From Arthrobacter sp. NicSoilB8 (GTDB lineage: Bacteria > Actinomycetota > Actinomycetes > Actinomycetales > Micrococcaceae), in assembly GCF_019977355.1 (NCBI RefSeq), contig NZ_AP024655.1, forward strand, positions 1,922,001 through 1,986,000: 64,000 nucleotides of DNA, given 5' to 3'. The position numbers and the translations under genes were made by a program. Under the pieces are notes generated by a model. That model was not told the origin of the DNA, searched no databases, and was given only the letters and a program-made list of their open reading frames with translations. The stretch's first letter is position 1; the number at the start of each line of letters is the position of its first letter. Of the stretch, positions 1 to 64,000 are shown one piece after another.

Positions 1-1
1 A

Positions 2-1240
2 GATAGTGAACCGGGTCCTCAACTCCACCTGCCAGAAAGCCACAACGGACTCGGATACCAAAACCTAATCTCGATGGTTTTTAGGCTGATGAGCTTCAGA
101 GATGCGTGGATGCGCGTCGGAAAGGCTGGGCGCACTCGAACGGACGTACACATCGAGCCCCTGCACCTTGTTCTCATCGAGGAGCCCGAGGCTCACCTGC
201 ACGTGCAGGTTCAACAAGTCTTTGCGAAGAAGGCCTTCGACGTCCTTCGTAATCATCCGGACTTGAAAGAGAAGACCCAATTAACGACGCAGCTGGTGGT
301 AAGCACGCACTCCAGTCACGTGTCGCATGAACTGCCATTTTCAAGTCTTCGATACTTTCGCCGACTCCCTGCAGGAAGCCAATCAAGCGTTCCAACTTCG
401 GCTGTCATCAGTCTCAAGGACGTGTTCGGAGCAGAGGATAAGACCGAACACTTCGTGACGCGGTACCTACGTGCCCACCATGCTGATCTATTTTTCGCCG
501 ATGCCGTGATTCTCGTCGAGGGACCCGCGGAGCGGATGTTACTTCCAAATTTTATTCGGAATTCTCACGCATTCCTTAACAGCGCCTACATCACTATTCT
601 GGAGATCGGCGGCAGTCACGCGCACCGGCTGAAACCTCTTATTGAGGCCCTCCAGATACCAACGCTCGTCGTAACCGACATCGATGCACTGAAGGAGGGC
701 AAGGGCGTTCCGGTCAAGCGTGGTCAGGGCCAAGAGACGGGCAACCCAACGCTCAAGGACTGGGCGCCAGTTGGAAAAGCGATCGATGACCTTCTAGATG
801 CCGCAGATGACATGAAGAGCATCGAAGGTGACGAACTTTTCGCGGTGCGATTCGCGTACCAGACACCTGTAAAGGTGGCGATTCCCAGTGACGCCCCCTC
901 GGAGGAGGCGTTGCCCTCTACGTTCGAAGATTCCTTGGCGTTCGAAAACGTCCAGTTCTTTTCGGAGCTACCCGGTGTCGGCCTGACGAAGAAGTTCAGA
1001 GTCGCCCTCAGCGAAGGCCAGAACCCTGATGCCGTCGCTGAAGCGCTGTTTACCAGTCTGAAGTCTGGGAAAAAAGCTGAGTTCGCCCTGGACATCATTA
1101 GTGACATCGGCTTCAAGGACATCCAGGTGCCTGGGTATATCAGTGCTGGCCTTTACTGGCTCGAAGCGAGGCTTCGAAAGCAGGCGCAGGCTGTAGGGGA
1201 AATAGTTGTCCCTTCTGCGGAAGATCATGTTGATGGCTGA
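2..1240 (+). CDS. OLD-family ATP-dependent nuclease, C-terminal part (GajA-like); 5' end outside window
   Basis: The frame is open from base 2, so the gene begins upstream of the window; the ATG at 74 is probably internal. Visible are the end of an ABC-type ATPase domain (GLGYQNLI, then Walker B LIEEPEAHLH and the H-loop VVSTHSSHV), followed by a TOPRIM nuclease domain (DAVILVEGPAER with its catalytic Glu, and VVTDIDA with its Asp). This order defines OLD (overcoming lysogenization defect) nucleases. The UvrD-like helicase gene starts 8 bases before the stop codon of this one. An OLD nuclease plus a UvrD helicase is the Gabija anti-phage arrangement (GajA-GajB), in which GajA is a nucleotide-sensing DNA endonuclease. 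The assignment as GajA is by architecture and context; the N-terminal Walker A cannot be seen. About 412 residues are present against roughly 580 in characterised GajA. Confidence 0.8.
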   Translation, partial: DSEPGPQLHLPESHNGLGYQNLISMVFRLMSFRDAWMRVGKAGRTRTDVHIEPLHLVLIEEPEAHLHVQVQQVFAKKAFDVLRNHPDLKEKTQLTTQLVVSTHSSHVSHELPFSSLRYFRRLPAGSQSSVPTSAVISLKDVFGAEDKTEHFVTRYLRAHHADLFFADAVILVEGPAERMLLPNFIRNSHAFLNSAYITILEIGGSHAHRLKPLIEALQIPTLVVTDIDALKEGKGVPVKRGQGQETGNPTLKDWAPVGKAIDDLLDAADDMKSIEGDELFAVRFAYQTPVKVAIPSDAPSEEALPSTFEDSLAFENVQFFSELPGVGLTKKFRVALSEGQNPDAVAEALFTSLKSGKKAEFALDIISDIGFKDIQVPGYISAGLYWLEARLRKQAQAVGEIVVPSAEDHVDG

Positions 1241-3140
1241 GCGCCTCGTTGCCGGTCCTGAAACGGACAACTTGGTCGACGCATCGATAGCCGAGTGCCT
1301 GAGTTTGGAGAGCCCGCGATCATTCTTCTTGTACGCGGGAGCAGGCTCGGGCAAGACTCGGTCCTTGGTGAATGCGGTGGAGCGCCTGCTCGTGGAGTCG
1401 AAGCGAGCACTCGGGATTCGCGGGCAATCGATAGCTGTCATTACCTATACGAATGCGGCCGCCGACGAGATCAAACGTCGGCTGGAGTTCGACCCAACTG
1501 TCGAAGTCGCCACAATTCATTCATACGCGTGGCGACTGATCGGCGAGTTTCAGGTAGATATTCGCGAGTGGCTTCGCGCGGACATCACGAGGGACCTAAC
1601 CGTACTTCATTCCAAGTCTAGTAGGGCCGGGACGAAGGCAGAGACGGACCGACTATACAAGATCGCGAGAGGCGAGGGCCGACTTGCATCGCTGGATGCA
1701 GTCGATCGATTCGTATACAGCCCCTCAGGGGATAGTCGCGGTCGAGGGGCGCTTAACCACACCGAAGTCATCGCCATGGCTGCAGATTTCCTGTCGCACA
1801 AGCCTGTCTTGCAGGCCATCGTCGTTGGTCGGCATCCGTTTATCTTCATTGATGAAAGCCAGGACACTAATAAGGTCTTTCTTGAGGCGTTGTTATCGGT
1901 GGAACGTGCTCATTCGGAGAAGTTCGGCTTGGGGCTTTTCGGGGACACTATGCAGCGGATCTACAACGACGGCATGGAGAATCTGGAGGATGTGATCCCC
2001 GCGGCTTGGGCCAAGCCGGCGAAGAGGATGAACCACCGTAGTAGCCAACGTGTTGTTGAACTCGTAAACCGGATCCGGACCGACGTTGATACCCATCTGC
2101 AATTCGCTCGCGATGATAGCCGCGTGGGCACGGTGCGGCTTTTTATCGTGGATAGCTCATCCACAGAGGTGGGTGATATTGAGGACGGCGTGGCCCGGCG
2201 GATGGAAGCCTTGACGGGTGACTCCGCATGGTCCAGCTCCGCCCCCATTGCAGCCGGGGAGCGGCGGCCGACGGCCGGAGTGAAGAAGCTAATCCTTGAG
2301 CATCACATGGCAGCAAAACGTCTCGGGTTTGAACAACTGTTCCTGGCGCTCTATCGACTCGAGAGGGAACGCACTGCTCTGCTCGACGGGTCCCTGAGTG
2401 GCCTGCAACTTTTCACACGCGAAGTGGTCCCCCTGAGGAACGCCGTGCTACGTGGTGATCGCTTCGAAGTGGCGCGAATTGTCCGGGAACGCTCGCCACT
2501 GCTTTCGAAGGAGCGCATCAAAGAATGCGGGGAGGCAGGTGTGGATGTGGCAGAGCTTGTTGCATCTGCCCAGACCGCCGTCGACCAACTCATGGCGCTC
2601 TGGTCCAGCGGGGTTCCGTCGCTGTTTCAGATCGCGGAGGCAACTGCGGTTTCGAACTTATTCGTTGTAGGAAAGGATGTGAGCCGCGCTCTGCATGCGG
2701 CCAACGAATCGAGCAGCGACGATCTAAGCGAAGTCGATGAAGATCTGTCAGCCTGGCAACAGTGTCTCGATGCTTCTTATACAGAGGTCGTGCAGTATTC
2801 GGAGTACATAGGCGGGTCATCCACTTTCGCAACGCACCAAGGTGTCAAGGGCTTGGAGTTTCCGCGGGTGATGGTCGTTATTGGCGATGAGGAGGCCAGG
2901 GGCTTCATGTTCAGTTACGAAAAGCTCTTCGGGGCCAAAGTTCCAACCGCCGCTGACAAAAAGAACCAGCTCCAGAACCTCGATACTTCCATAGACCGGA
3001 CCAGGCGGCTCTTCTACGTTACGTGCAGTCGTGCCGAGGAGAGTTTAGCTATCGTCGCCTACACGAGGGCTCCTGAAACAGTCCGGAACTTTGCCATAAG
3101 TCGTGAATGGTTCAGTGGGGATGAGATCGAGATGCTCTAA
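1233..3140 (+). CDS. UvrD/PcrA-like superfamily 1 helicase (GajB-like)
   Basis: All SF1A helicase motifs are readable: Walker A AGAGSGKTRS, motif Ia ITYTNAAADEIKRR, Walker B FIFIDESQDT, motif III GLFGDTMQRIY, motif IV NHRSSQRVVELVN, motif V HQGVKGLEFPRV and motif VI RRLFYVTCSRAEE. The protein has about 635 residues. Possible starts are TTG 1206, ATG 1227 and ATG 1233. I chose 1233 because GGAAG at 1219-1223 lies 9 bases upstream; it overlaps the nuclease stop by 8 bases, so translation is probably coupled. In Gabija systems GajB senses DNA ends and activates GajA. It could instead be a generic OLD-associated helicase, but adjacency and overlap favour Gabija. Confidence 0.85.
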   Translation: MAERLVAGPETDNLVDASIAECLSLESPRSFFLYAGAGSGKTRSLVNAVERLLVESKRALGIRGQSIAVITYTNAAADEIKRRLEFDPTVEVATIHSYAWRLIGEFQVDIREWLRADITRDLTVLHSKSSRAGTKAETDRLYKIARGEGRLASLDAVDRFVYSPSGDSRGRGALNHTEVIAMAADFLSHKPVLQAIVVGRHPFIFIDESQDTNKVFLEALLSVERAHSEKFGLGLFGDTMQRIYNDGMENLEDVIPAAWAKPAKRMNHRSSQRVVELVNRIRTDVDTHLQFARDDSRVGTVRLFIVDSSSTEVGDIEDGVARRMEALTGDSAWSSSAPIAAGERRPTAGVKKLILEHHMAAKRLGFEQLFLALYRLERERTALLDGSLSGLQLFTREVVPLRNAVLRGDRFEVARIVRERSPLLSKERIKECGEAGVDVAELVASAQTAVDQLMALWSSGVPSLFQIAEATAVSNLFVVGKDVSRALHAANESSSDDLSEVDEDLSAWQQCLDASYTEVVQYSEYIGGSSTFATHQGVKGLEFPRVMVVIGDEEARGFMFSYEKLFGAKVPTAADKKNQLQNLDTSIDRTRRLFYVTCSRAEESLAIVAYTRAPETVRNFAISREWFSGDEIEML

Positions 3141-3600
3141 GTGGCAGCTCGCAGAGTGCAGGGGCGACGCGGTTGGTATCAGACTTCGCTGAGGTCGTCA
3201 GTAGCCGTTGGAAGGTGCGCGGATAGCCCGGCCTGCTTTGCCGCGTAGGTGATGACATTCACCTCGTCTGCGAAACGCTGAAGCGAGAGCGATCGATCGA
3301 CAATTTGCACCGCGGTATATCCCTATCTTCACTGCTTAGACTCGGCACCAGCTGGTGTCGGCTTCCGATCCGGTGGCCTCCCGTGGATCAGTTCGTTCGA
3401 CCGGGCAGGAACGATCTCTAGTTGTGGGCCACACAGCATCGTAAATGGCGCCGTCAGCTCCTACGGATCCCGCGCGCCGGGCATCCGCTCTGGACATGTC
3501 CAGAGCCGAGGCGTTCAATTGGAGCTGGGGCGCCCGACGCTCCGCGGTGGCTGCCGTCAGTGGCAGTCACGCTTGCTGTCAGCTGCAATGAGGGGGCGGT
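3141..3600. other. Intergenic region after the Gabija-like pair
   Basis: No gene is clearly supported in these 460 bases. A short minus-strand frame (GTG 3310 to TGA 3179, 43 codons, reading MQIVDRSLSLQRFADEV at its start) has coding-like composition and may be the tail of a lost gene, but it has no recognised family and an in-frame stop lies just upstream. The promoter of the next operon is presumably here. A strong Shine-Dalgarno (GAGGGGGCGG) lies directly before the ATG at 3601. Confidence 0.35.
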
Positions 3601-4089
3601 ATGAACCAGCAAACATCGCAAGGACCGGGGCCAGAGCAGATTGCAGCGGAAGCGTTTCTGGCGCTGCAGGTACCAAGCCGTCTAACTTTGGCTGGGCTCA
3701 TTGGGATCGTGGCAGCCCTACGCCGGCGTCGAATCGAGATCGAAGCCACAGCGATTCTCAACGGCACGTCCGTCTGTGGCCTCTGGCTGTCGACGGATAC
3801 TCGGGAAATCATTCTGCACGCCGTTACGGACTCAGAACTCCATAGGCAGCAGTTCATCCTGCATGAGCTTGGACATATGATCCTTCGCCACGATGAGTTG
3901 GGCGTTTCCTCGGACTATGCTGGCAGCCTCTTCCCCAATCTTGACGGAGAGCTGGTGTCACGGGCTTTGGCACGGAGCAGCTTTGTTGACGACCTGGAGG
4001 CCGCGGCTGAGACTCTCGCAGATCTTCTTGCTGGCGCTATCCGCGACAGCACGATGGAGCCAAGATCCTTTGAACAGGTCTTCGGGTGA
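3601..4089 (+). CDS. ImmA/IrrE-like zinc metalloprotease
   Basis: A 162-residue protein with a HELGH motif at residues 88-92 (FILHELGHMILRHD), the zinc-binding and catalytic signature of the ImmA/IrrE (COG2856) family. A conserved-looking Asp/Glu-rich helix lies further downstream. Family members cleave repressors (ImmA of ICEBs1, IrrE of Deinococcus) or act within toxin-antitoxin-like pairs. The protein is short, with no N-terminal HTH of its own; a DNA-binding protein is encoded two genes downstream and is a plausible target. It overlaps the next gene by 4 bases (GTGA), so the two are almost certainly co-translated. The substrate is inferred from family and context only. Confidence 0.75.
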   Translation: MNQQTSQGPGPEQIAAEAFLALQVPSRLTLAGLIGIVAALRRRRIEIEATAILNGTSVCGLWLSTDTREIILHAVTDSELHRQQFILHELGHMILRHDELGVSSDYAGSLFPNLDGELVSRALARSSFVDDLEAAAETLADLLAGAIRDSTMEPRSFEQVFG

Positions 4090-5123
4090 TCCAGACTATC
4101 GCTGCCTCGGTCATCTGGAGCCTCGTACTGTGCCTCCTGCCCGGCGCCCGCACCAGAAAAGACCACAGCATTCTCGTTGCCGCCGTAGCAATCGCAACGG
4201 CGCTTTCCTTGAATGTCGACCCGATATATATCGAGGGTGATCAAGCGCTCGGAGGCCGCAACTTCCTGGATCTGTCCGCAAACATCCTGATGGTCGTGGG
4301 AATCTACTTTCTTTCCCAGGCAATCCTCCGGGCTGCCGAGATCAACGATGCACCTATTCGCAGGGGCCGTCGTGGCCTCCTGATTTTGGGTCTAGTCTCC
4401 GCGGGGCTGGTCCTTGCATTCCTCCGCATCAAAGCACCCGTGTCCTCAACAAGATTCATGTTGGATTACGGGGACCAGCCTGCTGCCGCCGTCTATTCCG
4501 CCATCCAGTTTGCCTACATCGGGGTGGTCGTCGGCGTGACCGGATACGTGTGCTTTAGATTCCGACGGCGGATGGCCACGTCTTACTTTCGCGTCGCCTT
4601 CGCTCTCATTGGCATTGGGTGCTCCCTGGCTCTCGTCGTCGTGTTTGCTGTCTTGGGCATGGACATCGCCCATCTTCTGGGAGAGCAGTCGACGATGGAG
4701 CAGTTAGCCGCCGTTTACGACACGAGTTTTGTCGGGGCGATGGTGTTCCTGTGTGCTGGCCTGGCCCTGCCACCGGTCGCCCGTCGGATTGTTCGACGAG
4801 CGCAACTTAGGACGCAAGCCGGCTTACTGGAAAACCTCACATCCACCTGGGAAAAAGCGACTGCGACCCGTAAGGCTGGACGCCTGGCGGTGCCCGCTAC
4901 AGCCATCCAGCCGGGTGACCGTGAGACGCGAAGACTCCATCGGATGCTTGTCGAAATTGAGGATGCTCTCCTGATGGATCCGGCCACTGCTAAGTTGCTG
5001 GATGAGGCTGACTTCCAAACATTGAGCCGAACAGAGGACTACCTGGCATCCACTCAGGACCCGCAGGATGGTCGAGCAGGTCTGGGACGATGGGGGAGGA
5101 CGAAGGATTCTAGTGACAGATGA
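4086..5123 (+). CDS. Polytopic membrane protein, MAB_1171c/DUF6545-like
   Basis: A 345-residue protein starting at GTG 4086. About seven hydrophobic helices fill the first ~225 residues (for example MIQTIAASVIWSLVLCLLP, ILMVVGIYFLSQAIL and LALVVVFAVLGMDIAHLL), followed by a ~120-residue soluble tail. The helix pattern and linkage to an ImmA-like protease resemble the actinobacterial MAB_1171c family of putative transporters/sensors, whose function is unknown. It overlaps the protease gene by 4 bases and the EspR-like gene by about 11. The order protease, membrane protein, DNA-binding protein suggests a membrane signal relayed to transcription. That is inference; no enzyme motif is visible. 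Confidence 0.6.
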   Translation: MIQTIAASVIWSLVLCLLPGARTRKDHSILVAAVAIATALSLNVDPIYIEGDQALGGRNFLDLSANILMVVGIYFLSQAILRAAEINDAPIRRGRRGLLILGLVSAGLVLAFLRIKAPVSSTRFMLDYGDQPAAAVYSAIQFAYIGVVVGVTGYVCFRFRRRMATSYFRVAFALIGIGCSLALVVVFAVLGMDIAHLLGEQSTMEQLAAVYDTSFVGAMVFLCAGLALPPVARRIVRRAQLRTQAGLLENLTSTWEKATATRKAGRLAVPATAIQPGDRETRRLHRMLVEIEDALLMDPATAKLLDEADFQTLSRTEDYLASTQDPQDGRAGLGRWGRTKDSSDR

Positions 5124-5556
5124 TGCCGAAGAACCCTCTGAATCGCCGCGGGCGAGGCTCGCCCGCAAGATAAATCTGCTGCTGGATCTGCATGAGATCC
5201 GAGGGGCAGGACCCTTGTCTTACAGGGAAATCAGTCAAGTCATGGCTGAACGGGGCACCCCGTTGTCACGGTCAAGGTGGGCCTACATGCGAAGCGGGGA
5301 TAGCTCCTTGGCTATGGAAAAGGAGCTGCTCCAGAACCTCGCGATATTCTTCGGTGTGGATCGCAGATACCTTCTTGATGACGCAACAGAGATCCCCGAG
5401 CTGGTGGAAGCTCAGCTGGGCCTCCTGAAATCGATGCGCGAGGCCCGGGTTAGGAACTTTGCGGCCAGACAATTGCAGGATTTATCACCTGAAACGCTCG
5501 CGCGACTTCGGGATGTCATCGACGAGCATGTCAGGAGCAATGATGAAGAGTCCTAG
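5113..5556 (+). CDS. EspR-like HTH transcriptional regulator (copy 1)
   Basis: A 147-residue protein. The N-terminal part (RARLARKINLLLDLHEI to about residue 80) is an XRE-type helix-turn-helix domain with the pattern YREISQVMAERGTPLSRSRW, followed by a helical C-terminal part (LLKSMREARVRNFAARQL) that matches the dimerisation helices of mycobacterial EspR, a nucleoid-associated regulator of ESX-1 secretion. An upstream ATG at 5068 is possible, but GTG 5113 has GAAGGA about 6 bases before it and gives the natural EspR N-terminus. It overlaps the membrane-protein gene and is overlapped by the hydrolase gene. A paralogue with the same layout lies at 7140-7649. Confidence 0.7.
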   Translation: MTDDAEEPSESPRARLARKINLLLDLHEIRGAGPLSYREISQVMAERGTPLSRSRWAYMRSGDSSLAMEKELLQNLAIFFGVDRRYLLDDATEIPELVEAQLGLLKSMREARVRNFAARQLQDLSPETLARLRDVIDEHVRSNDEES

Positions 5557-6718
5557 AGTGCTGGGCCCTCTAACCATGGGCGCCGTAAGTGCGGCCGCAA
5601 TAACGTTCCTCGGCGCTGCTTACTTTGCGCGCCGAGTCGTGGTGCCGACGACTACGCGCCGGGAGGATCTTTCTATAACGCAAGTTTTCGAAGGAGAGGA
5701 CGGATCCCTGAGGATCGAACTGCCGGCGACGCCATTGACGAGAGCGCCCGGCCGATACAGCTTTTGGTTTGGCAATGGCAAGGGCCATGCCTGCATCGGG
5801 GCCGTCGTGGACGAAGACACGAACGACGGAACAGTGACGCGGCTCGTTGAGCGCGTTGACGCCGGCGACCTACACGCTGCCAGAGCCGGGATTTGGAGCG
5901 GCTACGCCTTCTCCAAAGCCGAGCAACTCGGCCTTCCTTTTGAGGAAGTGAAGATCAAGGTCGATAACGGCGTGGCACCCGCATGGAAATTCGTGCCCAC
6001 GACCGGTGGTCCGGCGGCTTCGACATGGGCCATCCACGCACACGGAATGGGTGGGAAACGCGCTGGTGCCCTTCGTGGTGTTCCTGTTGCCAGCAGCCTC
6101 GGCCTTACTTCGCTGGTCGTGTCATTCCGCAATGACGGCGACGCGCCTCCGTCGAACGATTCCCGGTACTCTTTGGGCCAGAACGAGTGGTTGGATCTCG
6201 AAGCGGCCATCCAGTTCGCCCTGGACCACGGCGCTAAAAGGCTCGTTTTGTTCGGATGGTCGCTCGGCGGTTCCATGGCTCTGCGTGCCGCGAATCTCTC
6301 AGCTCATTCTGATCGGATCATCGGCCTGGTGCTCGTGGCTCCCGTCCTGGACTGGGCCGAGACTTTGACCTCCAACGGGAGAGCCAGTGGATTGCCGGAA
6401 GCTGTGGCCAGAGTTGGGCTAAAAATGTTGGGCGCGAAAGCGGGACGGTGGGTCACGGGTCTCGAACAACCTCTTGACCTTCTCACGCTGGATTGGTTGG
6501 CCCGCTCGCGTGATCTCAATACCCCCACGCTCATACTGCACGGGATCGAGGACAAGTCGACGCCAGTGACAGCCTCGGAGCGATTCGCGGAGCTACGACC
6601 CGACCTCGTTCAATTGGTTCGATTCGAAGTTCCGGGTCATTCACTTGAGTGGAACGCCGATCCCGACAAATGGGAGTCGTCCGTTACGCGGTTCCTGAAG
6701 TCGCTGCCCGCAGACTGA
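5543..6718 (+). CDS. Membrane-anchored alpha/beta hydrolase
   Basis: About 391 residues. One hydrophobic helix near the N-terminus (VLGPLTMGAVSAAAITFLG) looks like an uncleaved signal anchor, with the remainder outside the membrane. The catalytic domain carries the nucleophile elbow GWSLGGS, an Asp candidate in LILHGIEDKSTPV and the His candidate in VPGHSLEW, a complete Ser-Asp-His triad. Starts at ATG 5540 or 5543, both behind AGGAG, overlap the regulator stop at 5554-5556. The overlap places it in the protease/membrane/EspR operon. The substrate is unknown; a lipid or cell-envelope ester is possible. Its 3' end overlaps a convergent repressor gene by 82 bases. Confidence 0.75.
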   Translation: MKSPRVLGPLTMGAVSAAAITFLGAAYFARRVVVPTTTRREDLSITQVFEGEDGSLRIELPATPLTRAPGRYSFWFGNGKGHACIGAVVDEDTNDGTVTRLVERVDAGDLHAARAGIWSGYAFSKAEQLGLPFEEVKIKVDNGVAPAWKFVPTTGGPAASTWAIHAHGMGGKRAGALRGVPVASSLGLTSLVVSFRNDGDAPPSNDSRYSLGQNEWLDLEAAIQFALDHGAKRLVLFGWSLGGSMALRAANLSAHSDRIIGLVLVAPVLDWAETLTSNGRASGLPEAVARVGLKMLGAKAGRWVTGLEQPLDLLTLDWLARSRDLNTPTLILHGIEDKSTPVTASERFAELRPDLVQLVRFEVPGHSLEWNADPDKWESSVTRFLKSLPAD

Positions 6719-6948
6719 AACGTGGCCGCAAGGTCGGCAAGATGTCTCTCGATCCGATCCGGCCGTGCCCTGTACGTTCCCGACCCCAGGCTGATCATGC
6801 CCGCCTCGCACAGAAGAGTGAGGTGTTTGCGGACAGAGGAAACAGACACATTTAGGGCTGCAGCGACCTCATCACAGGTTGCCGGGCCATGCGTGATCAG
6901 ATACCGAATGAGGCGGCTTCGCGTTCGATTCATCAAGATATTCGCCAT
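6637..6948 (-). CDS. Small winged-helix (ArsR-like) transcriptional regulator
   Basis: About 103 residues from ATG 6948. The winged-helix core reads RSRLIRYLITHGPATCDEVA followed by a recognition helix in LNVSVSSVRKHLTLLCEAGM, the typical ArsR/MarR-like layout with a short wing. No metal-binding Cys pair is evident. It is convergent with, and overlaps, the hydrolase gene. A perfect 8-bp-arm palindrome at 6988-7007, about 40 bases upstream of its start, is a good candidate operator and suggests autoregulation. A related small winged-helix gene lies at 7681-8004, so each EspR-like gene is next to one such repressor. Confidence 0.65.
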   Translation of the reverse strand: MANILMNRTRSRLIRYLITHGPATCDEVAAALNVSVSSVRKHLTLLCEAGMISLGSGTYRARPDRIERHLADLAATFQSAGSDFRNRVTDDSHLSGSAFHSSE

Positions 6949-6987
6949 GGAGACCACAATCAGGTGACGAGGAAATCTCTTTGACCC

Positions 6988-7007
6988 GCTGTAGACGGGT
7001 CTACAGC
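6988..7007. promoter_or_regulatory. Palindromic operator candidate
   Basis: GCTGTAGA-CGGG-TCTACAGC is a perfect inverted repeat with 8-bp arms and a 4-base spacer. It sits between the divergent winged-helix gene (start 6948) and the second EspR-like gene (start 7140). Its size and symmetry fit a dimeric winged-helix or HTH repressor. Which of the two flanking regulators binds it cannot be told from sequence. Confidence 0.5.
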
Positions 7008-7139
7008 CAAACGATACGCTCATGTACATACCGATGGAAGAACGGGCCCCACATATTGCGTGGCGAGTTGGCCAAGGCAATACTGGGCAACAATCGGCGC
7101 CCCGCTGGCGATAGTCAGCTCAGGTCTGGGAGGTGAAAC

Positions 7140-7649
7140 GTGTCCGGAGATGGAGAAGGCCTCAAGGGCACGGAAAGCTCGCCCCAGGCCGAACTTGCAC
7201 GCCGCTTGAACCTGCTGCTCGACGTCGTCGTGGCCGAGCGAGGACAACCCGTCACGTTCCGCGAAGTCCAGGAAAAGCTGGCGGAGAAGGGGATCAAGCT
7301 TTCCAGAGCCCGCTGGTTCTACATGAAGGACGGCACGGGCAGGCTGGTGAGCGACCCGGCACTACTAGGCGCCTTGTGCGAAATCTTCAATGTGGATCCC
7401 GCTTATCTTGTGGGTAGCGAGGCCGCAGATCTACCCCAACGCATTGATTCGCAGCTTGAGTTTGTGAAATCTCTCCGCGCTGCGAGGGTGAAGACGTTCG
7501 CGGCCCGCACCCTTGGTGACGTGTCGCCGGAGACACTTCGGGCGATCACCGAGTACCTGAACAAGGACATCAGCCGCCGGCCGGAAGGGGAGAAGGCTGC
7601 GGCCAGTCCGCCGTCGGATGGGGATGAGACGCCGGAGCGGGCATACTAA
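7140..7649 (+). CDS. EspR-like HTH transcriptional regulator (copy 2)
   Basis: A 169-residue paralogue of the regulator at 5113-5556. The two share the N-terminal pattern ARRLNLLLDVV, the HTH region (FREVQEKLAEKGIKLSRARW) and the helical C-terminal region (FVKSLRAARVKTFAARTL). This copy has a longer disordered, charged C-terminal tail. It starts at GTG 7140 behind GGGAGGTG. It stands alone rather than in an operon, with a candidate operator at 6988-7007 upstream. As for EspR, it probably binds DNA as a dimer; whether it controls the neighbouring operon or the transfer genes is unknown. Confidence 0.7.
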   Translation: MSGDGEGLKGTESSPQAELARRLNLLLDVVVAERGQPVTFREVQEKLAEKGIKLSRARWFYMKDGTGRLVSDPALLGALCEIFNVDPAYLVGSEAADLPQRIDSQLEFVKSLRAARVKTFAARTLGDVSPETLRAITEYLNKDISRRPEGEKAAASPPSDGDETPERAY

Positions 7650-7680
7650 ACGTCTGGCACATCTTTCCAAGACTCTGCGG

Positions 7681-8004
7681 CTACTGTTCCAGCAAGTACT
7701 TAATGTGAGCGTCGAGCAGCTCCTTGATTCGGACAGGGTTCGCGGAATACCGCGGTGAGCGTCCGTGCCTGCGTCCAGGCTCGACGTCGACGATCACGAC
7801 TCCGGCCTCTTCGAGGGCGGCCAGGTGCTTGGCGACGCTGGGATCGCCCGCGCTGACAGCGGTGACGATATCCCCGCGCGTCGCAGGCCCGCTAGAGGCT
7901 AGGAACCGAAGAATTTCGTTTCGCGCTCGGTTGCCGAAGGTTGCAACGGCAGCCTCGACGTCGGCCGACCAGGCGGCGTCGTGAGGCTGCGTAATTCTCG
8001 GCAT
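7681..8004 (-). CDS. ArsR-like winged-helix transcriptional regulator
   Basis: A 107-residue protein with a winged-helix domain (NEILRFLASSGPATRGDIV, recognition helix SAGDPSVAKHLAALEEAGV, wing VEPGRRHGRSPRYSANP). No CxC metal site is present, so it is not a classical metal sensor. It is convergent with the EspR-like gene and divergent from the sigma-factor gene. The 188-base divergent spacer contains a promoter-like pair and an AT-rich inverted repeat (8064-8083), consistent with control of the sigma-factor promoter; this is inference. Confidence 0.65.
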   Translation of the reverse strand: MPRITQPHDAAWSADVEAAVATFGNRARNEILRFLASSGPATRGDIVTAVSAGDPSVAKHLAALEEAGVVIVDVEPGRRHGRSPRYSANPVRIKELLDAHIKYLLEQ

Positions 8005-8050
8005 AAGGTCATTCTTCCTGAAGGTAACGCAAAAAGTAAGAACAGCACTC

Positions 8051-8083
8051 TTGACGATACTTTAATTATCTTCGACAATAATT
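8051..8083 (+). promoter_or_regulatory. Candidate promoter and inverted repeat before the sigma-factor gene
   Basis: TTGACG at 8051-8056 and GACAAT at 8074-8079 are separated by 17 bases, fitting a vegetative promoter reading toward the sigma-factor gene at 8193. AATTAT and ATAATT (8064-8069 and 8078-8083) form an inverted repeat overlapping the -10 element, a plausible repressor site for the divergently encoded ArsR-like protein. The stretch is conspicuously AT-rich for this window. Confidence 0.4.
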
Positions 8084-8192
8084 CCTGTAGCTTCTTCTGA
8101 TCGTTGTTTGGATCTCTGCATCCACTAACTGGGGTGGCCTTTTTGCGCGACTCTGCGAACTACTCGATCTGAACAGTCAAAGCGGTGAAGCC

Positions 8193-9092
8193 ATGGAAAT
8201 CGAAGCCAAGGCGTATCAATCTACTAAGGGCTCAGACACGGTCGCTGATGTCGATGTCTCATTGCGAAGCGCACCTCTGCCAGGAGAACCCGTCATTCCG
8301 ATCGACCGGATCATGGTCGCGGTTGACGGCGTGCATCGTTACGTCGTATCCCGCCTCGCGCGAATCGGGCGGTCCTGCGATGTGGATGATGTCATGCAGG
8401 ACATCCGAGTTGCCGTGTGGGACGGGGTTGCGCGGGGTCGCTACCGGGAGCTGCCCGGGATCCCCTTTGAAGCGTGGGTCCAGGGTGTTTGCAACAAGAT
8501 CTGCGCTGCTCATATCCGGCGCGAGCTTAGCCATCAAACGTTGCCGTTGCTGGTTGACTTCACGACGACGGAAAGCTCACCCGAGCTCCTCGCTGTCATA
8601 GGTGTTGGAGCGGCGGCAGACGGCGTTGAAAACTATGTTGATCAGGCCTGGGCGCAAGCCATGCTGGGCATGGTTCAGCGCAGCGTCAGCGAGGAAACTT
8701 GGAAGCTTGCCGTTTCCAGTCTCACTGGGCCAAGGCATTACGGACCTCCGTCTCCCCAAGACCGGCGGCGATGGCACGCCGTAACTGTCGTTCGGCACAC
8801 CGCCAAAACAATCAGCACGGCCTTGAACTGCCACCCCGAGCCCGGACTAGACGTCGACGATCTCTGCCGGTGTGCTGCGAACTGCCTTCCCACAATCGTT
8901 CTCCGTAGCGTCGCAGAGACGATAGTTCGTCCAGGACTGCGAGGGCCGGATAGATCCGTGCAGATGGCAGCTCTGGCCAGTGAGCTTGGCGTCACCGAGA
9001 GGTACATCGCGGTAAACATCGGCTTTGCCCGGCAGTTGTACCGAGCGGCTTGGCGCGTGCTTCAGCACGAAGTGAATAGAGCGGCTCTGTAG
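8193..9092 (+). CDS. Sigma-70-like RNA polymerase sigma factor
   Basis: A 299-residue protein. Residues about 50-115 match sigma region 2 (VSRLARIGRSCDVDDVMQDI, then FEAWVQGVCNKICAAHIRRE), with the DDVMQD core and the region 2.4-like helix. The C-terminal half is helical, with a possible HTH (ASELGVTERYIAVNIGFARQL) that may act as region 4. It is longer than a standard ECF sigma factor and diverges strongly after region 2. It lies directly upstream of the type IV secretion genes in the same direction, only 3 bases before the next reading frame, so it may switch on the transfer operon. The family assignment is reasonable; the regulatory role is inference. Confidence 0.6.
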   Translation: MEIEAKAYQSTKGSDTVADVDVSLRSAPLPGEPVIPIDRIMVAVDGVHRYVVSRLARIGRSCDVDDVMQDIRVAVWDGVARGRYRELPGIPFEAWVQGVCNKICAAHIRRELSHQTLPLLVDFTTTESSPELLAVIGVGAAADGVENYVDQAWAQAMLGMVQRSVSEETWKLAVSSLTGPRHYGPPSPQDRRRWHAVTVVRHTAKTISTALNCHPEPGLDVDDLCRCAANCLPTIVLRSVAETIVRPGLRGPDRSVQMAALASELGVTERYIAVNIGFARQLYRAAWRVLQHEVNRAAL

Positions 9093-9095
9093 GTC

Positions 9096-9836
9096 ATGGG
9101 TGTCGGACATTGGGGTTGGGCGATGAGTTGGTTCCGTAGAGCTGGCCGTCGGCAGTGGTCCGCTGCGGGGCTGGTGGCTCTGCTCATGATTGGCGGAATC
9201 TTCCTACTTTGGCCTGCCGATAGACCCAGCGGGCAGGTCCCGCCGAAAACGTCCTCAACCGCGTTGGCAACCGCGGGGCCTTCTGGAACTTCCTCAGCTC
9301 CACGCGAGCCCTCGGCAGTTCCTGGTGAGGCGGACATGCCGGCGGTGGCAACGCGTGATGGTTTGCCACCTACTCGCGATTACCGGGCGCTCGCTGTAGC
9401 CGTAGCAAAGGGAATTTACACCTGGGACAGCCGTTCGTCGTCGTACTCGGATGTATATGCCAGGATCCGGTCATGGTGGGAGCTGCTGCCTGATGGATCC
9501 AATCCTTTATCTGTGTTGGTCCGAGAGTTTGAGGGGACTGGAGTCACGGCGGGTTCATTCGCGACCCTGGCAGATCAGTCTGCGCGCCGAAGCGGCACCG
9601 CTGAGTCACTGCGCTGTGATCTTGAGTTGGCCAAAGTCGAGGAGTATCCGGCCCCGTGGGAGGGCCTTCACGTATGCACAGTGACGGTGCAAGTCGTGGA
9701 CGAGTCCAGTAACGGCAGAAATTCCTATGCGGCGCCGGTCACCGTGATGGTCAACTGTCCTCCCGCCATCACCGCTCCAGCTGAGAGCTGCGCCATGGTT
9801 GGCTTTTACGCGACCGCAGAGAGAATCGTCTACTAG
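9096..9836 (+). CDS. Membrane-anchored conjugation protein, possible VirB8/TcpC-like
   Basis: A 246-residue protein. A basic N-terminus is followed by one transmembrane helix (AAGLVALLMIGGIFLLWP), a Pro/Ser/Thr-rich linker and an outside domain of about 150 residues with several Cys. Single-pass topology and its place just before a wall hydrolase and the channel genes fit the VirB8/TcpC class of scaffold proteins, but no diagnostic motif was seen. ATG 9096 and ATG 9123 are both possible starts. Its stop overlaps the GTG of the hydrolase gene (TAGTG), so the two are translationally coupled. Confidence 0.5.
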   Translation: MGVGHWGWAMSWFRRAGRRQWSAAGLVALLMIGGIFLLWPADRPSGQVPPKTSSTALATAGPSGTSSAPREPSAVPGEADMPAVATRDGLPPTRDYRALAVAVAKGIYTWDSRSSSYSDVYARIRSWWELLPDGSNPLSVLVREFEGTGVTAGSFATLADQSARRSGTAESLRCDLELAKVEEYPAPWEGLHVCTVTVQVVDESSNGRNSYAAPVTVMVNCPPAITAPAESCAMVGFYATAERIVY

Positions 9837-10957
9837 TGGCTGCTCTGGCAGCGGTCGCAGGCCTCATGCGGCTCCGGGCGTTGCTGAAGGTTGTGTCAGG
9901 AGCCGCTACCGCCGCCTTGCTTGTTGGCGCCATGGCATTTGCCGGAGGCGTGGCGGCGATAACTGGTATGGCGGCCCAATCCACAGTTGCTTGTACAGCA
10001 GCGGGCACCGAGATGACCACTGCGTCCAACGTGACTGGCGCTCGCTTGGAAGTTCGGAACGCTGGGCGCTTGCTCTACGAGCTGACGCCCCGGCAGGAGA
10101 GCGTTGCACGGACATACATTGCGGTCGGCAAGCAGCTTGGAATACCGCGCTCCGGGCAGATCATCGCTGTCATGATGGCGCTGCAGGAGTCAAGTTTGCG
10201 CATGCTCGCGAACCCCAGCGTGCCCGCTTCCCTGCACTTCGCGAATGACGGCGTTGGTCGTGACCATGACTCGATCGGTTCAGCCCAGCAGCGTCCGGCG
10301 GCGGGCTGGGGGACAGTTGAGCAGCTGATGGATGCCTCCTATAACGCGCGTGCCTTCTACGGCGGTCCGGCGGGACCGAATCGCGGCAGCCCTCGAGGAC
10401 TGCTGGACATCCCCGGGTGGCAGGCTATGGACAAAGGTCTGGCCGCCCAAGCCGTCCAAGTGTCTGCTTTTCCTGAACTGTATGCGCGGTGGGAGTCGGC
10501 GGCCACGGCAATCGTTGCTGCGCTTGAGGGTGGCATTACTCCCTCCTCCTGTGCAGAATCCTCGCCAGCGCCGCGGCCCGGGGGATCTCCACGCAACTTG
10601 AGTCAGCTACGGCAGGACATTCTGAAGTTCACGCAGGAAGGTTTGGGCGGAACATATGTGTGGGGAGGCACTGCCTTCAAAGCCTGGGATTGCTCTGGCT
10701 ATGTGCAGTGGATCTATCGTCAAGCCGGAATTGAGCTGCCGCGCGTAGAACAATGGCGCGTTGGTGTCCGGACCAAGGATCCCCAACCAGGAGACCTGGT
10801 GGTTCAAAATCCACAGGGACCCGACAACTGGGGCCACGTCGGCATCTACGCGGGGGATGGCATGATGTGGAGTGCTTTGAACCCGGCGGTAGGGACACTG
10901 TTACATCCCGTTAGCTGGAATCCTGGCGCGGTCTATTTTGACCTGTTGAGGCCCTGA
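9836..10957 (+). CDS. NlpC/P60 (C40) peptidoglycan endopeptidase of the conjugation apparatus
   Basis: A 373-residue protein starting at GTG 9836. An N-terminal hydrophobic segment (AATAALLVGAMAFAGGVAA) acts as signal or anchor. A middle region of about 200 residues resembles a lysozyme-like/VirB1-type module (ALQESSLRMLANP with a candidate Glu). The C-terminal NlpC/P60 domain has the catalytic Cys in AWDCSGYVQWIYRQAG and the His in NWGHVGIYAGDG. Bifunctional wall hydrolases of this type open peptidoglycan for Gram-positive transfer channels. A decayed partial copy of its 3' third lies at 31.9-32.2 kb. Confidence 0.85.
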   Translation: MAALAAVAGLMRLRALLKVVSGAATAALLVGAMAFAGGVAAITGMAAQSTVACTAAGTEMTTASNVTGARLEVRNAGRLLYELTPRQESVARTYIAVGKQLGIPRSGQIIAVMMALQESSLRMLANPSVPASLHFANDGVGRDHDSIGSAQQRPAAGWGTVEQLMDASYNARAFYGGPAGPNRGSPRGLLDIPGWQAMDKGLAAQAVQVSAFPELYARWESAATAIVAALEGGITPSSCAESSPAPRPGGSPRNLSQLRQDILKFTQEGLGGTYVWGGTAFKAWDCSGYVQWIYRQAGIELPRVEQWRVGVRTKDPQPGDLVVQNPQGPDNWGHVGIYAGDGMMWSALNPAVGTLLHPVSWNPGAVYFDLLRP

Positions 10958-11283
10958 GGGCGCACGTCGGCTTCGATGGTCAAACGCAGCACCCAGGCCA
11001 GAGGCGTGTTCAGCGAACAAGGAAGATCCGGGTTAGAAACCCAGCTACCTACTGTTACCGGTGAACTCTCTGGTATGGGCCTCGCGGCCCTGCCGCGCCT
11101 CATGCCGAAGAAAGAAGCTGGTCAGAGGCGACTGCCCTCAGATTGTGCGTATGAATTACGGGGAGAGGGTTCGCGATGTCGGTCCATAGGGCCCCAAGGC
11201 GAATGCACGTGACGAAGTTCCTAGCCTGTTGGCCAATGCCCGAGTTTGCCGCACCAGCAGCGACCATCCTCGTGCTTCTGGAT
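10684..11283 (+). repeat. Degenerate direct repeat, copy A (3' end of NlpC/P60 gene plus following small frame)
   Basis: This segment is recognisably related, with many substitutions and indels, to 31918-32584. Shared blocks include the catalytic-Cys region of the NlpC/P60 gene, its last ~60 codons, and a later block around GAATGCACGTG followed by CGAAGTTCCTAGC. The bases between the two blocks (about 10,960-11,150 here) are poorly conserved. Copy A keeps the hydrolase intact. The pair flanks the whole channel and relaxase module. Confidence 0.7.
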
Positions 11284-11370
11284 GACGAGGCCCCGTTCCT
11301 CGCCGGGCAAAATGATGTCTTCGTACCTGAGCATCAGTCCAGTGCAGCATCAGCCACATGCCGCAGATAG
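11176..11370 (+). CDS. Small hypothetical protein, conserved between the two repeat copies
   Basis: A 64-codon frame preceded by GGGAGAGGG about 7 bases before ATG 11176. Residues RMHVTKFLACW and AAPAATILVLL match RMHVAKFLAG and AAPAGAILVLL in the copy at 32478, in the same frame, with a purine-rich ribosome-site-like sequence upstream of both. Conservation in frame suggests it was translated, possibly as the start of a transfer-operon gene that the inverted cassette at 11.4-17.4 kb interrupted. Similarity stops after ILVLL in both copies, so the downstream residues here may be accidental. Confidence 0.35.
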   Translation: MSVHRAPRRMHVTKFLACWPMPEFAAPAATILVLLDDEAPFLAGQNDVFVPEHQSSAASATCRR

Positions 11371-11424
11371 GGGCGTCTTGGCGTATGTGGATTAGCCAGT
11401 TGGAGGCCGAAAACTCGAGCGTGT

Positions 11425-14400
11425 CTAGACGAGATTGCGGACTTTCTTCCCAGAGCCCCAACCGTCCTTGACGATCTCGACCTTCCCGGCTGTTGCTAGG
11501 CGTTCGAACAGTGTGTTGTTGGACGATCCCGGAGGCAGGGTGAACTCGGCACCCAGTCCACCCGTGAGCGTGCTGTACGGGGAGCCAAGAAGTGCCAGCA
11601 TCTCCATCAAGGCCTCCGGAGATAAGTCTCGGGCACGTACCAGCTGAGACAGTACCAAGTCTGGATCCTGCGTGACCCGAGCGATGCGCTGAACTTCCAC
11701 GAGCGGAAGCCAAATTTTCATTTCCCGCGCGTACGCACCTGCAGCTCGGAGTGCTTCGACATTGTCATCGACCACGTACAAGGCGAGGTCATTCACGACT
11801 TTATCGCGAACACCGTGGGGGACCTGCCTGCTCGCGAGCAGGTCGGCGACGAATCCGGATACCAGGCCGGGAGTCAGGATGGTGTCCATGTTTTTTGATA
11901 CGGCGAAGGCCTCCGATACCGACTTCCATCCAGCCTGAGCAAAGTGCGCGAACGTATCGGCTGCATCTGGGACCAGACCGGCTTCCAAGGCCAGCGCAAG
12001 AAGATCATCCCCAGCCGGCTCCAAAGCCGTTGCCTCGAGTGCAGAGGGTAGATTCAGGCCAACGGCGAGCCGGACTCGTGTCGCAGCCTGGAGCTGTGCG
12101 ATGGCGTTTAGGATCTGAATCGCAAGACTCGTCCTGGTGTCAGCTTCGGTTTCATCGACCCCATGTAGTTCGATCGGTGTCTTTCCGTCCGGTGCCAGGA
12201 AGCGGGCAAGGTGCTGATCGACCTGATTCGCCTGAACGTATGCCCAGATATTCTCGACTGTCGGGACCACGCGTGCTCCTTCGATAACTGCCGGCCACGT
12301 CTCCGAAGGCACTGCAGTGATTTCTTTGAGCGCCACGGCAGGGGAGCTTCCCGCGATGACCTTGCCGAGTTGCTCTTCCGTCCAGTCCTCATGTTGCTCG
12401 GTGACAATATCTCGGAGGGCAGCTTCCGTTCTCACGACATACTCGACCGGATCGTCGCTTCGAGCCGCCGCCAAGTACTCGTCCACGTTCTTCCTGCAGT
12501 ACTGCCAGACGTTGTCCTTCTTCCGTACCTCGTCGAGAGTGGGTGCGCTTTGGATGCCGAGTGCGAGTCGCAGATTCGACGTTGTGAGCTCATACATCTG
12601 CTCGGCGACAATCCTTTCGCGCAGTGGCTCGGCCAGATCGTTCAGGTCGGCGACGAGAACCTCGGCCGACTTAGCGAAGGAGAGGACGAGCTCTGTGCGC
12701 TCGGGAGACTGCGTCTCGTTGAAGGCCGTCAGATGTGGCTGCGCGGCCGTCAGCAACGTGACGGACGCTTCCCCGAGATTGTAGGCTTCAGCCTCGAGCC
12801 CGTTGAGAAGAGCGGCGTCAAGCAGGCTCATCCTGGTCTTATCGTCGGGGATCCCACTGTCGCTTGCGATGTACTCGATCAGTCCAGGCCACGGATGCGC
12901 TGCCAGCAACGCGACGAGCTGTTCGCGCGGCTCATCAACCGCGTTGAAGAACGCATCAAGGAACGTCTGCACGTCACGGCTGTGGTCGGCCACAATGAAA
13001 GCAACGACCTTCCTTGCCTCATTCGAGTTCTTACTCAAGAGATAGCTGACAACCTGGATGTTGAGCGCACTGACTGAACTCGTGAAGTCAGAGGGCACCT
13101 GCTCGAGCAGGTTGCTGATCGCGTTCGCAGTAGTGAACTCGAAGTCGAGGTACATCTGGTTCGGCTGGACACTGTGGTTGTAGAAGAATGCAACGTCCAC
13201 TCCGATGAAACTGCCGTAGAAGGTTGCAGAGTACTCGGCGTAGTTGCGGTTGATGAAACCTCGACGGACGAGATCCCGCGCCAGCTCCGACTTGAGCCCT
13301 TTTGCGACCTGCTCATTGAAGGTCGTTGCGCCTTTCGGAATGGGCTCATAGTTGACCAAATCGCTGAAGCCCGCGCCGCGGAGAAATGCGATGTCGCGGT
13401 CGCACCGTTCGACCTGTTTTGCCAGTTCGCTGGGATTCGGGTCTCTCCACCTAGCCGGGCCGATGGCCTCCGGGAAAAGAGGTGAAAGGAGCTCGTTGTT
13501 GAGGTGGACAGGGGGAGGACCATAGCCGCTCCTCTGCGGGGAAGCAATGCTTATCGAGCCCGTGTAGGCGACCTGCTTCCAGAATGGCACGCTTCGAAGG
13601 TCGTCGGAGCTGTAGCTTGTTTCGCCGACTGTAAAAGTGTTGTAGGGGTAGCCGGTGTTGTTTGGCAGCGTGTCTTTGATAGCGCAAAGCCGACTCCCCA
13701 AGAGCTGGGCGGTCTGCTCCTGCGTCCGCCGTAGACCCTCCGTGTGCATTACATCTCGTCGCTGCTTCTGCAAAAGTTCAATCGAAGCCCGGACAAGTTC
13801 TCGATGGTGCTGCTCAAGCGTGTCCAATGAGCTCGCGCGCTGTGAGATGGCCTCGAAATCCGCTAGATGGAAGTTCTTGTAGACCACCAGCGCGAACAGA
13901 TCGTCGGCCGTCATGCCGGGGGCACAGTTCTCCACCCACAGCAGATGCTCCGCGAACACGACGAACTCGTTGCAGATGTTGATCAGCAGCCGCATGTCGG
14001 TCGTGTGGCGCGCGACCAGGTCCAGCAGAGGGCGCTTCACGAGGTCCTCGGCGAGCCCGAGGCTTCTGAACGAGTCGACCAGGTGGTCGCGTGCATTGCG
14101 GTGCGAAATAAACGGAACCATAGGGATCACGATCTCGAAGAACTTGGTCCGGTTCGCTCGTTCTACGGCAGCAACAGCCAGATCAACGGAAGCCACGGCT
14201 GCTTCAGCAGGGCCGACGTTTCCGCTCGCCGAGGTCTCCGCCTTCTTTTCCCGGATCTCAGGATCTGTGCCTAGCTGCTCGAAGAGGCTGTCCTTGATGG
14301 CGTAGATGAACCGAAGGGGCTGGCTCCTACTTTTCCAGTGTGCTGATGAGTTGATGAGTGTGTTGAGCTCTCGGAGGGAGTCGAAGATTTGGGGGTCGTC

Positions 14401-15144
14401 GAAGCGATCGAGATCTTCGAAGATCACGTACTCCGGTTCGACGGCGTCGAAGAATGCGACGATCTCGTCCAGGAACCCGTCAAAGTAGGTGCTCGGTTTC
14501 TCGCCGAGAGTGATCGTGGTGCCTGCTGTCGTGACCTGAGAGACAATCCGATCACCGATGATCCACCGCGCGACCCAGACGACGACCACTACGAGAGCGA
14601 AGAACAGGGCGCCCAAGGCCATCTTCACAGACGGATCGGTGGTCCCGCCGAACCACGAGTCTCCTGGCCGGAAACCGATGAGCCAGAGTAGCGCCAGCAC
14701 GATGGTAGTCAGGCAAAGAGCCTGGAGGAATGCTAGCGACCGGGTCAGCGGCGCAGTCCGGGCGAACCTGGAACGACGGAGCTTCCCAGGCTTGGCCCTG
14801 TACACAAGCTGCTTGACGAGTTCCTTCTGGATCCTGTTTGTCAGGTCTTCTTGGTCTTCGTCCGGACCGAGTGTGTTGATGCTGATGCGAAGGGTTTTGT
14901 CTAAATGGTCGGATTCGAACTTGTCGAGCACGCTGGACTTTCCGGCACCGTAGCGGCCAGTGAGGGCGATGTTCCTGTTCTTTGGATCCGTTATCGCGTT
15001 TTCAAGATGCCGCACATAACCGCTGTGTTGTGTCTCCCCGTATGCGGGCGCGAGTGAACGCAAAGTGACGACGGGTCCTTTGCCCTGAGGTGGGTTGCCC
15101 CCAGCTCTACTCAACTCATCTCCAGTCTCAGTTCCTTCTGCCAC
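11425..15144 (-). CDS. YobI-like membrane P-loop NTPase (KAP/STAND-like), candidate defence protein
   Basis: A 1239-residue protein from GTG 15144. The NTPase domain has Walker A GRYGAGKS at residues 63-70 and Walker B YVIFEDLDRF at about 239-248. Two transmembrane helices (about 137-157 and 174-195) lie between Walker A and Walker B, the arrangement of YobI-like and KAP P-loop NTPases, which place the NTPase at the inner face of the membrane. The remaining ~950 residues are helical and repeat-like with no catalytic motif I recognise; they may be a sensor or oligomerisation region. The gene lies downstream of a HEPN-motif gene on the same strand, and both are inverted relative to the transfer genes. 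Related large NTPases occur in bacterial conflict systems; the role here is inferred. Confidence 0.7.
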   Translation of the reverse strand: MAEGTETGDELSRAGGNPPQGKGPVVTLRSLAPAYGETQHSGYVRHLENAITDPKNRNIALTGRYGAGKSSVLDKFESDHLDKTLRISINTLGPDEDQEDLTNRIQKELVKQLVYRAKPGKLRRSRFARTAPLTRSLAFLQALCLTTIVLALLWLIGFRPGDSWFGGTTDPSVKMALGALFFALVVVVVWVARWIIGDRIVSQVTTAGTTITLGEKPSTYFDGFLDEIVAFFDAVEPEYVIFEDLDRFDDPQIFDSLRELNTLINSSAHWKSRSQPLRFIYAIKDSLFEQLGTDPEIREKKAETSASGNVGPAEAAVASVDLAVAAVERANRTKFFEIVIPMVPFISHRNARDHLVDSFRSLGLAEDLVKRPLLDLVARHTTDMRLLINICNEFVVFAEHLLWVENCAPGMTADDLFALVVYKNFHLADFEAISQRASSLDTLEQHHRELVRASIELLQKQRRDVMHTEGLRRTQEQTAQLLGSRLCAIKDTLPNNTGYPYNTFTVGETSYSSDDLRSVPFWKQVAYTGSISIASPQRSGYGPPPVHLNNELLSPLFPEAIGPARWRDPNPSELAKQVERCDRDIAFLRGAGFSDLVNYEPIPKGATTFNEQVAKGLKSELARDLVRRGFINRNYAEYSATFYGSFIGVDVAFFYNHSVQPNQMYLDFEFTTANAISNLLEQVPSDFTSSVSALNIQVVSYLLSKNSNEARKVVAFIVADHSRDVQTFLDAFFNAVDEPREQLVALLAAHPWPGLIEYIASDSGIPDDKTRMSLLDAALLNGLEAEAYNLGEASVTLLTAAQPHLTAFNETQSPERTELVLSFAKSAEVLVADLNDLAEPLRERIVAEQMYELTTSNLRLALGIQSAPTLDEVRKKDNVWQYCRKNVDEYLAAARSDDPVEYVVRTEAALRDIVTEQHEDWTEEQLGKVIAGSSPAVALKEITAVPSETWPAVIEGARVVPTVENIWAYVQANQVDQHLARFLAPDGKTPIELHGVDETEADTRTSLAIQILNAIAQLQAATRVRLAVGLNLPSALEATALEPAGDDLLALALEAGLVPDAADTFAHFAQAGWKSVSEAFAVSKNMDTILTPGLVSGFVADLLASRQVPHGVRDKVVNDLALYVVDDNVEALRAAGAYAREMKIWLPLVEVQRIARVTQDPDLVLSQLVRARDLSPEALMEMLALLGSPYSTLTGGLGAEFTLPPGSSNNTLFERLATAGKVEIVKDGWGSGKKVRNLV

Positions 15145-15403
15145 AGTGTCAGTATGTCAGCCGCTTCCGACCGTAATGAAAGTGGCCTCAGACCCAGTGG
15201 AGGGTTCAGAAAGCCGGCTTCGCGGTTCAACTGGCCCCAGCGCTGCCTTACAGGCGGCAAAGATGGACCTCGTCGCTGCGAGCACGAACTGCAGGACCAC
15301 GAAACGGTGGAGGAAGGAGCTCGGAACCTCCGGTGGCTCTGCCCTGGGCCGACTCGGCGGCCCACAGGTCGGCTTCAGACTGACGGGCGTGTTGCCGACC
15401 GCA

Positions 15404-17410
15404 TTACTGTGATGCGGACGAATAGTTCGCGACCGACAGTTGAAAGTCGTCGCGGACCTTGAGTGCTAGCGACACCAGCATTCGGAGGAGCAGCACGTAC
15501 GACTGTCTGTGCGCTGTCACATCGCCAGGATCGGCGTTTGTACCATGCGCGTACCTGTTGCGAAGATCCGGGCCATCACTGAACTCGCTCTTGTTCAGGA
15601 TGAAGTTGAAGTAGCTCGCCTCAGCCGAGGTCAGGAGTGTCGAGCTGAATGCCAGCCATCCCTTATCCACGAGGGCGAGCGCAGCGGCCGATTCGTCCGT
15701 TCCGTAGTGGCCGAATGGGGCAGCTTCACGGTTGTGGATATCGCTGAGGACGAGAATCAGCGTCGGCAGAGGGAACTCAATGACGCCGGCGTCGACTGCA
15801 ACCAATCCCTGGGAGATTAACCAGTCGACGGGTTCTTTCTGGAAATGATGGAGCGCGTCGTAGGGCAGCTCATTCTCTGTGACCAGTTGGACGAAGCTCC
15901 TGGCTCGAAGCGTCTTGTTGACATAGGTGAGCCTCGACTGGTCGTTGAACAGGAGAAAAAGCGCCTGTTCGCAATCGCTGGTTGCCTCGCTGCGCAGGTA
16001 CTTGTGTTCGACGAGGCTGGGGATCTCACTCCATGGCCTCGGGGCGGAAGTCATGCGGAGGAGTTCGAGATCCAGTTCGCCCTCGTCGCAGTAGAGGGTG
16101 AATTGCCTGGCGATACTCTCCATCTCCGCGGAGATGTGACGGCACCGTTCGAGAAATGAGCTGGTCGGGCTGGAAACTGTGTAGTAGAAGCCGGCCGCGC
16201 CGAACTTGCTGGTGAGGTGCTCGCGGAAGAACCAGGCTACTGCGTCCTCGACCTCGATACCGTTCTGGCGGAGGAACTCTGCGTAGAAATGTGTTGCTTG
16301 CATCGTCAGCGCATCCAAGTGCTTGTACATTTTCCCTTTGGGGTATGAGTCCTTTCCCGCGAGGAAGAGCCTTTCGAATGTATCGATTTGCGCTTTGAAC
16401 GATGGCATAGTGAGCAGCCCTTGGCGATCCAGATAACCCACCATTGCGGCGAAGTTTGCGAGCACAGACTCCTGCTCGAGGGTGGCGGAGAGATATCGCC
16501 CACCGAATGAGCGGATGTGGGTCATCCCGCTCTCGGCATGGTCGATGTGGTCGAGCACGGGCGCGTGCTGTTCAGGATCGATCCTGATGCCATAGCGCCT
16601 TTTCAGCAGCGTGTTCTTATCGTCCGAGAAGAGCTCGTCCATGAGCACTTCGCAGCGCTTCTTCGCTTGAAGCCGGATCTTAGGGGTGATCCCGAAGCCG
16701 GGATTGTCGTTCGCATGTGCAATCGCTTCAACGTGATTAGGGTGCGGTGATGCGCTTTCGATGTATGCACTCAAGAGCTGTTGTACGTCCTCGCCGGTGA
16801 AGCTCGCGGGGAGGTGATATGAGGAATTGGAGTCCCTGATCAGTCGCATTTTGACTAGTAACTCACCGTGTCGAGCATCGGCAAGGAGTGCGTCGCGAAG
16901 GCGTCCGTCGTGTCCCTTCACGAACTGGGGGTTGGAAAGCATTGTCGCCAATGGCATGTGTGCTTTCACCAGTGCATCGAATAGTGCCTGACCGCCGACC
17001 TTTTCGGCGACTCCGTGCCTCTCGAGAAGCAGTATCAGGTCATCCCCGTATTCGTTCTCGAAGTCGCCCAGCAGGTGATCGAGGTCCGATGGGTCGAAAC
17101 AGGCGAAGAACGAGGCGATTTGCCTTCGTGACTCTCGCGCTGACGCCGCCAGATCCTCTCGTTCCTGTTCGCTAAGGGGGCGCGGAAAGATGCTGTGCGA
17201 TTCGAAGGCGAGGGCGTTGTGCAGCTCGAGCGCATCGTTCAACGAGTGGATCTTGCGGTCATGAGAATATTCTTGAATCAGCTTGACCGCTTGCTCGGCT
17301 AACCAACCGCTGGCAAGGTCCCGCGGGCCGTAGAACTTGACCCTCTCAGGTGACTCCGAATGTTCCATGGGCTTATGGTAACTGTGTCCTTCTGGGTTGC
17401 GTGTCGACAT
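15404..17410 (-). CDS. Large protein with C-terminal HEPN-type RNxxxH motif, partner of the YobI-like NTPase
   Basis: About 668 residues from ATG 17410 (ATG 17368 is also possible; no good ribosome site at either). Mostly alpha-helical by composition. Near the C-terminus, at about residue 617, is DLRNRYAHG, matching the R-phi-xxx-H catalytic motif of HEPN ribonucleases, followed by a hydrophobic helix (SYVLLLRMLVSLALKV) as in HEPN bundles. The layout resembles DUF4209-type proteins, large helical proteins ending in such a motif. It is encoded 259 bases upstream of the YobI-like gene on the same strand. RNase activity is inferred from one motif. If active, an abortive-infection role with the NTPase as sensor or gate is plausible. 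Confidence 0.6.
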   Translation of the reverse strand: MSTRNPEGHSYHKPMEHSESPERVKFYGPRDLASGWLAEQAVKLIQEYSHDRKIHSLNDALELHNALAFESHSIFPRPLSEQEREDLAASARESRRQIASFFACFDPSDLDHLLGDFENEYGDDLILLLERHGVAEKVGGQALFDALVKAHMPLATMLSNPQFVKGHDGRLRDALLADARHGELLVKMRLIRDSNSSYHLPASFTGEDVQQLLSAYIESASPHPNHVEAIAHANDNPGFGITPKIRLQAKKRCEVLMDELFSDDKNTLLKRRYGIRIDPEQHAPVLDHIDHAESGMTHIRSFGGRYLSATLEQESVLANFAAMVGYLDRQGLLTMPSFKAQIDTFERLFLAGKDSYPKGKMYKHLDALTMQATHFYAEFLRQNGIEVEDAVAWFFREHLTSKFGAAGFYYTVSSPTSSFLERCRHISAEMESIARQFTLYCDEGELDLELLRMTSAPRPWSEIPSLVEHKYLRSEATSDCEQALFLLFNDQSRLTYVNKTLRARSFVQLVTENELPYDALHHFQKEPVDWLISQGLVAVDAGVIEFPLPTLILVLSDIHNREAAPFGHYGTDESAAALALVDKGWLAFSSTLLTSAEASYFNFILNKSEFSDGPDLRNRYAHGTNADPGDVTAHRQSYVLLLRMLVSLALKVRDDFQLSVANYSSASQ

Positions 17411-17666
17411 CAAGCGGTGCCAGGAGTTCCATCAGACCCACAACATGGCTCACCGACGAGCGCAATCAGATCGCTTGTGAAAGGGTCGGGTCTGCTTATC
17501 ATGCACGCACCCCCCTTTTGAACGATATCTGGAGTCATTGCACCTCTGGTGCTCTTGCCGTTTGTAAGGGGTGATCGCTGGTGGAGTCATGTCGCTTCGT
17601 CCCTCAACTTCCATGAACCCGTGAGCTCATCTGCTCACTCCATGGAACACGACGGACGGAGCACCC

Positions 17667-17954
17667 ATGTTTTTTGCAGCGGTGGACCCGGGGATCACCC
17701 CGAACGCGAGCTTTCCCTTCCTGGAATCACTCAAACAGATCGGCGGCGGAATCCTCGTCGGCGCTTTCATCATCATTGCCATCGTGGCCATCATCGGTGC
17801 CGCAATGCTGCTGGCCGGCAAACTTAGCCAGTCGTCACGCCTTGCCTCCGGCGGGGGCGTGATCCTCCTTTGGACCGGACCAGTTGCTGCAATTCTCGGC
17901 GGCATCAACGGCTACATCCTCTGGTCGCAGACCGCCTTCCCTCTCGGGTTCTAG
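17667..17954 (+). CDS. Small two-helix membrane protein of the conjugation operon (DUF6112/VirB2-like)
   Basis: A 95-residue protein with two long hydrophobic helices (GGGILVGAFIIIAIVAIIGA and ASGGGVILLWTGPVAAILGG) joined by a short polar loop. Its size, topology and position immediately before a TrbL/VirB6-like gene fit the small pilin-like VirB2/TrbC or DUF6112 proteins of actinobacterial transfer systems. The 250 bases upstream, back to the inverted HEPN gene, must hold the promoter for the downstream operon, but I see no convincing -35/-10 pair. GGACGGAG lies before the ATG. Confidence 0.6.
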   Translation: MFFAAVDPGITPNASFPFLESLKQIGGGILVGAFIIIAIVAIIGAAMLLAGKLSQSSRLASGGGVILLWTGPVAAILGGINGYILWSQTAFPLGF

Positions 17955-17957
17955 CTC

Positions 17958-19325
17958 ATGCCCGCTGAGTGCGACCTCAATGGATGGTGGCCGCCCGGCT
18001 GCGGTTTGGTCTCACAGGCCAACGACAACGCCCTGGGCGCAGTCACGGCCCTCTTCGCCAACATCCTCCAAAACATGGCGTCCTGGCTTTGGGCCTTCAT
18101 CACCGGCGCCTTCACCGTGTCGGACATCGACGACTCCCAATGGCTCTCCATCCGAGGGCTCACGAGCTGGTGGGTGGTTGTCATGATGACGCCGCTCGTC
18201 GTCGTGATGATCCTGCAGGTACTGTCCGGCCTGGTTAGCCAGCAGCCGAGACGGATAGGACGTGCGATGCTCGGCGGAGCTGCTGCCATCCCGCTGGTGG
18301 GTGCGGCTGTGTATCTTGTCCGGCAACTGACGCGGGCCAGCGACTTAGCCTCGGCGGCCCTGCTCGAATCGATTGGCTCCGATCCCTACCTGGTGTTCAT
18401 GAGGCTGTTCGGCTTCGAGCGGGCACCAGAGGGAGCAGGGCGGGAATGGAACCTCGTCTCGCTGGCCCCAGGGAACACCGGAGGCGCTCCTGGTGCCGTC
18501 GTTGTGACTGTGTTGGCGGTCGGCGTCGTCTGGATCCTGGCTTTCATCCTGATGTGTTCGATGATCTTCCGCTCCTTTGCCCTCGTCGTGCTGGCCGCCG
18601 CCGCCCCCGTTGCGCTCATGCTGCTTCCGTGGGACAAGACAAAGTCCTGGGCACGACGATGGTGTGAGGTCGTCATTGCCCTGGTCCTCGCTAAGCCGCT
18701 GGCCGCCACTGTCTTGGCAGTCGCGGTGAAGCTCTTTACCGAGTCCAAGTCCTTCGCCGGATTGGCAGCTGGGACAGTCGGCATGGTCCTAGCCTGCGGT
18801 GCACCATTGATGGCCCTGCGCCTGGTGAGCTTCGCTGGCGGGGAACTCGCGGCAGCGGCCCAGACGGCCGGAGGCGGCCATGTCCTGTCCAGGAGCAGCA
18901 ACGTGGCGGCCCGCCAGATCAGCAGGCAGACAGGTGGCCGCCTTACACTCGCGAGCCTCGTGAGTCGGTCCGCAATGACTCGGCCGATTAACTCAAGCCG
19001 TAGCGCTTTCCCTACACAAGTGCTGGCATCCAGTGTCCGTTCCGGGGCGTCTTCAGTCGGCAGCGACGGGAGCCGACTGGCTCTGGGCACCGGAGCCTCT
19101 CGTGGCGCTCCAGGAGCCCCGCACCCGTCGGAGTCTCCGGGGTTTATGCGCGGTGATCCCCGTGAGCGGTACGGCGCCGCTGCAACATCTCCTCCGCAGG
19201 CACCGGACGCGGCTGAACGGCGAGCGCAGCCAAACGCGAGCGGGCCCAGCCCTACAAGAGCCCAACCTCCAAAACCCCAGCCACCAAGAATCGACCCTCC
19301 GAAGGGAGGTACTCCTCATGTCTGA
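17958..19325 (+). CDS. TrbL/VirB6-like polytopic channel protein
   Basis: A 455-residue protein. Five to seven transmembrane helices lie in the first ~300 residues (for example SWWVVVMMTPLVVVMILQVL, VVTVLAVGVVWILAFILMC and FALVVLAAAAPVALMLLPW), followed by a Ser/Pro/Arg-rich, probably disordered cytoplasmic tail. The ordering of helices, a basic KSWARRW loop and a further Ala-rich helical pair are typical of TrbL/VirB6 inner-membrane pore proteins of type IV secretion. It follows the small membrane protein after 3 bases and overlaps the SCO6880 gene by 8. Confidence 0.75.
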   Translation: MPAECDLNGWWPPGCGLVSQANDNALGAVTALFANILQNMASWLWAFITGAFTVSDIDDSQWLSIRGLTSWWVVVMMTPLVVVMILQVLSGLVSQQPRRIGRAMLGGAAAIPLVGAAVYLVRQLTRASDLASAALLESIGSDPYLVFMRLFGFERAPEGAGREWNLVSLAPGNTGGAPGAVVVTVLAVGVVWILAFILMCSMIFRSFALVVLAAAAPVALMLLPWDKTKSWARRWCEVVIALVLAKPLAATVLAVAVKLFTESKSFAGLAAGTVGMVLACGAPLMALRLVSFAGGELAAAAQTAGGGHVLSRSSNVAARQISRQTGGRLTLASLVSRSAMTRPINSSRSAFPTQVLASSVRSGASSVGSDGSRLALGTGASRGAPGAPHPSESPGFMRGDPRERYGAAATSPPQAPDAAERRAQPNASGPSPTRAQPPKPQPPRIDPPKGGTPHV

Positions 19326-20817
19326 AGATTCGCGCGTCCTTGAAGCCGTCAAGTTCCCAAGATATGAGCGCCGGGGGTTCTTCCTCGGGCTCAAGTGGTA
19401 CCAGTTGCTCATCATCGCCGGGGGAGCAACAGTCGCCATCGTGGCATCCGCCAGTGGTGGGCCGGCAGGCTTGTTCGTCTCCGGGCCTATGTGGCTTGGG
19501 CTCATTCTGCTTGGGCTCCTCCAATACTCACGCATCCCTTATCCGGTATGGGCGAAACAGATCGTATTGTTCTTTTACCGGGCGGCGACAGGCCAGATCC
19601 GTTTTCTCGCAAAGCCCGCAACGCCACAACTTGCTGGGCGGCTTGCCCTCCCGGGTGGTCTAGGCAATCTCGAGATCCGAACAACGGCCAGCGGTGAATG
19701 TTTTATCGTCGACCGCCACGGTAAGGAGGCGATCGCCGTACTGCGGTGCAGTACGCGGTCGTTTGCGCTCCTGGACGCGGATGACAAGGCGTGGGCGGTT
19801 CAGGCCTGGTCACGCGTTCAGGCGGGCATGGCCCAACGTCAGGGCGTGGCCCGGATCGCGATCCAGGATTACACCGTGCCTTATCCGTCGTCGGCTCTTT
19901 GGGATTACTACAGAGACAACGCCGCGCGGCCCGAAGCTGGTGGCGGGAAGCCCACCTGGGGACACCGTGCATACGAGGACTTGCTGGGTGCTGCCGGGGC
20001 GACTATGAGCCATGAGCTTCTCGTGGCGGTGGTCCTGGACGCCAGCAAGGCTCGACGGCGGATCAAGGAGTCAGGCGGGGGACTGACAGGCCTCGAACGC
20101 GTGTTGCGGCTTGAAGTCGAGGCCATGCAAACGTCGCTGGGAACTCATGGCGTAAAGGTGGAGGAATGGGCCGGCGAAGCGGGATTGCTGGGCGTCATTC
20201 GTGGTGCATTCGATCCTGCGGCCTTGCCGTCCGCGAAAGTGCCGGTGGCGGCAGCCCCGCCGTCGGATGAGTCGGCAGGCAAGGAAACGCCTAACCCCGA
20301 CCGGCATCGCCCAATGGCCGTGGAGGAACACTGGACGTATCTACGGACCGACACCGGGTTCCACCAGACTTTCTGGATCGCTGAATGGCCCCGGCAGAAG
20401 GTCTTCCCGGGTTTCCTGCATCCCCTGATCTATGTCGGCGAGTTCCGCCACACTTTCACCGAAGTCATCCGGGCTGTGCCCACGGCTGAAGCCCTGCGTG
20501 ACATCCGCTCTGCGCAGGAGGCGCACGAGACCCGCCGCCGCATCAACGCCCGCTTCGACAGGCCACTGACTCGTGAGCAAAGAGCCGAGGAAGAAGAGGT
20601 GCTCCAAAGGGAGGAAGAGATCGTCGCCGGCCATGGTGACGTGCGTCCAGCCGCCTACATTACTGTCACAGCGACCTCCCTTGAGGATTTGGCCCGGTAC
20701 CGCCAGGAACTTGAATCCGCCGCTGCCGGCGCATTCGTTGAACTGAGGCTTTTATACGGACAGCAGTGGGCCGCGTTTGTCGCCGGTGGGCTGCCGCTTG
20801 GAAGGGGACTGCGTTGA
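19318..20817 (+). CDS. SCO6880-family protein (PrgI-like helices fused to a VirB4 N-terminal-like domain)
   Basis: About 499 residues from ATG 19318, which has the strong ribosome site AAGGGAGGT. The first ~90 residues hold two transmembrane helices (YQLLIIAGGATVAIVASASG and GPMWLGLILLGLLQY), the PrgI/TcpF pattern. The rest is a large soluble domain without P-loop that resembles the N-terminal part of VirB4/TraC-type proteins (segments such as TFTEVIRAVPTAEALRDI). The ATPase domain is encoded separately by the next gene. This is the standard SCO6880 arrangement in actinobacterial conjugation loci. Overlap TTGA with the next gene implies coupled translation. Confidence 0.75.
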   Translation: MSEDSRVLEAVKFPRYERRGFFLGLKWYQLLIIAGGATVAIVASASGGPAGLFVSGPMWLGLILLGLLQYSRIPYPVWAKQIVLFFYRAATGQIRFLAKPATPQLAGRLALPGGLGNLEIRTTASGECFIVDRHGKEAIAVLRCSTRSFALLDADDKAWAVQAWSRVQAGMAQRQGVARIAIQDYTVPYPSSALWDYYRDNAARPEAGGGKPTWGHRAYEDLLGAAGATMSHELLVAVVLDASKARRRIKESGGGLTGLERVLRLEVEAMQTSLGTHGVKVEEWAGEAGLLGVIRGAFDPAALPSAKVPVAAAPPSDESAGKETPNPDRHRPMAVEEHWTYLRTDTGFHQTFWIAEWPRQKVFPGFLHPLIYVGEFRHTFTEVIRAVPTAEALRDIRSAQEAHETRRRINARFDRPLTREQRAEEEEVLQREEEIVAGHGDVRPAAYITVTATSLEDLARYRQELESAAAGAFVELRLLYGQQWAAFVAGGLPLGRGLR

Positions 20818-22259
20818 AGCAGACAGCGAAGAGCCTTGAGTACGTCCCGTCGGGGAAGAACCGGGGCGAGCGGAAAGCGCGACGGCGGTCCGCACCCTAC
20901 GGGGCAACATCGGCGAGCGCATTGGCAGAGGACAAGCAGCAGGATTTCCACGGCTTCCGCTTCACAGGTGACTGGGGGAGCAAAGAACAAAGCTCCCTGC
21001 GTGGTCCCCACCGGCTGCGTCCCGCGCCGCACCGTGCCTCGACAATGACATTTGCCGCCGCTTATCCGTTCCTTACGGAGTCGGGGCTGGGACACGAGGG
21101 GACTTACATCGGCACAGATGTGTTCGGGTCCGGGGCCTTCTCCTACGACCCGTGGATCCTTTACGACAAGGGGATCATCAGCGGCCCGTCGATTGTGGTG
21201 ATTGGGACGGTGGGCACCGGCAAGTCAATGTGCGGCAAGTCGCTGGTGACGCGGTCAATCACGTTGGGGCGGAAGGCCGCTGTCGCGTCTGATCCCAAAG
21301 GTGAGTGGGTCGCCGTTGCCAAGGCTGTTGGGGGCAAAGTGATCTCCGTTGGCCCCGGCCGCCCTGCAAGAGTCAATCCTCTCGACGCCGGGCCCCGACC
21401 GAGCGCTCTCACGGAGGCTCAATGGCAGGCGGTGGTGAGGCAACGCCGTCGCTATTTGCTGGTGGCCTTGGTCTCCCTCATGCGGCAGGGCACACCGCTC
21501 CGCCCTGTGGAGCACACGGCCCTGGACATCGCCCTAATGGAAACAATGGCCGAGAATTCGAACCCCACATTGCCTATGGTGTTGGACCACTTGCTGAGAC
21601 CTTCGAAGGAGATGACTGCCTTGGTCGGTGTCGAGGGAGGAACCGCGGTCAGCCACTCGTTGAGGCGCACCGTATCCGGCGATCTCGAAGGTATGTTCGA
21701 TGCGCCGTCCACTGTGGCATTCGATGCGGACGCGCCCATGATGGTGATGGATACGTCAGCCCTGATCGGGGCGTCGGAGCAGGCCCTTTCGCTGGCTGCG
21801 GCCTGTGGCGCCACATGGTTGGAAGCTGCCATTACAAATCCCGACGGCGGGAAGCGGTTGGTGGTCTACGACGAGGGGTGGCGGATGCTCGCTGATCCGT
21901 ACATGTTGGCGAAGATGAGCGAGCAGTGGCGGCTAGCCAGAACCTACGGGATCGCGAACCTGCTGATTATGCACAAGGTGGCGGACCTCAACGAGATCGG
22001 GGACAGCACCAGTGGGCACCGGCAGAAAGCCCTTGGGCTGCTGACCGAGGCTGACACCAGGATTATTTACCGGCAGAAACATGACGCGATGCGTCTGACC
22101 AAGGAGGCGCTCGGCCTCACCGAGGCCGAATGCGAGCACGTCGAGAACCTCCCCAAGGGGGTCGGGCTCTGGAAGGTGGGAAACCGCTCCTTCATCGTTG
22201 CCAACCGGGTGACTACTGACGAACTGGCCGTTTTCTCAACTGACGACAGGATGCTGTGA
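20814..22259 (+). CDS. VirB4/TraC-like conjugation ATPase
   Basis: About 481 residues from TTG 20814, preceded by GGAAGGGG at 6 bases; GTG 20766 is a weaker alternative. Walker A is GTVGTGKS at about residues 131-138 and Walker B is RLVVYDEGWRM, followed by a sensor-like segment (GIANLLIMHKVADLNEIGD) and an arginine-rich C-terminal region. These features define the HerA/FtsK-superfamily VirB4 motor that powers assembly and transfer of the secretion channel. The usual VirB4 N-terminal domain is missing and is supplied by the preceding SCO6880 gene. Overlap GTGA couples it to the coupling-protein gene. Confidence 0.85.
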   Translation: MKQTAKSLEYVPSGKNRGERKARRRSAPYGATSASALAEDKQQDFHGFRFTGDWGSKEQSSLRGPHRLRPAPHRASTMTFAAAYPFLTESGLGHEGTYIGTDVFGSGAFSYDPWILYDKGIISGPSIVVIGTVGTGKSMCGKSLVTRSITLGRKAAVASDPKGEWVAVAKAVGGKVISVGPGRPARVNPLDAGPRPSALTEAQWQAVVRQRRRYLLVALVSLMRQGTPLRPVEHTALDIALMETMAENSNPTLPMVLDHLLRPSKEMTALVGVEGGTAVSHSLRRTVSGDLEGMFDAPSTVAFDADAPMMVMDTSALIGASEQALSLAAACGATWLEAAITNPDGGKRLVVYDEGWRMLADPYMLAKMSEQWRLARTYGIANLLIMHKVADLNEIGDSTSGHRQKALGLLTEADTRIIYRQKHDAMRLTKEALGLTEAECEHVENLPKGVGLWKVGNRSFIVANRVTTDELAVFSTDDRML

Positions 22260-24079
22260 GAGCCCGAGGCAGTTCGCGGGCTGCGAGTGACAATCCTCTG
22301 GTCACCGCTTGCCTTGTGGCGGCTGCAGCCTACGTGTGTGTCTGTGCACTGGTTCACACGGCAGCGCACGCAGTTGGCACTATGCGCTGCGGCAGCATGC
22401 CGCCGTCGCCCTTTAACCCAGCGGCCGCCGTCGGACTTCTCACCAACAAGATGGAGTGGATACTTGTCCGCCGACCCGACTGTGAAGTTGGCACGGACAG
22501 CGTCTGGTGGGTTCTAGCTCCGGTGATACTTCTGGGTGGTGCGCTCGCCGTCGGGGTATTGGTCGCCTGGCGGCGATGGAAGCAATCAGGCGGGTGGCTG
22601 CGCCAGGACATCCTCAATCGCGACGGCGTTGCCCGCCGGGCCGAGGTTCTTCACGATTTCGGGGCCAGGGCTGTTCGCAAGAGAGGGAGGTTCACCCGCC
22701 CAGGAGTCGTCAACCCGTCCGTGCAGGATCTCTCGTGGACGCTGGGCCGCTCCCGCGGCGTCACGGTCCACGTCTCCACCGAGGAGTCATTGGTGATCCA
22801 AGGCGCACCGAGATCAGGTAAGGGTCTGTACGTGGTCATCAACGCTATTCTCGATGCGCCCGGTGCAGTGGTCACGACTTCTACGCGCGCTGACAACCTG
22901 GTGGTCACGTTGAAGGCCCGGGCGTCCGGCGGACGACCCGTGACGGTCTTTGATCCCCAGGGCATGTCCGGAATTCCCTCGTCGCTTCGCTGGTCGCCTG
23001 TCCGCGGGTGCGAGGACCCCGACATGGCTACCCGTCGTGGGTTGGTTATCACAGCGGACACTGAGATGAAGGGCGAGAACGCAGCCTGGCAGAAGCGCTC
23101 GCTGATAGTCCTTCAGTGTCTGCTTCACGCTGCCGCCCTGTGCGGTGAGGGAGTCACGGCATTTCGACGTTGGTCTTCCAGCCCGGTATTGGCAAGGGAA
23201 GCGCTCGAGGTGCTGGGCCGGCCCGGGGCAGCGCTCGGATGGCAGGCGGACTTGATGGGGATATTGGAAGACGACCCGCGAAACACGTCCAACTCGTGGA
23301 TTGGGGTCTCGGCGGCGGTGGCACCGCTGTCATCGCCAAAAGTACTGGCCGCCCTGAACCCGCAGGACGAGTCCGAAGAGTTCGATCCGAAGGCCTTCAT
23401 ACGGGACCGGGGCACTCTTTATCTCATCGGCACCCGAGCGGGGGCAGCTGCTGCTGGACCGTACCTGTCCGCACTGATCGATGACATCGACAATGCAGCG
23501 AGGGAGATGGCGTTCGTATCACCGGGCGGTCGGCTGGAGCCACCTCTTTCCTTGATCCTCGACGAGATCGCCAACCTGGCTCCATGGCCCGGACTGCCGG
23601 TGGCACTCTCTGACGGCGGCGGCATTGGCATCTCGACCCTCGTGGTTCTGCAATCCCTATCTCAGGCCCGTTCAGGCTGGTCCATCGACGAGGCGGCGAC
23701 GATCTGGGACTCGGCCATTATCAAAGTGATATTTGGCGGGGGATCCGACGAACGGGACCTTCGCTCACTTGCCGGGTTGCTTGGGGAGCGGAGCCTTACG
23801 CTCACTACACGGTCATGGTCGTCGCAGGGCCGGCAGGACGGTGAGCAGATACGCGAGAGTCCGGTCATTGCTCTGGACGAGATTCGACGCCTCCCGGTTG
23901 GAACGGCCCTTATGCTCGGCCGGCGAACCCGCCCCATTCTGTTGGATCTTCTTGAGTGGCACAAGCGGAAGGACGCAGGGGAGTTGCGCCGCCTGAAAGC
24001 GGAGATGGAGCGCGAATTGGCGGACGGGCACAGGCAACGCCAGCAGAAGAATGAGGAGGTGCCGGATGCGCAGCCATGA
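22256..24079 (+). CDS. TraG/VirD4-type IV coupling protein
   Basis: A 607-residue protein starting at GTG 22256. Two N-terminal transmembrane helices (about residues 14-38 and 84-104) precede the motor domain with Walker A QGAPRSGKG at about 182-190 and Walker B LSLILDEIANL. The TraG/TraD signature continues with GIGISTLVVLQSLSQARSGW and an AIIKVIFGGGSDERDL segment. Coupling proteins bring the relaxase-DNA complex to the channel and pump it out. It is placed just downstream of the VirB4-like ATPase. The C-terminal tail is charged and probably coiled. Confidence 0.9.
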   Translation: MRARGSSRAASDNPLVTACLVAAAAYVCVCALVHTAAHAVGTMRCGSMPPSPFNPAAAVGLLTNKMEWILVRRPDCEVGTDSVWWVLAPVILLGGALAVGVLVAWRRWKQSGGWLRQDILNRDGVARRAEVLHDFGARAVRKRGRFTRPGVVNPSVQDLSWTLGRSRGVTVHVSTEESLVIQGAPRSGKGLYVVINAILDAPGAVVTTSTRADNLVVTLKARASGGRPVTVFDPQGMSGIPSSLRWSPVRGCEDPDMATRRGLVITADTEMKGENAAWQKRSLIVLQCLLHAAALCGEGVTAFRRWSSSPVLAREALEVLGRPGAALGWQADLMGILEDDPRNTSNSWIGVSAAVAPLSSPKVLAALNPQDESEEFDPKAFIRDRGTLYLIGTRAGAAAAGPYLSALIDDIDNAAREMAFVSPGGRLEPPLSLILDEIANLAPWPGLPVALSDGGGIGISTLVVLQSLSQARSGWSIDEAATIWDSAIIKVIFGGGSDERDLRSLAGLLGERSLTLTTRSWSSQGRQDGEQIRESPVIALDEIRRLPVGTALMLGRRTRPILLDLLEWHKRKDAGELRRLKAEMERELADGHRQRQQKNEEVPDAQP

Positions 24080-24578
24080 CGACACCGATCAGTTTGATGT
24101 GCCCTCCCGGGCTTCCTTTGGGGACGACGAGCTAACCGCACAGTTGTTTAGGTCTGCGTTTCCCATTCCCACTGGCACCAAAAACGTGACCCGACGCTGG
24201 AGGGAAATGACGCCAGAGCAGTCGCAGGACGTCTGGGGGTCCCTTTTCACGTGGGTGACATGGCTGGTCGCCACCTATCAACTGACGACGTCGGTCGTTC
24301 CGGATTGCTGGTGGCGTCACTCCGAGATCGTGGCTGAGCTTTATGCGCTTCAGCGCGCGGAGCTTGCCTCCTATACAGAGGACGACCCTGGATTCGGTCC
24401 GCTCGCCTTCCACGAAAGGCTCCCGCATGCCGTCGAACGCCTGAGGATGCACACCAGGACCGCAGGATGCGTTGGCCTGCAGGTGCACAAGGAGCCTGCA
24501 CTTCGCGTGCTGGCTAACGACGACGCCGCTTTCACCGAGTGGCGCAAGGCTGCTCATCAAGTGGTTTCTGAATTCTGA
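24066..24578 (+). CDS. DUF4913-like small conjugation-associated protein
   Basis: About 170 residues from ATG 24066, behind GAGGAGGTG. The central segment WGSLFTWVTWLVATYQL followed by VVPDCWWRHSEIVAELYALQ matches the aromatic pattern of DUF4913 proteins, which are common next to TraG-type genes in actinobacterial plasmids. Its function is unknown. It overlaps the coupling-protein gene by 14 bases. No membrane segment or enzyme motif is visible. Confidence 0.6.
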   Translation: MRSHDDTDQFDVPSRASFGDDELTAQLFRSAFPIPTGTKNVTRRWREMTPEQSQDVWGSLFTWVTWLVATYQLTTSVVPDCWWRHSEIVAELYALQRAELASYTEDDPGFGPLAFHERLPHAVERLRMHTRTAGCVGLQVHKEPALRVLANDDAAFTEWRKAAHQVVSEF

Positions 24579-24654
24579 GTCATGTCGCTCGTGTCAGTCA
24601 CAGCCATGAACGGGTGTCTGCGCAGCAAAGGCTGCGGCCCAAGAAGCATGAAGG

Positions 24655-25821
24655 GTGGCTGTCGTGGCCGCTACATCCGAAGTTCCGTCCACCATCCCGT
24701 CTGACCAAAGTTCCGCACTGGCCGGACCAGGCGCTCGCCGTATGGCTCCTGAGGAGCGCGTTGCCGCCCTCATGGATGGTTTGCACTCAATCCTGGAGAA
24801 CGCGGTTGAGTCACCCTCTCATTGGCAGGTTTTGCTCGATGCTTCCGCCAACCTGTGGCGCTATTCGGGCGGGAACGTTGCCCTGCTCATGATGCAGATG
24901 GCACAGCGGGGAACGGACGAGCCGACGCTCGTCGCGGGGTACAAGGAATGGGAACGACACGGCCGCACTGTCCTTCGCGGTGAGCATGCCCTATGGGTCA
25001 TTGCACCCAGGACCTCCCGTGTCCAACAGATGCTGTTGCCCGACGGTACCCGTCAGCGCGTTCCCGTGGGCAGTAAGCTGCCCAGCGGTGCTGTCGATGA
25101 GGGGAAAAAGACCCTCATATCCGGTTGGCGTGGCCAGGCAGTCTTTGACGTTTCCCAGACTCAGGGCGCCCCGCTGTTTGTTCCGAGACCCGGCAACTCA
25201 TCGGTGGAGGCGCCTCAGCTGTGGGCATCATTGGCTGGAGTTGCCCGCTCGCATGGTTTCTCGATTAACGTCACGGATGCGCAATACGGACTAACAAGCG
25301 GCTTCACCGACTTCGGTCAGCGCCAGGTGCAGGTGGGTGGGTGGCTGAACCCTGAGGAACGGATTGCCGTGCTGGCGCATGAGCTTGGGCATGTCTTACT
25401 GCATGGTCCGGACGACAATGTGGGCAAGCTCTATGGCAGCAGCGTGGACCACCGCGGGCTGGCTGAAGTCGAGGCCGAGTCGGTTGCCTACACGGTGTTG
25501 AAGGCGCACGGGATTGATCGGGGCCCCCAGTCAGCAAGCTACTTGTCAGGCTGGGCTGACGCTGTGATTGCAGCGGAGCATTCAGCGACCGGCGACGGCT
25601 CCTCCCGGAATCAGCCTGCTTCTCGCGTGGACATCGCGAAGTCCGTCCTGGGCCGCGTCACGGCGGCCGCCAAGCAAATCCTTGAAGTCACTGATCCTCC
25701 GGGACTCGGTGGGAAGGTCACTGCGGCTGAGATCTCTCCGATGGTTAGTAATCCGGACACCTATGCAGGCCTGAAGCAGCCTGGTGAGCCGTCGCGTGGC
25801 TTGGAGATCTCGGGCCCATAG
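24655..25821 (+). CDS. ArdC-like antirestriction protein (ssDNA-binding domain plus metalloprotease)
   Basis: A 388-residue protein. The N-terminal half resembles the ArdC ssDNA-binding domain (SGGNVALLMMQMAQRG, VAGYKEWERHGRTVLRGEHA). The C-terminal half carries the zinc-protease motif AHELGHVLLH (HELGH at 242-246) and a downstream Glu in LAEVEAESVAYTVLK. ArdC proteins protect incoming plasmid DNA from restriction, and the position beside ssb and the coupling-protein gene fits a leading-region, early-expressed function. GTG 24655 or GTG 24664 could be the start; both lie close behind AAGG. Confidence 0.8.
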   Translation: MAVVAATSEVPSTIPSDQSSALAGPGARRMAPEERVAALMDGLHSILENAVESPSHWQVLLDASANLWRYSGGNVALLMMQMAQRGTDEPTLVAGYKEWERHGRTVLRGEHALWVIAPRTSRVQQMLLPDGTRQRVPVGSKLPSGAVDEGKKTLISGWRGQAVFDVSQTQGAPLFVPRPGNSSVEAPQLWASLAGVARSHGFSINVTDAQYGLTSGFTDFGQRQVQVGGWLNPEERIAVLAHELGHVLLHGPDDNVGKLYGSSVDHRGLAEVEAESVAYTVLKAHGIDRGPQSASYLSGWADAVIAAEHSATGDGSSRNQPASRVDIAKSVLGRVTAAAKQILEVTDPPGLGGKVTAAEISPMVSNPDTYAGLKQPGEPSRGLEISGP

Positions 25822-25878
25822 CCGACCCCCAAAGCGTTGGACGGGACCGCCCCGTCTGCGAAGGAAAGGACAGAAGAT

Positions 25879-26382
25879 ATGAGCACCAAGATTCCGGTCA
25901 ACATCGTCGGCAATCTCGTCGCCGATCCCGAACTCACGTATGGGGAGTCGGGTGTGGCACACGCCAAACTGCGGGTGGCTGTAAACCAGCGGATCCAAGG
26001 AGCAGACGGAACCTGGCAGGACGGAGAGCCTGTATTCCACAACGTCTCGGCATTCCGGGCGCTCGCCGAGAATGCCTCGACGTCCCTTAGGAAGGGCGAC
26101 CCCGTCACCGTTTCGGGTGAACTCGAGTTCCGTGCCTTCGAAAAGGACGGGGAGAAGCGGGAAGCGCGCCGCATCGTGGCTGAAACCATCGGTCCTGACC
26201 TCCGCTTCGGCACCGCCGCGTACCAGCGTTCTCCACGAGCGGCGACTGCTCCCGAAGCTGAAGCGGGTGCGGGTCTGCAGGCGGCTCCTGAAGCGGCCCA
26301 ACCTGCCTACAGCATTGCTACGAAGGGACCGGTTGAGTGGGCCCCTTTAGGCGGGCCGGCGCGGAACGAGATTAGCCTCTGA
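25879..26382 (+). CDS. ssb: Single-stranded DNA-binding protein
   Basis: A 167-residue protein from ATG 25879, with AAGGA upstream. The OB-fold is evident (VNIVGNLVADPELTYGESG, AKLRVAVNQRIQ, FHNVSAFRALAENASTSLRK, DPVTVSGELEFRAFE). The C-terminus is not the canonical acidic DDDIPF tip but ends RNEISL, which suggests it does not recruit the usual host partners. It probably coats the transferred strand during conjugation. It ends the transfer operon, since a strong hairpin follows at 26453-26491. Confidence 0.85.
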   Translation: MSTKIPVNIVGNLVADPELTYGESGVAHAKLRVAVNQRIQGADGTWQDGEPVFHNVSAFRALAENASTSLRKGDPVTVSGELEFRAFEKDGEKREARRIVAETIGPDLRFGTAAYQRSPRAATAPEAEAGAGLQAAPEAAQPAYSIATKGPVEWAPLGGPARNEISL

Positions 26383-26452
26383 GTCGGTGGGCCAAAGCCG
26401 GATTTTCGATCGAGGCGTTACCTGGCGGCACTGCCTTGAAACCTAAACAACG

Positions 26453-26491
26453 CGTAATGGCCTGGTCCTCTTGTGAGACCAGGCCATTACG
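26453..26491. terminator. Long perfect hairpin, probable bidirectional terminator
   Basis: Arms GTAATGGCCTGGTC (26454-26467) and GACCAGGCCATTAC (26477-26490) pair perfectly over 14 bp, extended by one C-G pair, around a 9-base loop. There is no run of T on either side, so it is not a textbook intrinsic terminator. It lies between ssb and a gene on the opposite strand that ends at 26595, which is where a shared terminator is expected. Confidence 0.65.
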
Positions 26492-26594
26492 TCATGCACT
26501 CAGGGCTGTGCGTCTGGATCGGGCTGTCAGTGCACTCGCTTTCGCTGACGTAGATTGCCGCCGCCTCTTTCTCCCCCGAATCACCTACCTTCGG

Positions 26595-26897
26595 CTAGAG
26601 CCTGCTACTGCCCTTCCAGTCGTCGGGCGGCACACGTTTGATGCTCGAGGATTGTGCCCACCCCATGTGGTACTTTCCGGATGAATCCAGCCACTCAATG
26701 AGACCGTACTTGTGCGTCCACCCCACAGCCTTGCCATAGATGCCACCCACGTACACCAGTGGCCGGCCAAACTTCGGAAAGTCTCGGATAGGTGCAGGGT
26801 CATCTATTGGTCGGCTTGCCTCAGCATCCATGCGAGCCAGCATGCGCTCGACATCGTCAGGGGAGCCAGACTTAATCACGAGGAAAGTATAGAACAT
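26595..26897 (-). CDS. Small hypothetical protein
   Basis: A 100-residue protein from ATG 26897. The N-terminal part (MFYTFLVIKSGSPDDVERML) and the middle (RPLVYVGGIYGKAVGW) are unlike any family I recognise; no membrane helix or signal is present, and several Trp and Gly residues suggest a compact beta-rich fold. A 12-bp perfect palindrome overlaps the start codon. It belongs to a minus-strand group with the two-helix protein and the relaxase genes. Confidence 0.5.
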   Translation of the reverse strand: MFYTFLVIKSGSPDDVERMLARMDAEASRPIDDPAPIRDFPKFGRPLVYVGGIYGKAVGWTHKYGLIEWLDSSGKYHMGWAQSSSIKRVPPDDWKGSSRL

Positions 26898-26903
26898 ATG
26901 TTC
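26892..26903. promoter_or_regulatory. Palindrome GAACATATGTTC over a start codon
   Basis: A perfect 12-bp palindrome covers the ATG (26895-26897) of the minus-strand gene that begins there. At this place it would act as an operator or hide the start codon in RNA. A chance 12-bp palindrome cannot be excluded. Confidence 0.3.
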
Positions 26904-26964
26904 GAATCGATAGCGTGGCTGGTCGGCACTTGTTCGCGTTGTTCTCAGTGGAGCCCGCCAGTCG

Positions 26965-27555
26965 CTACCCCTGGCGATGTTGGATTGAGCCTTCGCCTTG
27001 CTGGATAGGTGACGTCAGAAGGCTCGCAATCGGCCGCCCCTCGCTAGGTGCCCAAGCTAGGCAATCCGCGGCTCGAATGAAATACGCTTCAGGCCAGGGC
27101 GCGCTAGGCCTCACTTGGGCTGGGTCTGGAGTGATGAGCAGGACGGATCCAGGCCATATCGGTTCCGACTGCGCTTCAATCCAAGCTGGCTGAACATGGT
27201 TGAAGCGGTTCCACTCGATGGTTACCCATGAACCAGTGGGTTGTATTGCGTCAACGCTGAGGAGCGTTATCTCGGTCGTGGTCCCGCTGGCCAGTCTGGC
27301 ATTGTCGAAGGACCTCCATTGTTCCCTTGCTTCGGCCAGCCATGTACGGAGGTGGTTGACGCGTTTCCACCAAAGCCAACCTGACAGCAGTGCAGCGGCC
27401 ACCAAGAGGCCGGCAACAATTACCTTGAATAAGGCAGGGAGTTCGGCCGCAGGGAAAGACACCAGAAACACAACGAGGGCTATCAGAACAACGGTGCTGG
27501 TCGATACCAGCCCAGCTGTCGCAACTTTGGGTTTTGCTGTCGGGTTCAGGACCAT
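26965..27555 (-). CDS. Two-helix membrane protein of unknown function
   Basis: A 196-residue protein. Two adjacent transmembrane helices (STSTVVLIALVVFLVSFPA and ALFKVIVAGLLVAAALLSGW) are followed by a soluble domain of about 130 residues. I recognise no family. It is encoded 21 bases downstream of the relaxase gene and probably co-transcribed with it. Genes in this position in other plasmids can encode surface or entry exclusion functions, but nothing in the sequence shows that here. Confidence 0.5.
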   Translation of the reverse strand: MVLNPTAKPKVATAGLVSTSTVVLIALVVFLVSFPAAELPALFKVIVAGLLVAAALLSGWLWWKRVNHLRTWLAEAREQWRSFDNARLASGTTTEITLLSVDAIQPTGSWVTIEWNRFNHVQPAWIEAQSEPIWPGSVLLITPDPAQVRPSAPWPEAYFIRAADCLAWAPSEGRPIASLLTSPIQQGEGSIQHRQG

Positions 27556-27576
27556 AGTCTCGCCTCCTTCGCCAGC

Positions 27577-30500
27577 TTAGAGCTGCCAACCAGCACTTGT
27601 AAGGGCGACCTTCTGGGAAGTGGCCAAATTCGCGGCCCCCGTCGCTAGCTCAGCTGCCGTTGGGCGCTGACGAGCGTCGTCCATTGCTACTTGCAGTCTT
27701 TCCCGTTGCCCCTGCTGAACCCACTCGTGCTCGGCTGGAGTCGGACCCAGCGGCAGGGGAGAGTCCGAGATTCCCCACCTGTCCCTGAAGAGGGCTACGT
27801 CACGAATCAGTTGGCCTGACGCGCCGCTGCCAAGGGAGGCGGTCAGCGCGCGTTTCCAGTCGGGATCCTCTGTCAGGGCAGACATGCTTACGGCGTCGGT
27901 CCTCTGCCGGATCCGTTGGCGGACCTGATCCACCATCTCCGCTAAGTCAGGACGAGAGGTAGTAAGCTCCTCGACCAAAGGGTCCGCCGTCGCCGTCGGC
28001 ACCCCTTTAATGAACCGGCGCAAACACATGCTGAGCAGAGCCGAGGGATCGTGCGCACCTGTGGCGTTTCGGAGAGTCTCCTCCAACACACGTTCGGCTC
28101 CCTGAAGGCTGACGGCGGCCGCCTTCCGCCACGCCGCAACGGCCGCGCCCCACGAAGGTGACTGTTCGAGTTCGAGTGATGGGCCGCCGTCGTGCTTGTT
28201 CAAGCATTGCTTGAGACCTTGGGCAGCTGCTATTTGCGCCAAATAGTCATACTCGGCGTAGAGGCGCTCGAGGCTGTCTGCCTTTTTCCGTTCCGCGTCG
28301 CGTACTTCATGGGCGGTCCGCTCAGCACCTTCCGCAGCGAGTACCTCGCCTAAGATGCTTCGCCACGACGGCTGCAGGGTGGGATCAATGGCGTGGTGCT
28401 CGGAGTCATCACCTTCGCTGACGTAGGCAAAGTTGCCGGACCGGCCTCGGGTCATGCTGACGTAGAGGAGCTCGCGGGTGAGGCGGCCCTGTCTAACCAC
28501 AGTGTGACCGGTGTCCACGGTGACGCCCTGGGTGCGGTGTGCGGTGGTTGCATAGCCCAGCTCAACGCACGACTCGAGGTAGGTCCGGGGGAGTATGATC
28601 CTCGCTCCTGTTTGCCGCCGAACCGCTTGAAGTGAGCCGTCCCGCTTACAGACACTTTCGACGTCGAACAGTGTTCCATTCCGGACGAAGTCACCGTTGC
28701 TGTCGATGAGCCTGCGGTCGTTTCCGCGGGCGATGATGGTGTCGCCAGAACCGGCGTGTAGGCCATCGTTGAGCAGAACGTTCCGTTCGGGATCCACCTC
28801 GCCCTTGGCGACGAGGTCGGCTTGGGCGCGTTCGTTGAGCATGCCGACGGTGTCATTGTCGGCCGCGATAAGGATGGATGACTTGCCGGCCCGCATATCG
28901 GCCTGCCACGCCAGGTACGCCTGGTCGACCATGTCCAAGTAGGTGCCGTGACTTATCCGTCGATGCTTTTCATAGTCCAGGATCGCTGAGTAGTCTCCCC
29001 TCCGGAGCTTGAGGGATGATGCGCCCTCCCACTTTTCGTGGAATCTCCAGATGCTGCTGAGCCGGGTGGTCTTTTCTTGCCGGTCCAGCCAACCGAGGAC
29101 GCCGCCGGCGTCGATCGCGTCCAGCTGGCCTGGGTCACCCACCAGGAGGATCTTCGCGTGGGCCTCGTGTGCCTGCTGGACGAGGGCGGCGAGCTGGAAC
29201 GTGGAAACCATGGAAGCTTCGTCGATGATGACGAGCTGGTCCGGGTGGAAGCACCATCGCTGCTGGGTTGCAGCGAGCCGTGCAGCTTCCTGCGCGAATG
29301 CCATGCTCCTGCGGTCGCCGGCATGAGACTTTGCCAGACGGGTCTGGACGTCGAAGAAGCGCTCTGCCCTGGAAGTTGCCGCATGGCCCTCCGACTCGTG
29401 CAGCCACTTGGCGACGTTTTCTGTGGCCATAGCGAGTTCGCGGCCCAGTACGTCCGCACTTGCCGCCGCCGGGGCAAGCCCGATCACGCTACCGCCGCCG
29501 TGTTCCGCTTCCCATATCGCCTTCACCGCGCCTAGGGTCGTTGTCTTTCCCGCGCCTGCTGGGCCCACGATCGCGTCGAGGCGGTTGCCGCTAAGGAGGA
29601 CCGTGGCGACGGCGGCGCGCTGATCGGAGTGCAGTTCCGGCTTCGCGGGCCGTCGGGCCCGGTCAAGCGAATCCATGATGACATCCGCGCGCACGACCGG
29701 GCCGCCGTCGTCGTTTCTTGCCGCCATGATGGCGTCCTCGCAGACGAGCGTTGAGGTATCTGTGTAGAGGCGCGATCCGTGGAAGTCGAAGACGCTGCCA
29801 TGCCTGTTGTGGAGGTCGGGCGCAGCGTCTGGTGGGGCGGCGTAGCGGTACTCGTTGAGCGCTACGGACTGGTGTTCGGCGGCTGTGGCGACGGCATCCA
29901 TTAGTGCATTCCGGTCGGAAGCGGAGCGGCAACGGATCTGTGCGCAGACCCTCTCCGCTTCGGCGAGGAGGTTCCAGCGGTTCCAGGTTGAGCGTTTGCC
30001 ACTGACACGTTCACGGGCAAGGGAGGCGACACTGTCGATCCAATCGGAGGTGAAGTCCGTGAACGAAAAGGGGGAGTCCCAAGAGCGGTTAATTGTGGCG
30101 GCTAGGACGTCGCCCGGGTGGAAACCTTTGGCGACCGCACGTTCCCGCCAATGCCCCGAGAGTTCATGAAGAGGTGTGGGTAGGTCGGCCTTTGGGATAC
30201 GGGTATCCAGAGTGGCTTGCTGACGAAGCTTGATTATCGTTACTGCGGTGGGAGGATGACCGTGTTCCGTGACCCATTTCGCCACGAGGCGGTCCGTTTC
30301 CAGATTGATGCGACGTGACCGGTTCGAAAATTCGCGGACGAGTGCTTCGTCTATGCCGGTGAGCTGCTGGCTGGGATTCTGGGTGCTGGTGACAGGGTTA
30401 CGGATATCTGTGTCGCTTCCGAGGTGCCGATGGAGGGCGTCAAATAGGAGTCCGTTGTAGTGTTCGCTGGCGGCGACGGCGGCCTTGTACAGGGTGCGGG

Positions 30501-31134
30501 AGTCGAGGGTGACCCAAGCTCCATCGGTGATGCGCTGGATGCGGTTGGCTATCACCAAGTGCGTGTGGAGCTGAGGGTCGCCGGTCCGTGATTCCCAGTG
30601 GTCGAAAGCAGCGGCGATGGCACCCCTTGTGCCGAGGTGGGCGACGCCGTTCCGTCCTGCACGCGTGTGGATGACGTTCTCTTCGAGCCACGCAAGGGTC
30701 TCTTCGACGGCGTCGTGGTGGGTTTGGAGGATGCGGTCCTGGGTGCTGCGGGGGCTGAGTGCCCACAGGACGGACACCGATTTTGGAACGCTGAAGGTCA
30801 GGTCAAAGCCCACGACGGCGTGCCTCACGGTGGGTTGGCCGGTCTTTTTGTCGACGGCGGTGGGCTGGCTGTGCGGGCGGCCCAGCGGGCCGCCTGTGTC
30901 GGGATGAACCGCTAGGTCGAAGACTGCCCGCGCGTCAGATTCGGAGATGGGCTCAGCGGCCGTTCTGTTGATTCCTTGCAGTCCGCTGCCAATCCATCGG
31001 CCTTCCGGAGTGCCGGCCTTCATGTAGTAGGTGGTGGCGTCCCGGGGAGAAGTGGAGAGGTCATCCATCATCGTCGTCTTGAACAGGTAGCGTAGGCCGG
31101 ATTGTGCCGAGAGCCGTGCGATGGACATCGTCAT
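27577..31134 (-). CDS. MobF/TrwC-type relaxase with C-terminal superfamily 1 helicase
   Basis: About 1185 residues from ATG 31134, whose ATGA overlaps the stop of the zinc-finger gene. A longer reading frame exists upstream but is antisense-like and lacks relaxase features. Relaxase domain: tyrosine pair Y36-Y37 in DATTYYMKAG, DLTFSVPKSVSVLW, and the metal-binding histidines in FDHWESRTGDPQLHTH. Helicase domain: Walker A VGPAGAGKTTT, Walker B LVIIDEASMV, GDPGQLDAID, and the late motifs AHRTQGVTVD and LYVSMTRGR. The protein nicks oriT, binds the 5' end of the transferred strand and unwinds the plasmid. A long helical C-terminal region without further motifs follows. Confidence 0.93.
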   Translation of the reverse strand: MTMSIARLSAQSGLRYLFKTTMMDDLSTSPRDATTYYMKAGTPEGRWIGSGLQGINRTAAEPISESDARAVFDLAVHPDTGGPLGRPHSQPTAVDKKTGQPTVRHAVVGFDLTFSVPKSVSVLWALSPRSTQDRILQTHHDAVEETLAWLEENVIHTRAGRNGVAHLGTRGAIAAAFDHWESRTGDPQLHTHLVIANRIQRITDGAWVTLDSRTLYKAAVAASEHYNGLLFDALHRHLGSDTDIRNPVTSTQNPSQQLTGIDEALVREFSNRSRRINLETDRLVAKWVTEHGHPPTAVTIIKLRQQATLDTRIPKADLPTPLHELSGHWRERAVAKGFHPGDVLAATINRSWDSPFSFTDFTSDWIDSVASLARERVSGKRSTWNRWNLLAEAERVCAQIRCRSASDRNALMDAVATAAEHQSVALNEYRYAAPPDAAPDLHNRHGSVFDFHGSRLYTDTSTLVCEDAIMAARNDDGGPVVRADVIMDSLDRARRPAKPELHSDQRAAVATVLLSGNRLDAIVGPAGAGKTTTLGAVKAIWEAEHGGGSVIGLAPAAASADVLGRELAMATENVAKWLHESEGHAATSRAERFFDVQTRLAKSHAGDRRSMAFAQEAARLAATQQRWCFHPDQLVIIDEASMVSTFQLAALVQQAHEAHAKILLVGDPGQLDAIDAGGVLGWLDRQEKTTRLSSIWRFHEKWEGASSLKLRRGDYSAILDYEKHRRISHGTYLDMVDQAYLAWQADMRAGKSSILIAADNDTVGMLNERAQADLVAKGEVDPERNVLLNDGLHAGSGDTIIARGNDRRLIDSNGDFVRNGTLFDVESVCKRDGSLQAVRRQTGARIILPRTYLESCVELGYATTAHRTQGVTVDTGHTVVRQGRLTRELLYVSMTRGRSGNFAYVSEGDDSEHHAIDPTLQPSWRSILGEVLAAEGAERTAHEVRDAERKKADSLERLYAEYDYLAQIAAAQGLKQCLNKHDGGPSLELEQSPSWGAAVAAWRKAAAVSLQGAERVLEETLRNATGAHDPSALLSMCLRRFIKGVPTATADPLVEELTTSRPDLAEMVDQVRQRIRQRTDAVSMSALTEDPDWKRALTASLGSGASGQLIRDVALFRDRWGISDSPLPLGPTPAEHEWVQQGQRERLQVAMDDARQRPTAAELATGAANLATSQKVALTSAGWQL

Positions 31135-31640
31135 AGTCGTGGCGCTCCAGCTTGGCGCCTCGTTGGTTGCCATCCACGACGGCGGAAAATTTCCAGTGTT
31201 GCTTGATCGAGCGCGACGCCCTTGGCCTGGGCGAGGGAGACGAGCCAGGCAGACATGTGTGCAAGGTCTTGGACGTTGGTTCTTTGTGCGCGTTTGAGGC
31301 GGGAGACCTCTGACTGGAGAAGGTTGTTGGCTACTCGCTGTTCGGAGTTCTCCGCTTCGAGTCGATCGATCTCGCAGGCTTGGGACCGGAGCTTGGACTG
31401 AAGTACTTCCCGGCGCCGTTGGCAAGACCTTGTTTTGGACTCCAGCTGTCGTCCGACTGCCTCCAGCTGGGCCTGGAGGTCAGTGGCTAATTTGTCTGTC
31501 TTTGCCGCTATCGCGGGACGGTTTCGAGCCCGACGTCGACGGTCCCGTTGCCTGTTGGCGCAGCGCGTTGAGCAGAAGCGCTGTGTCCTGCGGGAAGACT
31601 CGAAGTCTGCAGTGCACTCTTCGCATTTTTTGGTGGTCAC
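31131..31640 (-). CDS. Zinc-finger/coiled-coil accessory protein of the relaxase
   Basis: A 169-residue protein from GTG 31640. A four-cysteine zinc-finger-like site (Cys 6, 9, 23 and 27, in MTTKKCEECTADF and QRFCSTRCANRQ) is followed by an Arg-rich stretch and a coiled coil of about 90 residues (LQAQLEAVGRQLESK, then ENSEQRVANNLLQSEVSRL). Its stop overlaps the relaxase start (ATGA), so the two are made together. A DNA-binding relaxosome protein that recognises oriT is the natural reading. No family name is assigned; the role is inference from coupling and architecture. Confidence 0.65.
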   Translation of the reverse strand: MTTKKCEECTADFESSRRTQRFCSTRCANRQRDRRRRARNRPAIAAKTDKLATDLQAQLEAVGRQLESKTRSCQRRREVLQSKLRSQACEIDRLEAENSEQRVANNLLQSEVSRLKRAQRTNVQDLAHMSAWLVSLAQAKGVALDQATLEIFRRRGWQPTRRQAGAPRL

Positions 31641-31913
31641 GTGTGTTCATCTGCGCGAGGTCGACTCCCGACATGACTAGACGTGGCCAGCGCTCACGCT
31701 GATGGCCTTGGATGCCAGAGGTGTGAGGGGTTGATGCGGTGATGGCTCGTGGCAGAAGTGGGACGGCACATAGAGCTGCGCGCTCTGCCATGGTCGCAGC
31801 AGTCGTTAGCTCGAGGCACTGCTGCGCTAACTCATGTTGATCATCCAGTCTTCTTCATGGGCTCCATGGTTCCGCTAATGGTTAGTCCGCCTCGTCGTGC
31901 ATCGCAAGCTTCA

Positions 31914-32200
31914 AAGCCTGGGACCGGACTGCTCGGGTTATGTGCAGTGGATTTATCGCCAAGCCTGCATAGAGCTGCCACGCGTGGAGCAATGGCGGGT
32001 TGGTAGCCGAACCAACCACTCGCAGCCGGGCGACTTGGTGGTTCAGAACCCCCCAAGGGCCGGACAACTGGGGGCCATGTAAGTATCTATTCGGGGAACG
32101 GCATGATGTACAGCGCTCTCAATCCTTCAGCAGGGCCCCTGTTGCATCCAGTTGATTGGAACTCAGGGGCCGAGACTTCGACCTGCTCAGCTAACCCTGC
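31914..32200 (+). pseudogene. Fragment of an NlpC/P60 hydrolase gene
   Basis: Reads DCSGYVQWIYRQACIELPRV, then QPGDLVVQNP, followed by a frameshift near 32,045-32,085 and MMYSALNPSAGPLLHPVDW. These correspond to the last third of the gene at 9836-10957. The second catalytic stretch (GHVGIYAGDG in the intact gene) is damaged. No start or signal sequence precedes it, so it is not expected to yield an active enzyme. Confidence 0.75.
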
Positions 32201-32584
32201 GGAGACCACCACCATGTCAGCGCGGGCATCGATCCCCGTGCACGACGCTGCAGGACTCCTGCCCGGGATGCACCGGCGACAGCGGCGTGCGGGATGAAGT
32301 GCTTAGCTTAGTCCCGATAAGCGGACCGTTTACGCCACCTGAGCGCCGTCAGCGACGAAAGTTGGGGGATGGGTGTAGAGGGACATTCGCTACCCATCTC
32401 TAGGTTAAGAGTTGGTTAGGACTGTGACTTTTCTCATGCGGTGCCTATGCATCGCGGGGGAGAGGGGTCACGACTCCATGCAAACCTGGTCGCCAACGCG
32501 AATGCACGTGGCGAAGTTCCTAGCTGGGTGCCGCTCAATACCAGTTCTGGCCGCACCAGCAGGGGCAATCCTCGTGCTCCTAGA
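31918..32584 (+). repeat. Degenerate direct repeat, copy B
   Basis: Related to 10684-11283. It contains the NlpC/P60 catalytic-Cys region (DCSGYVQWIYRQA), its C-terminal end and the small frame beginning at 32478. Several indels break the hydrolase frame. The segment has no hydrolase 5' half, so it is a partial duplicate rather than a decayed whole gene. It lies between the relaxase operon and the catabolic cargo. Confidence 0.7.
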
Positions 32585-32666
32585 GTGCATTTCCTACTGG
32601 TCTTTTAACCATGCTGCCCCCAGAGGCCTGCCTCAAGGGCTTCGCGTTTCCTGGGGAGCGTCCTGA
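32478..32666 (+). CDS. Small hypothetical protein, copy B of the conserved frame
   Basis: A 62-codon frame from ATG 32478, with GGGGGAGAGGGG upstream. Residues TRMHVAKFLAG and AAPAGAILVLL match the frame at 11176. The conservation of frame and of the ribosome-site-like sequence suggests a short protein with one hydrophobic segment. After ILVLL the two copies diverge completely. It may be the 5' remnant of a longer gene. Confidence 0.3.
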   Translation: MQTWSPTRMHVAKFLAGCRSIPVLAAPAGAILVLLECISYWSFNHAAPRGLPQGLRVSWGAS

Positions 32667-32689
32667 GAGTCTGGTCTCCCCGGTCATCA

Positions 32690-33688
32690 TCAAGATCCGA
32701 TCGGTCTCGATAGCGCGAGAAGTGATCGAGCGATGGTGAAGCGTGTACGACCCTTGGAAGTTCGCGGGTCATAGCCCAGTTTGCCCGCGATCGAGTTGAT
32801 CCGGTCTTGAACGGTTGAGTGATGCCGTCCCAATTTGATTGCCGTACCTCGGACACTCGCCGTTTCGGCGAGGATGTCGAGCAGTTTGAGAGCTTCCGCG
32901 TCGAGTTTCGCAAGCGCTGCGACGTCGGGTGGAGCCTCCATCGAAGCGGCAGCCTCGGCGAGAGCGAGTATCGATCCCAGCCCGATGGCGTCGACAACGG
33001 GTTCATCCTCGGATGCCAGTTGCAGCGCAGTAAGAGCCGTCGACCATGACTCAGGTAGTCCTTTGGATTTTGTGGGGATGCCCAATCCGGCACGCCCAAA
33101 GTCGGAAGGAACGCTAAAGCTTTCAGGAACGATCGCGGCGCGTGCGATGCCTCGCGTGGTCACCATGGGTATGGAAGAAATCTTTCTGGGGAAGTGGGTG
33201 TCTAACGGCACGGCTACTGCACGCACTGATTCAAATCCCGTTAGTCCGAGTCGCTCGAGAGCCAGTAGGCGATCGTTTTCAGAGGTACTGGAGCTGAGTG
33301 CGGTCTCGATAGGGCCGAGACCCACCGGCGGGCGTTGGAATACTGTGATCGAGATAGCCATGGCGAGGCGCTCAAGGACCATCCCGACAAGAGTGGAGAG
33401 TTCTTGGCTTGCCTCGACCCACACGACGGATCCGTCGCGCAGTTGCCACGTCGGAAAGGAGTCGAGTGAGGAATGCGCGGCGCTGGACCGCACTCCCTGC
33501 GGGTCGACGCGACGGAAATCGGCTGCCGTGCGGTAACCGGCGATCGTCCCGGAAAGGACCGCAGCCGCATGGAGCAGACTGTCCACGCTGGCACCCTCGG
33601 CGACAAGTGCATCAAAGTAGGGGATTATTCCCAGACTCTTGCTTGAGCTGGGATCTACCAACGCGACTCGTTTGTGAATCTCATGCAT
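32690..33688 (-). CDS. PucR/CdaR-like transcriptional regulator
   Basis: About 332 residues from ATG 33688, which has GGAAAGG upstream. The N-terminal ~250 residues form a sensory-type region (VDSLLHAAAVLSGTIAGYRT). The C-terminal end is a helix-turn-helix (TAIKLGRHHSTVQDRINSIA) followed by KLGYDP, the pattern of the PucR family, whose members control purine and aromatic catabolism. It lies downstream of and in the same direction as the tannase and MFS genes but behind a hairpin terminator (33729-33764), so it is probably transcribed separately and controls that pair. Confidence 0.6.
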   Translation of the reverse strand: MHEIHKRVALVDPSSSKSLGIIPYFDALVAEGASVDSLLHAAAVLSGTIAGYRTAADFRRVDPQGVRSSAAHSSLDSFPTWQLRDGSVVWVEASQELSTLVGMVLERLAMAISITVFQRPPVGLGPIETALSSSTSENDRLLALERLGLTGFESVRAVAVPLDTHFPRKISSIPMVTTRGIARAAIVPESFSVPSDFGRAGLGIPTKSKGLPESWSTALTALQLASEDEPVVDAIGLGSILALAEAAASMEAPPDVAALAKLDAEALKLLDILAETASVRGTAIKLGRHHSTVQDRINSIAGKLGYDPRTSKGRTRFTIARSLLALSRPIGS

Positions 33689-33728
33689 TCGAAGCCTTTC
33701 CAGGACGGCGATGAATCTCAATGGTACG

Positions 33729-33764
33729 CGCGTGATCGAGCCGATTCCTCGGCTCGATCACGCG
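33729..33764. terminator. Perfect 14-bp hairpin between MFS and regulator genes
   Basis: Arms CGCGTGATCGAGCC (33729-33742) and GGCTCGATCACGCG (33751-33764) pair without mismatch around an 8-base loop. It lies just past the MFS stop codon (33777, minus strand). No U-tract is evident. A terminator is the simplest reading; the symmetrical sequence could also be an operator for the regulator that starts at 33688. Confidence 0.6.
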
Positions 33765-33776
33765 GCGGTGCGATTA

Positions 33777-35147
33777 TCAGTACCGTTCTTCTGTGAGCTT
33801 CTCCCGCACCGCACGCAACCCGTTGGCAAGGCGGCGGCGATCTCGGGCGTAGGTGAAATGGAGAACGGACATGAGGAGACCGCTTCCCGTCATTGCCGCG
33901 CCTACGAGCCAGACGATGACCGGCAACAGCCCGACCGTGTCCACCACGACTCCCGCGGCCAATGACAGGAGCACCACGGCGAAGGACTCCACGACGGTGA
34001 TGAGGAGGGCGAATGCGGCGCCTCGCATTTCTGGCCGGACGACCGAGGCCACGATGGGTCTCGTGAGAGCAATGTCGGAGCCGATCACGAAACCCATCAG
34101 CGCGAAAATGGCGATGATTGCAGCGACATCCGTCGAGTTCAGTTGGAGCAGGACAAACGTGAGCGCGGCGTACAGGAGGGTCAGAGCCTGCAAAAGCGCG
34201 GGTCGGCCATGTGCGGATGAAAACTTGTCGAGCCTGTCGCCCAAGACGCCTGAGACCAGAGTCCCCGCGACGGAGCCCAGTCCGAGAAACGCGACGAAAC
34301 CGGCTGCTGCCGCGGTTTCGAATCCGAAGAGTTGCACGAGTGCCAGAACGGAGAAGGCGGCGAACACCCAGTAGCCGGACAGAAATCTCGTCAGAATGAG
34401 GACGGTGAAAGTTGGTATGCGCAGGAGCGTTCGAAGCGTGTGGGTGGTCTTCGCCGTTACTATCCTGGCTTCTCGCGTGTCCGATGGGATGTCGGCGAGT
34501 TCGGGTTCGCCGCCGCCGACCGCGGGATCTCGGTAGAAGATGAGGATCAGGAAGCCGAAGATGATGTTCGCTGCGCCGAGGCCGAAGAAACCGTATCGCC
34601 AGCCGTCCTCCACGTTCGAAAGCTGGCCCATGATGGGCGCGAAGACCGCGGAGGCGACGCCCATCAACATGTAGAAGAGCCCCAGTATTCTGCCGCGACG
34701 ATCGTCTTCATATGAGTCGGAAATGACGGCCGGTATGAGGGCGTGTCCGACGGAAATTCCAGCAGCAGAGATTGTGTACAAAAGTAAGAGCTGGATGAAG
34801 TCCTGCGACAAGCCCGCAAGGACTCCCCAGACTCCCCAGAAACCGACGGCAGTTGCCAGAACCATCCGTCGACCGAACCTGCGCGCGAGGAGCACGCCGA
34901 GGGGACCTGAAGCGATTCCGACCAGCCGTCCGGCCGACGCGAACACTCCCAAGGCCCCGGCCGCCAGCCCAAAGGATGCTTGGATGACTGGGAAGAGAGT
35001 ACTGACCAATCCGAATGTGCTTCCGTCAAAAGCCATCGCCCCGCCCAGCAGGGCGACGTTGCGACGTCTATGGCGGATCCCGGGGTCTTCTACTAGCCCA
35101 GCTTGAACGTCCTGACGGGTACTCAGGTCGGCTTCCGAAAGTGTCAT
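33777..35147 (-). CDS. MFS transporter, probably for the tannase product or substrate
   Basis: About 456 residues with twelve predicted transmembrane helices. The MFS signature after helix 2 reads GPLGVLLARRFGRRMVL, with SDSYEDDRRGRILGL in the loop between helices 4 and 5. ATG 35147 has an excellent ribosome site (AAAGGAG), so this is a separate protein even though the sequence as given reads through from the upstream hydrolase. The gene follows the tannase-like gene closely and precedes a PucR-like regulator, so uptake of an aromatic ester or acid is likely, by context only. Confidence 0.8.
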   Translation of the reverse strand: MTLSEADLSTRQDVQAGLVEDPGIRHRRRNVALLGGAMAFDGSTFGLVSTLFPVIQASFGLAAGALGVFASAGRLVGIASGPLGVLLARRFGRRMVLATAVGFWGVWGVLAGLSQDFIQLLLLYTISAAGISVGHALIPAVISDSYEDDRRGRILGLFYMLMGVASAVFAPIMGQLSNVEDGWRYGFFGLGAANIIFGFLILIFYRDPAVGGGEPELADIPSDTREARIVTAKTTHTLRTLLRIPTFTVLILTRFLSGYWVFAAFSVLALVQLFGFETAAAAGFVAFLGLGSVAGTLVSGVLGDRLDKFSSAHGRPALLQALTLLYAALTFVLLQLNSTDVAAIIAIFALMGFVIGSDIALTRPIVASVVRPEMRGAAFALLITVVESFAVVLLSLAAGVVVDTVGLLPVIVWLVGAAMTGSGLLMSVLHFTYARDRRRLANGLRAVREKLTEERY

Positions 35148-35182
35148 ATCACTCCTTTGTGATGAGGTGTTTTGCGGACGGC

Positions 35183-36896
35183 TTATTCCACTGACGCGGG
35201 GGGGGGGGGGGTGGCCGGAATTAGTCGATGCCTGTTGCGGAAGAGCGTTCGGAAGTGGATCGCTCAGGAGCACGCGGTCGTAGTTGTGTGCAAATCGCGG
35301 GTCTCCAGTGCCGTTCCACCGAGAGGTGTAGGGATACGCGAAAACGGGTCGGGTCGACGTCAAACGATTCTCTTGGGAATCAAACGTGGCTCCCTCGATC
35401 ACGTCTGGGGCCTGTCCGTTCTCGACCCAGTTCATGAGTGCGGCCATCCCCTGAGCCAGTGATATGCCGGGGCCGCACCCGTGGTTGGAGTGGGAGTCGC
35501 CCGTCGAGACGAATAGTCGAGCGAACTCACGAGTGCTGTCCACACCTCCCATGGTCGCCAGGACGCGCTGGTAATAATCGAGTACATTGGAGGGAGGAAT
35601 GATCTCATCGTTCACGCTCTGCGAGATGATCAGTTTGTGGCCGCTATTGCGTAGCCCGGACAGATCCGGGTCGTCTGCCGCGAATTCTGCGAACTCGCGC
35701 GCGACTTCCTCGCAGAAATGTCCGTACGTCTCGAATGTGAGGGTTCTCCAGTCCCACTTCGGGTCGCGGGTGTACCAGATGCCGAGAGCGACTCCAAGCT
35801 CAAACGGCATCGCCGTCAGCTGTCCGTCAACTTCAGCAGTGATGGCCGTGCCGGCTGGCAGAGGCTTATCTCCCCAGAACTCAGTGCTGGGCGGGTACCC
35901 ATACCAGAGCCGTGTTCCATCTGCGGCTCGTGGTCCATCCCAGATTCTGCCCATGACGACCGCGTCGTCCTCGGTGATCGGGCCCGCCTCGGTCATTCTT
36001 CCGACGACCCGAGCCGGATCGAAGGCCCACGTGTTGAAGATGCCGATTCCGTCGTTGACCACGCCGAACTCCTGCTCTAGATCCCTCAAGGCGGCCTGGC
36101 GGAAGACGCGCATCTTCATCGCTGGCAGGTAGTTGTCGTGCTCTTTCATCACCACCGAGGGCCACAGCGTGTGTATGAGTTGCCGAGCGAAGTAGATCCC
36201 CGGATCAGCGGCCCAAATCCCGTCGTAGTCCTTTGGATACTGCTGCGCCTGCGACATGGCTTGCCTGCCGCCACCCGACGTTCCCTGGAGGTACGAATAG
36301 AGAGGGGATGCTCCGTGGATGGCCTCCGTGACCGCTTTTCCCACGACAGCGATCTCGTGCGTAGCCAAGTGCCCCCATATGCGGATCAGGTCCCAGTCGA
36401 GTTCTTGAGTTTCGGGGTCCAGTCCCCAATCGGCGAAGCGGTCGTCGCGGTTGGCTCCATCCGTCGATGCGGTGGCGAACCCGTTCCGCAAGCCCCTCGC
36501 TAAGTTCAGCAAACGCACATACGGAGGTATCAAAGCGTTTAATGCCGTTCGATTTCCGCCGCCTGCAGTGCCCAGAAACCTGCCGTTCCAGGCAAGCGGA
36601 ACCCACACCGTTATTTTCTCGACGTGTCCGCCGAGGGATTCCAGATCTATTCGCACGTCGCAGAAGCCCGGCAGGTCGGTTTCGGGCGGAAGACTCCCGA
36701 ATGGCCCCGGCGGAGGCTGATAGACGCCTCTCCGATTGATCTGGACCATAGTCACGGTCGCGCCGGGAATGCTCCGCAGCGCATCCTGGATAACGTCGGT
36801 GTTGCACCGAGACTCAGCATCTTCTGACGTAGTCAAGGCGTCAACGGGAAACCACAGTGTGGGATCGTCCGAGTGTTCTTTGGTGATACTTGACAT
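35183..36896 (-). CDS. Tannase/feruloyl esterase family hydrolase, frame disturbed at a poly-G tract
   Basis: From ATG 36896 (AGGAAGG upstream). Nucleophile motif GTSGGGRQAM with Ser about 207, an Asp candidate in SVNDEIIPPSNVLDYY and the His in GDSHSNHGCGPG, with the paired Cys (residue 31 in SRCNTD, residue 79 in GFCDVR, and the Cys next to the catalytic His) expected of PF07519. No signal peptide, so it acts inside the cell, unlike most fungal tannases. As given, a run of 14 G at 35198-35211 keeps the frame open into the downstream MFS gene; a one-base change would stop this protein at 35183. About 570 residues then result, the usual family length. Substrate unknown. Confidence 0.75.
35198..35211. 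repeat. Mononucleotide tract of 14 G (C on the coding strand)
   Basis: The tract lies at the 3' end of the tannase-like gene and is translated as consecutive Pro. Its length decides whether the protein stops at 35183 or fuses to the MFS transporter. Such tracts are prone both to slipped-strand variation and to sequencing error. Confidence 0.9.
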
Positions 36897-37315
36897 AAGA
36901 CCTTCCTAGCGACGTGACCTATTAGTGCGCGAGACATGCGCGGACAAAGCGACGCGGCGCTCTCCAGGAGACGACGTGACGCACTCGCCCGGCTCCGGAC
37001 GAGCATCATCTGGGTGTAGCCGAGGTACTCCGTCTGATGCCGGTTCCGCGGATCAGACACGACATTGTGGTTCCTCTTTCGCTAGCTACCGGGTGATCGT
37101 GCACCCGGTACCAATCATTATTAACGGCCGCGAGGAGTTATAGAACCCGCCGTCCGCTGCAGGATATCGCTCTGATCCCCCGCCTAATGGCGCCTCTCGA
37201 CGAAGTAGCACGTGATGCGGCTCCACCCGTTACATTTATCGGGTCCCCGAGGGCCGGGGATTTGGTCGCTGTGCCCGGTATGACTTCTTGCCCTGTCATT
37301 TGATGATCCGAATCT
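36897..37315. other. Intergenic region upstream of the tannase gene, with an inverted repeat
   Basis: No gene is supported here. TACCGGGTG and CACCCGGTA (37087-37095 and 37102-37110) form a perfect 9-bp-arm inverted repeat with a 6-base spacer, about 190 bases upstream of the tannase start. It is a candidate operator for the PucR-like regulator or a terminator-like hairpin. The remainder up to the IS110 remnant at 37316 shows no clear signal. Confidence 0.4.
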
Positions 37316-38327
37316 TCAATATCTGTCAAGTCGCCCTAGGACCGTGTCGTTAGGGGTGTGGAGTGCGTTCAGGGCGCGGTAGAGGTGCCGGGCGAGATAT
37401 CTCTTGAGGATGCGGCGGGTCTCTCGTGGGTTCTTGCCTTCGGCTTTCTCGCGTTCGTCATAGGCCCGGGTGACGAGGTCGCGGGCCATCCTGACGACGG
37501 TGGCCATGTGGGATTGGCTCCGGCCAGAGCGGCGAAGGCGGCCTCCGAACGTACCCTGCCCAGATGCGACCAGGCCGTGTAGACCACGGCGGCGGTCACG
37601 GTCCCGATTCCTGTTTCTTCCAGAAGCGGAGCGGCGGGGCTGGCCTCCAGGAGCTCCGTGGTGCGGGTGTGATTGTCCTTAAGCTCGGCGTCCAGCGTGG
37701 TGATGCGTTTGGCGAGCCGGACGGCCTCGGCCCGCGCAGTCGACAGGGCCAGCTCTTCGTCGCGGGCGCGCCAGTGAGATGTCTCGGTGATCTGGGTATC
37801 GGTGAGGGGCTTGCGGGCGTCGATTCCTAGGTCGACGGCCCGCGGTAGGGCGGTAAGGGCGTTGACCTTAGCGGTTCGCTCGAGCGTCATCTGCTCTCTG
37901 GCGGCGACCAGGACGCGCAGGGCGGCACGGATTCCATCGTCCTGTCGGGGGATTCGCAGATGAGCCTGGTCCAGTGGAAGAGCTGCTGCAGCGATCGCGG
38001 CCGCGTCCAGCGGATCGGATTTTCCGGCGCCCCGGCGGGCGGGTGCGTAGGCTCTGGGGGCTTCAACGACTCGGTACCCGCCCTTCCGACGGTGCCCGTG
38101 AGCAGGGCCCCGTAGCTGCCGGTGCCCTCGATGACCTACAAGGCACCGAGGTCGCCGCCCGTGCGGCGTGCGGCCCAGGCGATCGCACGGTTCCTGCCGG
38201 CGTGCGTATTCGGGAAGGCCTGGGTGCCCAGATGCTCGCCGCTGGCAGCGCTAACGGCATAGGTATGTGTGCGGGCGTGGGTGTCCACGCCGATGACGAA
38301 CGGGTGGGAGCATGCGACAGTGGTCAT
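37316..38327 (-). pseudogene. Broken IS110-family transposase
   Basis: Pieces of one DEDD-type IS110 transposase can be aligned in order on the minus strand: N-terminus from ATG 38327 (HPFVIGVDTHARTHTYAV, first Asp of the catalytic set), a middle part (VIEGTGSYGALLTGTVGRAG, then GIGTVTAAVVYTAW) and a C-terminus (RRILKRYLARHLYRALNALH). Frameshifts occur near 38,150 and between 37,890 and 38,100. A deletion of about 25 codons with a frame change follows AALAGANP near 37,515. It cannot yield active transposase. Confidence 0.8.
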
Positions 38328-39064
38328 CGCGGCCGGGGTTCCTTCCTTACAAACGGGCAGATGCTTCAGGCCGCGCGGTGCGGCCGGACGCCGGCCCGGG
38401 TGAAGGTCACTCCGAGGCATTCCTGTGATGACCCACAGTCCCTAAGGGGCTGGGCAGTCTTCTGATCAAGCCATCGAGGTGGGCCGGGCAGGCCTGGCCG
38501 CCATTCCCGTGACCGGACAATTCGGATCCAAGGCCCACGAAAGGGCCGACGGGGTGTTGAGTCACAGCCAGGAAGTGGCGTCCAGCACCAACCCTGCCAG
38601 CCAGTCCCAGACCAGCCGCATCAGGACTCACCGGGAGACGCAACTGAGGTGCGTGTCAACTAAAATTAGTTGAAGTTGCAACTAATTTAGTTCACGTAAT
38701 GAACGTTTCGTCACGGAGCGAAAGGGCTACTGATGCTTCATTGAGCAGGGGTCAAGATTTCGAGCGGACACATGTGTGGCAACCATGATGGGTCGGGACT
38801 GGCTGGCGGTAAGCCCGCACGGTCCGGAAGGCTTCCGGCAGGACGTGGAGTTGCCGCCCCCTTGTAGGGGAGCGGTAGTCATTCGGAGTTGCTTGGAAGA
38901 TGGCAAAAAGGGGGTGTGCACACTCTGGCCTCCAGATCGGGTCGTACCGGGGCCGGACTGGACCGGATGCCGCATGTTTCCATGGTTGCCCAGTTTTTGC
39001 AGGGGTTGAAATGCAGCTCGAGTCCAAGCTCGGGCACGTGTTTTCCCTGTTCGGGGGCTTGTGG
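38328..39064. other. Gene-poor stretch between the IS110 remnant and the first ArsR copy
   Basis: No supported coding sequence. Beyond the tandem operator-like sites at 38657-38692, I see only scattered short frames without family resemblance. It probably includes the outer end of the IS110 element and the sequence lost around its insertion. Confidence 0.4.
38657..38692. promoter_or_regulatory. Tandem AT-rich operator-like palindromes
   Basis: CAACTAAAATTAGTTG (38657-38672, arms CAACTAA/TTAGTTG) is followed six bases later by CAACTAATTTAGTT (38679-38692, the same half-sites with a one-base centre). Two in-phase copies about 22 bases apart resemble a MarR-family operator. They stand out sharply from the G+C-rich surroundings. 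No MarR gene is adjacent, so the site appears orphaned. Confidence 0.5.
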
Positions 39065-39424
39065 TCAGACGACGTCCGGGTCTGCCTGGCTGGCTCGTCT
39101 GAGAGTCGCCTCGTGCTCGCGTAGAACAAGTTTCATCAGGCCGGGGAAGCGGCGGTCGAGTTCTTCGCGGCGAATCCAGTTCCTGTGCCGGTTGCCCTGT
39201 GCTTCCTGTTTGATGATTCCGGACTCGCGGAGGACGCGCCAGTGCCGCGTCAGGGCCGATTTCGACACGCCGAAGTCGGAGCCGCTGCACCCGGTGCCGG
39301 GCTCCGCGGCGATGAACTCGACGATCGCGCGCCGGGTGGGATCGTTCAGCGCGAACATGACGGCGAACAGGTTGAAATCCTCCTCGGCCGGGATCGTAAG
39401 GGGATTCGCCAAGCGACTGGCCAT
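39065..39424 (-). CDS. ArsR-family repressor, copy 1
   Basis: About 119 residues from ATG 39424. The winged-helix core reads FALNDPTRRAIVEFIAAEPG, with recognition helix SKSALTRHWRVLRESGI and a wing (QGNRHRNWIRREELDRRFP). No metal-binding Cys pair is visible, so an organic inducer is likely. It is divergent from an NADP oxidoreductase gene across a 140-base region that carries two TGTACAC-type boxes. Sequence from 39134 onward is identical to the second copy at 47.8 kb, but the last ~20 residues here (LREHEATLRRASQADPDVV) differ from that copy. Confidence 0.75.
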   Translation of the reverse strand: MASRLANPLTIPAEEDFNLFAVMFALNDPTRRAIVEFIAAEPGTGCSGSDFGVSKSALTRHWRVLRESGIIKQEAQGNRHRNWIRREELDRRFPGLMKLVLREHEATLRRASQADPDVV

Positions 39425-39461
39425 GATGGCGTTCCTATCTGTCTGACTTTTACAAAGCCCG

Positions 39462-39516
39462 ATGTACACATTTGCGCGTACATGGGTTACGCTTCTTGTA
39501 CACGAATAAGTGTACA
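39462..39516. promoter_or_regulatory. Two operator boxes between ArsR and oxidoreductase genes
   Basis: Box 1 is ATGTACAC-ATTTGC-GCGTACAT (39462-39483, one mismatch) and box 2 is TGTACAC-GAATAA-GTGTACA (39497-39516, perfect). Both have a 6-base spacer and lie in the divergent promoter region. They are the natural binding sites for the adjacent ArsR-type repressor, controlling both directions. Confidence 0.65.
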
Positions 39517-39564
39517 TCCAGTCCGCACCTGTCGTGTGGGACCAAACAACAAAAGGAAACACCC

Positions 39565-40299
39565 ATGAAGATCACTGTTATCGGCGCTGGAGCTATCGGC
39601 GGCAACCTCGCACGTCGTCTCAGCGAAGCAGGACACGACGTTCTCGTCGCTGACGCCCGCGGACCGGAAGTCGTCGCTGAAGACGTCCTCGCCGCCGGCG
39701 CGCGTGCCGCCGAGGTGGACGCCGCGGTCACGGACCGCGACGCGATCGTGCTGGCGATCCCGTTCTCGGTACAGCCGGATCTCGCCGATCTCCTGGCCGG
39801 CGTGTCCAAGGACACGATCGTGGTCGACACGTCGAACTACTACCCCTACATGATGGGCCCCGTTGAGGCAGTAGACAACGGACAGGTCGAAAGCGAATGG
39901 AGCCAGGAACAGCTCGGTCGTCCCGTTGTGAAGGCGTGGAATGCAGCACTCGCCGGTACCCAGCAGACCAAGGGGCTCCCCGCGGGATCTCCTGGCCGAA
40001 TTGCAATCCCTGTCGCTGCGGACTCCGCCGAGGCTCGCGCTACGGTCATGCAGCTCGTCGACGACACCGGCTTCGACCCCTTCGACGCCGGCGTGATCGC
40101 GGACTCGTGGCGCCAGCAGCCGGGCACCCCGGCCTACTGCACCGAGCTCGGCCTTGAGGACCTCGCTAAGGCTCTGACCTCGGCCGAGAAAGACAAGGCG
40201 ACGATCACGCGTGACCGTCTCATCGAGTACTTCGGCTCTTTCGAGAAGATGCCCTCGCTCGACGAAACTGTCGCGATCAACCGCGCAGCACACAACTAG
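39565..40299 (+). CDS. F420-dependent NADP reductase-like oxidoreductase (NpdG-like), copy 1
   Basis: A 244-residue protein from ATG 39565, with AAAAGGAAA upstream. The N-terminal Rossmann motif MKITVIGAGAIGGNLARRLS binds NAD(P); further family features are AIVLAIPFSVQPDLADLL and VVDTSNYYPYMMGPVEAVD, as in NADPH-dependent F420 reductase-like proteins (COG2085). These proteins supply or recycle reduced cofactor. Its neighbours include LLM flavin monooxygenases, which need reduced flavin or F420, so a supporting redox role is plausible. It is divergent from, and presumably repressed by, the ArsR protein. Confidence 0.75.
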   Translation: MKITVIGAGAIGGNLARRLSEAGHDVLVADARGPEVVAEDVLAAGARAAEVDAAVTDRDAIVLAIPFSVQPDLADLLAGVSKDTIVVDTSNYYPYMMGPVEAVDNGQVESEWSQEQLGRPVVKAWNAALAGTQQTKGLPAGSPGRIAIPVAADSAEARATVMQLVDDTGFDPFDAGVIADSWRQQPGTPAYCTELGLEDLAKALTSAEKDKATITRDRLIEYFGSFEKMPSLDETVAINRAAHN

Positions 40300-40359
40300 C
40301 ATCTGCCAATAAAGGCCCCGCGTCAGCGGCACTGACACGTGCCCGAAGAAGAAGAGATC

Positions 40360-40518
40360 ATGACGACCATTGGCTTGATCGGGAGCGGGAACATCGGAAG
40401 TGGTGTGGCGCGCTTTGGCATCGCGGCGGCCCACCAGGTGGTGTTGAGCAACAGCCGGGAGCCCGAGACACTTGCAGGATCGTCTCCTGATCATCGAGCG
40501 GTCACGGCCGCCGATTAA
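40360..40518 (+). pseudogene. N-terminal fragment of a second NADP oxidoreductase gene
   Basis: Starts MTTIGLIGSGNIGSGVAR, a Rossmann NAD(P)-binding motif of the same COG2085 family, continues through HQVVLSNSREPETLAG and stops at TAA 40516-40518 after 52 codons. The remaining ~170 codons are absent. GAAGAAGAGA precedes the ATG, so the fragment may still be translated. Confidence 0.7.
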
Positions 40519-40701
40519 ACCTTCCCAGAAGACCGCAACCTCGCCGCCGCCCTTTGTGGCCGACGGCATCATGCCGCACTCAACACCCTGATCCGGAGCG
40601 ACCAGGCGATCCGGCGCGACCCTCGTCAAGCTAATGCCTGGGCTCTTACCTGAGTGGCCCCTCCGGAGAACCCCTAAAGAACAAGAAACGGAGCAACAAC
40701 C

Positions 40702-41463
40702 ATGTCAAGACTGAACGGCAAAGTAGCCATCATCACCGGAGCGGCCAGCGGGATCGGCCTGTCCACCGTCGAGATCTTCGCTGCAGAAGGAGCGACGGTC
40801 ATCGCCACCGACGTCTCTGAAGGCGCTCTCAACCGTGCGGTCGAGGCTGTCACCGCCACAGGTGGAAACGTCGTCGCCCGCACTCTGGACGTCAGCTCAC
40901 CGGAGTCGTGGCAGCGGGTTGTGAACGACGTCGTCACCGAGTGGGGAACCATCGATATTCTCGTCAACAATGCCGGTATTGCTATCCCGAAGGGTATCCT
41001 CGAGGCCGAGCTGGAGGACTGGAACAAAGTCCTGGCAATCAATGCGACCGGCACGTGGCTGGGAATGAAGAACGTCTTGCCCGTCATGCAGGCAGCCGGA
41101 CGCGGGTCCATCGTGAACGTGTCGTCGCTCGCCGCGATCATCTCCGGGGCTGCCGACGGCGGTGGCGCCGCATACTCCGCGTCCAAGGGCGCCGTCCGCT
41201 CCCTCACGAAACACGGCGCGCAGTGGTTTGCCAAAGACCACATCCGGGTGAACTCCGTGCACCCGGGCCCGATCTACACCAGCCTCATCCAGAACTACGG
41301 CATCACCAAGGAACAAGCAGCCGATCCGCTGAATGTGACCCTGCCGCCCCACATCGGCGAGGCCTCCGACATCGCCTACGGAATCCTCTACCTTGCCTCC
41401 GACGAAGCCAAGTTCGTCACCGGCGAAGAACTCATCATCGACGGCGGATTCGCCACCCACTAA
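40702..41463 (+). CDS. Short-chain dehydrogenase/reductase
   Basis: A 253-residue classical SDR. Cofactor motif TGAASGIG at the N-terminus with Asp after strand beta-2 (VIATDVSEG), which favours NAD(H). Structural motif NNAGIA, catalytic Ser in IVNVSSLAAI and the Tyr/Lys pair in YSASKG. The C-terminal IIDGGFATH closes the family pattern. It is a close paralogue (same length, many identical blocks) of the SDR at 53549-54310. It probably oxidises or reduces an alicyclic alcohol/ketone pair in the monooxygenase pathway; the substrate is unknown. A terminator follows at once. Confidence 0.85.
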   Translation: MSRLNGKVAIITGAASGIGLSTVEIFAAEGATVIATDVSEGALNRAVEAVTATGGNVVARTLDVSSPESWQRVVNDVVTEWGTIDILVNNAGIAIPKGILEAELEDWNKVLAINATGTWLGMKNVLPVMQAAGRGSIVNVSSLAAIISGAADGGGAAYSASKGAVRSLTKHGAQWFAKDHIRVNSVHPGPIYTSLIQNYGITKEQAADPLNVTLPPHIGEASDIAYGILYLASDEAKFVTGEELIIDGGFATH

Positions 41464-41469
41464 CCCCAA

Positions 41470-41492
41470 CCCACAGAATCTGTGGGGCTTTT
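41470..41492 (+). terminator. Rho-independent terminator after the SDR gene
   Basis: CCCACAG-AAT-CTGTGGG (41470-41486) is a perfect 7-bp stem with a 3-base loop followed by GCTTTT. It begins 7 bases past the SDR stop codon. Confidence 0.8.
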
Positions 41493-41521
41493 GAACCCGT
41501 TCGACGGGACAAAGGGGTGAA

Positions 41522-41738
41522 CGTCCAGTGGACTCCGTCGAGGGTGGGGAACCCCGTCCTTGACGTGGTCTTCGCCTGGCTTGACTGCAGCATCTGGGCC
41601 GAGCACGATGCCGGCAACCACCTCATCATCCTCGGACGAGTCCTCGAACTCGGAGCGAGCGAGAACCCCGCTCCCGCTCCGCTTCTCTACTTCCACGGGC
41701 AGTACCGAACGCAACTACCGCCTTCGGCACACAACTAG
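41522..41738 (+). pseudogene. C-terminal fragment of a flavin reductase
   Basis: Reads VQWTPSRVGNPVLDVVFAWL, DCSIWAEHDAGNHLIILGRV and APLLYFHGQYR to a stop at 41736. This matches the end of the flavin reductase (FMN-binding split barrel) family, where the conserved pattern is a Cys/Asp-Gly-His segment followed by VLEL and a terminal LLYFxGxY. There is no start or N-terminal half. These proteins feed reduced FMN to LLM-type monooxygenases, one of which starts 104 bases downstream. Confidence 0.65.
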
Positions 41739-41842
41739 CACCCATCAGGAAAGCCCGTCACCGTGGCGCCCACCCTGCTGCAGGAATCGCGTCTCTGGCT
41801 AACTGCGGCGTTTTCCACCCCACACTCAAAGAAGGAGTCATT

Positions 41843-43183
41843 GTGACCGAACGACAGATGACATTGGCCATGCAACTGGGCAACGGGTACGGAATGCAGG
41901 GCGCGGCATGGCGGGCGCCGGGTGTTGACGCCTCCAATTACGCCAACTTCGACGCGCAGGTGCGGTACGCCCAGGCCGCTGAACGGGGCAAGTTCGCGTT
42001 CCTGTTTCTGCCTGACTTCCTGGCCCAGTCCGGGGACTTGGATCACGAGGCTCCGCAACAGACCCTCGATCCCCTGATGACCGCGGCAGCCGTCGCCCGT
42101 GGTACGAGTCACATCGGTTTAGTGGCCACTGCGTCCACGACCTTCAACGAGCCGTTCAACATCGCCCGCCAGTTCAAAGCGTTGGACGTCATGAGTCACG
42201 GCCGAATGGGGTGGAACGCGGTGACCACCAGCGACCCTGGATCGGCGGCCAACTTCGGCCGCCAGATCGCTCCGCGCCCAGAGCGTTACCAGCGCGCTCA
42301 CGAGACCATTCAGATTGTGCAGGCACTCTGGGGCAGCTGGGAGGAAGACGCCTGGCTCAAAGACACTGAGAACGGTCGATTCGCCGATCCGGCCAAGATC
42401 CAGCCGGTCGATCTGCAAGGAAAGTATGTCGCCTCACGCGGCCCTCTGCCCATCCCGCCTTCGGAGCAGGGCCAGCCCGTTATTTTCTCCGCTGGCGGCG
42501 GGCAGAATGGGCTGGAGCTTGCTGGGCGTTACGCCAGCGGGGTCATCGGAGCCGTGTTCACTATCGAGGACGCTCGCGCCCAGCGCGAAGCAATCCGCGA
42601 CTCCGCTCGTCGGGCCGGCCGGGACCCCGATGAGGTGAAGTTCTTCGCTGGGGTCATGCCTGCGATCGGCGCCACCAAGCGGGCAGCCTTGGACCGCAGG
42701 GTGGCGCTGGGCGAGCAGACCTTCCCCGCCCGCGTCTCTTACCTGGGTTCCATGCTGGGCCTGGACCTGAAGGTCGATCAGCTGGACCAGCCGCTGAACC
42801 CCGCCCAACTGGCGGCAGCTCACGCCAGTCCGTTCGATCCCCGCTCTCCGCGAGCGCTGGAGATCGCCCGGGAGGGGTGGACAATCCGGGACGTGCTGGC
42901 TCACGGCGTCATCGACTACCACCCGACATCAGTTGGTCCCGCATCAGTTACCGCTGACCACATGCAGGAGTGGTTCGAAGCCGACGCCGTCGACGGCTTC
43001 TGGCTCCTCTTCGACGTCTACGAAGACGCGATCGACACCTTCGTCGACGAGGTCGTTCCTCTGCTTCAGGAGCGAGGCCTCTACCATCTGGACTACGAAG
43101 GCCCCACTCTGCGCGACAATCTTGGAGCTCACCAGCAGTACGGACTCGACCCTCGTCTGGGAAGCGGACGGTTACGACAGTAA
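41843..43183 (+). CDS. LLM-class FMN-dependent monooxygenase (NtaA/SnaA/DszA type), copy 1
   Basis: A 446-residue protein from GTG 41843 behind AGAAGGAG. Hallmarks of the nitrilotriacetate/dibenzothiophene-sulfone monooxygenase group of the luciferase-like superfamily are GRMGWNAVTTSDPGSAANFG, QFKALDVMSHGR, PPSEQGQPVIFSAGG and the C-terminal HMQEWFEADAVDGFWL. It needs reduced flavin from a separate reductase; only a reductase remnant is present just upstream. It is about 70% similar by eye to the copy at 45915. The target compound is unknown. Confidence 0.85.
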   Translation: MTERQMTLAMQLGNGYGMQGAAWRAPGVDASNYANFDAQVRYAQAAERGKFAFLFLPDFLAQSGDLDHEAPQQTLDPLMTAAAVARGTSHIGLVATASTTFNEPFNIARQFKALDVMSHGRMGWNAVTTSDPGSAANFGRQIAPRPERYQRAHETIQIVQALWGSWEEDAWLKDTENGRFADPAKIQPVDLQGKYVASRGPLPIPPSEQGQPVIFSAGGGQNGLELAGRYASGVIGAVFTIEDARAQREAIRDSARRAGRDPDEVKFFAGVMPAIGATKRAALDRRVALGEQTFPARVSYLGSMLGLDLKVDQLDQPLNPAQLAAAHASPFDPRSPRALEIAREGWTIRDVLAHGVIDYHPTSVGPASVTADHMQEWFEADAVDGFWLLFDVYEDAIDTFVDEVVPLLQERGLYHLDYEGPTLRDNLGAHQQYGLDPRLGSGRLRQ

Positions 43184-43717
43184 ACGAACACCGGACAGTG
43201 AACGCAGAACGAAGGAAGACGCTGAAGATCCGCGATCTCGACTCCCTGTTACTGCTGTGGCTCCTGCCATGAGCGGAGTAACGGTCTCCGGGCCACGCGA
43301 ATTGGCGACCTTGGCCTCGTGCCCAGCCTCGCTGGGTTTGAATGCCAGTGTTGCGTCGAGACCTTCCAGCGGGGTCAAGGTCAAATCGGAACCCAACCGG
43401 AGACTCGACGCACTTGCCGGTCGAAATCAGTCTTCATAAATGGACGCTTCGTTTGACCTTCTCATTGGTGAGAAGGTTGCACGATGGGTAGGTGAGTTCG
43501 CCATCCCTGCAGATTTTCTTTGCCCAACCCCACCTGCTAATTGTCGAGGCTCCAAGGCCTTCAGGCCCTGGCGCCGCAGGAATTCGTCCCGTGCGCCTGA
43601 GCACATGCAGCGCAAAGTCAGCCCGACGCTTCCGCCTCCCGGTCGGCTCCGAACGGGCAAGCGCAATCGTTCAGCTGATCCCGGCTGTCCGCAACATTTC
43701 ACTCATAGGAGATCTTC
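43184..43717. other. Intergenic region before the DHA2 exporter, with an inverted repeat
   Basis: I see no gene in these ~530 bases. ACCTTCTCA-TTGG-TGAGAAGGT (43456-43477) is a perfect 9-bp-arm inverted repeat, 240 bases upstream of the exporter start. It may be an operator or a small terminator. The rest holds no recognised protein fragment. Confidence 0.4.
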
Positions 43718-45277
43718 ATGCCAGCGCCTAACCCGGACGCGCCCGCCATCGACTCACCTCCAGTGGAGGTGGGGAATAACTCCACACCAGCTCGTTCTAG
43801 TGACCGCATGGCTCCAGGCAGCGGACTGATCATCGGGCTGCTGATGGTTTCGGCGTTCGTCGTCCTACTGAACGAGATGATGCTGGGTGTGGCGCTGCCC
43901 ACCCTGATCGTCGATCTGTCCATAACTCCCACAACGGGTCAATGGCTGACAACGGGCTACCTGTTAACCCTGGCCGTGCTCATCCCCGCTACAGGGTTCG
44001 TGATGCGGCGATTCCACCTTCGCACGATCTTTCTGGGCTCGATGTCACTGTTCACAATCGGCACTCTGATCGCCTCGCTGGCTCCCGGCTTCGGTGTCCT
44101 GTTCGCCGGCAGGATCGTGCAGGCGGTGGGCACTGCCGTTTTCGTGCCCCTGCTGATCACGACAACTATGCGCCTTGTTCCCGCAGTACGTCGCGGCCGA
44201 ATGATGGCCCTGGTGACGGCGGTTCCTGCGGTTGCGCCAGCAGTCGGCCCAGCCGTGGCTGGTTTTGTGCTGTCCCAGCTGAGCTGGCGCTGGCTATTCA
44301 TTCTCATGCTCCCGATCGCCGTGGTGACAGTGGCCCTGGGAGCGGCGAAACTGAAGAATCTCACTGTGCCGGAGCAGGTGACTCTTGATGTGCCGTCGTT
44401 GCTGCTCTCCATCGTCGGGTTCGGTGGTTTGGTCTTCGGGCTGGCCTCCATTGGCGAATCGGTCTCCGGTCATGCGCCGATGCCGGCGTATATTCCAATC
44501 CTGGTCGGACTGGCCGGTGTTGGCGCGTTCGTTTACCGCCAGGTTCGACTGCAGAAGTACCGCGACGCGTTCCTAGACATGCGGATCTTTCAGTCCAGGT
44601 TCTATGTCCTCCCAACGCTGGTGATGGTGTTCGTCGCCATGAACGCCTTCGGCGTGGTGCTCGTGCTGCCTCTCGTGCTGACTGCCGTCCTCGGACTGAG
44701 CACCCTTCAACTGGGCCTGTTCCTCTTTCCTGGTGGAGCCATGATCGCTCTCGTGTCCGCACTGGGCGGAAAAGTCTACGACCGCGTTGGGCCCAGGCCA
44801 CTAGCCATCCCCGGCTCGATTCTGTGGGCGGCGTCCATATGGTTTCTCACAACCATCAATGAGAACACCAGTCTGTGGACAGTCCTACTCGTCTATCTCG
44901 TCCTCACCGGCACCCAAGCACTGATGTGGGCTCCCATGACCACAGCTGCCCTAAGCTCGCTGCGAACGGACCTCTACCCCCACGGGACTGCAGCATTCGC
45001 AACCGTCCAGCAGCTCGCCGGCGCCGCCGGCGGAGCAGTGCTCATCTCCGCCTTTACGATTGGAGCAAACGCATCCCATGCCGGCGCTCTGGAGCTGGTT
45101 GAAACCGTCTCCGCGGGGCGGGCCGCTTTCACTGTCGCCGGCGTTCTGGCCTTCGGCGCTGTCCTCGGCACGCTATTTGTCAGCAAGCCGCGGACGACCT
45201 TCAAAGATTCCGAGCCCGCTACTGACGCAGCAGGAAACATGGACGGCGTAGCTTCGGTGGCGACCACGCTGCGCTGA
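43718..45277 (+). CDS. DHA2-family MFS transporter (14 TM), copy 1
   Basis: A 519-residue protein with about 14 hydrophobic helices after a polar N-terminus of ~40 residues. DHA2 features include MLGVALPTLIVDLSITPTTG with QWLTTGYLLTLAVLIP, the GRIVQAVGTAVFVPLL motif and the antiporter-type motif C segment (VPAVAPAVGPAVAGFVLSQL). Such proteins export drugs or organic acids in exchange for protons. Here it may export an intermediate or the substrate of the surrounding catabolic genes. ATG 43718 follows AGGAGA. Confidence 0.85.
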   Translation: MPAPNPDAPAIDSPPVEVGNNSTPARSSDRMAPGSGLIIGLLMVSAFVVLLNEMMLGVALPTLIVDLSITPTTGQWLTTGYLLTLAVLIPATGFVMRRFHLRTIFLGSMSLFTIGTLIASLAPGFGVLFAGRIVQAVGTAVFVPLLITTTMRLVPAVRRGRMMALVTAVPAVAPAVGPAVAGFVLSQLSWRWLFILMLPIAVVTVALGAAKLKNLTVPEQVTLDVPSLLLSIVGFGGLVFGLASIGESVSGHAPMPAYIPILVGLAGVGAFVYRQVRLQKYRDAFLDMRIFQSRFYVLPTLVMVFVAMNAFGVVLVLPLVLTAVLGLSTLQLGLFLFPGGAMIALVSALGGKVYDRVGPRPLAIPGSILWAASIWFLTTINENTSLWTVLLVYLVLTGTQALMWAPMTTAALSSLRTDLYPHGTAAFATVQQLAGAAGGAVLISAFTIGANASHAGALELVETVSAGRAAFTVAGVLAFGAVLGTLFVSKPRTTFKDSEPATDAAGNMDGVASVATTLR

Positions 45278-45574
45278 TCCGTGTGCACCTCTTCGTGGTC
45301 CTGAACAAAGGAGACCGGCCGTAACGGGCGCCGCCTGGAGAGGTCAAGGGGTGGTCTCATGCATCAGCCAGCGAGTTGAATCAAATTCTCTAGGTAGCCT
45401 GCGCGTCCTGGTGCTGTGATGGGGCGGCTCGGTCAATGGCTTCGAAGTAGCGGTTGATCGCGTCATGGCTATGAAGGAGGAAATGGATTTTCACCGAGAT
45501 CCGGTCTCTTTCCCGAGACTAGTGGCAATTTTGAGACTGAGCCAAGGCATCGACTCCGTTTGAAAGGAGGACGT

Positions 45575-45862
45575 ATGAAGGCGGGCTTCCTCGGCGCGGG
45601 AACGATTTGTACAACGCTGGCAAGACCGCTGAGTAAGTCCTGCTACGACGTCAAAATCGTCAACACCCGCGACATCCCGGTGTGCGTGAAGCAGTTCCAT
45701 ACCGAAGGGCTCGCCCTCGAACATCCCGTCTCAGAGCGTCGTCCTCACCGGGACCAACAAAGCTTGCAAGAAACCGCGAAGGCTGCGAGGCATCGCGCAC
45801 ACCGCCCTCAACTTTTTTTGACTTTGAACATCGGATTCGAAACGGAGGCAATCTCCGTATAG
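45575..45862 (+). pseudogene. N-terminal fragment of a third NADP oxidoreductase gene
   Basis: Begins MKAGFLGAGTICTTLARPLS behind AAAGGAGG, then YDVKIVNTRD, the Rossmann start of the COG2085 family seen intact at 39565. After about 35 codons the similarity ends and the frame runs through unrelated sequence to 45862. It precedes the second LLM monooxygenase, as an intact reductase would in a working operon. Confidence 0.7.
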
Positions 45863-45914
45863 CGCGCGGTCGACAGCACGAACAGCTCGGATCTGCGCAC
45901 AGAAAGAGGACATT

Positions 45915-47237
45915 ATGAACAGACAAATGATTATCGGCATGCATCTGGGCAACGGGTACGGCAACCTGCCTGGTGCCTGGCGCGCCCCGGCGGTCGACCC
46001 CACGAGTTATACGAGTTTCGACGCGAAGGTTCGGCATTCCCAAGCGGCCGAGCGCGGAAAGCTCCAGTTCCTGTTCCTGCCGGACGGCCCCAGTCACGTC
46101 GGCGACATTGAGAATGAGCCGCCTAACTTCAATCTCGACGTCATGGTTACCTTGGCAGCTGTTGCCCGGGAAACGAGTCGGATTGGCCTCGTCGCCACCG
46201 GCTCGACCACCTTCAACGAGCCGTTCAACCTCGCACGACAGTTCAAGGCGCTGGATGTCCTGAGTCATGGACGGACCGGTTGGAACGCCGTCACATCGAG
46301 CGGCGAGGACGTCGCGGCGAATTATGGCAAACGACTGCCGTCCAGCCCCGAACGCTACGGGAGGGCACATGAGACGGTCCAGCTGGTTCAGTCCCTTTGG
46401 GGCAGCTGGGGAAAGACTGCATGGGTGCACGATAAGGCGACGGGCCGCTACGCGAACGCCGTGCAGGTCGCTCCCATCAATATGGGCGGTAAATTCGTCG
46501 CCTCCCGCGGGCCGCTGTACATTCCTCCCTCCGAGCAGGGGCAACCCGTCATCTTCCACTCTGGAGGCAGCCCGAACGCCCTTGATCTCGCCGGCCGCTA
46601 CGCCAGTGGCGTCATCGGCGCGGCTTTCACGATCGACGATGCGCGTGCGCAGCGCGTCGCGTTTCGTGAAGCGGCCGAACGCGCCGGGCGGAACCCGGAC
46701 GAGATCAAATTCTTTGCCGGCCTGATGACGACGATCGCGAGCGATAGGCGGGAAGGTCTCGATCGCCGAATCACGTTGAGCGGACGAACATTTCCTCAGC
46801 GCGCCTCCTATCTCGGACAGATGCTCGGCCTGCGCCTCGATCCTGCACGGCTCGACGAGCCGCTATCGCCGGAGCAGTTGTCCAAGGCGCGGCCATCACC
46901 GGCCGACCCGCGCTCGGTCCACGCACTTAAGATCGCGCGTGAAGGCTGGACGGTCCGCGACGTGCTCGCGCACGGTGTGATCGATTACCACCCCGTCATT
47001 GTCGGACCGGCCGCCGACGCCGCTGACCACATGCAGGAGTGGTTCGAGGCAGATGCTGTTGACGGCTTCTGGGTGTCGCCGGACATATACGAGGACGGAC
47101 TTGACGCCTTCGTTGATGGCGTGGTGCCGATCCTCCAGGATCGCGGGCTGTTCCATCGGGAATATGACGGTGCTACCCTCCGCGCTCATCTGGGCGCTCC
47201 GGCCCAATACGGAGTCGATCCGCGCGTCACGCGGTGA
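45915..47237 (+). CDS. LLM-class FMN-dependent monooxygenase, copy 2
   Basis: A 440-residue paralogue of the enzyme at 41843. It shares the start (MHLGNGYGNLPGAWRAPAVD), GRTGWNAVTSSGEDVAANYG, PPSEQGQPVIFHSGGS and HMQEWFEADAVDGFW. ATG 45915 follows AGAAAGAGGA. Two such enzymes close together suggest either successive oxidations or enantiomer-specific steps, as known in some terpenoid and camphor-like pathways, but no substrate is indicated here. It is flanked on both sides by decayed NADP oxidoreductase genes. Confidence 0.85.
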   Translation: MNRQMIIGMHLGNGYGNLPGAWRAPAVDPTSYTSFDAKVRHSQAAERGKLQFLFLPDGPSHVGDIENEPPNFNLDVMVTLAAVARETSRIGLVATGSTTFNEPFNLARQFKALDVLSHGRTGWNAVTSSGEDVAANYGKRLPSSPERYGRAHETVQLVQSLWGSWGKTAWVHDKATGRYANAVQVAPINMGGKFVASRGPLYIPPSEQGQPVIFHSGGSPNALDLAGRYASGVIGAAFTIDDARAQRVAFREAAERAGRNPDEIKFFAGLMTTIASDRREGLDRRITLSGRTFPQRASYLGQMLGLRLDPARLDEPLSPEQLSKARPSPADPRSVHALKIAREGWTVRDVLAHGVIDYHPVIVGPAADAADHMQEWFEADAVDGFWVSPDIYEDGLDAFVDGVVPILQDRGLFHREYDGATLRAHLGAPAQYGVDPRVTR

Positions 47238-47270
47238 CTTCAATCAAACATCACCCGGAAGGAAATCGAC

Positions 47271-47517
47271 ATGAAGAAAGCATTATCGGCGCGGGAAATA
47301 TATCGGCGCTACGCTCGCACGAAAGCTGTCAGCGGCCGGACACGCGGTGAAGCTGGTGGCTCGAAGGGGCCTGAAACCCCCGCACCGTTCAACTACTGGA
47401 ACCGGTCACGAAGGAAATGACGACGGCTATTGGTCCTGGTGCTCCGACGTGGATGAGGTGGCCGGAGCCCTTATCCAAATGGAAGCCATCTGCAGGGCAG
47501 GGAACACCTACGGCTGA
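47271..47517 (+). pseudogene. Frameshifted fragment of a fourth NADP oxidoreductase gene
   Basis: ATG 47271 begins a frame that shifts at least twice; pieced together it reads IIGAGNIS, then ATLARKLSAAGHAVKLVAR, the family's NAD(P)-binding start. Downstream is a further open stretch (DEVAGALIQMEAICRAG) of unknown origin up to TGA near 47517. GGAAGG precedes the ATG. Confidence 0.65.
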
Positions 47518-47768
47518 AGCGGGCCCTCTACGTAAGCACCTGGTGGCAAAACCACGCTGGCCCGCACATGCGCTTCCTCATGGACAAAGATGATCCCGTC
47601 AAAAAATGCGCCTATGAGGGACACAAAGCCCGCCCCGGGACAGGCCGTCACTGCCAGTTATAGACAGCTCAAAAGTCACCTCCAGCTGCCGCGCTGCACC
47701 ACTCGACGGGCTGTCGGCGAGAGGGGCAGTGAGACGTTTGCCGCCACCCACTTCGGGCTCTGGCGTTG

Positions 47769-48137
47769 TCAGACCTGTTGGCCGGTATTTGTCGCCGGTT
47801 CCGACGGGTTGGGGGATGCCTCGGCGTTCGCGGCCAGGACGAGTTCCATCAGGCCGGGGAAGCGGCGGTCGAGTTCTTCGCGGCGAATCCAGTTCCTGTG
47901 CCGGTTGCCCTGTGCTTCCTGTTTGATGATTCCGGACTCGCGGAGGACGCGCCAGTGCCGCGTCAGGGCCGATTTCGACACGCCGAAGTCGGAGCCGCTG
48001 CACCCGGTGCCGGGCTCCGCGGCGATGAACTCGACGATCGCGCGCCGGGTGGGATCGTTCAGCGCGAACATGACGGCGAACAGGTTGAAATCCTCCTCGG
48101 CCGGGATCGTAAGGGGATTCGCCAAGCGACTGGCCAT
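47769..48137 (-). CDS. ArsR-family repressor, copy 2
   Basis: About 122 residues from ATG 48137. It is identical to copy 1 over residues 1 to about 97, including the recognition helix SKSALTRHWRVLRESGI, but ends differently (LVLAANAEASPNPSEPATNTG) because the duplicated block begins inside the gene at 47847. Both versions keep the DNA-binding part, so both should recognise the same TGTACAC boxes. Confidence 0.75.
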   Translation of the reverse strand: MASRLANPLTIPAEEDFNLFAVMFALNDPTRRAIVEFIAAEPGTGCSGSDFGVSKSALTRHWRVLRESGIIKQEAQGNRHRNWIRREELDRRFPGLMELVLAANAEASPNPSEPATNTGQQV

Positions 48138-48174
48138 GATGGCGTTCCTATCTGTCTGACTTTTACAAAGCCCG

Positions 48175-48229
48175 ATGTACACATTTGCGCGTACATGGGT
48201 TACGCTTCTTGTACACGAATAAGTGTACA
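48175..48229. promoter_or_regulatory. Two operator boxes, second copy
   Basis: The same pair as at 39462-39516: box 1 at 48175-48196 and box 2 (TGTACAC-GAATAA-GTGTACA) at 48210-48229, between the divergent ArsR and oxidoreductase genes of the second repeat. Confidence 0.65.
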
Positions 48230-48277
48230 TCCAGTCCGCACCTGTCGTGTGGGACCAAACAACAAAAGGAAACACCC

Positions 48278-49012
48278 ATGAAGATCACTGTTATCGGCGC
48301 TGGAGCTATCGGCGGCAACCTCGCACGTCGTCTCAGCGAAGCAGGACACGACGTTCTCGTCGCTGACGCCCGCGGACCGGAAGTCGTCGCTGAAGACGTC
48401 CTCGCCGCCGGCGCGCGTGCCGCCGAGGTGGACGCCGCGGTCACGGACCGCGACGCGATCGTGCTGGCGATCCCGTTCTCGGTACAGCCGGATCTCGCCG
48501 ATCTCCTGGCCGGCGTGTCCAAGGACACGATCGTGGTCGACACGTCGAACTACTACCCCTACATGATGGGCCCCGTTGAGGCAGTAGACAACGGACAGGT
48601 CGAAAGCGAATGGAGCCAGGAACAGCTCGGTCGTCCCGTTGTGAAGGCGTGGAATGCAGCACTCGCCGGTACCCAGCAGACCAAGGGGCTCCCCGCGGGA
48701 TCTCCTGGCCGAATTGCAATCCCTGTCGCTGCGGACTCCGCCGAGGCTCGCGCTACGGTCATGCAGCTCGTCGACGACACCGGCTTCGACCCCTTCGACG
48801 CCGGCGTGATCGCGGACTCGTGGCGCCAGCAGCCGGGCACCCCGGCCTACTGCACCGAGCTCGGCCTTGAGGACCTCGCTAAGGCTCTGACCTCGGCCGA
48901 GAAAGACAAGGCGACGATCACGCGTGACCGTCTCATCGAGTACTTCGGCTCTTTCGAGAAGATGCCCTCGCTCGACGAAACTGTCGCGATCAACCGCGCA
49001 GCACACAACTAG
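48278..49012 (+). CDS. F420-dependent NADP reductase-like oxidoreductase, copy 2
   Basis: Identical protein (244 residues) to the gene at 39565-40299, with the same ribosome site, promoter region and operators. It follows the second LLM monooxygenase by about 1 kb and precedes a broken SDR gene. Two identical active copies suggest selection for dosage or a very recent event. Confidence 0.75.
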   Translation: MKITVIGAGAIGGNLARRLSEAGHDVLVADARGPEVVAEDVLAAGARAAEVDAAVTDRDAIVLAIPFSVQPDLADLLAGVSKDTIVVDTSNYYPYMMGPVEAVDNGQVESEWSQEQLGRPVVKAWNAALAGTQQTKGLPAGSPGRIAIPVAADSAEARATVMQLVDDTGFDPFDAGVIADSWRQQPGTPAYCTELGLEDLAKALTSAEKDKATITRDRLIEYFGSFEKMPSLDETVAINRAAHN

Positions 49013-49037
49013 CATCTGCCAAAACAGGGCAAACATC

Positions 49038-49794
49038 ATGGGACGTCTAGACAGCCAGTCCGTAATCTGCACATGAGCAGCAGGCGGACAAGGCAAGGTT
49101 GAGGCTAAGGTCTCGCCCCATGAGGGCGCGAAGGTCGTCGCCACAGACGTCAACGACGCGCTGTTGAGGAGACGGTCGCGGAGATCAATGAAGCGATTGG
49201 ATCCGAGGTAGTCATCGGGCTCAAGCACAACATCGCCACAGAGAGCGACTGAGCCGACGTCGTTTCAAAGGCCGTTGAGGTGTTCGGTAAGGCGGACACC
49301 CTGATCAACAACGCCGCGCTCCCCGGGCAGGCACGTGAGGATGTGTGGGATCTCGACGCCGACGAGACGATCCGCACCCTCAGCGTCAACATCCTCGGCA
49401 TGCTGCTCGGAAGCTGCGATGCCGAGATGAAGAAGAACGGCACAGGTTCGATCTTTGACACCTCGCCTGCAGCCAGTCGAGTGGGCGGTGCAAGCGGTGG
49501 CTCAGCGGCGTATTCGTCTATCAAGGATGCTCTGCGCGCGGTCACAAAGGAGATAGCGCTGGACGTTGCCAGGCTGACGTTCGCGTGAATACGGTCTACT
49601 CGGGCCTCATCCGCACCCCCATAATGGAGGCCTTCTCGAAGCAAACCACCGACGCGGTGCGTGCGAAGATCCTGATGGGCTTCGCCGCCGGTCCGATCGA
49701 CATCGCCTACGGCATGCTCTTCCTCGCCGAGCTGTGGTTCGTGACCGGCACCGACACCGACATCATCATCGACGGCGGCTACACCGCCCATTAA
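49038..49794 (+). pseudogene. Broken short-chain dehydrogenase gene
   Basis: The reading begins MGRLDSQSV at ATG 49038, stops after 12 codons, and has several further stops and frameshifts. Recognisable SDR pieces are EGAKVVATDVND, LINNAALPGQ, AAYSSIKDALRAVTKEIALD (the active Tyr/Lys with Ile-Lys in place of the usual Ser-Lys) and a C-terminal GPIDIAYGMLFLAEL plus DIIIDGGYTAH. The last part is in a different frame from 49585. It is not expected to be functional. Confidence 0.8.
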
Positions 49795-49804
49795 AGGAGA
49801 CATC

Positions 49805-50098
49805 ATGATCCGACACATCGTTTTATTCCGCGTCATCGAAGGCACACCGGCCGAGCGCGTGCAGGAGGCCATCGATCGACTTGAAGCACTCGTCGGTGTC
49901 ATCCCCGGCCTGCGCTCTCTAAAGGCAGGCATCGACATAGGTATCGAAGGCAACTTCGACTTCGGCCTCGTCGCCGAGCTCGATGACCGCGCCGCCCTGG
50001 AAGTGTTCTCGGCCGACCCCACCCACATGGAGGTGGCCATGTTCATCCTCGAGTTCCGCAGAAACACCGACATCGCCATCCTCGACCTCGAGATCTAA
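49805..50098 (+). CDS. Dabb-family (stress-responsive alpha/beta-barrel) protein
   Basis: A 97-residue protein with the Dabb start MIRHIVLFRVIEGTPAERVQ, the central PGLRSLKAGIDIG and the HMEVAMFI block. Dabb proteins are dimeric ferredoxin-like folds, some of which are cyclases or decarboxylation-type enzymes in secondary metabolism, others of unknown function. AAAGGAG precedes ATG 49805, 10 bases past the dead SDR. It ends at a strong terminator, so it was the last gene of the former operon. Confidence 0.8.
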   Translation: MIRHIVLFRVIEGTPAERVQEAIDRLEALVGVIPGLRSLKAGIDIGIEGNFDFGLVAELDDRAALEVFSADPTHMEVAMFILEFRRNTDIAILDLEI

Positions 50099-50103
50099 CA
50101 ACG

Positions 50104-50138
50104 CGGGGGCCCCCGAACTAGCGGTTCGGGAGCCCCCG
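50104..50138 (+). terminator. Strong G+C-rich terminator hairpin
   Basis: The left arm 50104-50118 (CGGGGGCCCCCGAAC) pairs with 50124-50138 over 15 positions with one mismatch around a 5-base loop. It begins five bases past the Dabb stop codon. There is no T-run. Confidence 0.7.
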
Positions 50139-50422
50139 CTCGACGCGATGGCAGACGAGGTGGGTTTTGGATCCCAGCAGAACTGTGACAGAACTTCGCC
50201 CGCAACCGCCGAAAACTCGATCGTCGTCAGCGAGGCCAGCGCGACCCTCAGTCCCGACAGCGTCACGGAAGCAGCCGAAGCGGTCGCAGAAGCAGCCGTA
50301 GTGCTCGCTCGAAGTGCCGCTGGAAGTAGTTCGCAGAGCTGCGCAGCGGTCGAGGGGGATCTTCATGCTCAACCCCGGGCCGGCCCGGGCGCTCGACACG
50401 GAACTCCTGGTGCTCGTCCGAT

Positions 50423-50790
50423 GTGATGGTCGTTAACGAAGGCGAGTTCGATGTCATCTTCGGCCAGCGCGTCCCACAGGACCCGGCTCTGCTTGGGGAG
50501 GCCGTGGCCGGACGAAAGGCGCCGACTTTCCTCGTCGTAACTCTCGGAGGTCGAGGCGCCCTGATCTGGCTCAGCGGAGAGACGACCCAGATCCCGGCGC
50601 CCTCGGTGAATGTGGTGGACACCCACTGGCGCCGGCGACACTTTCGTGGGAGCCCTCGGTAACGCCCTGGCGAAGGGCGAATCCCTCCTCATGCCGCGAA
50701 CTGGGCGGTCTGCCAGTCGTCCCTTTCGACGCAGTCCCTCGGTGCAACCTCTGGCATGCCCCCGGACGTCGTCGTCCGCGAACTCCAGGG
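50423..50790 (+). pseudogene. C-terminal fragment of a PfkB/ribokinase-family sugar kinase
   Basis: Reads FLVVTLGGRGALIWLSGE, IPAPSVNVVDT, then after a one-base insertion TGAGDTFVGALGNALAKGES, the active-site GAGD loop of PfkB kinases. The N-terminal half is missing. An intact ribose-type ABC transporter lies at 54.5-58.3 kb, so this could be a remnant of a sugar operon. Confidence 0.7.
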
Positions 50791-51019
50791 AGAACCCGCC
50801 CTGTCTACGACCACTGAGAACCGGCGCTCAGGCTGTTCAGCCGTTTCCGGAAGGAACACCGTGCCAGCTAGCATCTGGGCTGGGGCAACTCGTCGATATC
50901 GTGGTCCTAGCTGCCCTCTCGGTGGACCTCCCCCTTCCCCCCGCATGTAGATTCCGTCAAGCCACGGCGACATCCGGATATGGGATAGCGACGACCCCGG
51001 CACGGAAACGCTCATTCCA

Positions 51020-51170
51020 GCTTTGCTTGCCGGTGTACTAGGAGACGGTCTCTCTGCTGATCCCGTATCACGGGCAAGGAGGGCTTTCGGTACACCGAAG
51101 CGACGGGCCGCCGAACCAGTTCGGCGGCCCGCTCCGGCGTGAGAGTCTTTTTCGCCCCGTGTTCGCCCCC
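51020..51170 (-). pseudogene. C-terminal fragment of a serine recombinase (resolvase)
   Basis: On the minus strand KTLTPERAAELVRR is followed, after a frameshift, by RFGVPKALLARDTG and, after another, by SRETVS. This is the DNA-binding helix-turn-helix at the end of resolvase/invertase proteins. No catalytic domain remains. Confidence 0.6.
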
Positions 51171-51363
51171 CGGGGATCCGGCTGCGCCAGCACCGTACCA
51201 CCGTCCCCGACCCGGCCACGGCAAGGATCCCGGACCTCCTGGACCGGGACTTCACCGCCTCGGCCCCGAACCAGCGCTGCGTCGGGGACATCACCTACCT
51301 GCTGATCAAGGGCTCCAAGCCCTGGTACCTAGCCACCGTCATCGACCTGTACGCCCGCGCGTC
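51170..51363 (+). pseudogene. Fragment of an IS3-family transposase (OrfB)
   Basis: Reads RIPDLLDRDFTASAPNQRC, then VGDITYLLIKG and WYLATVIDLYAR, the first Asp region of the DDE core of IS3-type integrases (GDITY). It is joined directly to unrelated transposase sequence, so the element is truncated on both sides. Confidence 0.7.
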
Positions 51364-51410
51364 CAGGGCCGCGCCGAGGACGAGCGCCCGCACCTCTCAC
51401 CCCGTCGTGC

Positions 51411-51567
51411 CGCCCGGCCTCCTTCTGAGCAGGCCGGACAGGCTCACCGTCGGACAGCAAGAGCGCCTCGACCAGCTCGCCACCTCCTGCCCGGAGATCG
51501 CCGCAGTTCTCGGCCTGGTCCAGGCGTTCGCCGCTCTCTTGGAGCCCAACGAGGCCAACCACACCAC
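51411..51567 (+). pseudogene. Fragment of an ISL3-like transposase
   Basis: Reads LLLSRPDRLTVGQQERLDQL followed by CPEIAAVLGLVQAFAALLE, resembling the stretch before the C-terminal catalytic Glu in ISL3 transposases. The rest of the gene is missing. It abuts the 3' end of the CocE-like gene. Confidence 0.5.
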
Positions 51568-51592
51568 CGAAAGTGTGCAAGAGCCGAAAACT

Positions 51593-53299
51593 TTACAGAC
51601 CCTCGCGATTGGCCATTCCGTTCTCGGGTCCGCTAGGGACGATCGGGAGAATGATTCGCGAGGGACGTTTGCGATCGTGGTAGAGCCGCTGCTGTGCGAC
51701 GCGGATGGTAGTGCCCTCCGTCACGGGTTCGCCCGTGTTGAGGTTGCGGTCCCAGCGGGGGAAGTTGCTGGAAGTCACCTGCACGCGCAGGCGGTGGCCC
51801 GCCCTTATAACGATGGAGGTCGACCACAGGTCGACATCGACCTCGTCGACACGCTCCGATTCGGTATGCACACGTGTTATCCCGTCGGTGATATTGCGCG
51901 ATACGCCAGCCGCGTCGACCTCGCACACCCGCACTACCCAGTCGGTGGAGGGTCCGTCCGTGGAGGCGAAGATGGTTGCGCGTATGCGTCCGGTGATCTC
52001 GAGGTCGGCCTCGAGTGGGTCGGTGGTGAAAACCAGAACGTCGTCACGGGCCTCCACGATGCGCTGGTCGAACGGGCCTGCGGGGAAGTCGGAGGCCATT
52101 TGGATGCTTCCCCCCCGTGTGATGACGGGGTCAGCCGGGTCGTAGGTGAAGCCCGACCCGGCCACGTCAAGCTCGGGCACTGACCATGTCAGAGTCCTGT
52201 CCTCGTTGAGATACAGCGCCGTGTCCTTGGCCCGTGCGAGCGGCCAGTCCTCTTCGGACCTCCACTGGTTTGTACCCATCACGAAGATCAGGACACCGGG
52301 TTCGTGTGCGTGGGTGGCGGGCATGTCCTTGAGCCAGTGGTCATACCACTCACGCTCGATATCAGTGACCGTCTGCCCGCCCGGGGTCTGGGCGGACAGG
52401 CCGAAGTTGATTTCGCCTACCTGGCCTCCATTCCAAGGTGATGAGAGGCTGCCATGGTGCCAGGGCCCGATCACTAGGCGAGCGATACGGCCGCGTGCCC
52501 GCAGGCCGACGTAGTTGTCGATGTCTCCTTGCAGAAAGAGGTCGTACCAGCCCGCGAACCCCAAGGTGGGAACGTCGATATCGTCGTACTTGCTCGAGAC
52601 GCGTATGTCCTCCATGGTTGCGGGCTCCGCCAGGGCTAGGGTGACCCCGAGGTCCGGCTGACCTGTCGCCGCCAGCGCCGCAGGGGCACCTGCCGGCAAC
52701 TGCCAATACGTGCGGCTCGCGAGCGCATCAAGTTCGCTGAACGTCGTCCCCAACTGCCTCATCATTGCGTCGGCCTCGAGCCCGGCCTTCGGGATCTGGC
52801 CCAGGGCGGTAAACAGTCCCCAGAAAAGGTTGTTTCCGAACTCGATCGCCCCTCCTCGGAACAGTAAGCCGTTGTCCGGGTCGGCGAAAGTTGTGGCAGG
52901 GACGATGGTCGCCAGATGTGGGGGACGGGCAATCGCGGCGCTCCACTGAGTGCTGCCGAGATAGCTGGGGCCGAACATGCCCACCCTGCCGTTGCTGCCC
53001 GGTAGAGAAGCTGCCCATTCAACGGTGTCGTAGCCGTCCTCGCGTTCGTGTAGCAAGGGTTGCCACTCGCCGTCGGAAGTGAAGCGACCCCTGGAGTCCT
53101 GCGTGACCACGATGTAGCCGGCTCGCACCAGCGTCCTAATGTCGAGCTGGCCGGTCTCCATCAAATTCTTGTCGTACGGGTGGCGGGCAAGAAGAACAGG
53201 GAAGGGACCTTCTCCCTCAGGGCGGAAAACGTTGGCTCGCAGAATGGTGCCGTCGCGCATCGTTGCGGGAACGTCTAGTTGGAGGGTGATTTCATGCAT
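51593..53299 (-). CDS. CocE/NonD-family hydrolase (X-Pro dipeptidyl-peptidase S15-like)
   Basis: About 568 residues from ATG 53299, with GAGGA upstream. The S15/CocE alpha/beta-hydrolase domain has the nucleophile in MFGPSYLGSTQW (Ser about 112) and the His in IGPWHHGSLS, with an oxyanion Tyr in ARHPYDK. The C-terminal jelly-roll domain (DVLVFTTDPLEADLEITG, RLRVQVTSSNFPRWDRN) is standard. These enzymes cleave esters or amides such as cocaine, cephalosporin and glutaryl acylamides. Here an ester or lactone intermediate is plausible. No signal peptide, so probably cytoplasmic. Confidence 0.85.
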   Translation of the reverse strand: MHEITLQLDVPATMRDGTILRANVFRPEGEGPFPVLLARHPYDKNLMETGQLDIRTLVRAGYIVVTQDSRGRFTSDGEWQPLLHEREDGYDTVEWAASLPGSNGRVGMFGPSYLGSTQWSAAIARPPHLATIVPATTFADPDNGLLFRGGAIEFGNNLFWGLFTALGQIPKAGLEADAMMRQLGTTFSELDALASRTYWQLPAGAPAALAATGQPDLGVTLALAEPATMEDIRVSSKYDDIDVPTLGFAGWYDLFLQGDIDNYVGLRARGRIARLVIGPWHHGSLSSPWNGGQVGEINFGLSAQTPGGQTVTDIEREWYDHWLKDMPATHAHEPGVLIFVMGTNQWRSEEDWPLARAKDTALYLNEDRTLTWSVPELDVAGSGFTYDPADPVITRGGSIQMASDFPAGPFDQRIVEARDDVLVFTTDPLEADLEITGRIRATIFASTDGPSTDWVVRVCEVDAAGVSRNITDGITRVHTESERVDEVDVDLWSTSIVIRAGHRLRVQVTSSNFPRWDRNLNTGEPVTEGTTIRVAQQRLYHDRKRPSRIILPIVPSGPENGMANREGL

Positions 53300-53548
53300 G
53301 TGCTTGTCCTCTGAAGTCGACCGCATTCAGTACGACCTGGTTTGGGGTCGTGGGACGGCCTATGGATTAACTGGTGGAAGCGATACAGCTACAAGACTGA
53401 TGGTCAACTTGACAGCTTGTCTACGAATGTCCGGCGAGCGATCGGGTCATGACCGTTCTTGGCGGGTCATTCGGTGGCACCCGACGCAACTGGGCGGATC
53501 AGTCTCCGCTGGCAATGAAGGCCCGCTGTCTTGGTAGGAGGGGGGGTC

Positions 53549-54310
53549 TCAGCGAGAGATGAATCCGCCGTCGATAACGAGCTCCGTTCCGGTGATGAAC
53601 TTCGCCTCGTCCGACGCAAGGTAGAGCATGCCGTACGCGATGTCGGAGGCCTCCCCAGCATGGGGCGGCAAGGGGACGGTTCCGGGGTTGGCCAGCGTTT
53701 CCCTCGTGAGCCCGTAGCCTCGGGTCAAGCCGGTGTCCACTGGACCGGGATGCACTGAGTTCACCCGGATATTGTCCTTTGCAAACCATTGGGCAGTGTG
53801 TTTTGTCAGGGAGCGGACCGCCCCCTTCGAAGCGGAGTACGCGGCACTGCCGCCGTCCGAGGGGCCGCCGACAATTCCGGCGATCGATGACACGTTCACG
53901 ATGGAGCCGTGGCCAGCCGCCTGCATAGCGGGGATGACACTCTTCATTCCGAGCCAAGGTCCGGTGACATTGATGGCCATCACCTTGTTCCAGTCGTCAA
54001 GCTCGGCTTCGAGGACACCCTTCGCCATAGCAATGCCGGCGTTATTTATCAGGATGTCGATCGTGCCCCACTCGGTGAGGACGTCGTCAACCACACGCTT
54101 CCAGTCCCCGGCAGAGGAAACATCGTGCGTGCGGGCGATCGCCTCGCCGCCATGCCCGGTGACTTCCTCGACCGCCTGTCGCAGTGCCTCCGTCGAGATG
54201 TCCGTGGCCACTACCCGCGCCCCCTCGGCCACGAAGAGCTTGAGGGCGGAGAGCCCCATACCGCTGGCTGCGCCCGTGATGATGGCAACCTTGCCGGCCA
54301 ATCGTGACAT
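53549..54310 (-). CDS. Short-chain dehydrogenase/reductase, paralogue of the 40.7-kb SDR
   Basis: A 253-residue protein. ATG 54310 has GAAGGAAG at a suitable distance. Motifs are TGAASGMG, NNAGIAMAKGVLEAEL, IVNVSSIAGI and YSASKGAVRS, ending IDGGFISR. It has the same length as the SDR at 40702 and shares long runs (AEWGTIDIL-like, HIRVNSVHPGP-like), so the two arose by duplication. It lies between the CocE-like hydrolase and an ABC transporter on the same strand. Possibly an NAD-linked alcohol dehydrogenase; substrate unknown. Confidence 0.85.
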   Translation of the reverse strand: MSRLAGKVAIITGAASGMGLSALKLFVAEGARVVATDISTEALRQAVEEVTGHGGEAIARTHDVSSAGDWKRVVDDVLTEWGTIDILINNAGIAMAKGVLEAELDDWNKVMAINVTGPWLGMKSVIPAMQAAGHGSIVNVSSIAGIVGGPSDGGSAAYSASKGAVRSLTKHTAQWFAKDNIRVNSVHPGPVDTGLTRGYGLTRETLANPGTVPLPPHAGEASDIAYGMLYLASDEAKFITGTELVIDGGFISR

Positions 54311-54540
54311 ATTCATCTTCCTTCTCTGATAGTTGATTCGTTCAGCAGCTGCCGTTGTCGAGATTGTTCTGCACGGGCTCCTTCTGACAGTGCTGGGGGA
54401 GCGGAAGCGGCAGTTCTCGGAATGAGGACTCGCGGGTGTTGGAGGTGCGGGCCACGACGCCGTAGCGTACCTTGAGCAACTGGCGGTGACTCCGGCTTCT
54501 CGCGGCAATGTTTGTGTGCTTGTCGTAGTTATGCGACAGG

Positions 54541-55557
54541 TCAGGCTTCTCCTGACCGCTTTCGTGACCGTGTGTAGGCGTCCAGCGATACGGCGGCGAG
54601 GACGATCACGCCGAGGGCCACCTCTTGTGTTGCCTGTGGAAATGCCAGGATGTCGAAGACATTGTTGATGGTTCCAAAGATAAGGATGCCAATGAGCGTT
54701 CGCCACATGGCGCCTTCTCCGCCGAGCAGTGAAGTTCCGCCGATGATAACGATCGCGATCGAGTTGAGCGTGACTCCAACGGCCACGCCTGGCTGTCCGA
54801 CGCCGATGACGGACCCCAAAACGATTCCCGCGAGTGCGGCGAGCATAGCTGTCAGCACGTAGGTACTTGCCCGAAGTGAGGTCACGGGGAGTCCGGCCAG
54901 CCGTGCGGCTTCGTTGTTGCCGCCGATCGCGTAGATTCCCCGGCCGTACACGGTCTTGGAAAGGGCGAACCATCCTGCCGCGACGAGGACTGCAAGAAGC
55001 CAGACGGAGAGCGGCGCTCCGAGGAAGTCTGCGTCGGAAAGGAAATCGTAGCCGCCTGGTGCCATGGAAACCGGTTTGGAGTTCGTGTACAGCAAGGTCA
55101 GCCCGCTGAACAATGAGGCGGTCGCGAGAGTTGCGATGAACGCATTTACTTTCGCTTTTGTGATGAGGAGGGCGTTGATCAGGCCGAGGAGGAATCCGAT
55201 CACCAGCGTGATGAGTATCGCCGGCCCCGCGGGCATCATGTGGGACAGGGTCGCATAGGACACTCCGCCGATAGCCAGCACGGCGGCCACCGAAAGGTCG
55301 AAGCCTCCCGCGATGATAATGAACGTCATCCCTACGGCGATGATGCCGACGGGAGCGTTCTGGGTCAGGAGGTTGATCAGGTTTCCCGGGTTGAGGAAGC
55401 GGGGATTGAGGATGATCGCCGTGATGACGAGGATGATGAGTACCCAGACCATCCCGAGGCTTGCTGCTCTCTCTCGTAGGTTGAGCCTCCTGTTTGCCGT
55501 CACCTTGGGAGTAACAGTGCTTTCCGGGGTGGTATCCCGGTCGATGGTGGCGCTCAT
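54541..55557 (-). CDS. RbsC-like sugar ABC transporter permease
   Basis: A 338-residue protein with eight or more helices. The conserved BPD_transp_2 features are GGFDLSVAAVLAIGG in the loop between helices 2 and 3, YAIGGNNEAARLAGL (the cytoplasmic EAA-like loop that contacts the ATPase) and IVIIGGTSLLGGEGAMW. Its ATG overlaps the ATPase stop by 4 bases (ATGA). It probably imports a monosaccharide or related small molecule. Confidence 0.9.
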   Translation of the reverse strand: MSATIDRDTTPESTVTPKVTANRRLNLRERAASLGMVWVLIILVITAIILNPRFLNPGNLINLLTQNAPVGIIAVGMTFIIIAGGFDLSVAAVLAIGGVSYATLSHMMPAGPAILITLVIGFLLGLINALLITKAKVNAFIATLATASLFSGLTLLYTNSKPVSMAPGGYDFLSDADFLGAPLSVWLLAVLVAAGWFALSKTVYGRGIYAIGGNNEAARLAGLPVTSLRASTYVLTAMLAALAGIVLGSVIGVGQPGVAVGVTLNSIAIVIIGGTSLLGGEGAMWRTLIGILIFGTINNVFDILAFPQATQEVALGVIVLAAVSLDAYTRSRKRSGEA

Positions 55558-57122
55558 GCGTGCTCCTTCAATCCAAATGCTGCTTGCAGTACGTCTTCCA
55601 TGGCGATCTGCTGATCACCGGTCCGCTCGAGGAGCCCCATGCTGCGGCCCTTGGCAATAACGAGCACCCGATCGGACACCGCCAACACTTCTTCAAGCTC
55701 GGACGAGACCATGATCACGGCAACGCCCTCGGCCGCCATCACGCGTAGGGTCTCCAGGAGCTCGCCCTTGGCTCCGACGTCTATGCCGCGTGTGGGCTCG
55801 TCGGCGAGGAGCACTCGGGGTCGGTCGTACAGCCACCGTGCCATCAGCAGCTTCTGTTGGTTGCCTCCGGAGAACCTGTCGCTGCGTTCACCGAGTCGGG
55901 CTACAGGAAAGTTCAGCCGTGAGGCAGCCTCAGCGACCATCGCACGGAGTTTCCTTCGCCCGATCACACCGCCGGATGACGCTGCGCCAAGATTGGAGAG
56001 TGCGATGTTGTCCGCGGCGCTTCGGAGCAGGACGAGTCCTTCTCCCTTGCGATCCTCGGGGATCAAACCGATTCCGAGTTTGCGTGCGGCGCGCACAGTT
56101 CGTGGCCAGCCAGGCTCGGCGCCCGCCAGGCGGATGGTTCCCCGTGCGGTGGGTTCGGCGCCAGCGATTGCGCGCAGCAATGTTGAGCGGCCCGAACCTA
56201 CGAGACCGGCAATGCCAAGTATTTCCCCGGGCTTCACTTCCAGGTCGATATTTTCAATGGCTCCCGGGACGGTGAGCCCAACCACTTCAAGAATCGGGGC
56301 CACGCCCGGCTCGACCGGTCTCGAGTGTATTTCCACGGGCTTGTCCATGAGTACCCGGCCAAGCGTCTGATCACCTCGCTGGTCACCGAGCATCGCGCGC
56401 ACGAGTTCGGCCCGGGATTTCTCCCCGCGCCTGCTCGTGGTGATGGCCCGGCCGTTCCGGAATACCGTTAACCAATCCGCGAGCCGTTCGATTTCGTCGA
56501 AGTTGTGGCTCACGATCACGATGGTGACACCACGCTTGCGCAACCCTTCGATCGCTTTATAGAGCGCCTCCCGTTCCTCGACGGCAAGCGAGGCGCTGGG
56601 CTCATCGAAGAGAATGACGCGAGGCTCGACCACAAGGGACCGCATGATTTCGAGCAACTGCTGCTCTGCCACCGAGAGGGAGCCCACGGACACGCCGGCA
56701 GGTATGACCCGGACGTCCAGCTCGGCACACAGTTGGACGTAGCGGCGACGCATTTCGCGGCTGGAGAGAACTCCAAACCGGGCCAGGACGGACCCAAGAA
56801 ATACATTCGCTGCTGCATCCAGATGCGGGACGATCGTAAGTTCCTGATAGATGGCCGAGACGCCGCTCCGGCGCGCAGCGCGTAGATTCCCCGGTTCAAG
56901 CGGTTCACCGAAGACTTCGACGACACCCCCGTCAAAGTCGACGCGGCCGGCGATCGCGCCCAACGCCGTGGACTTGCCCGCTCCGTTCTCGCCGATCAGT
57001 GCATGTACTGTTCCTTCTTGGATCTCGACGTCCACATCGATCAATGCGCGAGTGGCACCGTAGGTCTTCGACACCGCTTTGAGCGCGACGGCGATAGCCG
57101 GGTCCGATTGCGAAGGCTCCAT
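55554..57122 (-). CDS. RbsA/MglA-like double-cassette ABC transporter ATPase
   Basis: A 522-residue protein with two ABC cassettes. Cassette 1: Walker A GENGAGKS, signature LSVAEQQLLEIMRSL, Walker B RVILFDEPSASLA. Cassette 2: degenerate Walker A GLVGSGRS, signature FSGGNQQKLLMARWL, Walker B VLLADEPTRGIDVGAKGEL. This duplicated layout is typical of the ribose/galactose CUT2 subfamily. It lies 80 bases downstream of a binding-protein gene and overlaps the permease gene. Confidence 0.92.
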   Translation of the reverse strand: MEPSQSDPAIAVALKAVSKTYGATRALIDVDVEIQEGTVHALIGENGAGKSTALGAIAGRVDFDGGVVEVFGEPLEPGNLRAARRSGVSAIYQELTIVPHLDAAANVFLGSVLARFGVLSSREMRRRYVQLCAELDVRVIPAGVSVGSLSVAEQQLLEIMRSLVVEPRVILFDEPSASLAVEEREALYKAIEGLRKRGVTIVIVSHNFDEIERLADWLTVFRNGRAITTSRRGEKSRAELVRAMLGDQRGDQTLGRVLMDKPVEIHSRPVEPGVAPILEVVGLTVPGAIENIDLEVKPGEILGIAGLVGSGRSTLLRAIAGAEPTARGTIRLAGAEPGWPRTVRAARKLGIGLIPEDRKGEGLVLLRSAADNIALSNLGAASSGGVIGRRKLRAMVAEAASRLNFPVARLGERSDRFSGGNQQKLLMARWLYDRPRVLLADEPTRGIDVGAKGELLETLRVMAAEGVAVIMVSSELEEVLAVSDRVLVIAKGRSMGLLERTGDQQIAMEDVLQAAFGLKEHA

Positions 57123-57202
57123 GGCCAGTTCTTCTTTCTATACTGGGCTGGAGCGCCGTTCGAACGAACGTCACCCCGGCCCGAGCTGGGCGAACTGCGG
57201 CG

Positions 57203-58300
57203 CTAGCGTAGCTCGGCGGGCAGTTGGGAGATCGTTTCCTTCGTGACCACAAAGGGATTCTTTGCAGTGCCAATGACCGAGTCGTCGACGAAGCGGGCGC
57301 CGGCGTCCCCGCGTTGGGCGGCGGCGATGGAGTTGAGGTTTGCCTTCATTTGGTTGTAAGGGAACAGCATTGTAGAGAGCTGGACGTTGCCGGCATCCAA
57401 CTGTTGGATCTGGAACTTGCCGAAACCGATGTCCACAATATGAACCTTTCCCGAAAGGCCGGCGCCTTTCTCAGCCTGGATGACGCCCTGGGTGAGGTCG
57501 GGCGAGGACGCAGACATGATGAGGGTGGTGTCCGGATGGCCCTGCAGGTAGGTCTGGGTCTTGTTGTACGCGTCAGTCGTCGTCCAGTCCGTGTAGATCG
57601 TGTCAACCGAATAGTCGGTGTTGTCCGCCGCGAGCTTTGCCAATGCGGCTTCTGTGACGCGCGTCTGGGTGTTGACCGCCGGGCCAAGAACGGCAAGCAC
57701 CTTCTGCTTACCCGGGTTAGCCTTTGCTGCGGCCGCCAACCACCCGTCGACGTAATCGCGCGTGGTGTTGCTGCCCACGAAGTTCAACGTACCCGGGGCC
57801 CAGACCTCGTCAACCGACTTGCCGGTATGATTTGCGCCGTCGTCGCACAGGGGCGAGCCTGAAATCGACGTAAGGATATTCGCCTTAGCGAAATCGTGGG
57901 TGAGGAGCTTGCAGGACATCACGCCGTCGAGGGCCATTACTACCGCGGCGTCGAAGTTTCCGGATGTCATCGCTGTCTGCATTTGGTTGAGCTGCTTGTT
58001 CGGGTCATAGCCTGCGTCAAACAAGGTCATGTCCATACCGAGTTCTTTGGCAGTCTCCTTCGCCGCGCGCTCCTGCTCCAGCCCGAACTCATTGGCCACA
58101 CCCGGGATAAAAACGGCGACCTTAAGGCCCTGGCCGGTCTTCAGGTTGACTGTCATCTCATTGCCGACATCGACTGCGACCGTGCCAGCTGGGCCCTGGC
58201 TGCCCGGGTTACCACTGGCGTTTCCAGCGCAACCGGCCAGGGCCAGCAGCACCGCCGTGGATCCAGCAGCCAACATGGCCCGCGACTTCGTTGTACGCAT
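57203..58300 (-). CDS. CUT2-type sugar-binding lipoprotein, copy 1
   Basis: About 365 residues from ATG 58300, with CAGGAG upstream. An N-terminal signal with lipobox LALAGC (Cys about 25) anchors it outside the membrane. The periplasmic-binding type 1 fold resembles RbsB (VAVFIPGVANEFGLEQERAA, QMQTAMTSGNFDAAVVMALD, VHIVDIGFG). It is the first gene of the ATPase-permease operon and shares its conserved promoter with a second copy at 58873. The ligand is unknown. Confidence 0.88.
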   Translation of the reverse strand: MRTTKSRAMLAAGSTAVLLALAGCAGNASGNPGSQGPAGTVAVDVGNEMTVNLKTGQGLKVAVFIPGVANEFGLEQERAAKETAKELGMDMTLFDAGYDPNKQLNQMQTAMTSGNFDAAVVMALDGVMSCKLLTHDFAKANILTSISGSPLCDDGANHTGKSVDEVWAPGTLNFVGSNTTRDYVDGWLAAAAKANPGKQKVLAVLGPAVNTQTRVTEAALAKLAADNTDYSVDTIYTDWTTTDAYNKTQTYLQGHPDTTLIMSASSPDLTQGVIQAEKGAGLSGKVHIVDIGFGKFQIQQLDAGNVQLSTMLFPYNQMKANLNSIAAAQRGDAGARFVDDSVIGTAKNPFVVTKETISQLPAELR

Positions 58301-58398
58301 AATTCTCCTGATTGCCTCGTTCCGGCACCTTGGGCGGCCGGGATGCATGTGATGTGTCGCGGGGCTTCTTTGCTTCGCGATCGTGATGTGGTACGCCG

Positions 58399-58428
58399 AC
58401 GCTACTTGGGGAAGCGACAGCGCGTCAA
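58399..58428 (-). promoter_or_regulatory. Promoter of binding-protein copy 1
   Basis: On the minus strand TTGACG (58428-58423) and TAGCGT (58404-58399) are separated by 18 bases, about 100 bases before the ATG at 58300. The same two hexamers with the same spacing recur before copy 2 while the spacer bases differ, which supports function. Confidence 0.55.
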
Positions 58429-58817
58429 TAGAAAAATCGCACAGTTTGGATGCAACTATCGCAATGTGTGCATTATTTGGATTTTGGGTGCGTGGGGAAG
58501 GGGTGAGTATGAATGTTCCGACACCATCTGAAGTGGGAGCACCTGGCCACCACGGGCGCACGGGCTGCCATAGGCGCATGTGCGAGTTGCGGCCGAAGCG
58601 GCAGGGTCCCTCCGACCGAGCGGCCACAATCGAATACCCCGTCCAGTCAGCTGAGTCCGACAGGGGCAACGTGCCGCCCTCCGTCAGGGTCGCTGAGGGG
58701 ATCGAGACGAAACGCATGTCGGGTCAGGCGACCTCCCTTAGGTCGCTCAACGGACTTGTCGACCCGGCCGCCGTGCCAGTTCTTCTTTCTAAACGGGTCT
58801 TCTTTCTAAACGGGGCT

Positions 58818-58845
58818 GGGGCGGTGTTCGGGTGAACGCCGCCCC
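58818..58845 (-). terminator. Terminator after binding-protein copy 2
   Basis: A 12-bp stem (GGGGCGGTGTTC with GAACGCCGCCCC, one G-T pair) and a 4-base loop, 28 bases past the copy 2 stop codon. On the minus strand it is followed by AGCCCCGTTT rather than a long T-run. Confidence 0.6.
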
Positions 58846-58872
58846 GGCGCCCTCTCTAAGCGATCTGCGGGG

Positions 58873-59958
58873 CTAGCGCAGTTCGGCGGGAAGTTCGGAG
58901 ATCGTGCCAGTCGTGATGGTGAAAGGACTTTTCGCAGTGCCGATGACCGAGTCATCCACAAAACGAGGGCCGGCTTCCCCGCGTTGAGCCGCAGCGATGG
59001 TCTCGAGGGATACCTTTATCCCGTTGTATGGGAAGAACAGTGTTGAGAATTGGATACTTCCCGCCTTTATCTGTTCGATTGAAAACTCGCCAAAACCCTG
59101 GTCCACAATGTGGACCTTTCCAAGAAGGCCTGCGTTTTCTACGGCTTTGACGATTCCCCGTGAGATGTCTGGCGTGTACATGGACAGGATGAGGGTGGTG
59201 TCCGCATGGCCCTGCAGGTACGTCTGGGTCTCGTTAAATGCGCCAGTAGTCGTGTAGTCGGTGTAGATCTTGTTGACCGTGTAGTCGGGGTTGTCCTCTG
59301 CAAACTTCGCCAGAGCAACTTCAATCACGCGCGTTTGGGCGGCGACTGCAGGACCAAGAACGGCAACAACATTCTGCTTGCCCGGGTTCGCTTTTGCTGC
59401 CGCGGAGAACCAGCCGTCGATGTAAGCGCGGGTGTTGTTGCTACCTACAAAGTTCATCGTTCCCGGCGCCCAGAGCTCGTCAACTGACTTACCGGTCTGA
59501 TTTATGCCGTACTCGCACAATGGTGTGACATTGTTCACCACAAGAATGTTGGCCTTGGGGTAATCCTCGGTGATGGTTTTGCAGACTACCGTGCCGTCGA
59601 GCGCCTGCACGACCGCAGCGTCGTAGCCCCCGGACGCCAGTGCGGTCTGCATTTGGTTGAGCTGCTGGCTCGGATTATAGCCCCCGTCGAACAAGGTCAT
59701 CTCCATGCCGAGCTCCTTGGCCGTCTCCTTCGCGGCAAGCTCCTGCGCCTGCCCGTATGCATTAGCGACACCAGGGATAAAGACGGCCACTTTGAGGTTG
59801 GGGCTGGTCTTCAGGTTGACCTTCATGCTATTGCCGACATCGATCGCGACAGTGTCAGCGGGGCCTTGACTGCTCGCGCTTTCAGCGCAGCCAGCCAGAG
59901 CCAGCAGCACCGCCGTCGATCCAGCAGTCAACATGATTCGCGACTTCATTGTTCGCAT
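58873..59958 (-). CDS. CUT2-type sugar-binding lipoprotein, copy 2
   Basis: About 361 residues from ATG 59958, with GAGGAG upstream. It is a close paralogue of copy 1, with the same lipobox (LALAGC) and blocks such as VAVFIPGVANAYGQAQELAA and VHIVDQGFGEFSIEQI. It lacks its own ATPase or permease, and a hairpin separates it from copy 1. It could widen ligand range for the same transporter. Divergence spread along the whole protein shows the duplication is not recent. Confidence 0.85.
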   Translation of the reverse strand: MRTMKSRIMLTAGSTAVLLALAGCAESASSQGPADTVAIDVGNSMKVNLKTSPNLKVAVFIPGVANAYGQAQELAAKETAKELGMEMTLFDGGYNPSQQLNQMQTALASGGYDAAVVQALDGTVVCKTITEDYPKANILVVNNVTPLCEYGINQTGKSVDELWAPGTMNFVGSNNTRAYIDGWFSAAAKANPGKQNVVAVLGPAVAAQTRVIEVALAKFAEDNPDYTVNKIYTDYTTTGAFNETQTYLQGHADTTLILSMYTPDISRGIVKAVENAGLLGKVHIVDQGFGEFSIEQIKAGSIQFSTLFFPYNGIKVSLETIAAAQRGEAGPRFVDDSVIGTAKSPFTITTGTISELPAELR

Positions 59959-60431
59959 TTTCTCCTCGCTTTTCTTTCGCACGCTGCGAAGCGTTCGTCC
60001 CCATGGCCTCCTATGCATTCGGCCGGCGCCGTTGACGACCGAAAGGCAGGGTGACTCGCCGCCAGCTTCTTTGCTTAGCGATCTCGGTGGGTGCTAGGCC
60101 GACGCTACTTGAGTTTGAGGTAGCACGTCAATAGAAAACTTGCACAATTTGTCTGTAGCTATCGTAGTTTGATCATTATCAGAATGATTCCGGCGGCGGC
60201 AGCATGGAAGTGGTCATCGTTGTCGAAAGCATCAGGAAGTGAATCGTCTTGGTGCGTGGCGGATCATCAACCACACAAGGAGTCAAAACAAGGCCCCGGT
60301 CGCTAGCGAGGTGTCAACGCAAGCTGCGGGCAGCAGCCCGTACTAGGCCAGTTTAAGGATGGCACTGTTGGCCAGACGTCAAACCCGATCACGGTGCGGG
60401 GGGTGTATTCGCGTGCACCGTCCCTTGCAAG
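59959..60431. other. Upstream region of binding-protein copy 2
   Basis: It contains the copy 2 promoter (60102-60131) and, upstream of it, TAGAAAACTTGCACAATTTG, which is conserved (as TAGAAAAATCGCACAGTTTG) before copy 1 and may be a regulator site. The remaining ~280 bases up to the small gene ending at 60432 show no gene. Confidence 0.5.
60102..60131 (-). promoter_or_regulatory. Promoter of binding-protein copy 2
   Basis: On the minus strand TTGACG (60131-60126) and TAGCGT (60107-60102) lie 18 bases apart, the same elements and spacing as before copy 1. The start codon is about 145 bases downstream. Confidence 0.55.
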
Positions 60432-60659
60432 TCATCTCCAGGCTCCGGCGGTCTCCCATTTGTAGGTCATCCAGACCTCATATCCGTCAGCTTTGCTGAT
60501 CAACCGACGCTGGTTCACGCCATCGGCTGCAAGCCAAAGGATCCCGTCGTCGATCGTCACAGCGTCAATCATCCCAGTCCGGAGAAACTGGCCATACTGT
60601 CTTATTTGCACGGTTTCCCCGACAAGAGGAAGCCAGTCATCTTGCTTGTGATATTTCAT
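60432..60659 (-). CDS. Small hypothetical protein
   Basis: A 75-residue protein from ATG 60659 with no strong ribosome site. It reads as a small beta-rich domain (LVGETVQIRQYGQFLRTGMI, then LWLAADGVNQRRLISKADGY), with no transmembrane helix. Short proteins with this composition are common in Micrococcaceae, but I cannot name a family. Retention of an open frame among decayed genes supports it moderately. Confidence 0.45.
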   Translation of the reverse strand: MKYHKQDDWLPLVGETVQIRQYGQFLRTGMIDAVTIDDGILWLAADGVNQRRLISKADGYEVWMTYKWETAGAWR

Positions 60660-60922
60660 TGCGGTGTCCGTTTACTAGTGTCTTTTCGGTCGTGGCTGCC
60701 CCGTCAAAAGATCCGCGCATGGCGGGGGCAGCCCTGAATCTTGATTGCGCAGTCGCGTCCGTCGCAGGCAGCAGGCCGCGACCGAGCAACTGCTGGAACG
60801 TCCCACGCTGTGGGTCCGTGTGCCCATGTCGCTTCCCAAACGGGTCCGGTGGCGGGTACATGCAGTCTCCCCGGTAGGTTCCTGCTGACGGTGCACCACC
60901 GAGCACGTTTACCCCGTGCTAT

Positions 60923-61105
60923 TCAGTGAGAGGTAAACCCACCGTCGGTGATGAGCTCCTCACCGGCGACGAATTTCGCTTCCTCGGAGGCAAGATAGAG
61001 CATTCCGTTCCGAGGCGTCACTATGCCAGTAACGACATGCGTCCACGAGTCCGGAGACGAGATGTCAGGGGGTGCGCGCGATTGCTTCGCCCCCATCGGC
61101 CGGTG
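60923..61105 (-). pseudogene. Internally deleted short-chain dehydrogenase remnant
   Basis: The minus strand reads GGEAIARTP, then after a stop and frame change SSPDSWTHVV, then directly GMLYLASEEAKFVAGEELI and TDGGFTSH. These match the SDR at 53549 at about residues 57-80 and at its last 27 residues. Roughly 150 codons between them, with the active site, are missing. Confidence 0.75.
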
Positions 61106-61199
61106 AGCAACCGCGGTTTGAGCGTGCGAATTGCTCACCGGCCCCGGCGACAGGGCACGCCTCCTGGAGGCACGACGCCAAGATCAGCTTTCGGTCCTT

Positions 61200-62669
61200 T
61201 TAGTGGCTGGCAACAAGGACCTTCGTGGGATCGGTCTCTGTGTCGACTGCATGCAGATCCGTGATGCGCTTGGGTGCCAGCACCGCCCAGACGATCACGA
61301 AGACAGCAATGATCACCGCCGATGCGATGTAGATGCCGGCAAAGGTTGCCTGCGGAATGAATCCGTCGGGGCCGGGAACCAGCACGTTCAAGATAATTGC
61401 GACGGCTATCATCGCTCCGACGAACTGGATGATGTTTTGCATGCCAACGGTCACCGCCATGTTGTCTTGGCGGCCAGCGGCTGCAACGAGGGTGTATCCG
61501 GTGGTCAGGCAGCTGAGGATAGTGAGTGCGTACAGGAACACCCACAACCACGACAGCCACACTTGGCCGTCGGCCAGGGCGAGCCCGAGGAAGACGAGGA
61601 CCGCAGCGGATCCGGAAACAACCAGGACGGTCTTCGGTCCCAGCCGCCGAAGGCCCCATCGGGTCCAAATGTATCCCAATGCCGCCCCAGGAATCATTGC
61701 GAGCAGTACGTACGAGGAGTCCAGAGCAGAGAGGCCATGGCCGTACCCGGAAGAAGCCGGCGTCTGCAGCCATGCCGGAAGCACGATAAATATGCCCTGG
61801 CCAACTAAGCTGATCAGGAGGATTCCGGAGTAACCAATGAGCGTCTGGCGAATATCCATGTTGCGGAATGACACCAAGGGCTCCTCGGTGCGTCGCTGCT
61901 GAATGATCCAAGCAGCCAATGTCACTGCGCTCACGATGAATGCACCGAGCACCAGCGGTGAGGTCCAGCCCTGGCCGGGCCCTTCAGCAATTCCGATCAA
62001 GAGTGCTGTGACCCACACGCCGAGCCCCAGCGCGCCGAACCAATCCAACTGCACCACAGCGCGGGCGGCGACGGGTGTCTCAGGTGAGATCAGGGCGAGG
62101 ATCAGCATCACCCCGTACAAAGCGAAGGTCACCCAGAAGACGGTCTCCCAGGGCAAACCCAAGCCAACGATGAGGCCGCCGGCAATAAGTGCGAGCGGTA
62201 CAAGGACTGCCATCACTGTCGAGAGCACCAGCGAAACCAGCCGGATTTGCCGGGCGGTAGCCCGTGGGCGCAGAAGCCCCCAGCTCAGTGGAATCGTGAC
62301 AGCGAGGCCCATCAGGAATCGGCCCGCGACCAAAGGCCAGAAACCGTTGGCGGTTGCACCCAGGGCGCATCCCACCAGTGCCAAGACGATAAGCGTGATG
62401 AGAACTTTGCGATGCCCGAAAATGTCACCCATACGGGCTGTCAGGCTGACGGAGATCACGCTGCCCATCATCAACGCGTTAAGGACCCACCCGATTTCCG
62501 AACCCGTCAGGCCTGATTCAGTCGCAATCACCCCGATGAGCGGAGCGAGGATTCCGTACTGGATGTCGAGCGTTACGCCACTCAGCAGGAGCAGGGCAAT
62601 TATCGGTGTGCTTCGGCCTATCGGTGTGCTTCGGCCGGTGCGAGACTCGACCAATGTTGTTTGTGTCAT
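61200..62669 (-). CDS. DHA2-family MFS transporter (14 TM), copy 2
   Basis: About 489 residues from ATG 62669, behind GGTGG. About 14 helices. The start (IIALLLLSGVTLDIQYGILA) and SLTARMGDIFGHRKVLITLI, with GRFLMGLAVTIPLSWGLLRP, fit the DHA2 drug:proton antiporter family. The N-terminal tail carries a duplicated GRSTPI caused by an 18-bp tandem repeat. It is unrelated in detail to the exporter at 43718. Substrate unknown; it is near the ABC transporter and the SDR genes. Confidence 0.85.
   Translation of the reverse strand: MTQTTLVESRTGRSTPIGRSTPIIALLLLSGVTLDIQYGILAPLIGVIATESGLTGSEIGWVLNALMMGSVISVSLTARMGDIFGHRKVLITLIVLALVGCALGATANGFWPLVAGRFLMGLAVTIPLSWGLLRPRATARQIRLVSLVLSTVMAVLVPLALIAGGLIVGLGLPWETVFWVTFALYGVMLILALISPETPVAARAVVQLDWFGALGLGVWVTALLIGIAEGPGQGWTSPLVLGAFIVSAVTLAAWIIQQRRTEEPLVSFRNMDIRQTLIGYSGILLISLVGQGIFIVLPAWLQTPASSGYGHGLSALDSSYVLLAMIPGAALGYIWTRWGLRRLGPKTVLVVSGSAAVLVFLGLALADGQVWLSWLWVFLYALTILSCLTTGYTLVAAAGRQDNMAVTVGMQNIIQFVGAMIAVAIILNVLVPGPDGFIPQATFAGIYIASAVIIAVFVIVWAVLAPKRITDLHAVDTETDPTKVLVASH
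62601..62636. repeat. Two tandem 18-bp units in the 5' end of the MFS gene
   Basis: TATCGGTGTGCTTCGGCC occurs twice in a row (62601-62618 and 62619-62636). It stays in frame and adds six residues to the cytoplasmic N-terminal tail. Confidence 0.85.
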
Positions 62670-62975
62670 CTTTGACCACCTTTTGTATATACCCAGCAGC
62701 CGCTGGGGTCGTTCCTGACCGCGGAGAGTAGCGCATGAGGTCGGAGGGACCCGGGGGCGCATCATTGGTTCGATGTGCCGACGACGTCGACGCCAAGCGT
62801 TGTGTCCCGCGGAAGAATCCGGCTTCTTTGCCGGGCTTGCGCAGGCTTCAACGTTAGGTTGGGGCGGCCCCAGCCCGGCACGGCAATCAACGCCGTTCAG
62901 CTAGGAATGTACGCCAAGGTTCGTCGCGATTTATGAGGGCGGTGCGGCAGACCTAGGTGTAATTCCCACGGACGT
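62670..62975. other. Intergenic region before the IS481 element
   Basis: No gene is seen. It must contain the promoter of the MFS gene at 62669. No clear -35/-10 pair or repeat could be picked out with confidence. Confidence 0.4.
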
Positions 62976-64000
62976 TGTGAACAGCGTGGCGTGATGTAAA
63001 GGGCGAGGGCCTCCGGTATCGATTTGGGTTACCACACTCATCTCAACGCCCAGGAGGCCCTCGTGTCCTACGTTACCCATGCCAACGCCGACCTGACACC
63101 TAAGGCAAGGGGAAAGCTCGCCCGATTGGTCGTCGAGGAGGGCTGGAGCCTGCGCCGGGCCGCGGAGCGCTTCCAGTGCTCGCCGGCGACGGCGAAGAAG
63201 TGGGCAGCCCGGTTCCGTATCTGCGGCCAGGCCGGCATGGCGGACGTGTCCTCGCGGCCGCGACGGAGCCCGAACCGCACCCGCGTCCGGACCGAGCGGC
63301 GGATCGTGGCGCTGCGGTTCACCCGCCGGTGGGGACCCCACCGCATCGCGGCCCACCTGCATCTGACCCGTTCAACTGTCGGCAAGGTCCTGGGCCGGTA
63401 CCGGATGCCCCGGCTGGTGTGCCTGGACCAGGGCACCGGCCTGCCCGTGCGCAAGCCCACACCGCAACGGTATGAGCACGACCATCCCGGGGACCTGGTC
63501 CACGTGGACATCAAAAAGCTCGGACGCATCCCCAACGGCGGCGGACACCGCGCCCTCGGCCGGGCCCAGGGGCGACGGAACAAACGGGCCGGGACCGGGT
63601 ACGCCTACCTGCACCACGCCGTCGATGACCACTCGCGTCTGGCGTACTCGGAAATCCTGGGCGACGAGACGCAGGAAACCGCCACCGCGTTCTTCGCCGC
63701 CCACGGAATCAGGGTCAAGGCCGTGCTGACCGACAATGGGTCCTGCTACCGATCCCGGGCCTTCGCCGCGGCCCTGGGACCGCACATCAAGCACCGCAGG
63801 ACCCGCCCGTACTGGCCCCAGACCAACGGCAAGGTCGAACGCTTCAACCGAACCCTCGCCACCGAATGGGCCTACGCCCGCCCCTACGTTTCAGAAGCCG
63901 ACCGCGCCGCCACCTACCCGGACTGGCTGCACCACTACAATCACCACAGGACCCACACCGGCATCGGAGGCAAAGCCCCCATCAGCCGCGTTCACAACGT
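62976..64000 (+). mobile_element. IS481-family insertion sequence, right end outside or at the window edge
   Basis: TGTGAACAGCG at 62976-62986 looks like the left terminal repeat. Its inverse appears at the very end of the window (CGCGTTCACAACGT, 63987-64000), which may be the right terminal repeat overlapping the transposase 3' end. The two match as ACGTTGTGAAC with a one-base difference beyond. Because the window stops there, the true right border and any target duplication cannot be seen. Confidence 0.6.
63063..64000 (+). CDS. IS481-family transposase, 3' end at window edge
   Basis: From GTG 63063 the frame is open to the end of the window, at least 312 codons. The N-terminal helix-turn-helix (EEGWSLRRAAERFQCSPATA) is followed by a second HTH (RIAAHLHLTRSTVGKVLGRY) and the integrase-type DDE core: LVHVDIKKLG (first Asp), AVLTDNGSCY (second Asp) and QTNGKVERFNRTLATEW (Glu). 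All catalytic residues are present and the frame is undamaged, so this element is probably active or recently so, unlike the other transposase genes here. Confidence 0.88.
   Translation, partial: MSYVTHANADLTPKARGKLARLVVEEGWSLRRAAERFQCSPATAKKWAARFRICGQAGMADVSSRPRRSPNRTRVRTERRIVALRFTRRWGPHRIAAHLHLTRSTVGKVLGRYRMPRLVCLDQGTGLPVRKPTPQRYEHDHPGDLVHVDIKKLGRIPNGGGHRALGRAQGRRNKRAGTGYAYLHHAVDDHSRLAYSEILGDETQETATAFFAAHGIRVKAVLTDNGSCYRSRAFAAALGPHIKHRRTRPYWPQTNGKVERFNRTLATEWAYARPYVSEADRAATYPDWLHHYNHHRTHTGIGGKAPISRVHN

Follow-up and report, generated by a model that had tools for sequence, protein, structure and literature searches.

A Tmn-like NTPase gene and a HEPN-motif PDC-S56 gene in a variable cargo slot of a putative Arthrobacter conjugative element

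Introduction

Of the two genes considered here, the first is closest to Tmn, described in PMC11846954 as an NTPase of the KAP family that has two unusual transmembrane domains and acts by a mechanism as yet unexplored. The second recalls the HEPN superfamily, which, according to PMC3710099, has the motif Rx4-6H, read as that of an RNase, and includes DUF4209-type proteins; DS-11, as presented in PMC13092281, is a validated one-protein CBS + HEPN system in which mutations of the HEPN catalytic residues abolish defence. The ATPases of Avs, BREX (BrxC) and RADAR (RdrA) are also listed among the closest known systems, and PADLOC holds a defence candidate designated PDC-S56 (models PDLC05039 and PDLC05038), although a full-text literature search found no paper naming 'PDC-S56'.

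We analyzed a 64,000-nucleotide stretch of the Arthrobacter sp. NicSoilB8 chromosome (contig NZ_AP024655.1), hereafter the window, in which a first-pass annotation had noted an NTPase gene and a HEPN-motif gene and had proposed that they form a single defence system. The analysis instead favors two genes of already catalogued defence kinds, whose setting is instructive, over a new system.

Results

Table 1. Features of the locus and of the surrounding element; positions are those of the window unless prefixed C1.
Feature	Position	Strand	Basis or remark
Tyrosine integrase gene	C1:1919279-1919821		2.2-2.7 kb left of window, beside tRNA-Leu(CAA)
NlpC/P60 protein, left slot border	9836..10957	+	Pfam NLPC_P60, 2.5e-17
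Cargo insert	10958..17584	.	Bounded by ends of DNA homology to L095
Tmn-like / YobI-ATPase family membrane NTPase	11425..15144	-	ORF list; 1239 aa, GTG start
Gap between NTPase and PDC-S56 genes	15145..15403	.	ORF list; 259 bp
PDC-S56 family protein, C-terminal HEPN-type RNxxxH motif	15404..17413	-	ORF list; 669 aa, TTG start
95-aa gene, right slot border	17667..17954	+	87.5-97.9% identical in 20/20 relatives examined
Transfer genes: TrbL/VirB6, 594-aa protein, VirB4-like ATPase, TraG/D coupling protein	17958..24079	+	Pfam TrbL, TraG-D_C
TrbL/VirB6	17958-19325	+	Pfam TrbL
TraG/D coupling protein	22256-24079	+	Pfam TraG-D_C
TrwC-type relaxase-helicase, taken as part of same element	27577..31425	-	Pfam TrwC, 4.8e-71
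Candidate right attachment site	39016..39037	+	19/22 bases match 3' end of tRNA-Leu(CAA)

The first-pass description of the NTPase, with a Walker A motif, two transmembrane helices and then a Walker B motif, was borne out by the open reading frame, the motifs and the hydropathy profile. Walker A (GRYGAGKS) occupies residues 63-70 and Walker B (VIFEDLDRFDDP) begins at residue 240; only two stretches, residues 133-161 and 170-202, exceeded the hydropathy threshold, both lying between these motifs. Two long helices in that region are also present in the AF2 model (pLDDT 77.5, pTM 0.43), which has AAA+-type folds among its structural matches. The overall architecture is a P-loop domain with two inserted transmembrane helices, a long helix and a C-terminal helical repeat. 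The protein matched the Pfam family YobI-ATPase (PF20693; 1.3e-102, 344 bits against a cut-off of 27), and the KAP_NTPase model scored 13.3 bits, below its 20-bit cut-off.

The PADLOC Tmn model (PDLC02220) matched the NTPase in three stretches, the best at residues 179-289 (2e-42, 143 bits). In common with Tmn, the protein has a YobI-type P-loop NTPase domain that contains two transmembrane helices, is of similar size (1239 aa vs a 1273-position profile) and is located on a mobile element; it differs in having only about 30% identity to the E. coli forms over residues 42-440. A profile comparison with one E. coli open reading frame, which lacks the P-loop part, spanned 692 columns at 24% identity with 99.6% probability and was weak in the C-terminal half. 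Because an E. coli plasmid relative scored 1837 bits against the model on which the window protein scored 143, we regard the latter as a distant, Tmn-like member; NTPases in four other genomes of the family gave similarly low scores (133-163 bits). The neighbors at 14 NTPase loci included no general family, the largest groups, named by eye, being relaxase-like open reading frames in three loci and restriction-modification-like sets in three.

The second protein matched PDLC05039 over nearly its whole length (8.6e-193, 640 bits; residues 18-661 onto profile positions 3-642 of 649). It shares with PDC-S56 this full-length match and its occurrence as a stand-alone gene, and no feature among those compared separates the two, the model itself being only a defence candidate. 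The ATG at codon 16 (17368), which would give a protein of 654 aa, is suggested as the true start rather than the TTG, because 40 of the 45 homologues are 646-665 aa long. The first-pass annotation was right about the spacing of the gene, its strand and its RNxxxH motif, but not in stating that the protein ends in that motif: RNRYAH spans residues 618-623, and 46 further residues extend to the C-terminus.

Conservation of the motif exceeds what chance would give. R618, N619, Y621 and H623 are kept in all 43 alignment rows with letters at those positions (one of the 44 rows ends early), and RNxxxH was found, at identities as low as 22%, in 38 of the 43 relative open reading frames listed from PDC-S56 loci; those that lack it (L026, L027_3, L030, L038 and L042) are apparently cut, split or odd reading frames. 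Such strong conservation argues for a catalytic site. E598, kept in 44/44 rows, would correspond to the additional conserved acidic residue of HEPN proteins, so that the protein resembles HEPN superfamily RNases both in an Rx4-6H motif with N after R and in a conserved acidic residue upstream. It differs from HEPN and DUF4209 proteins in that none of 11 PDC-S56 members scanned matched a Pfam HEPN family, and in a profile comparison five DUF4209 proteins could be aligned with it over little more than the motif (probability 1.5%). A HEPN fold would place the motif at the end of its third helix; in the predicted structure, the motif lies in a loop, modeled at a pLDDT under 50, between helices at 596-606 and 632-668, and structure comparison found no matching solved structure.

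Relatives of PDC-S56 are sporadic, present in 11/295 genomes of the family and 4/394 of the class; 45 were listed in a large protein set, and 44 loci were recovered from the species-genome collection. Neighbor families common to at least three of these 44 loci comprised one recombinase-like family (five loci) and three others (three loci each). The shared families look by eye like recombinases, relaxases and ordinary enzymes, and no candidate partner recurred beside PDC-S56 in the 44 loci; by this neighborhood test PDC-S56 appears to be a single-gene system. Among 89 proteins chosen near 40 of the loci, counted at E 1e-15 or better, there were single matches to BrxL of BREX, to a cyclase, TIR/SAVED and E1-E2 proteins of the CBASS kind, to LmuA and LmuB of Lamassu, to IetS and to a type IIG restriction-modification enzyme. 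Two of the 44 loci (L010 and L023) lie near TraG-like or NlpC-like genes, and the other 42 lack any transfer gene tested.

The first-pass proposal was that the NTPase and the HEPN protein constitute one two-gene system, the membrane NTPase sensing infection and then releasing or activating the RNase. The two genes do lie on the same strand of the same insert, 259 bp apart, yet in our judgment the genes of a coupled operon would usually lie closer together; a scan poorly suited to actinobacteria found no match to a sigma-70-like promoter or a terminator within the gap. The adjacency count came to 0/44 for NTPase relatives at PDC-S56 loci (up to 9 kb on each side, some contigs being shorter) and 0/12 for PDC-S56 relatives at NTPase loci (about 19-20 kb each), close to the lack of co-occurrence that the first-pass annotation had itself named as contrary to its proposal. 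Among the 44 PDC-S56 loci without the NTPase in the flanking DNA examined are those of a relative of 87% identity and a fragment of 82%.

Co-occurrence within genomes pointed the same way. The NTPase family is present in 16/295 genomes of the family and 8/394 of the class, but both genes occur together in only one of the 295, the window's own (0/294 others), and in two of the 394, the window's genome and one other (G312; 1/393). In the latter the genes are unlinked: the NTPase is internal to a 200-kb contig, and two other contigs each carry a HEPN piece at one end. Chance alone predicts about 0.05 further class genomes with both (3 x 7 / 393). One near-identical metagenome relative probably does carry both genes (P0001, 97%; P0047, 92%), a single contig being suggested by their same source and by the length, 11,734, of both contigs. 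We think it unlikely that the genes constitute one two-gene system. As homologues of each almost never co-occur with the other, the NTPase and PDC-S56 are best read, from their sequence distribution, as separate genes brought together in this element lineage.

Around the two genes, genes expected of an integrative conjugative element are present, namely an integrase, a TrwC relaxase, a TraG/D coupling protein and the type IV secretion gene TrbL, and on these grounds the host structure would be classed as such an element in an actinobacterial chromosome. The tRNA-Leu(CAA) gene is situated 3.3-3.4 kb to the left of the window. No exact repeat of at least 17 bases was found for the attachment sites; if the site at 39016, whose match is inexact, holds, the element would tentatively measure about 42 kb. 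In the transfer operon, the designation VirB4-like is our own reading and not a profile match, and the 594-aa protein had no Pfam match.

Both cargo genes run opposite to the transfer genes and separate NlpC/P60 from the channel genes, just as had been noted at first. Through the VirB4-like ATPase (at least 77% identity, near full length), we located related elements at 35 places outside the window's genome and compared 20 of them. Gene order was the same in 20/20: NlpC/P60, a gap, the 95-aa gene, TrbL, the 594-aa protein, the VirB4-like ATPase and TraG. The gap ranged from 119 bp to 11.4 kb, being 119-222 bp in four elements, 783-1814 bp in four (L095, L101, L107 and L108) and 3.6-11.4 kb in 12, and 13 of the 20 contain open reading frames of at least 110 aa within it. 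The closest related element, L095 (77-98% protein identity over the shared transfer genes), defines the bounds of the insert, since DNA homology to it stops at 10957 and resumes at 17585. The interval from NlpC/P60 to the 95-aa gene is thus a slot whose cargo varies among related conjugative elements, and it is this setting that is new.

The slot comparison bears on two further readings. That the genes have a housekeeping or regulatory role in the transfer apparatus and merely happen to be inverted would fit their position within the transfer operon, but no relative of either was found in the slot of the 20 otherwise collinear elements, and the four with a near-empty slot contradict this reading, which we consider highly improbable. 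A second reading is that the cargo serves the element, by keeping out rival plasmids or conjugative elements or through an addiction-like role, with membrane or RNA damage upon loss of the element or entry of another. Location inside the transfer operon favors it, as do the two PDC-S56 loci near transfer-type genes and the many NTPase relatives on plasmids (477/628 matching records are typed conjugative, a figure that is not independent since 458/628 are Escherichia). However, most PDC-S56 loci lack such genes, and the window's cargo is evidently dispensable for element maintenance, because four of 20 slots are near-empty and 13 hold other open reading frames; we give this reading a small chance of being correct.

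The contents of the slot in other elements are of a defence type in several cases. Profile scans of 10 chosen slot open reading frames gave matches that include a Hachiman helicase, whose HamA partner was confirmed, a type IIG restriction-methyltransferase, an OLD/GajA-like (OLD/Gabija-like) protein, a NACHT protein (1846 aa), an nSTAND-like protein (1113 aa, just below cut-off), a DUF4365-HEAT protein (934 aa) and a PDC-M43B-like ATPase; three of the 10 had no profile match. By eye, three other slot cargos look metabolic. In a further genome of the genus (L126), a Tmn-like NTPase of 30% identity lies directly behind an NlpC remnant, and it therefore seems that the same position received a Tmn-like gene independently in that lineage.

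Discussion

We think it likely that the insert carries two defence genes against phages (or plasmids), each independent and self-sufficient, that came to lie side by side in the cargo slot of the conjugative element. What this explanation takes from observation is the sequence families, the motifs and their conservation, the slot, the separate inheritance and the defence neighborhoods. The first-pass view that the genes are defence-type cargo in a mobile element fared well: both proteins matched PADLOC models, the slot is variable and holds known defence cargo elsewhere, and defence genes lie near some PDC-S56 relatives. Its statement that no named system is known remains true of the pair, but each gene alone is of a catalogued kind. 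Against this explanation stand the modest Tmn match, the subthreshold KAP_NTPase score, the failure to recover a HEPN fold, the probable joint occurrence in the metagenome relative and the single unlinked co-occurrence, which is above chance expectation.

If the genes act independently, each protein could contain both a sensor and an effector. An infection cue may be sensed by the C-terminal helical repeat of the NTPase and would be passed on as the P-loop domain binds or hydrolyzes ATP, with the two transmembrane helices within this domain producing the effect at the membrane. In PDC-S56, the large N-terminal helical part may be the sensor, and RNA cleavage at the C-terminal RNxxxH site would halt the infected cell. 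Both proteins would thereby stop phage growth at the cell's cost, by abortive infection. We consider it quite unlikely that in this lineage the two genes, once independent, have come to function as one unit, in which infection would trigger membrane damage together with RNA cleavage and which would be delivered through an exchange slot that swaps whole defence systems. Under that reading the slot cargo would perhaps be exchanged by recombination between the conserved flanking transfer genes, as no integrase or transposase gene was seen within the window's own insert; transposase-like open reading frames were noted by eye in some other slot cargos.

Treating the genes as separate replaces a supposed new two-gene system with two kinds of defence gene, Tmn-like and PDC-S56, that are catalogued but whose mechanisms are still unexplored. 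Slot size and content differ among most of the 20 elements examined, and this actinobacterial element family thus offers, between NlpC/P60 and the 95-aa gene, a place to find more defence genes, for which the large, unassigned NACHT, nSTAND-like and DUF4365-HEAT proteins are already candidates.

Apparent carriage of the two gene families by conjugative elements

Open reading frames of one cluster, judged by eye to resemble TrwC-type relaxases, lie near four loci of the PDC-S56 family (L010, L018, L019 and L042) and near three of the Tmn-like NTPase family (L117, L124 and L126); therefore, both families seem to be carried by conjugative elements more widely. In L095-L114, 20 related elements, the slot between the NlpC/P60 gene and the 95-aa gene is a cargo hot spot of one family of conjugative elements, and its large unassigned cargo proteins include one with a NACHT domain and another combining DUF4365 with HEAT repeats. 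At L126, in another genome of the same genus, a Tmn-like NTPase follows an NlpC remnant. Because NlpC and the gene preceding it were the only transfer genes detected in that stretch among those tested, L126 looks like a decayed element that acquired its NTPase independently.

Other neighbors and states of NTPase relatives were observed. On the Rhodococcus plasmid pRJH2, the gene next after the NTPase relative is annotated DUF5677 and is a possible candidate partner, for which a PADLOC scan returned no match. By eye, open reading frames resembling type I restriction-modification genes adjoin the relatives at L115, L120 and L122. The Tmn genes of two E. coli plasmids are each annotated in two pieces and are apparently broken copies. 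A further RNxxxHG protein is encoded elsewhere in the host chromosome.

Coordinates of slot cargo, NTPase relatives and other features
Feature	Position	Size	Remarks
Slot cargo protein	L109:7010-12550	1846 aa	NACHT
Slot cargo protein	L106:8919-12260	1113 aa	
Slot cargo protein	L114:8562-11366	934 aa	DUF4365 + HEAT
NlpC remnant and Tmn-like NTPase	L126:8124-13028		NTPase after remnant
NTPase relative and DUF5677 gene, pRJH2	L128:5902-10727		DUF5677 gene after NTPase relative
Tmn, E. coli plasmid	L127:3875-7699		Two pieces
Tmn, E. coli plasmid	L130:4405-8198		Two pieces
RNxxxHG protein, host	L138 (C1:1138257-1138529)		DUF4209
ORF	Window 5459-6718		Left part of element; alpha/beta-hydrolase-like GWSLGGS motif, by eye
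ORF	Window 33777-36896	1039 aa	To right of relaxase
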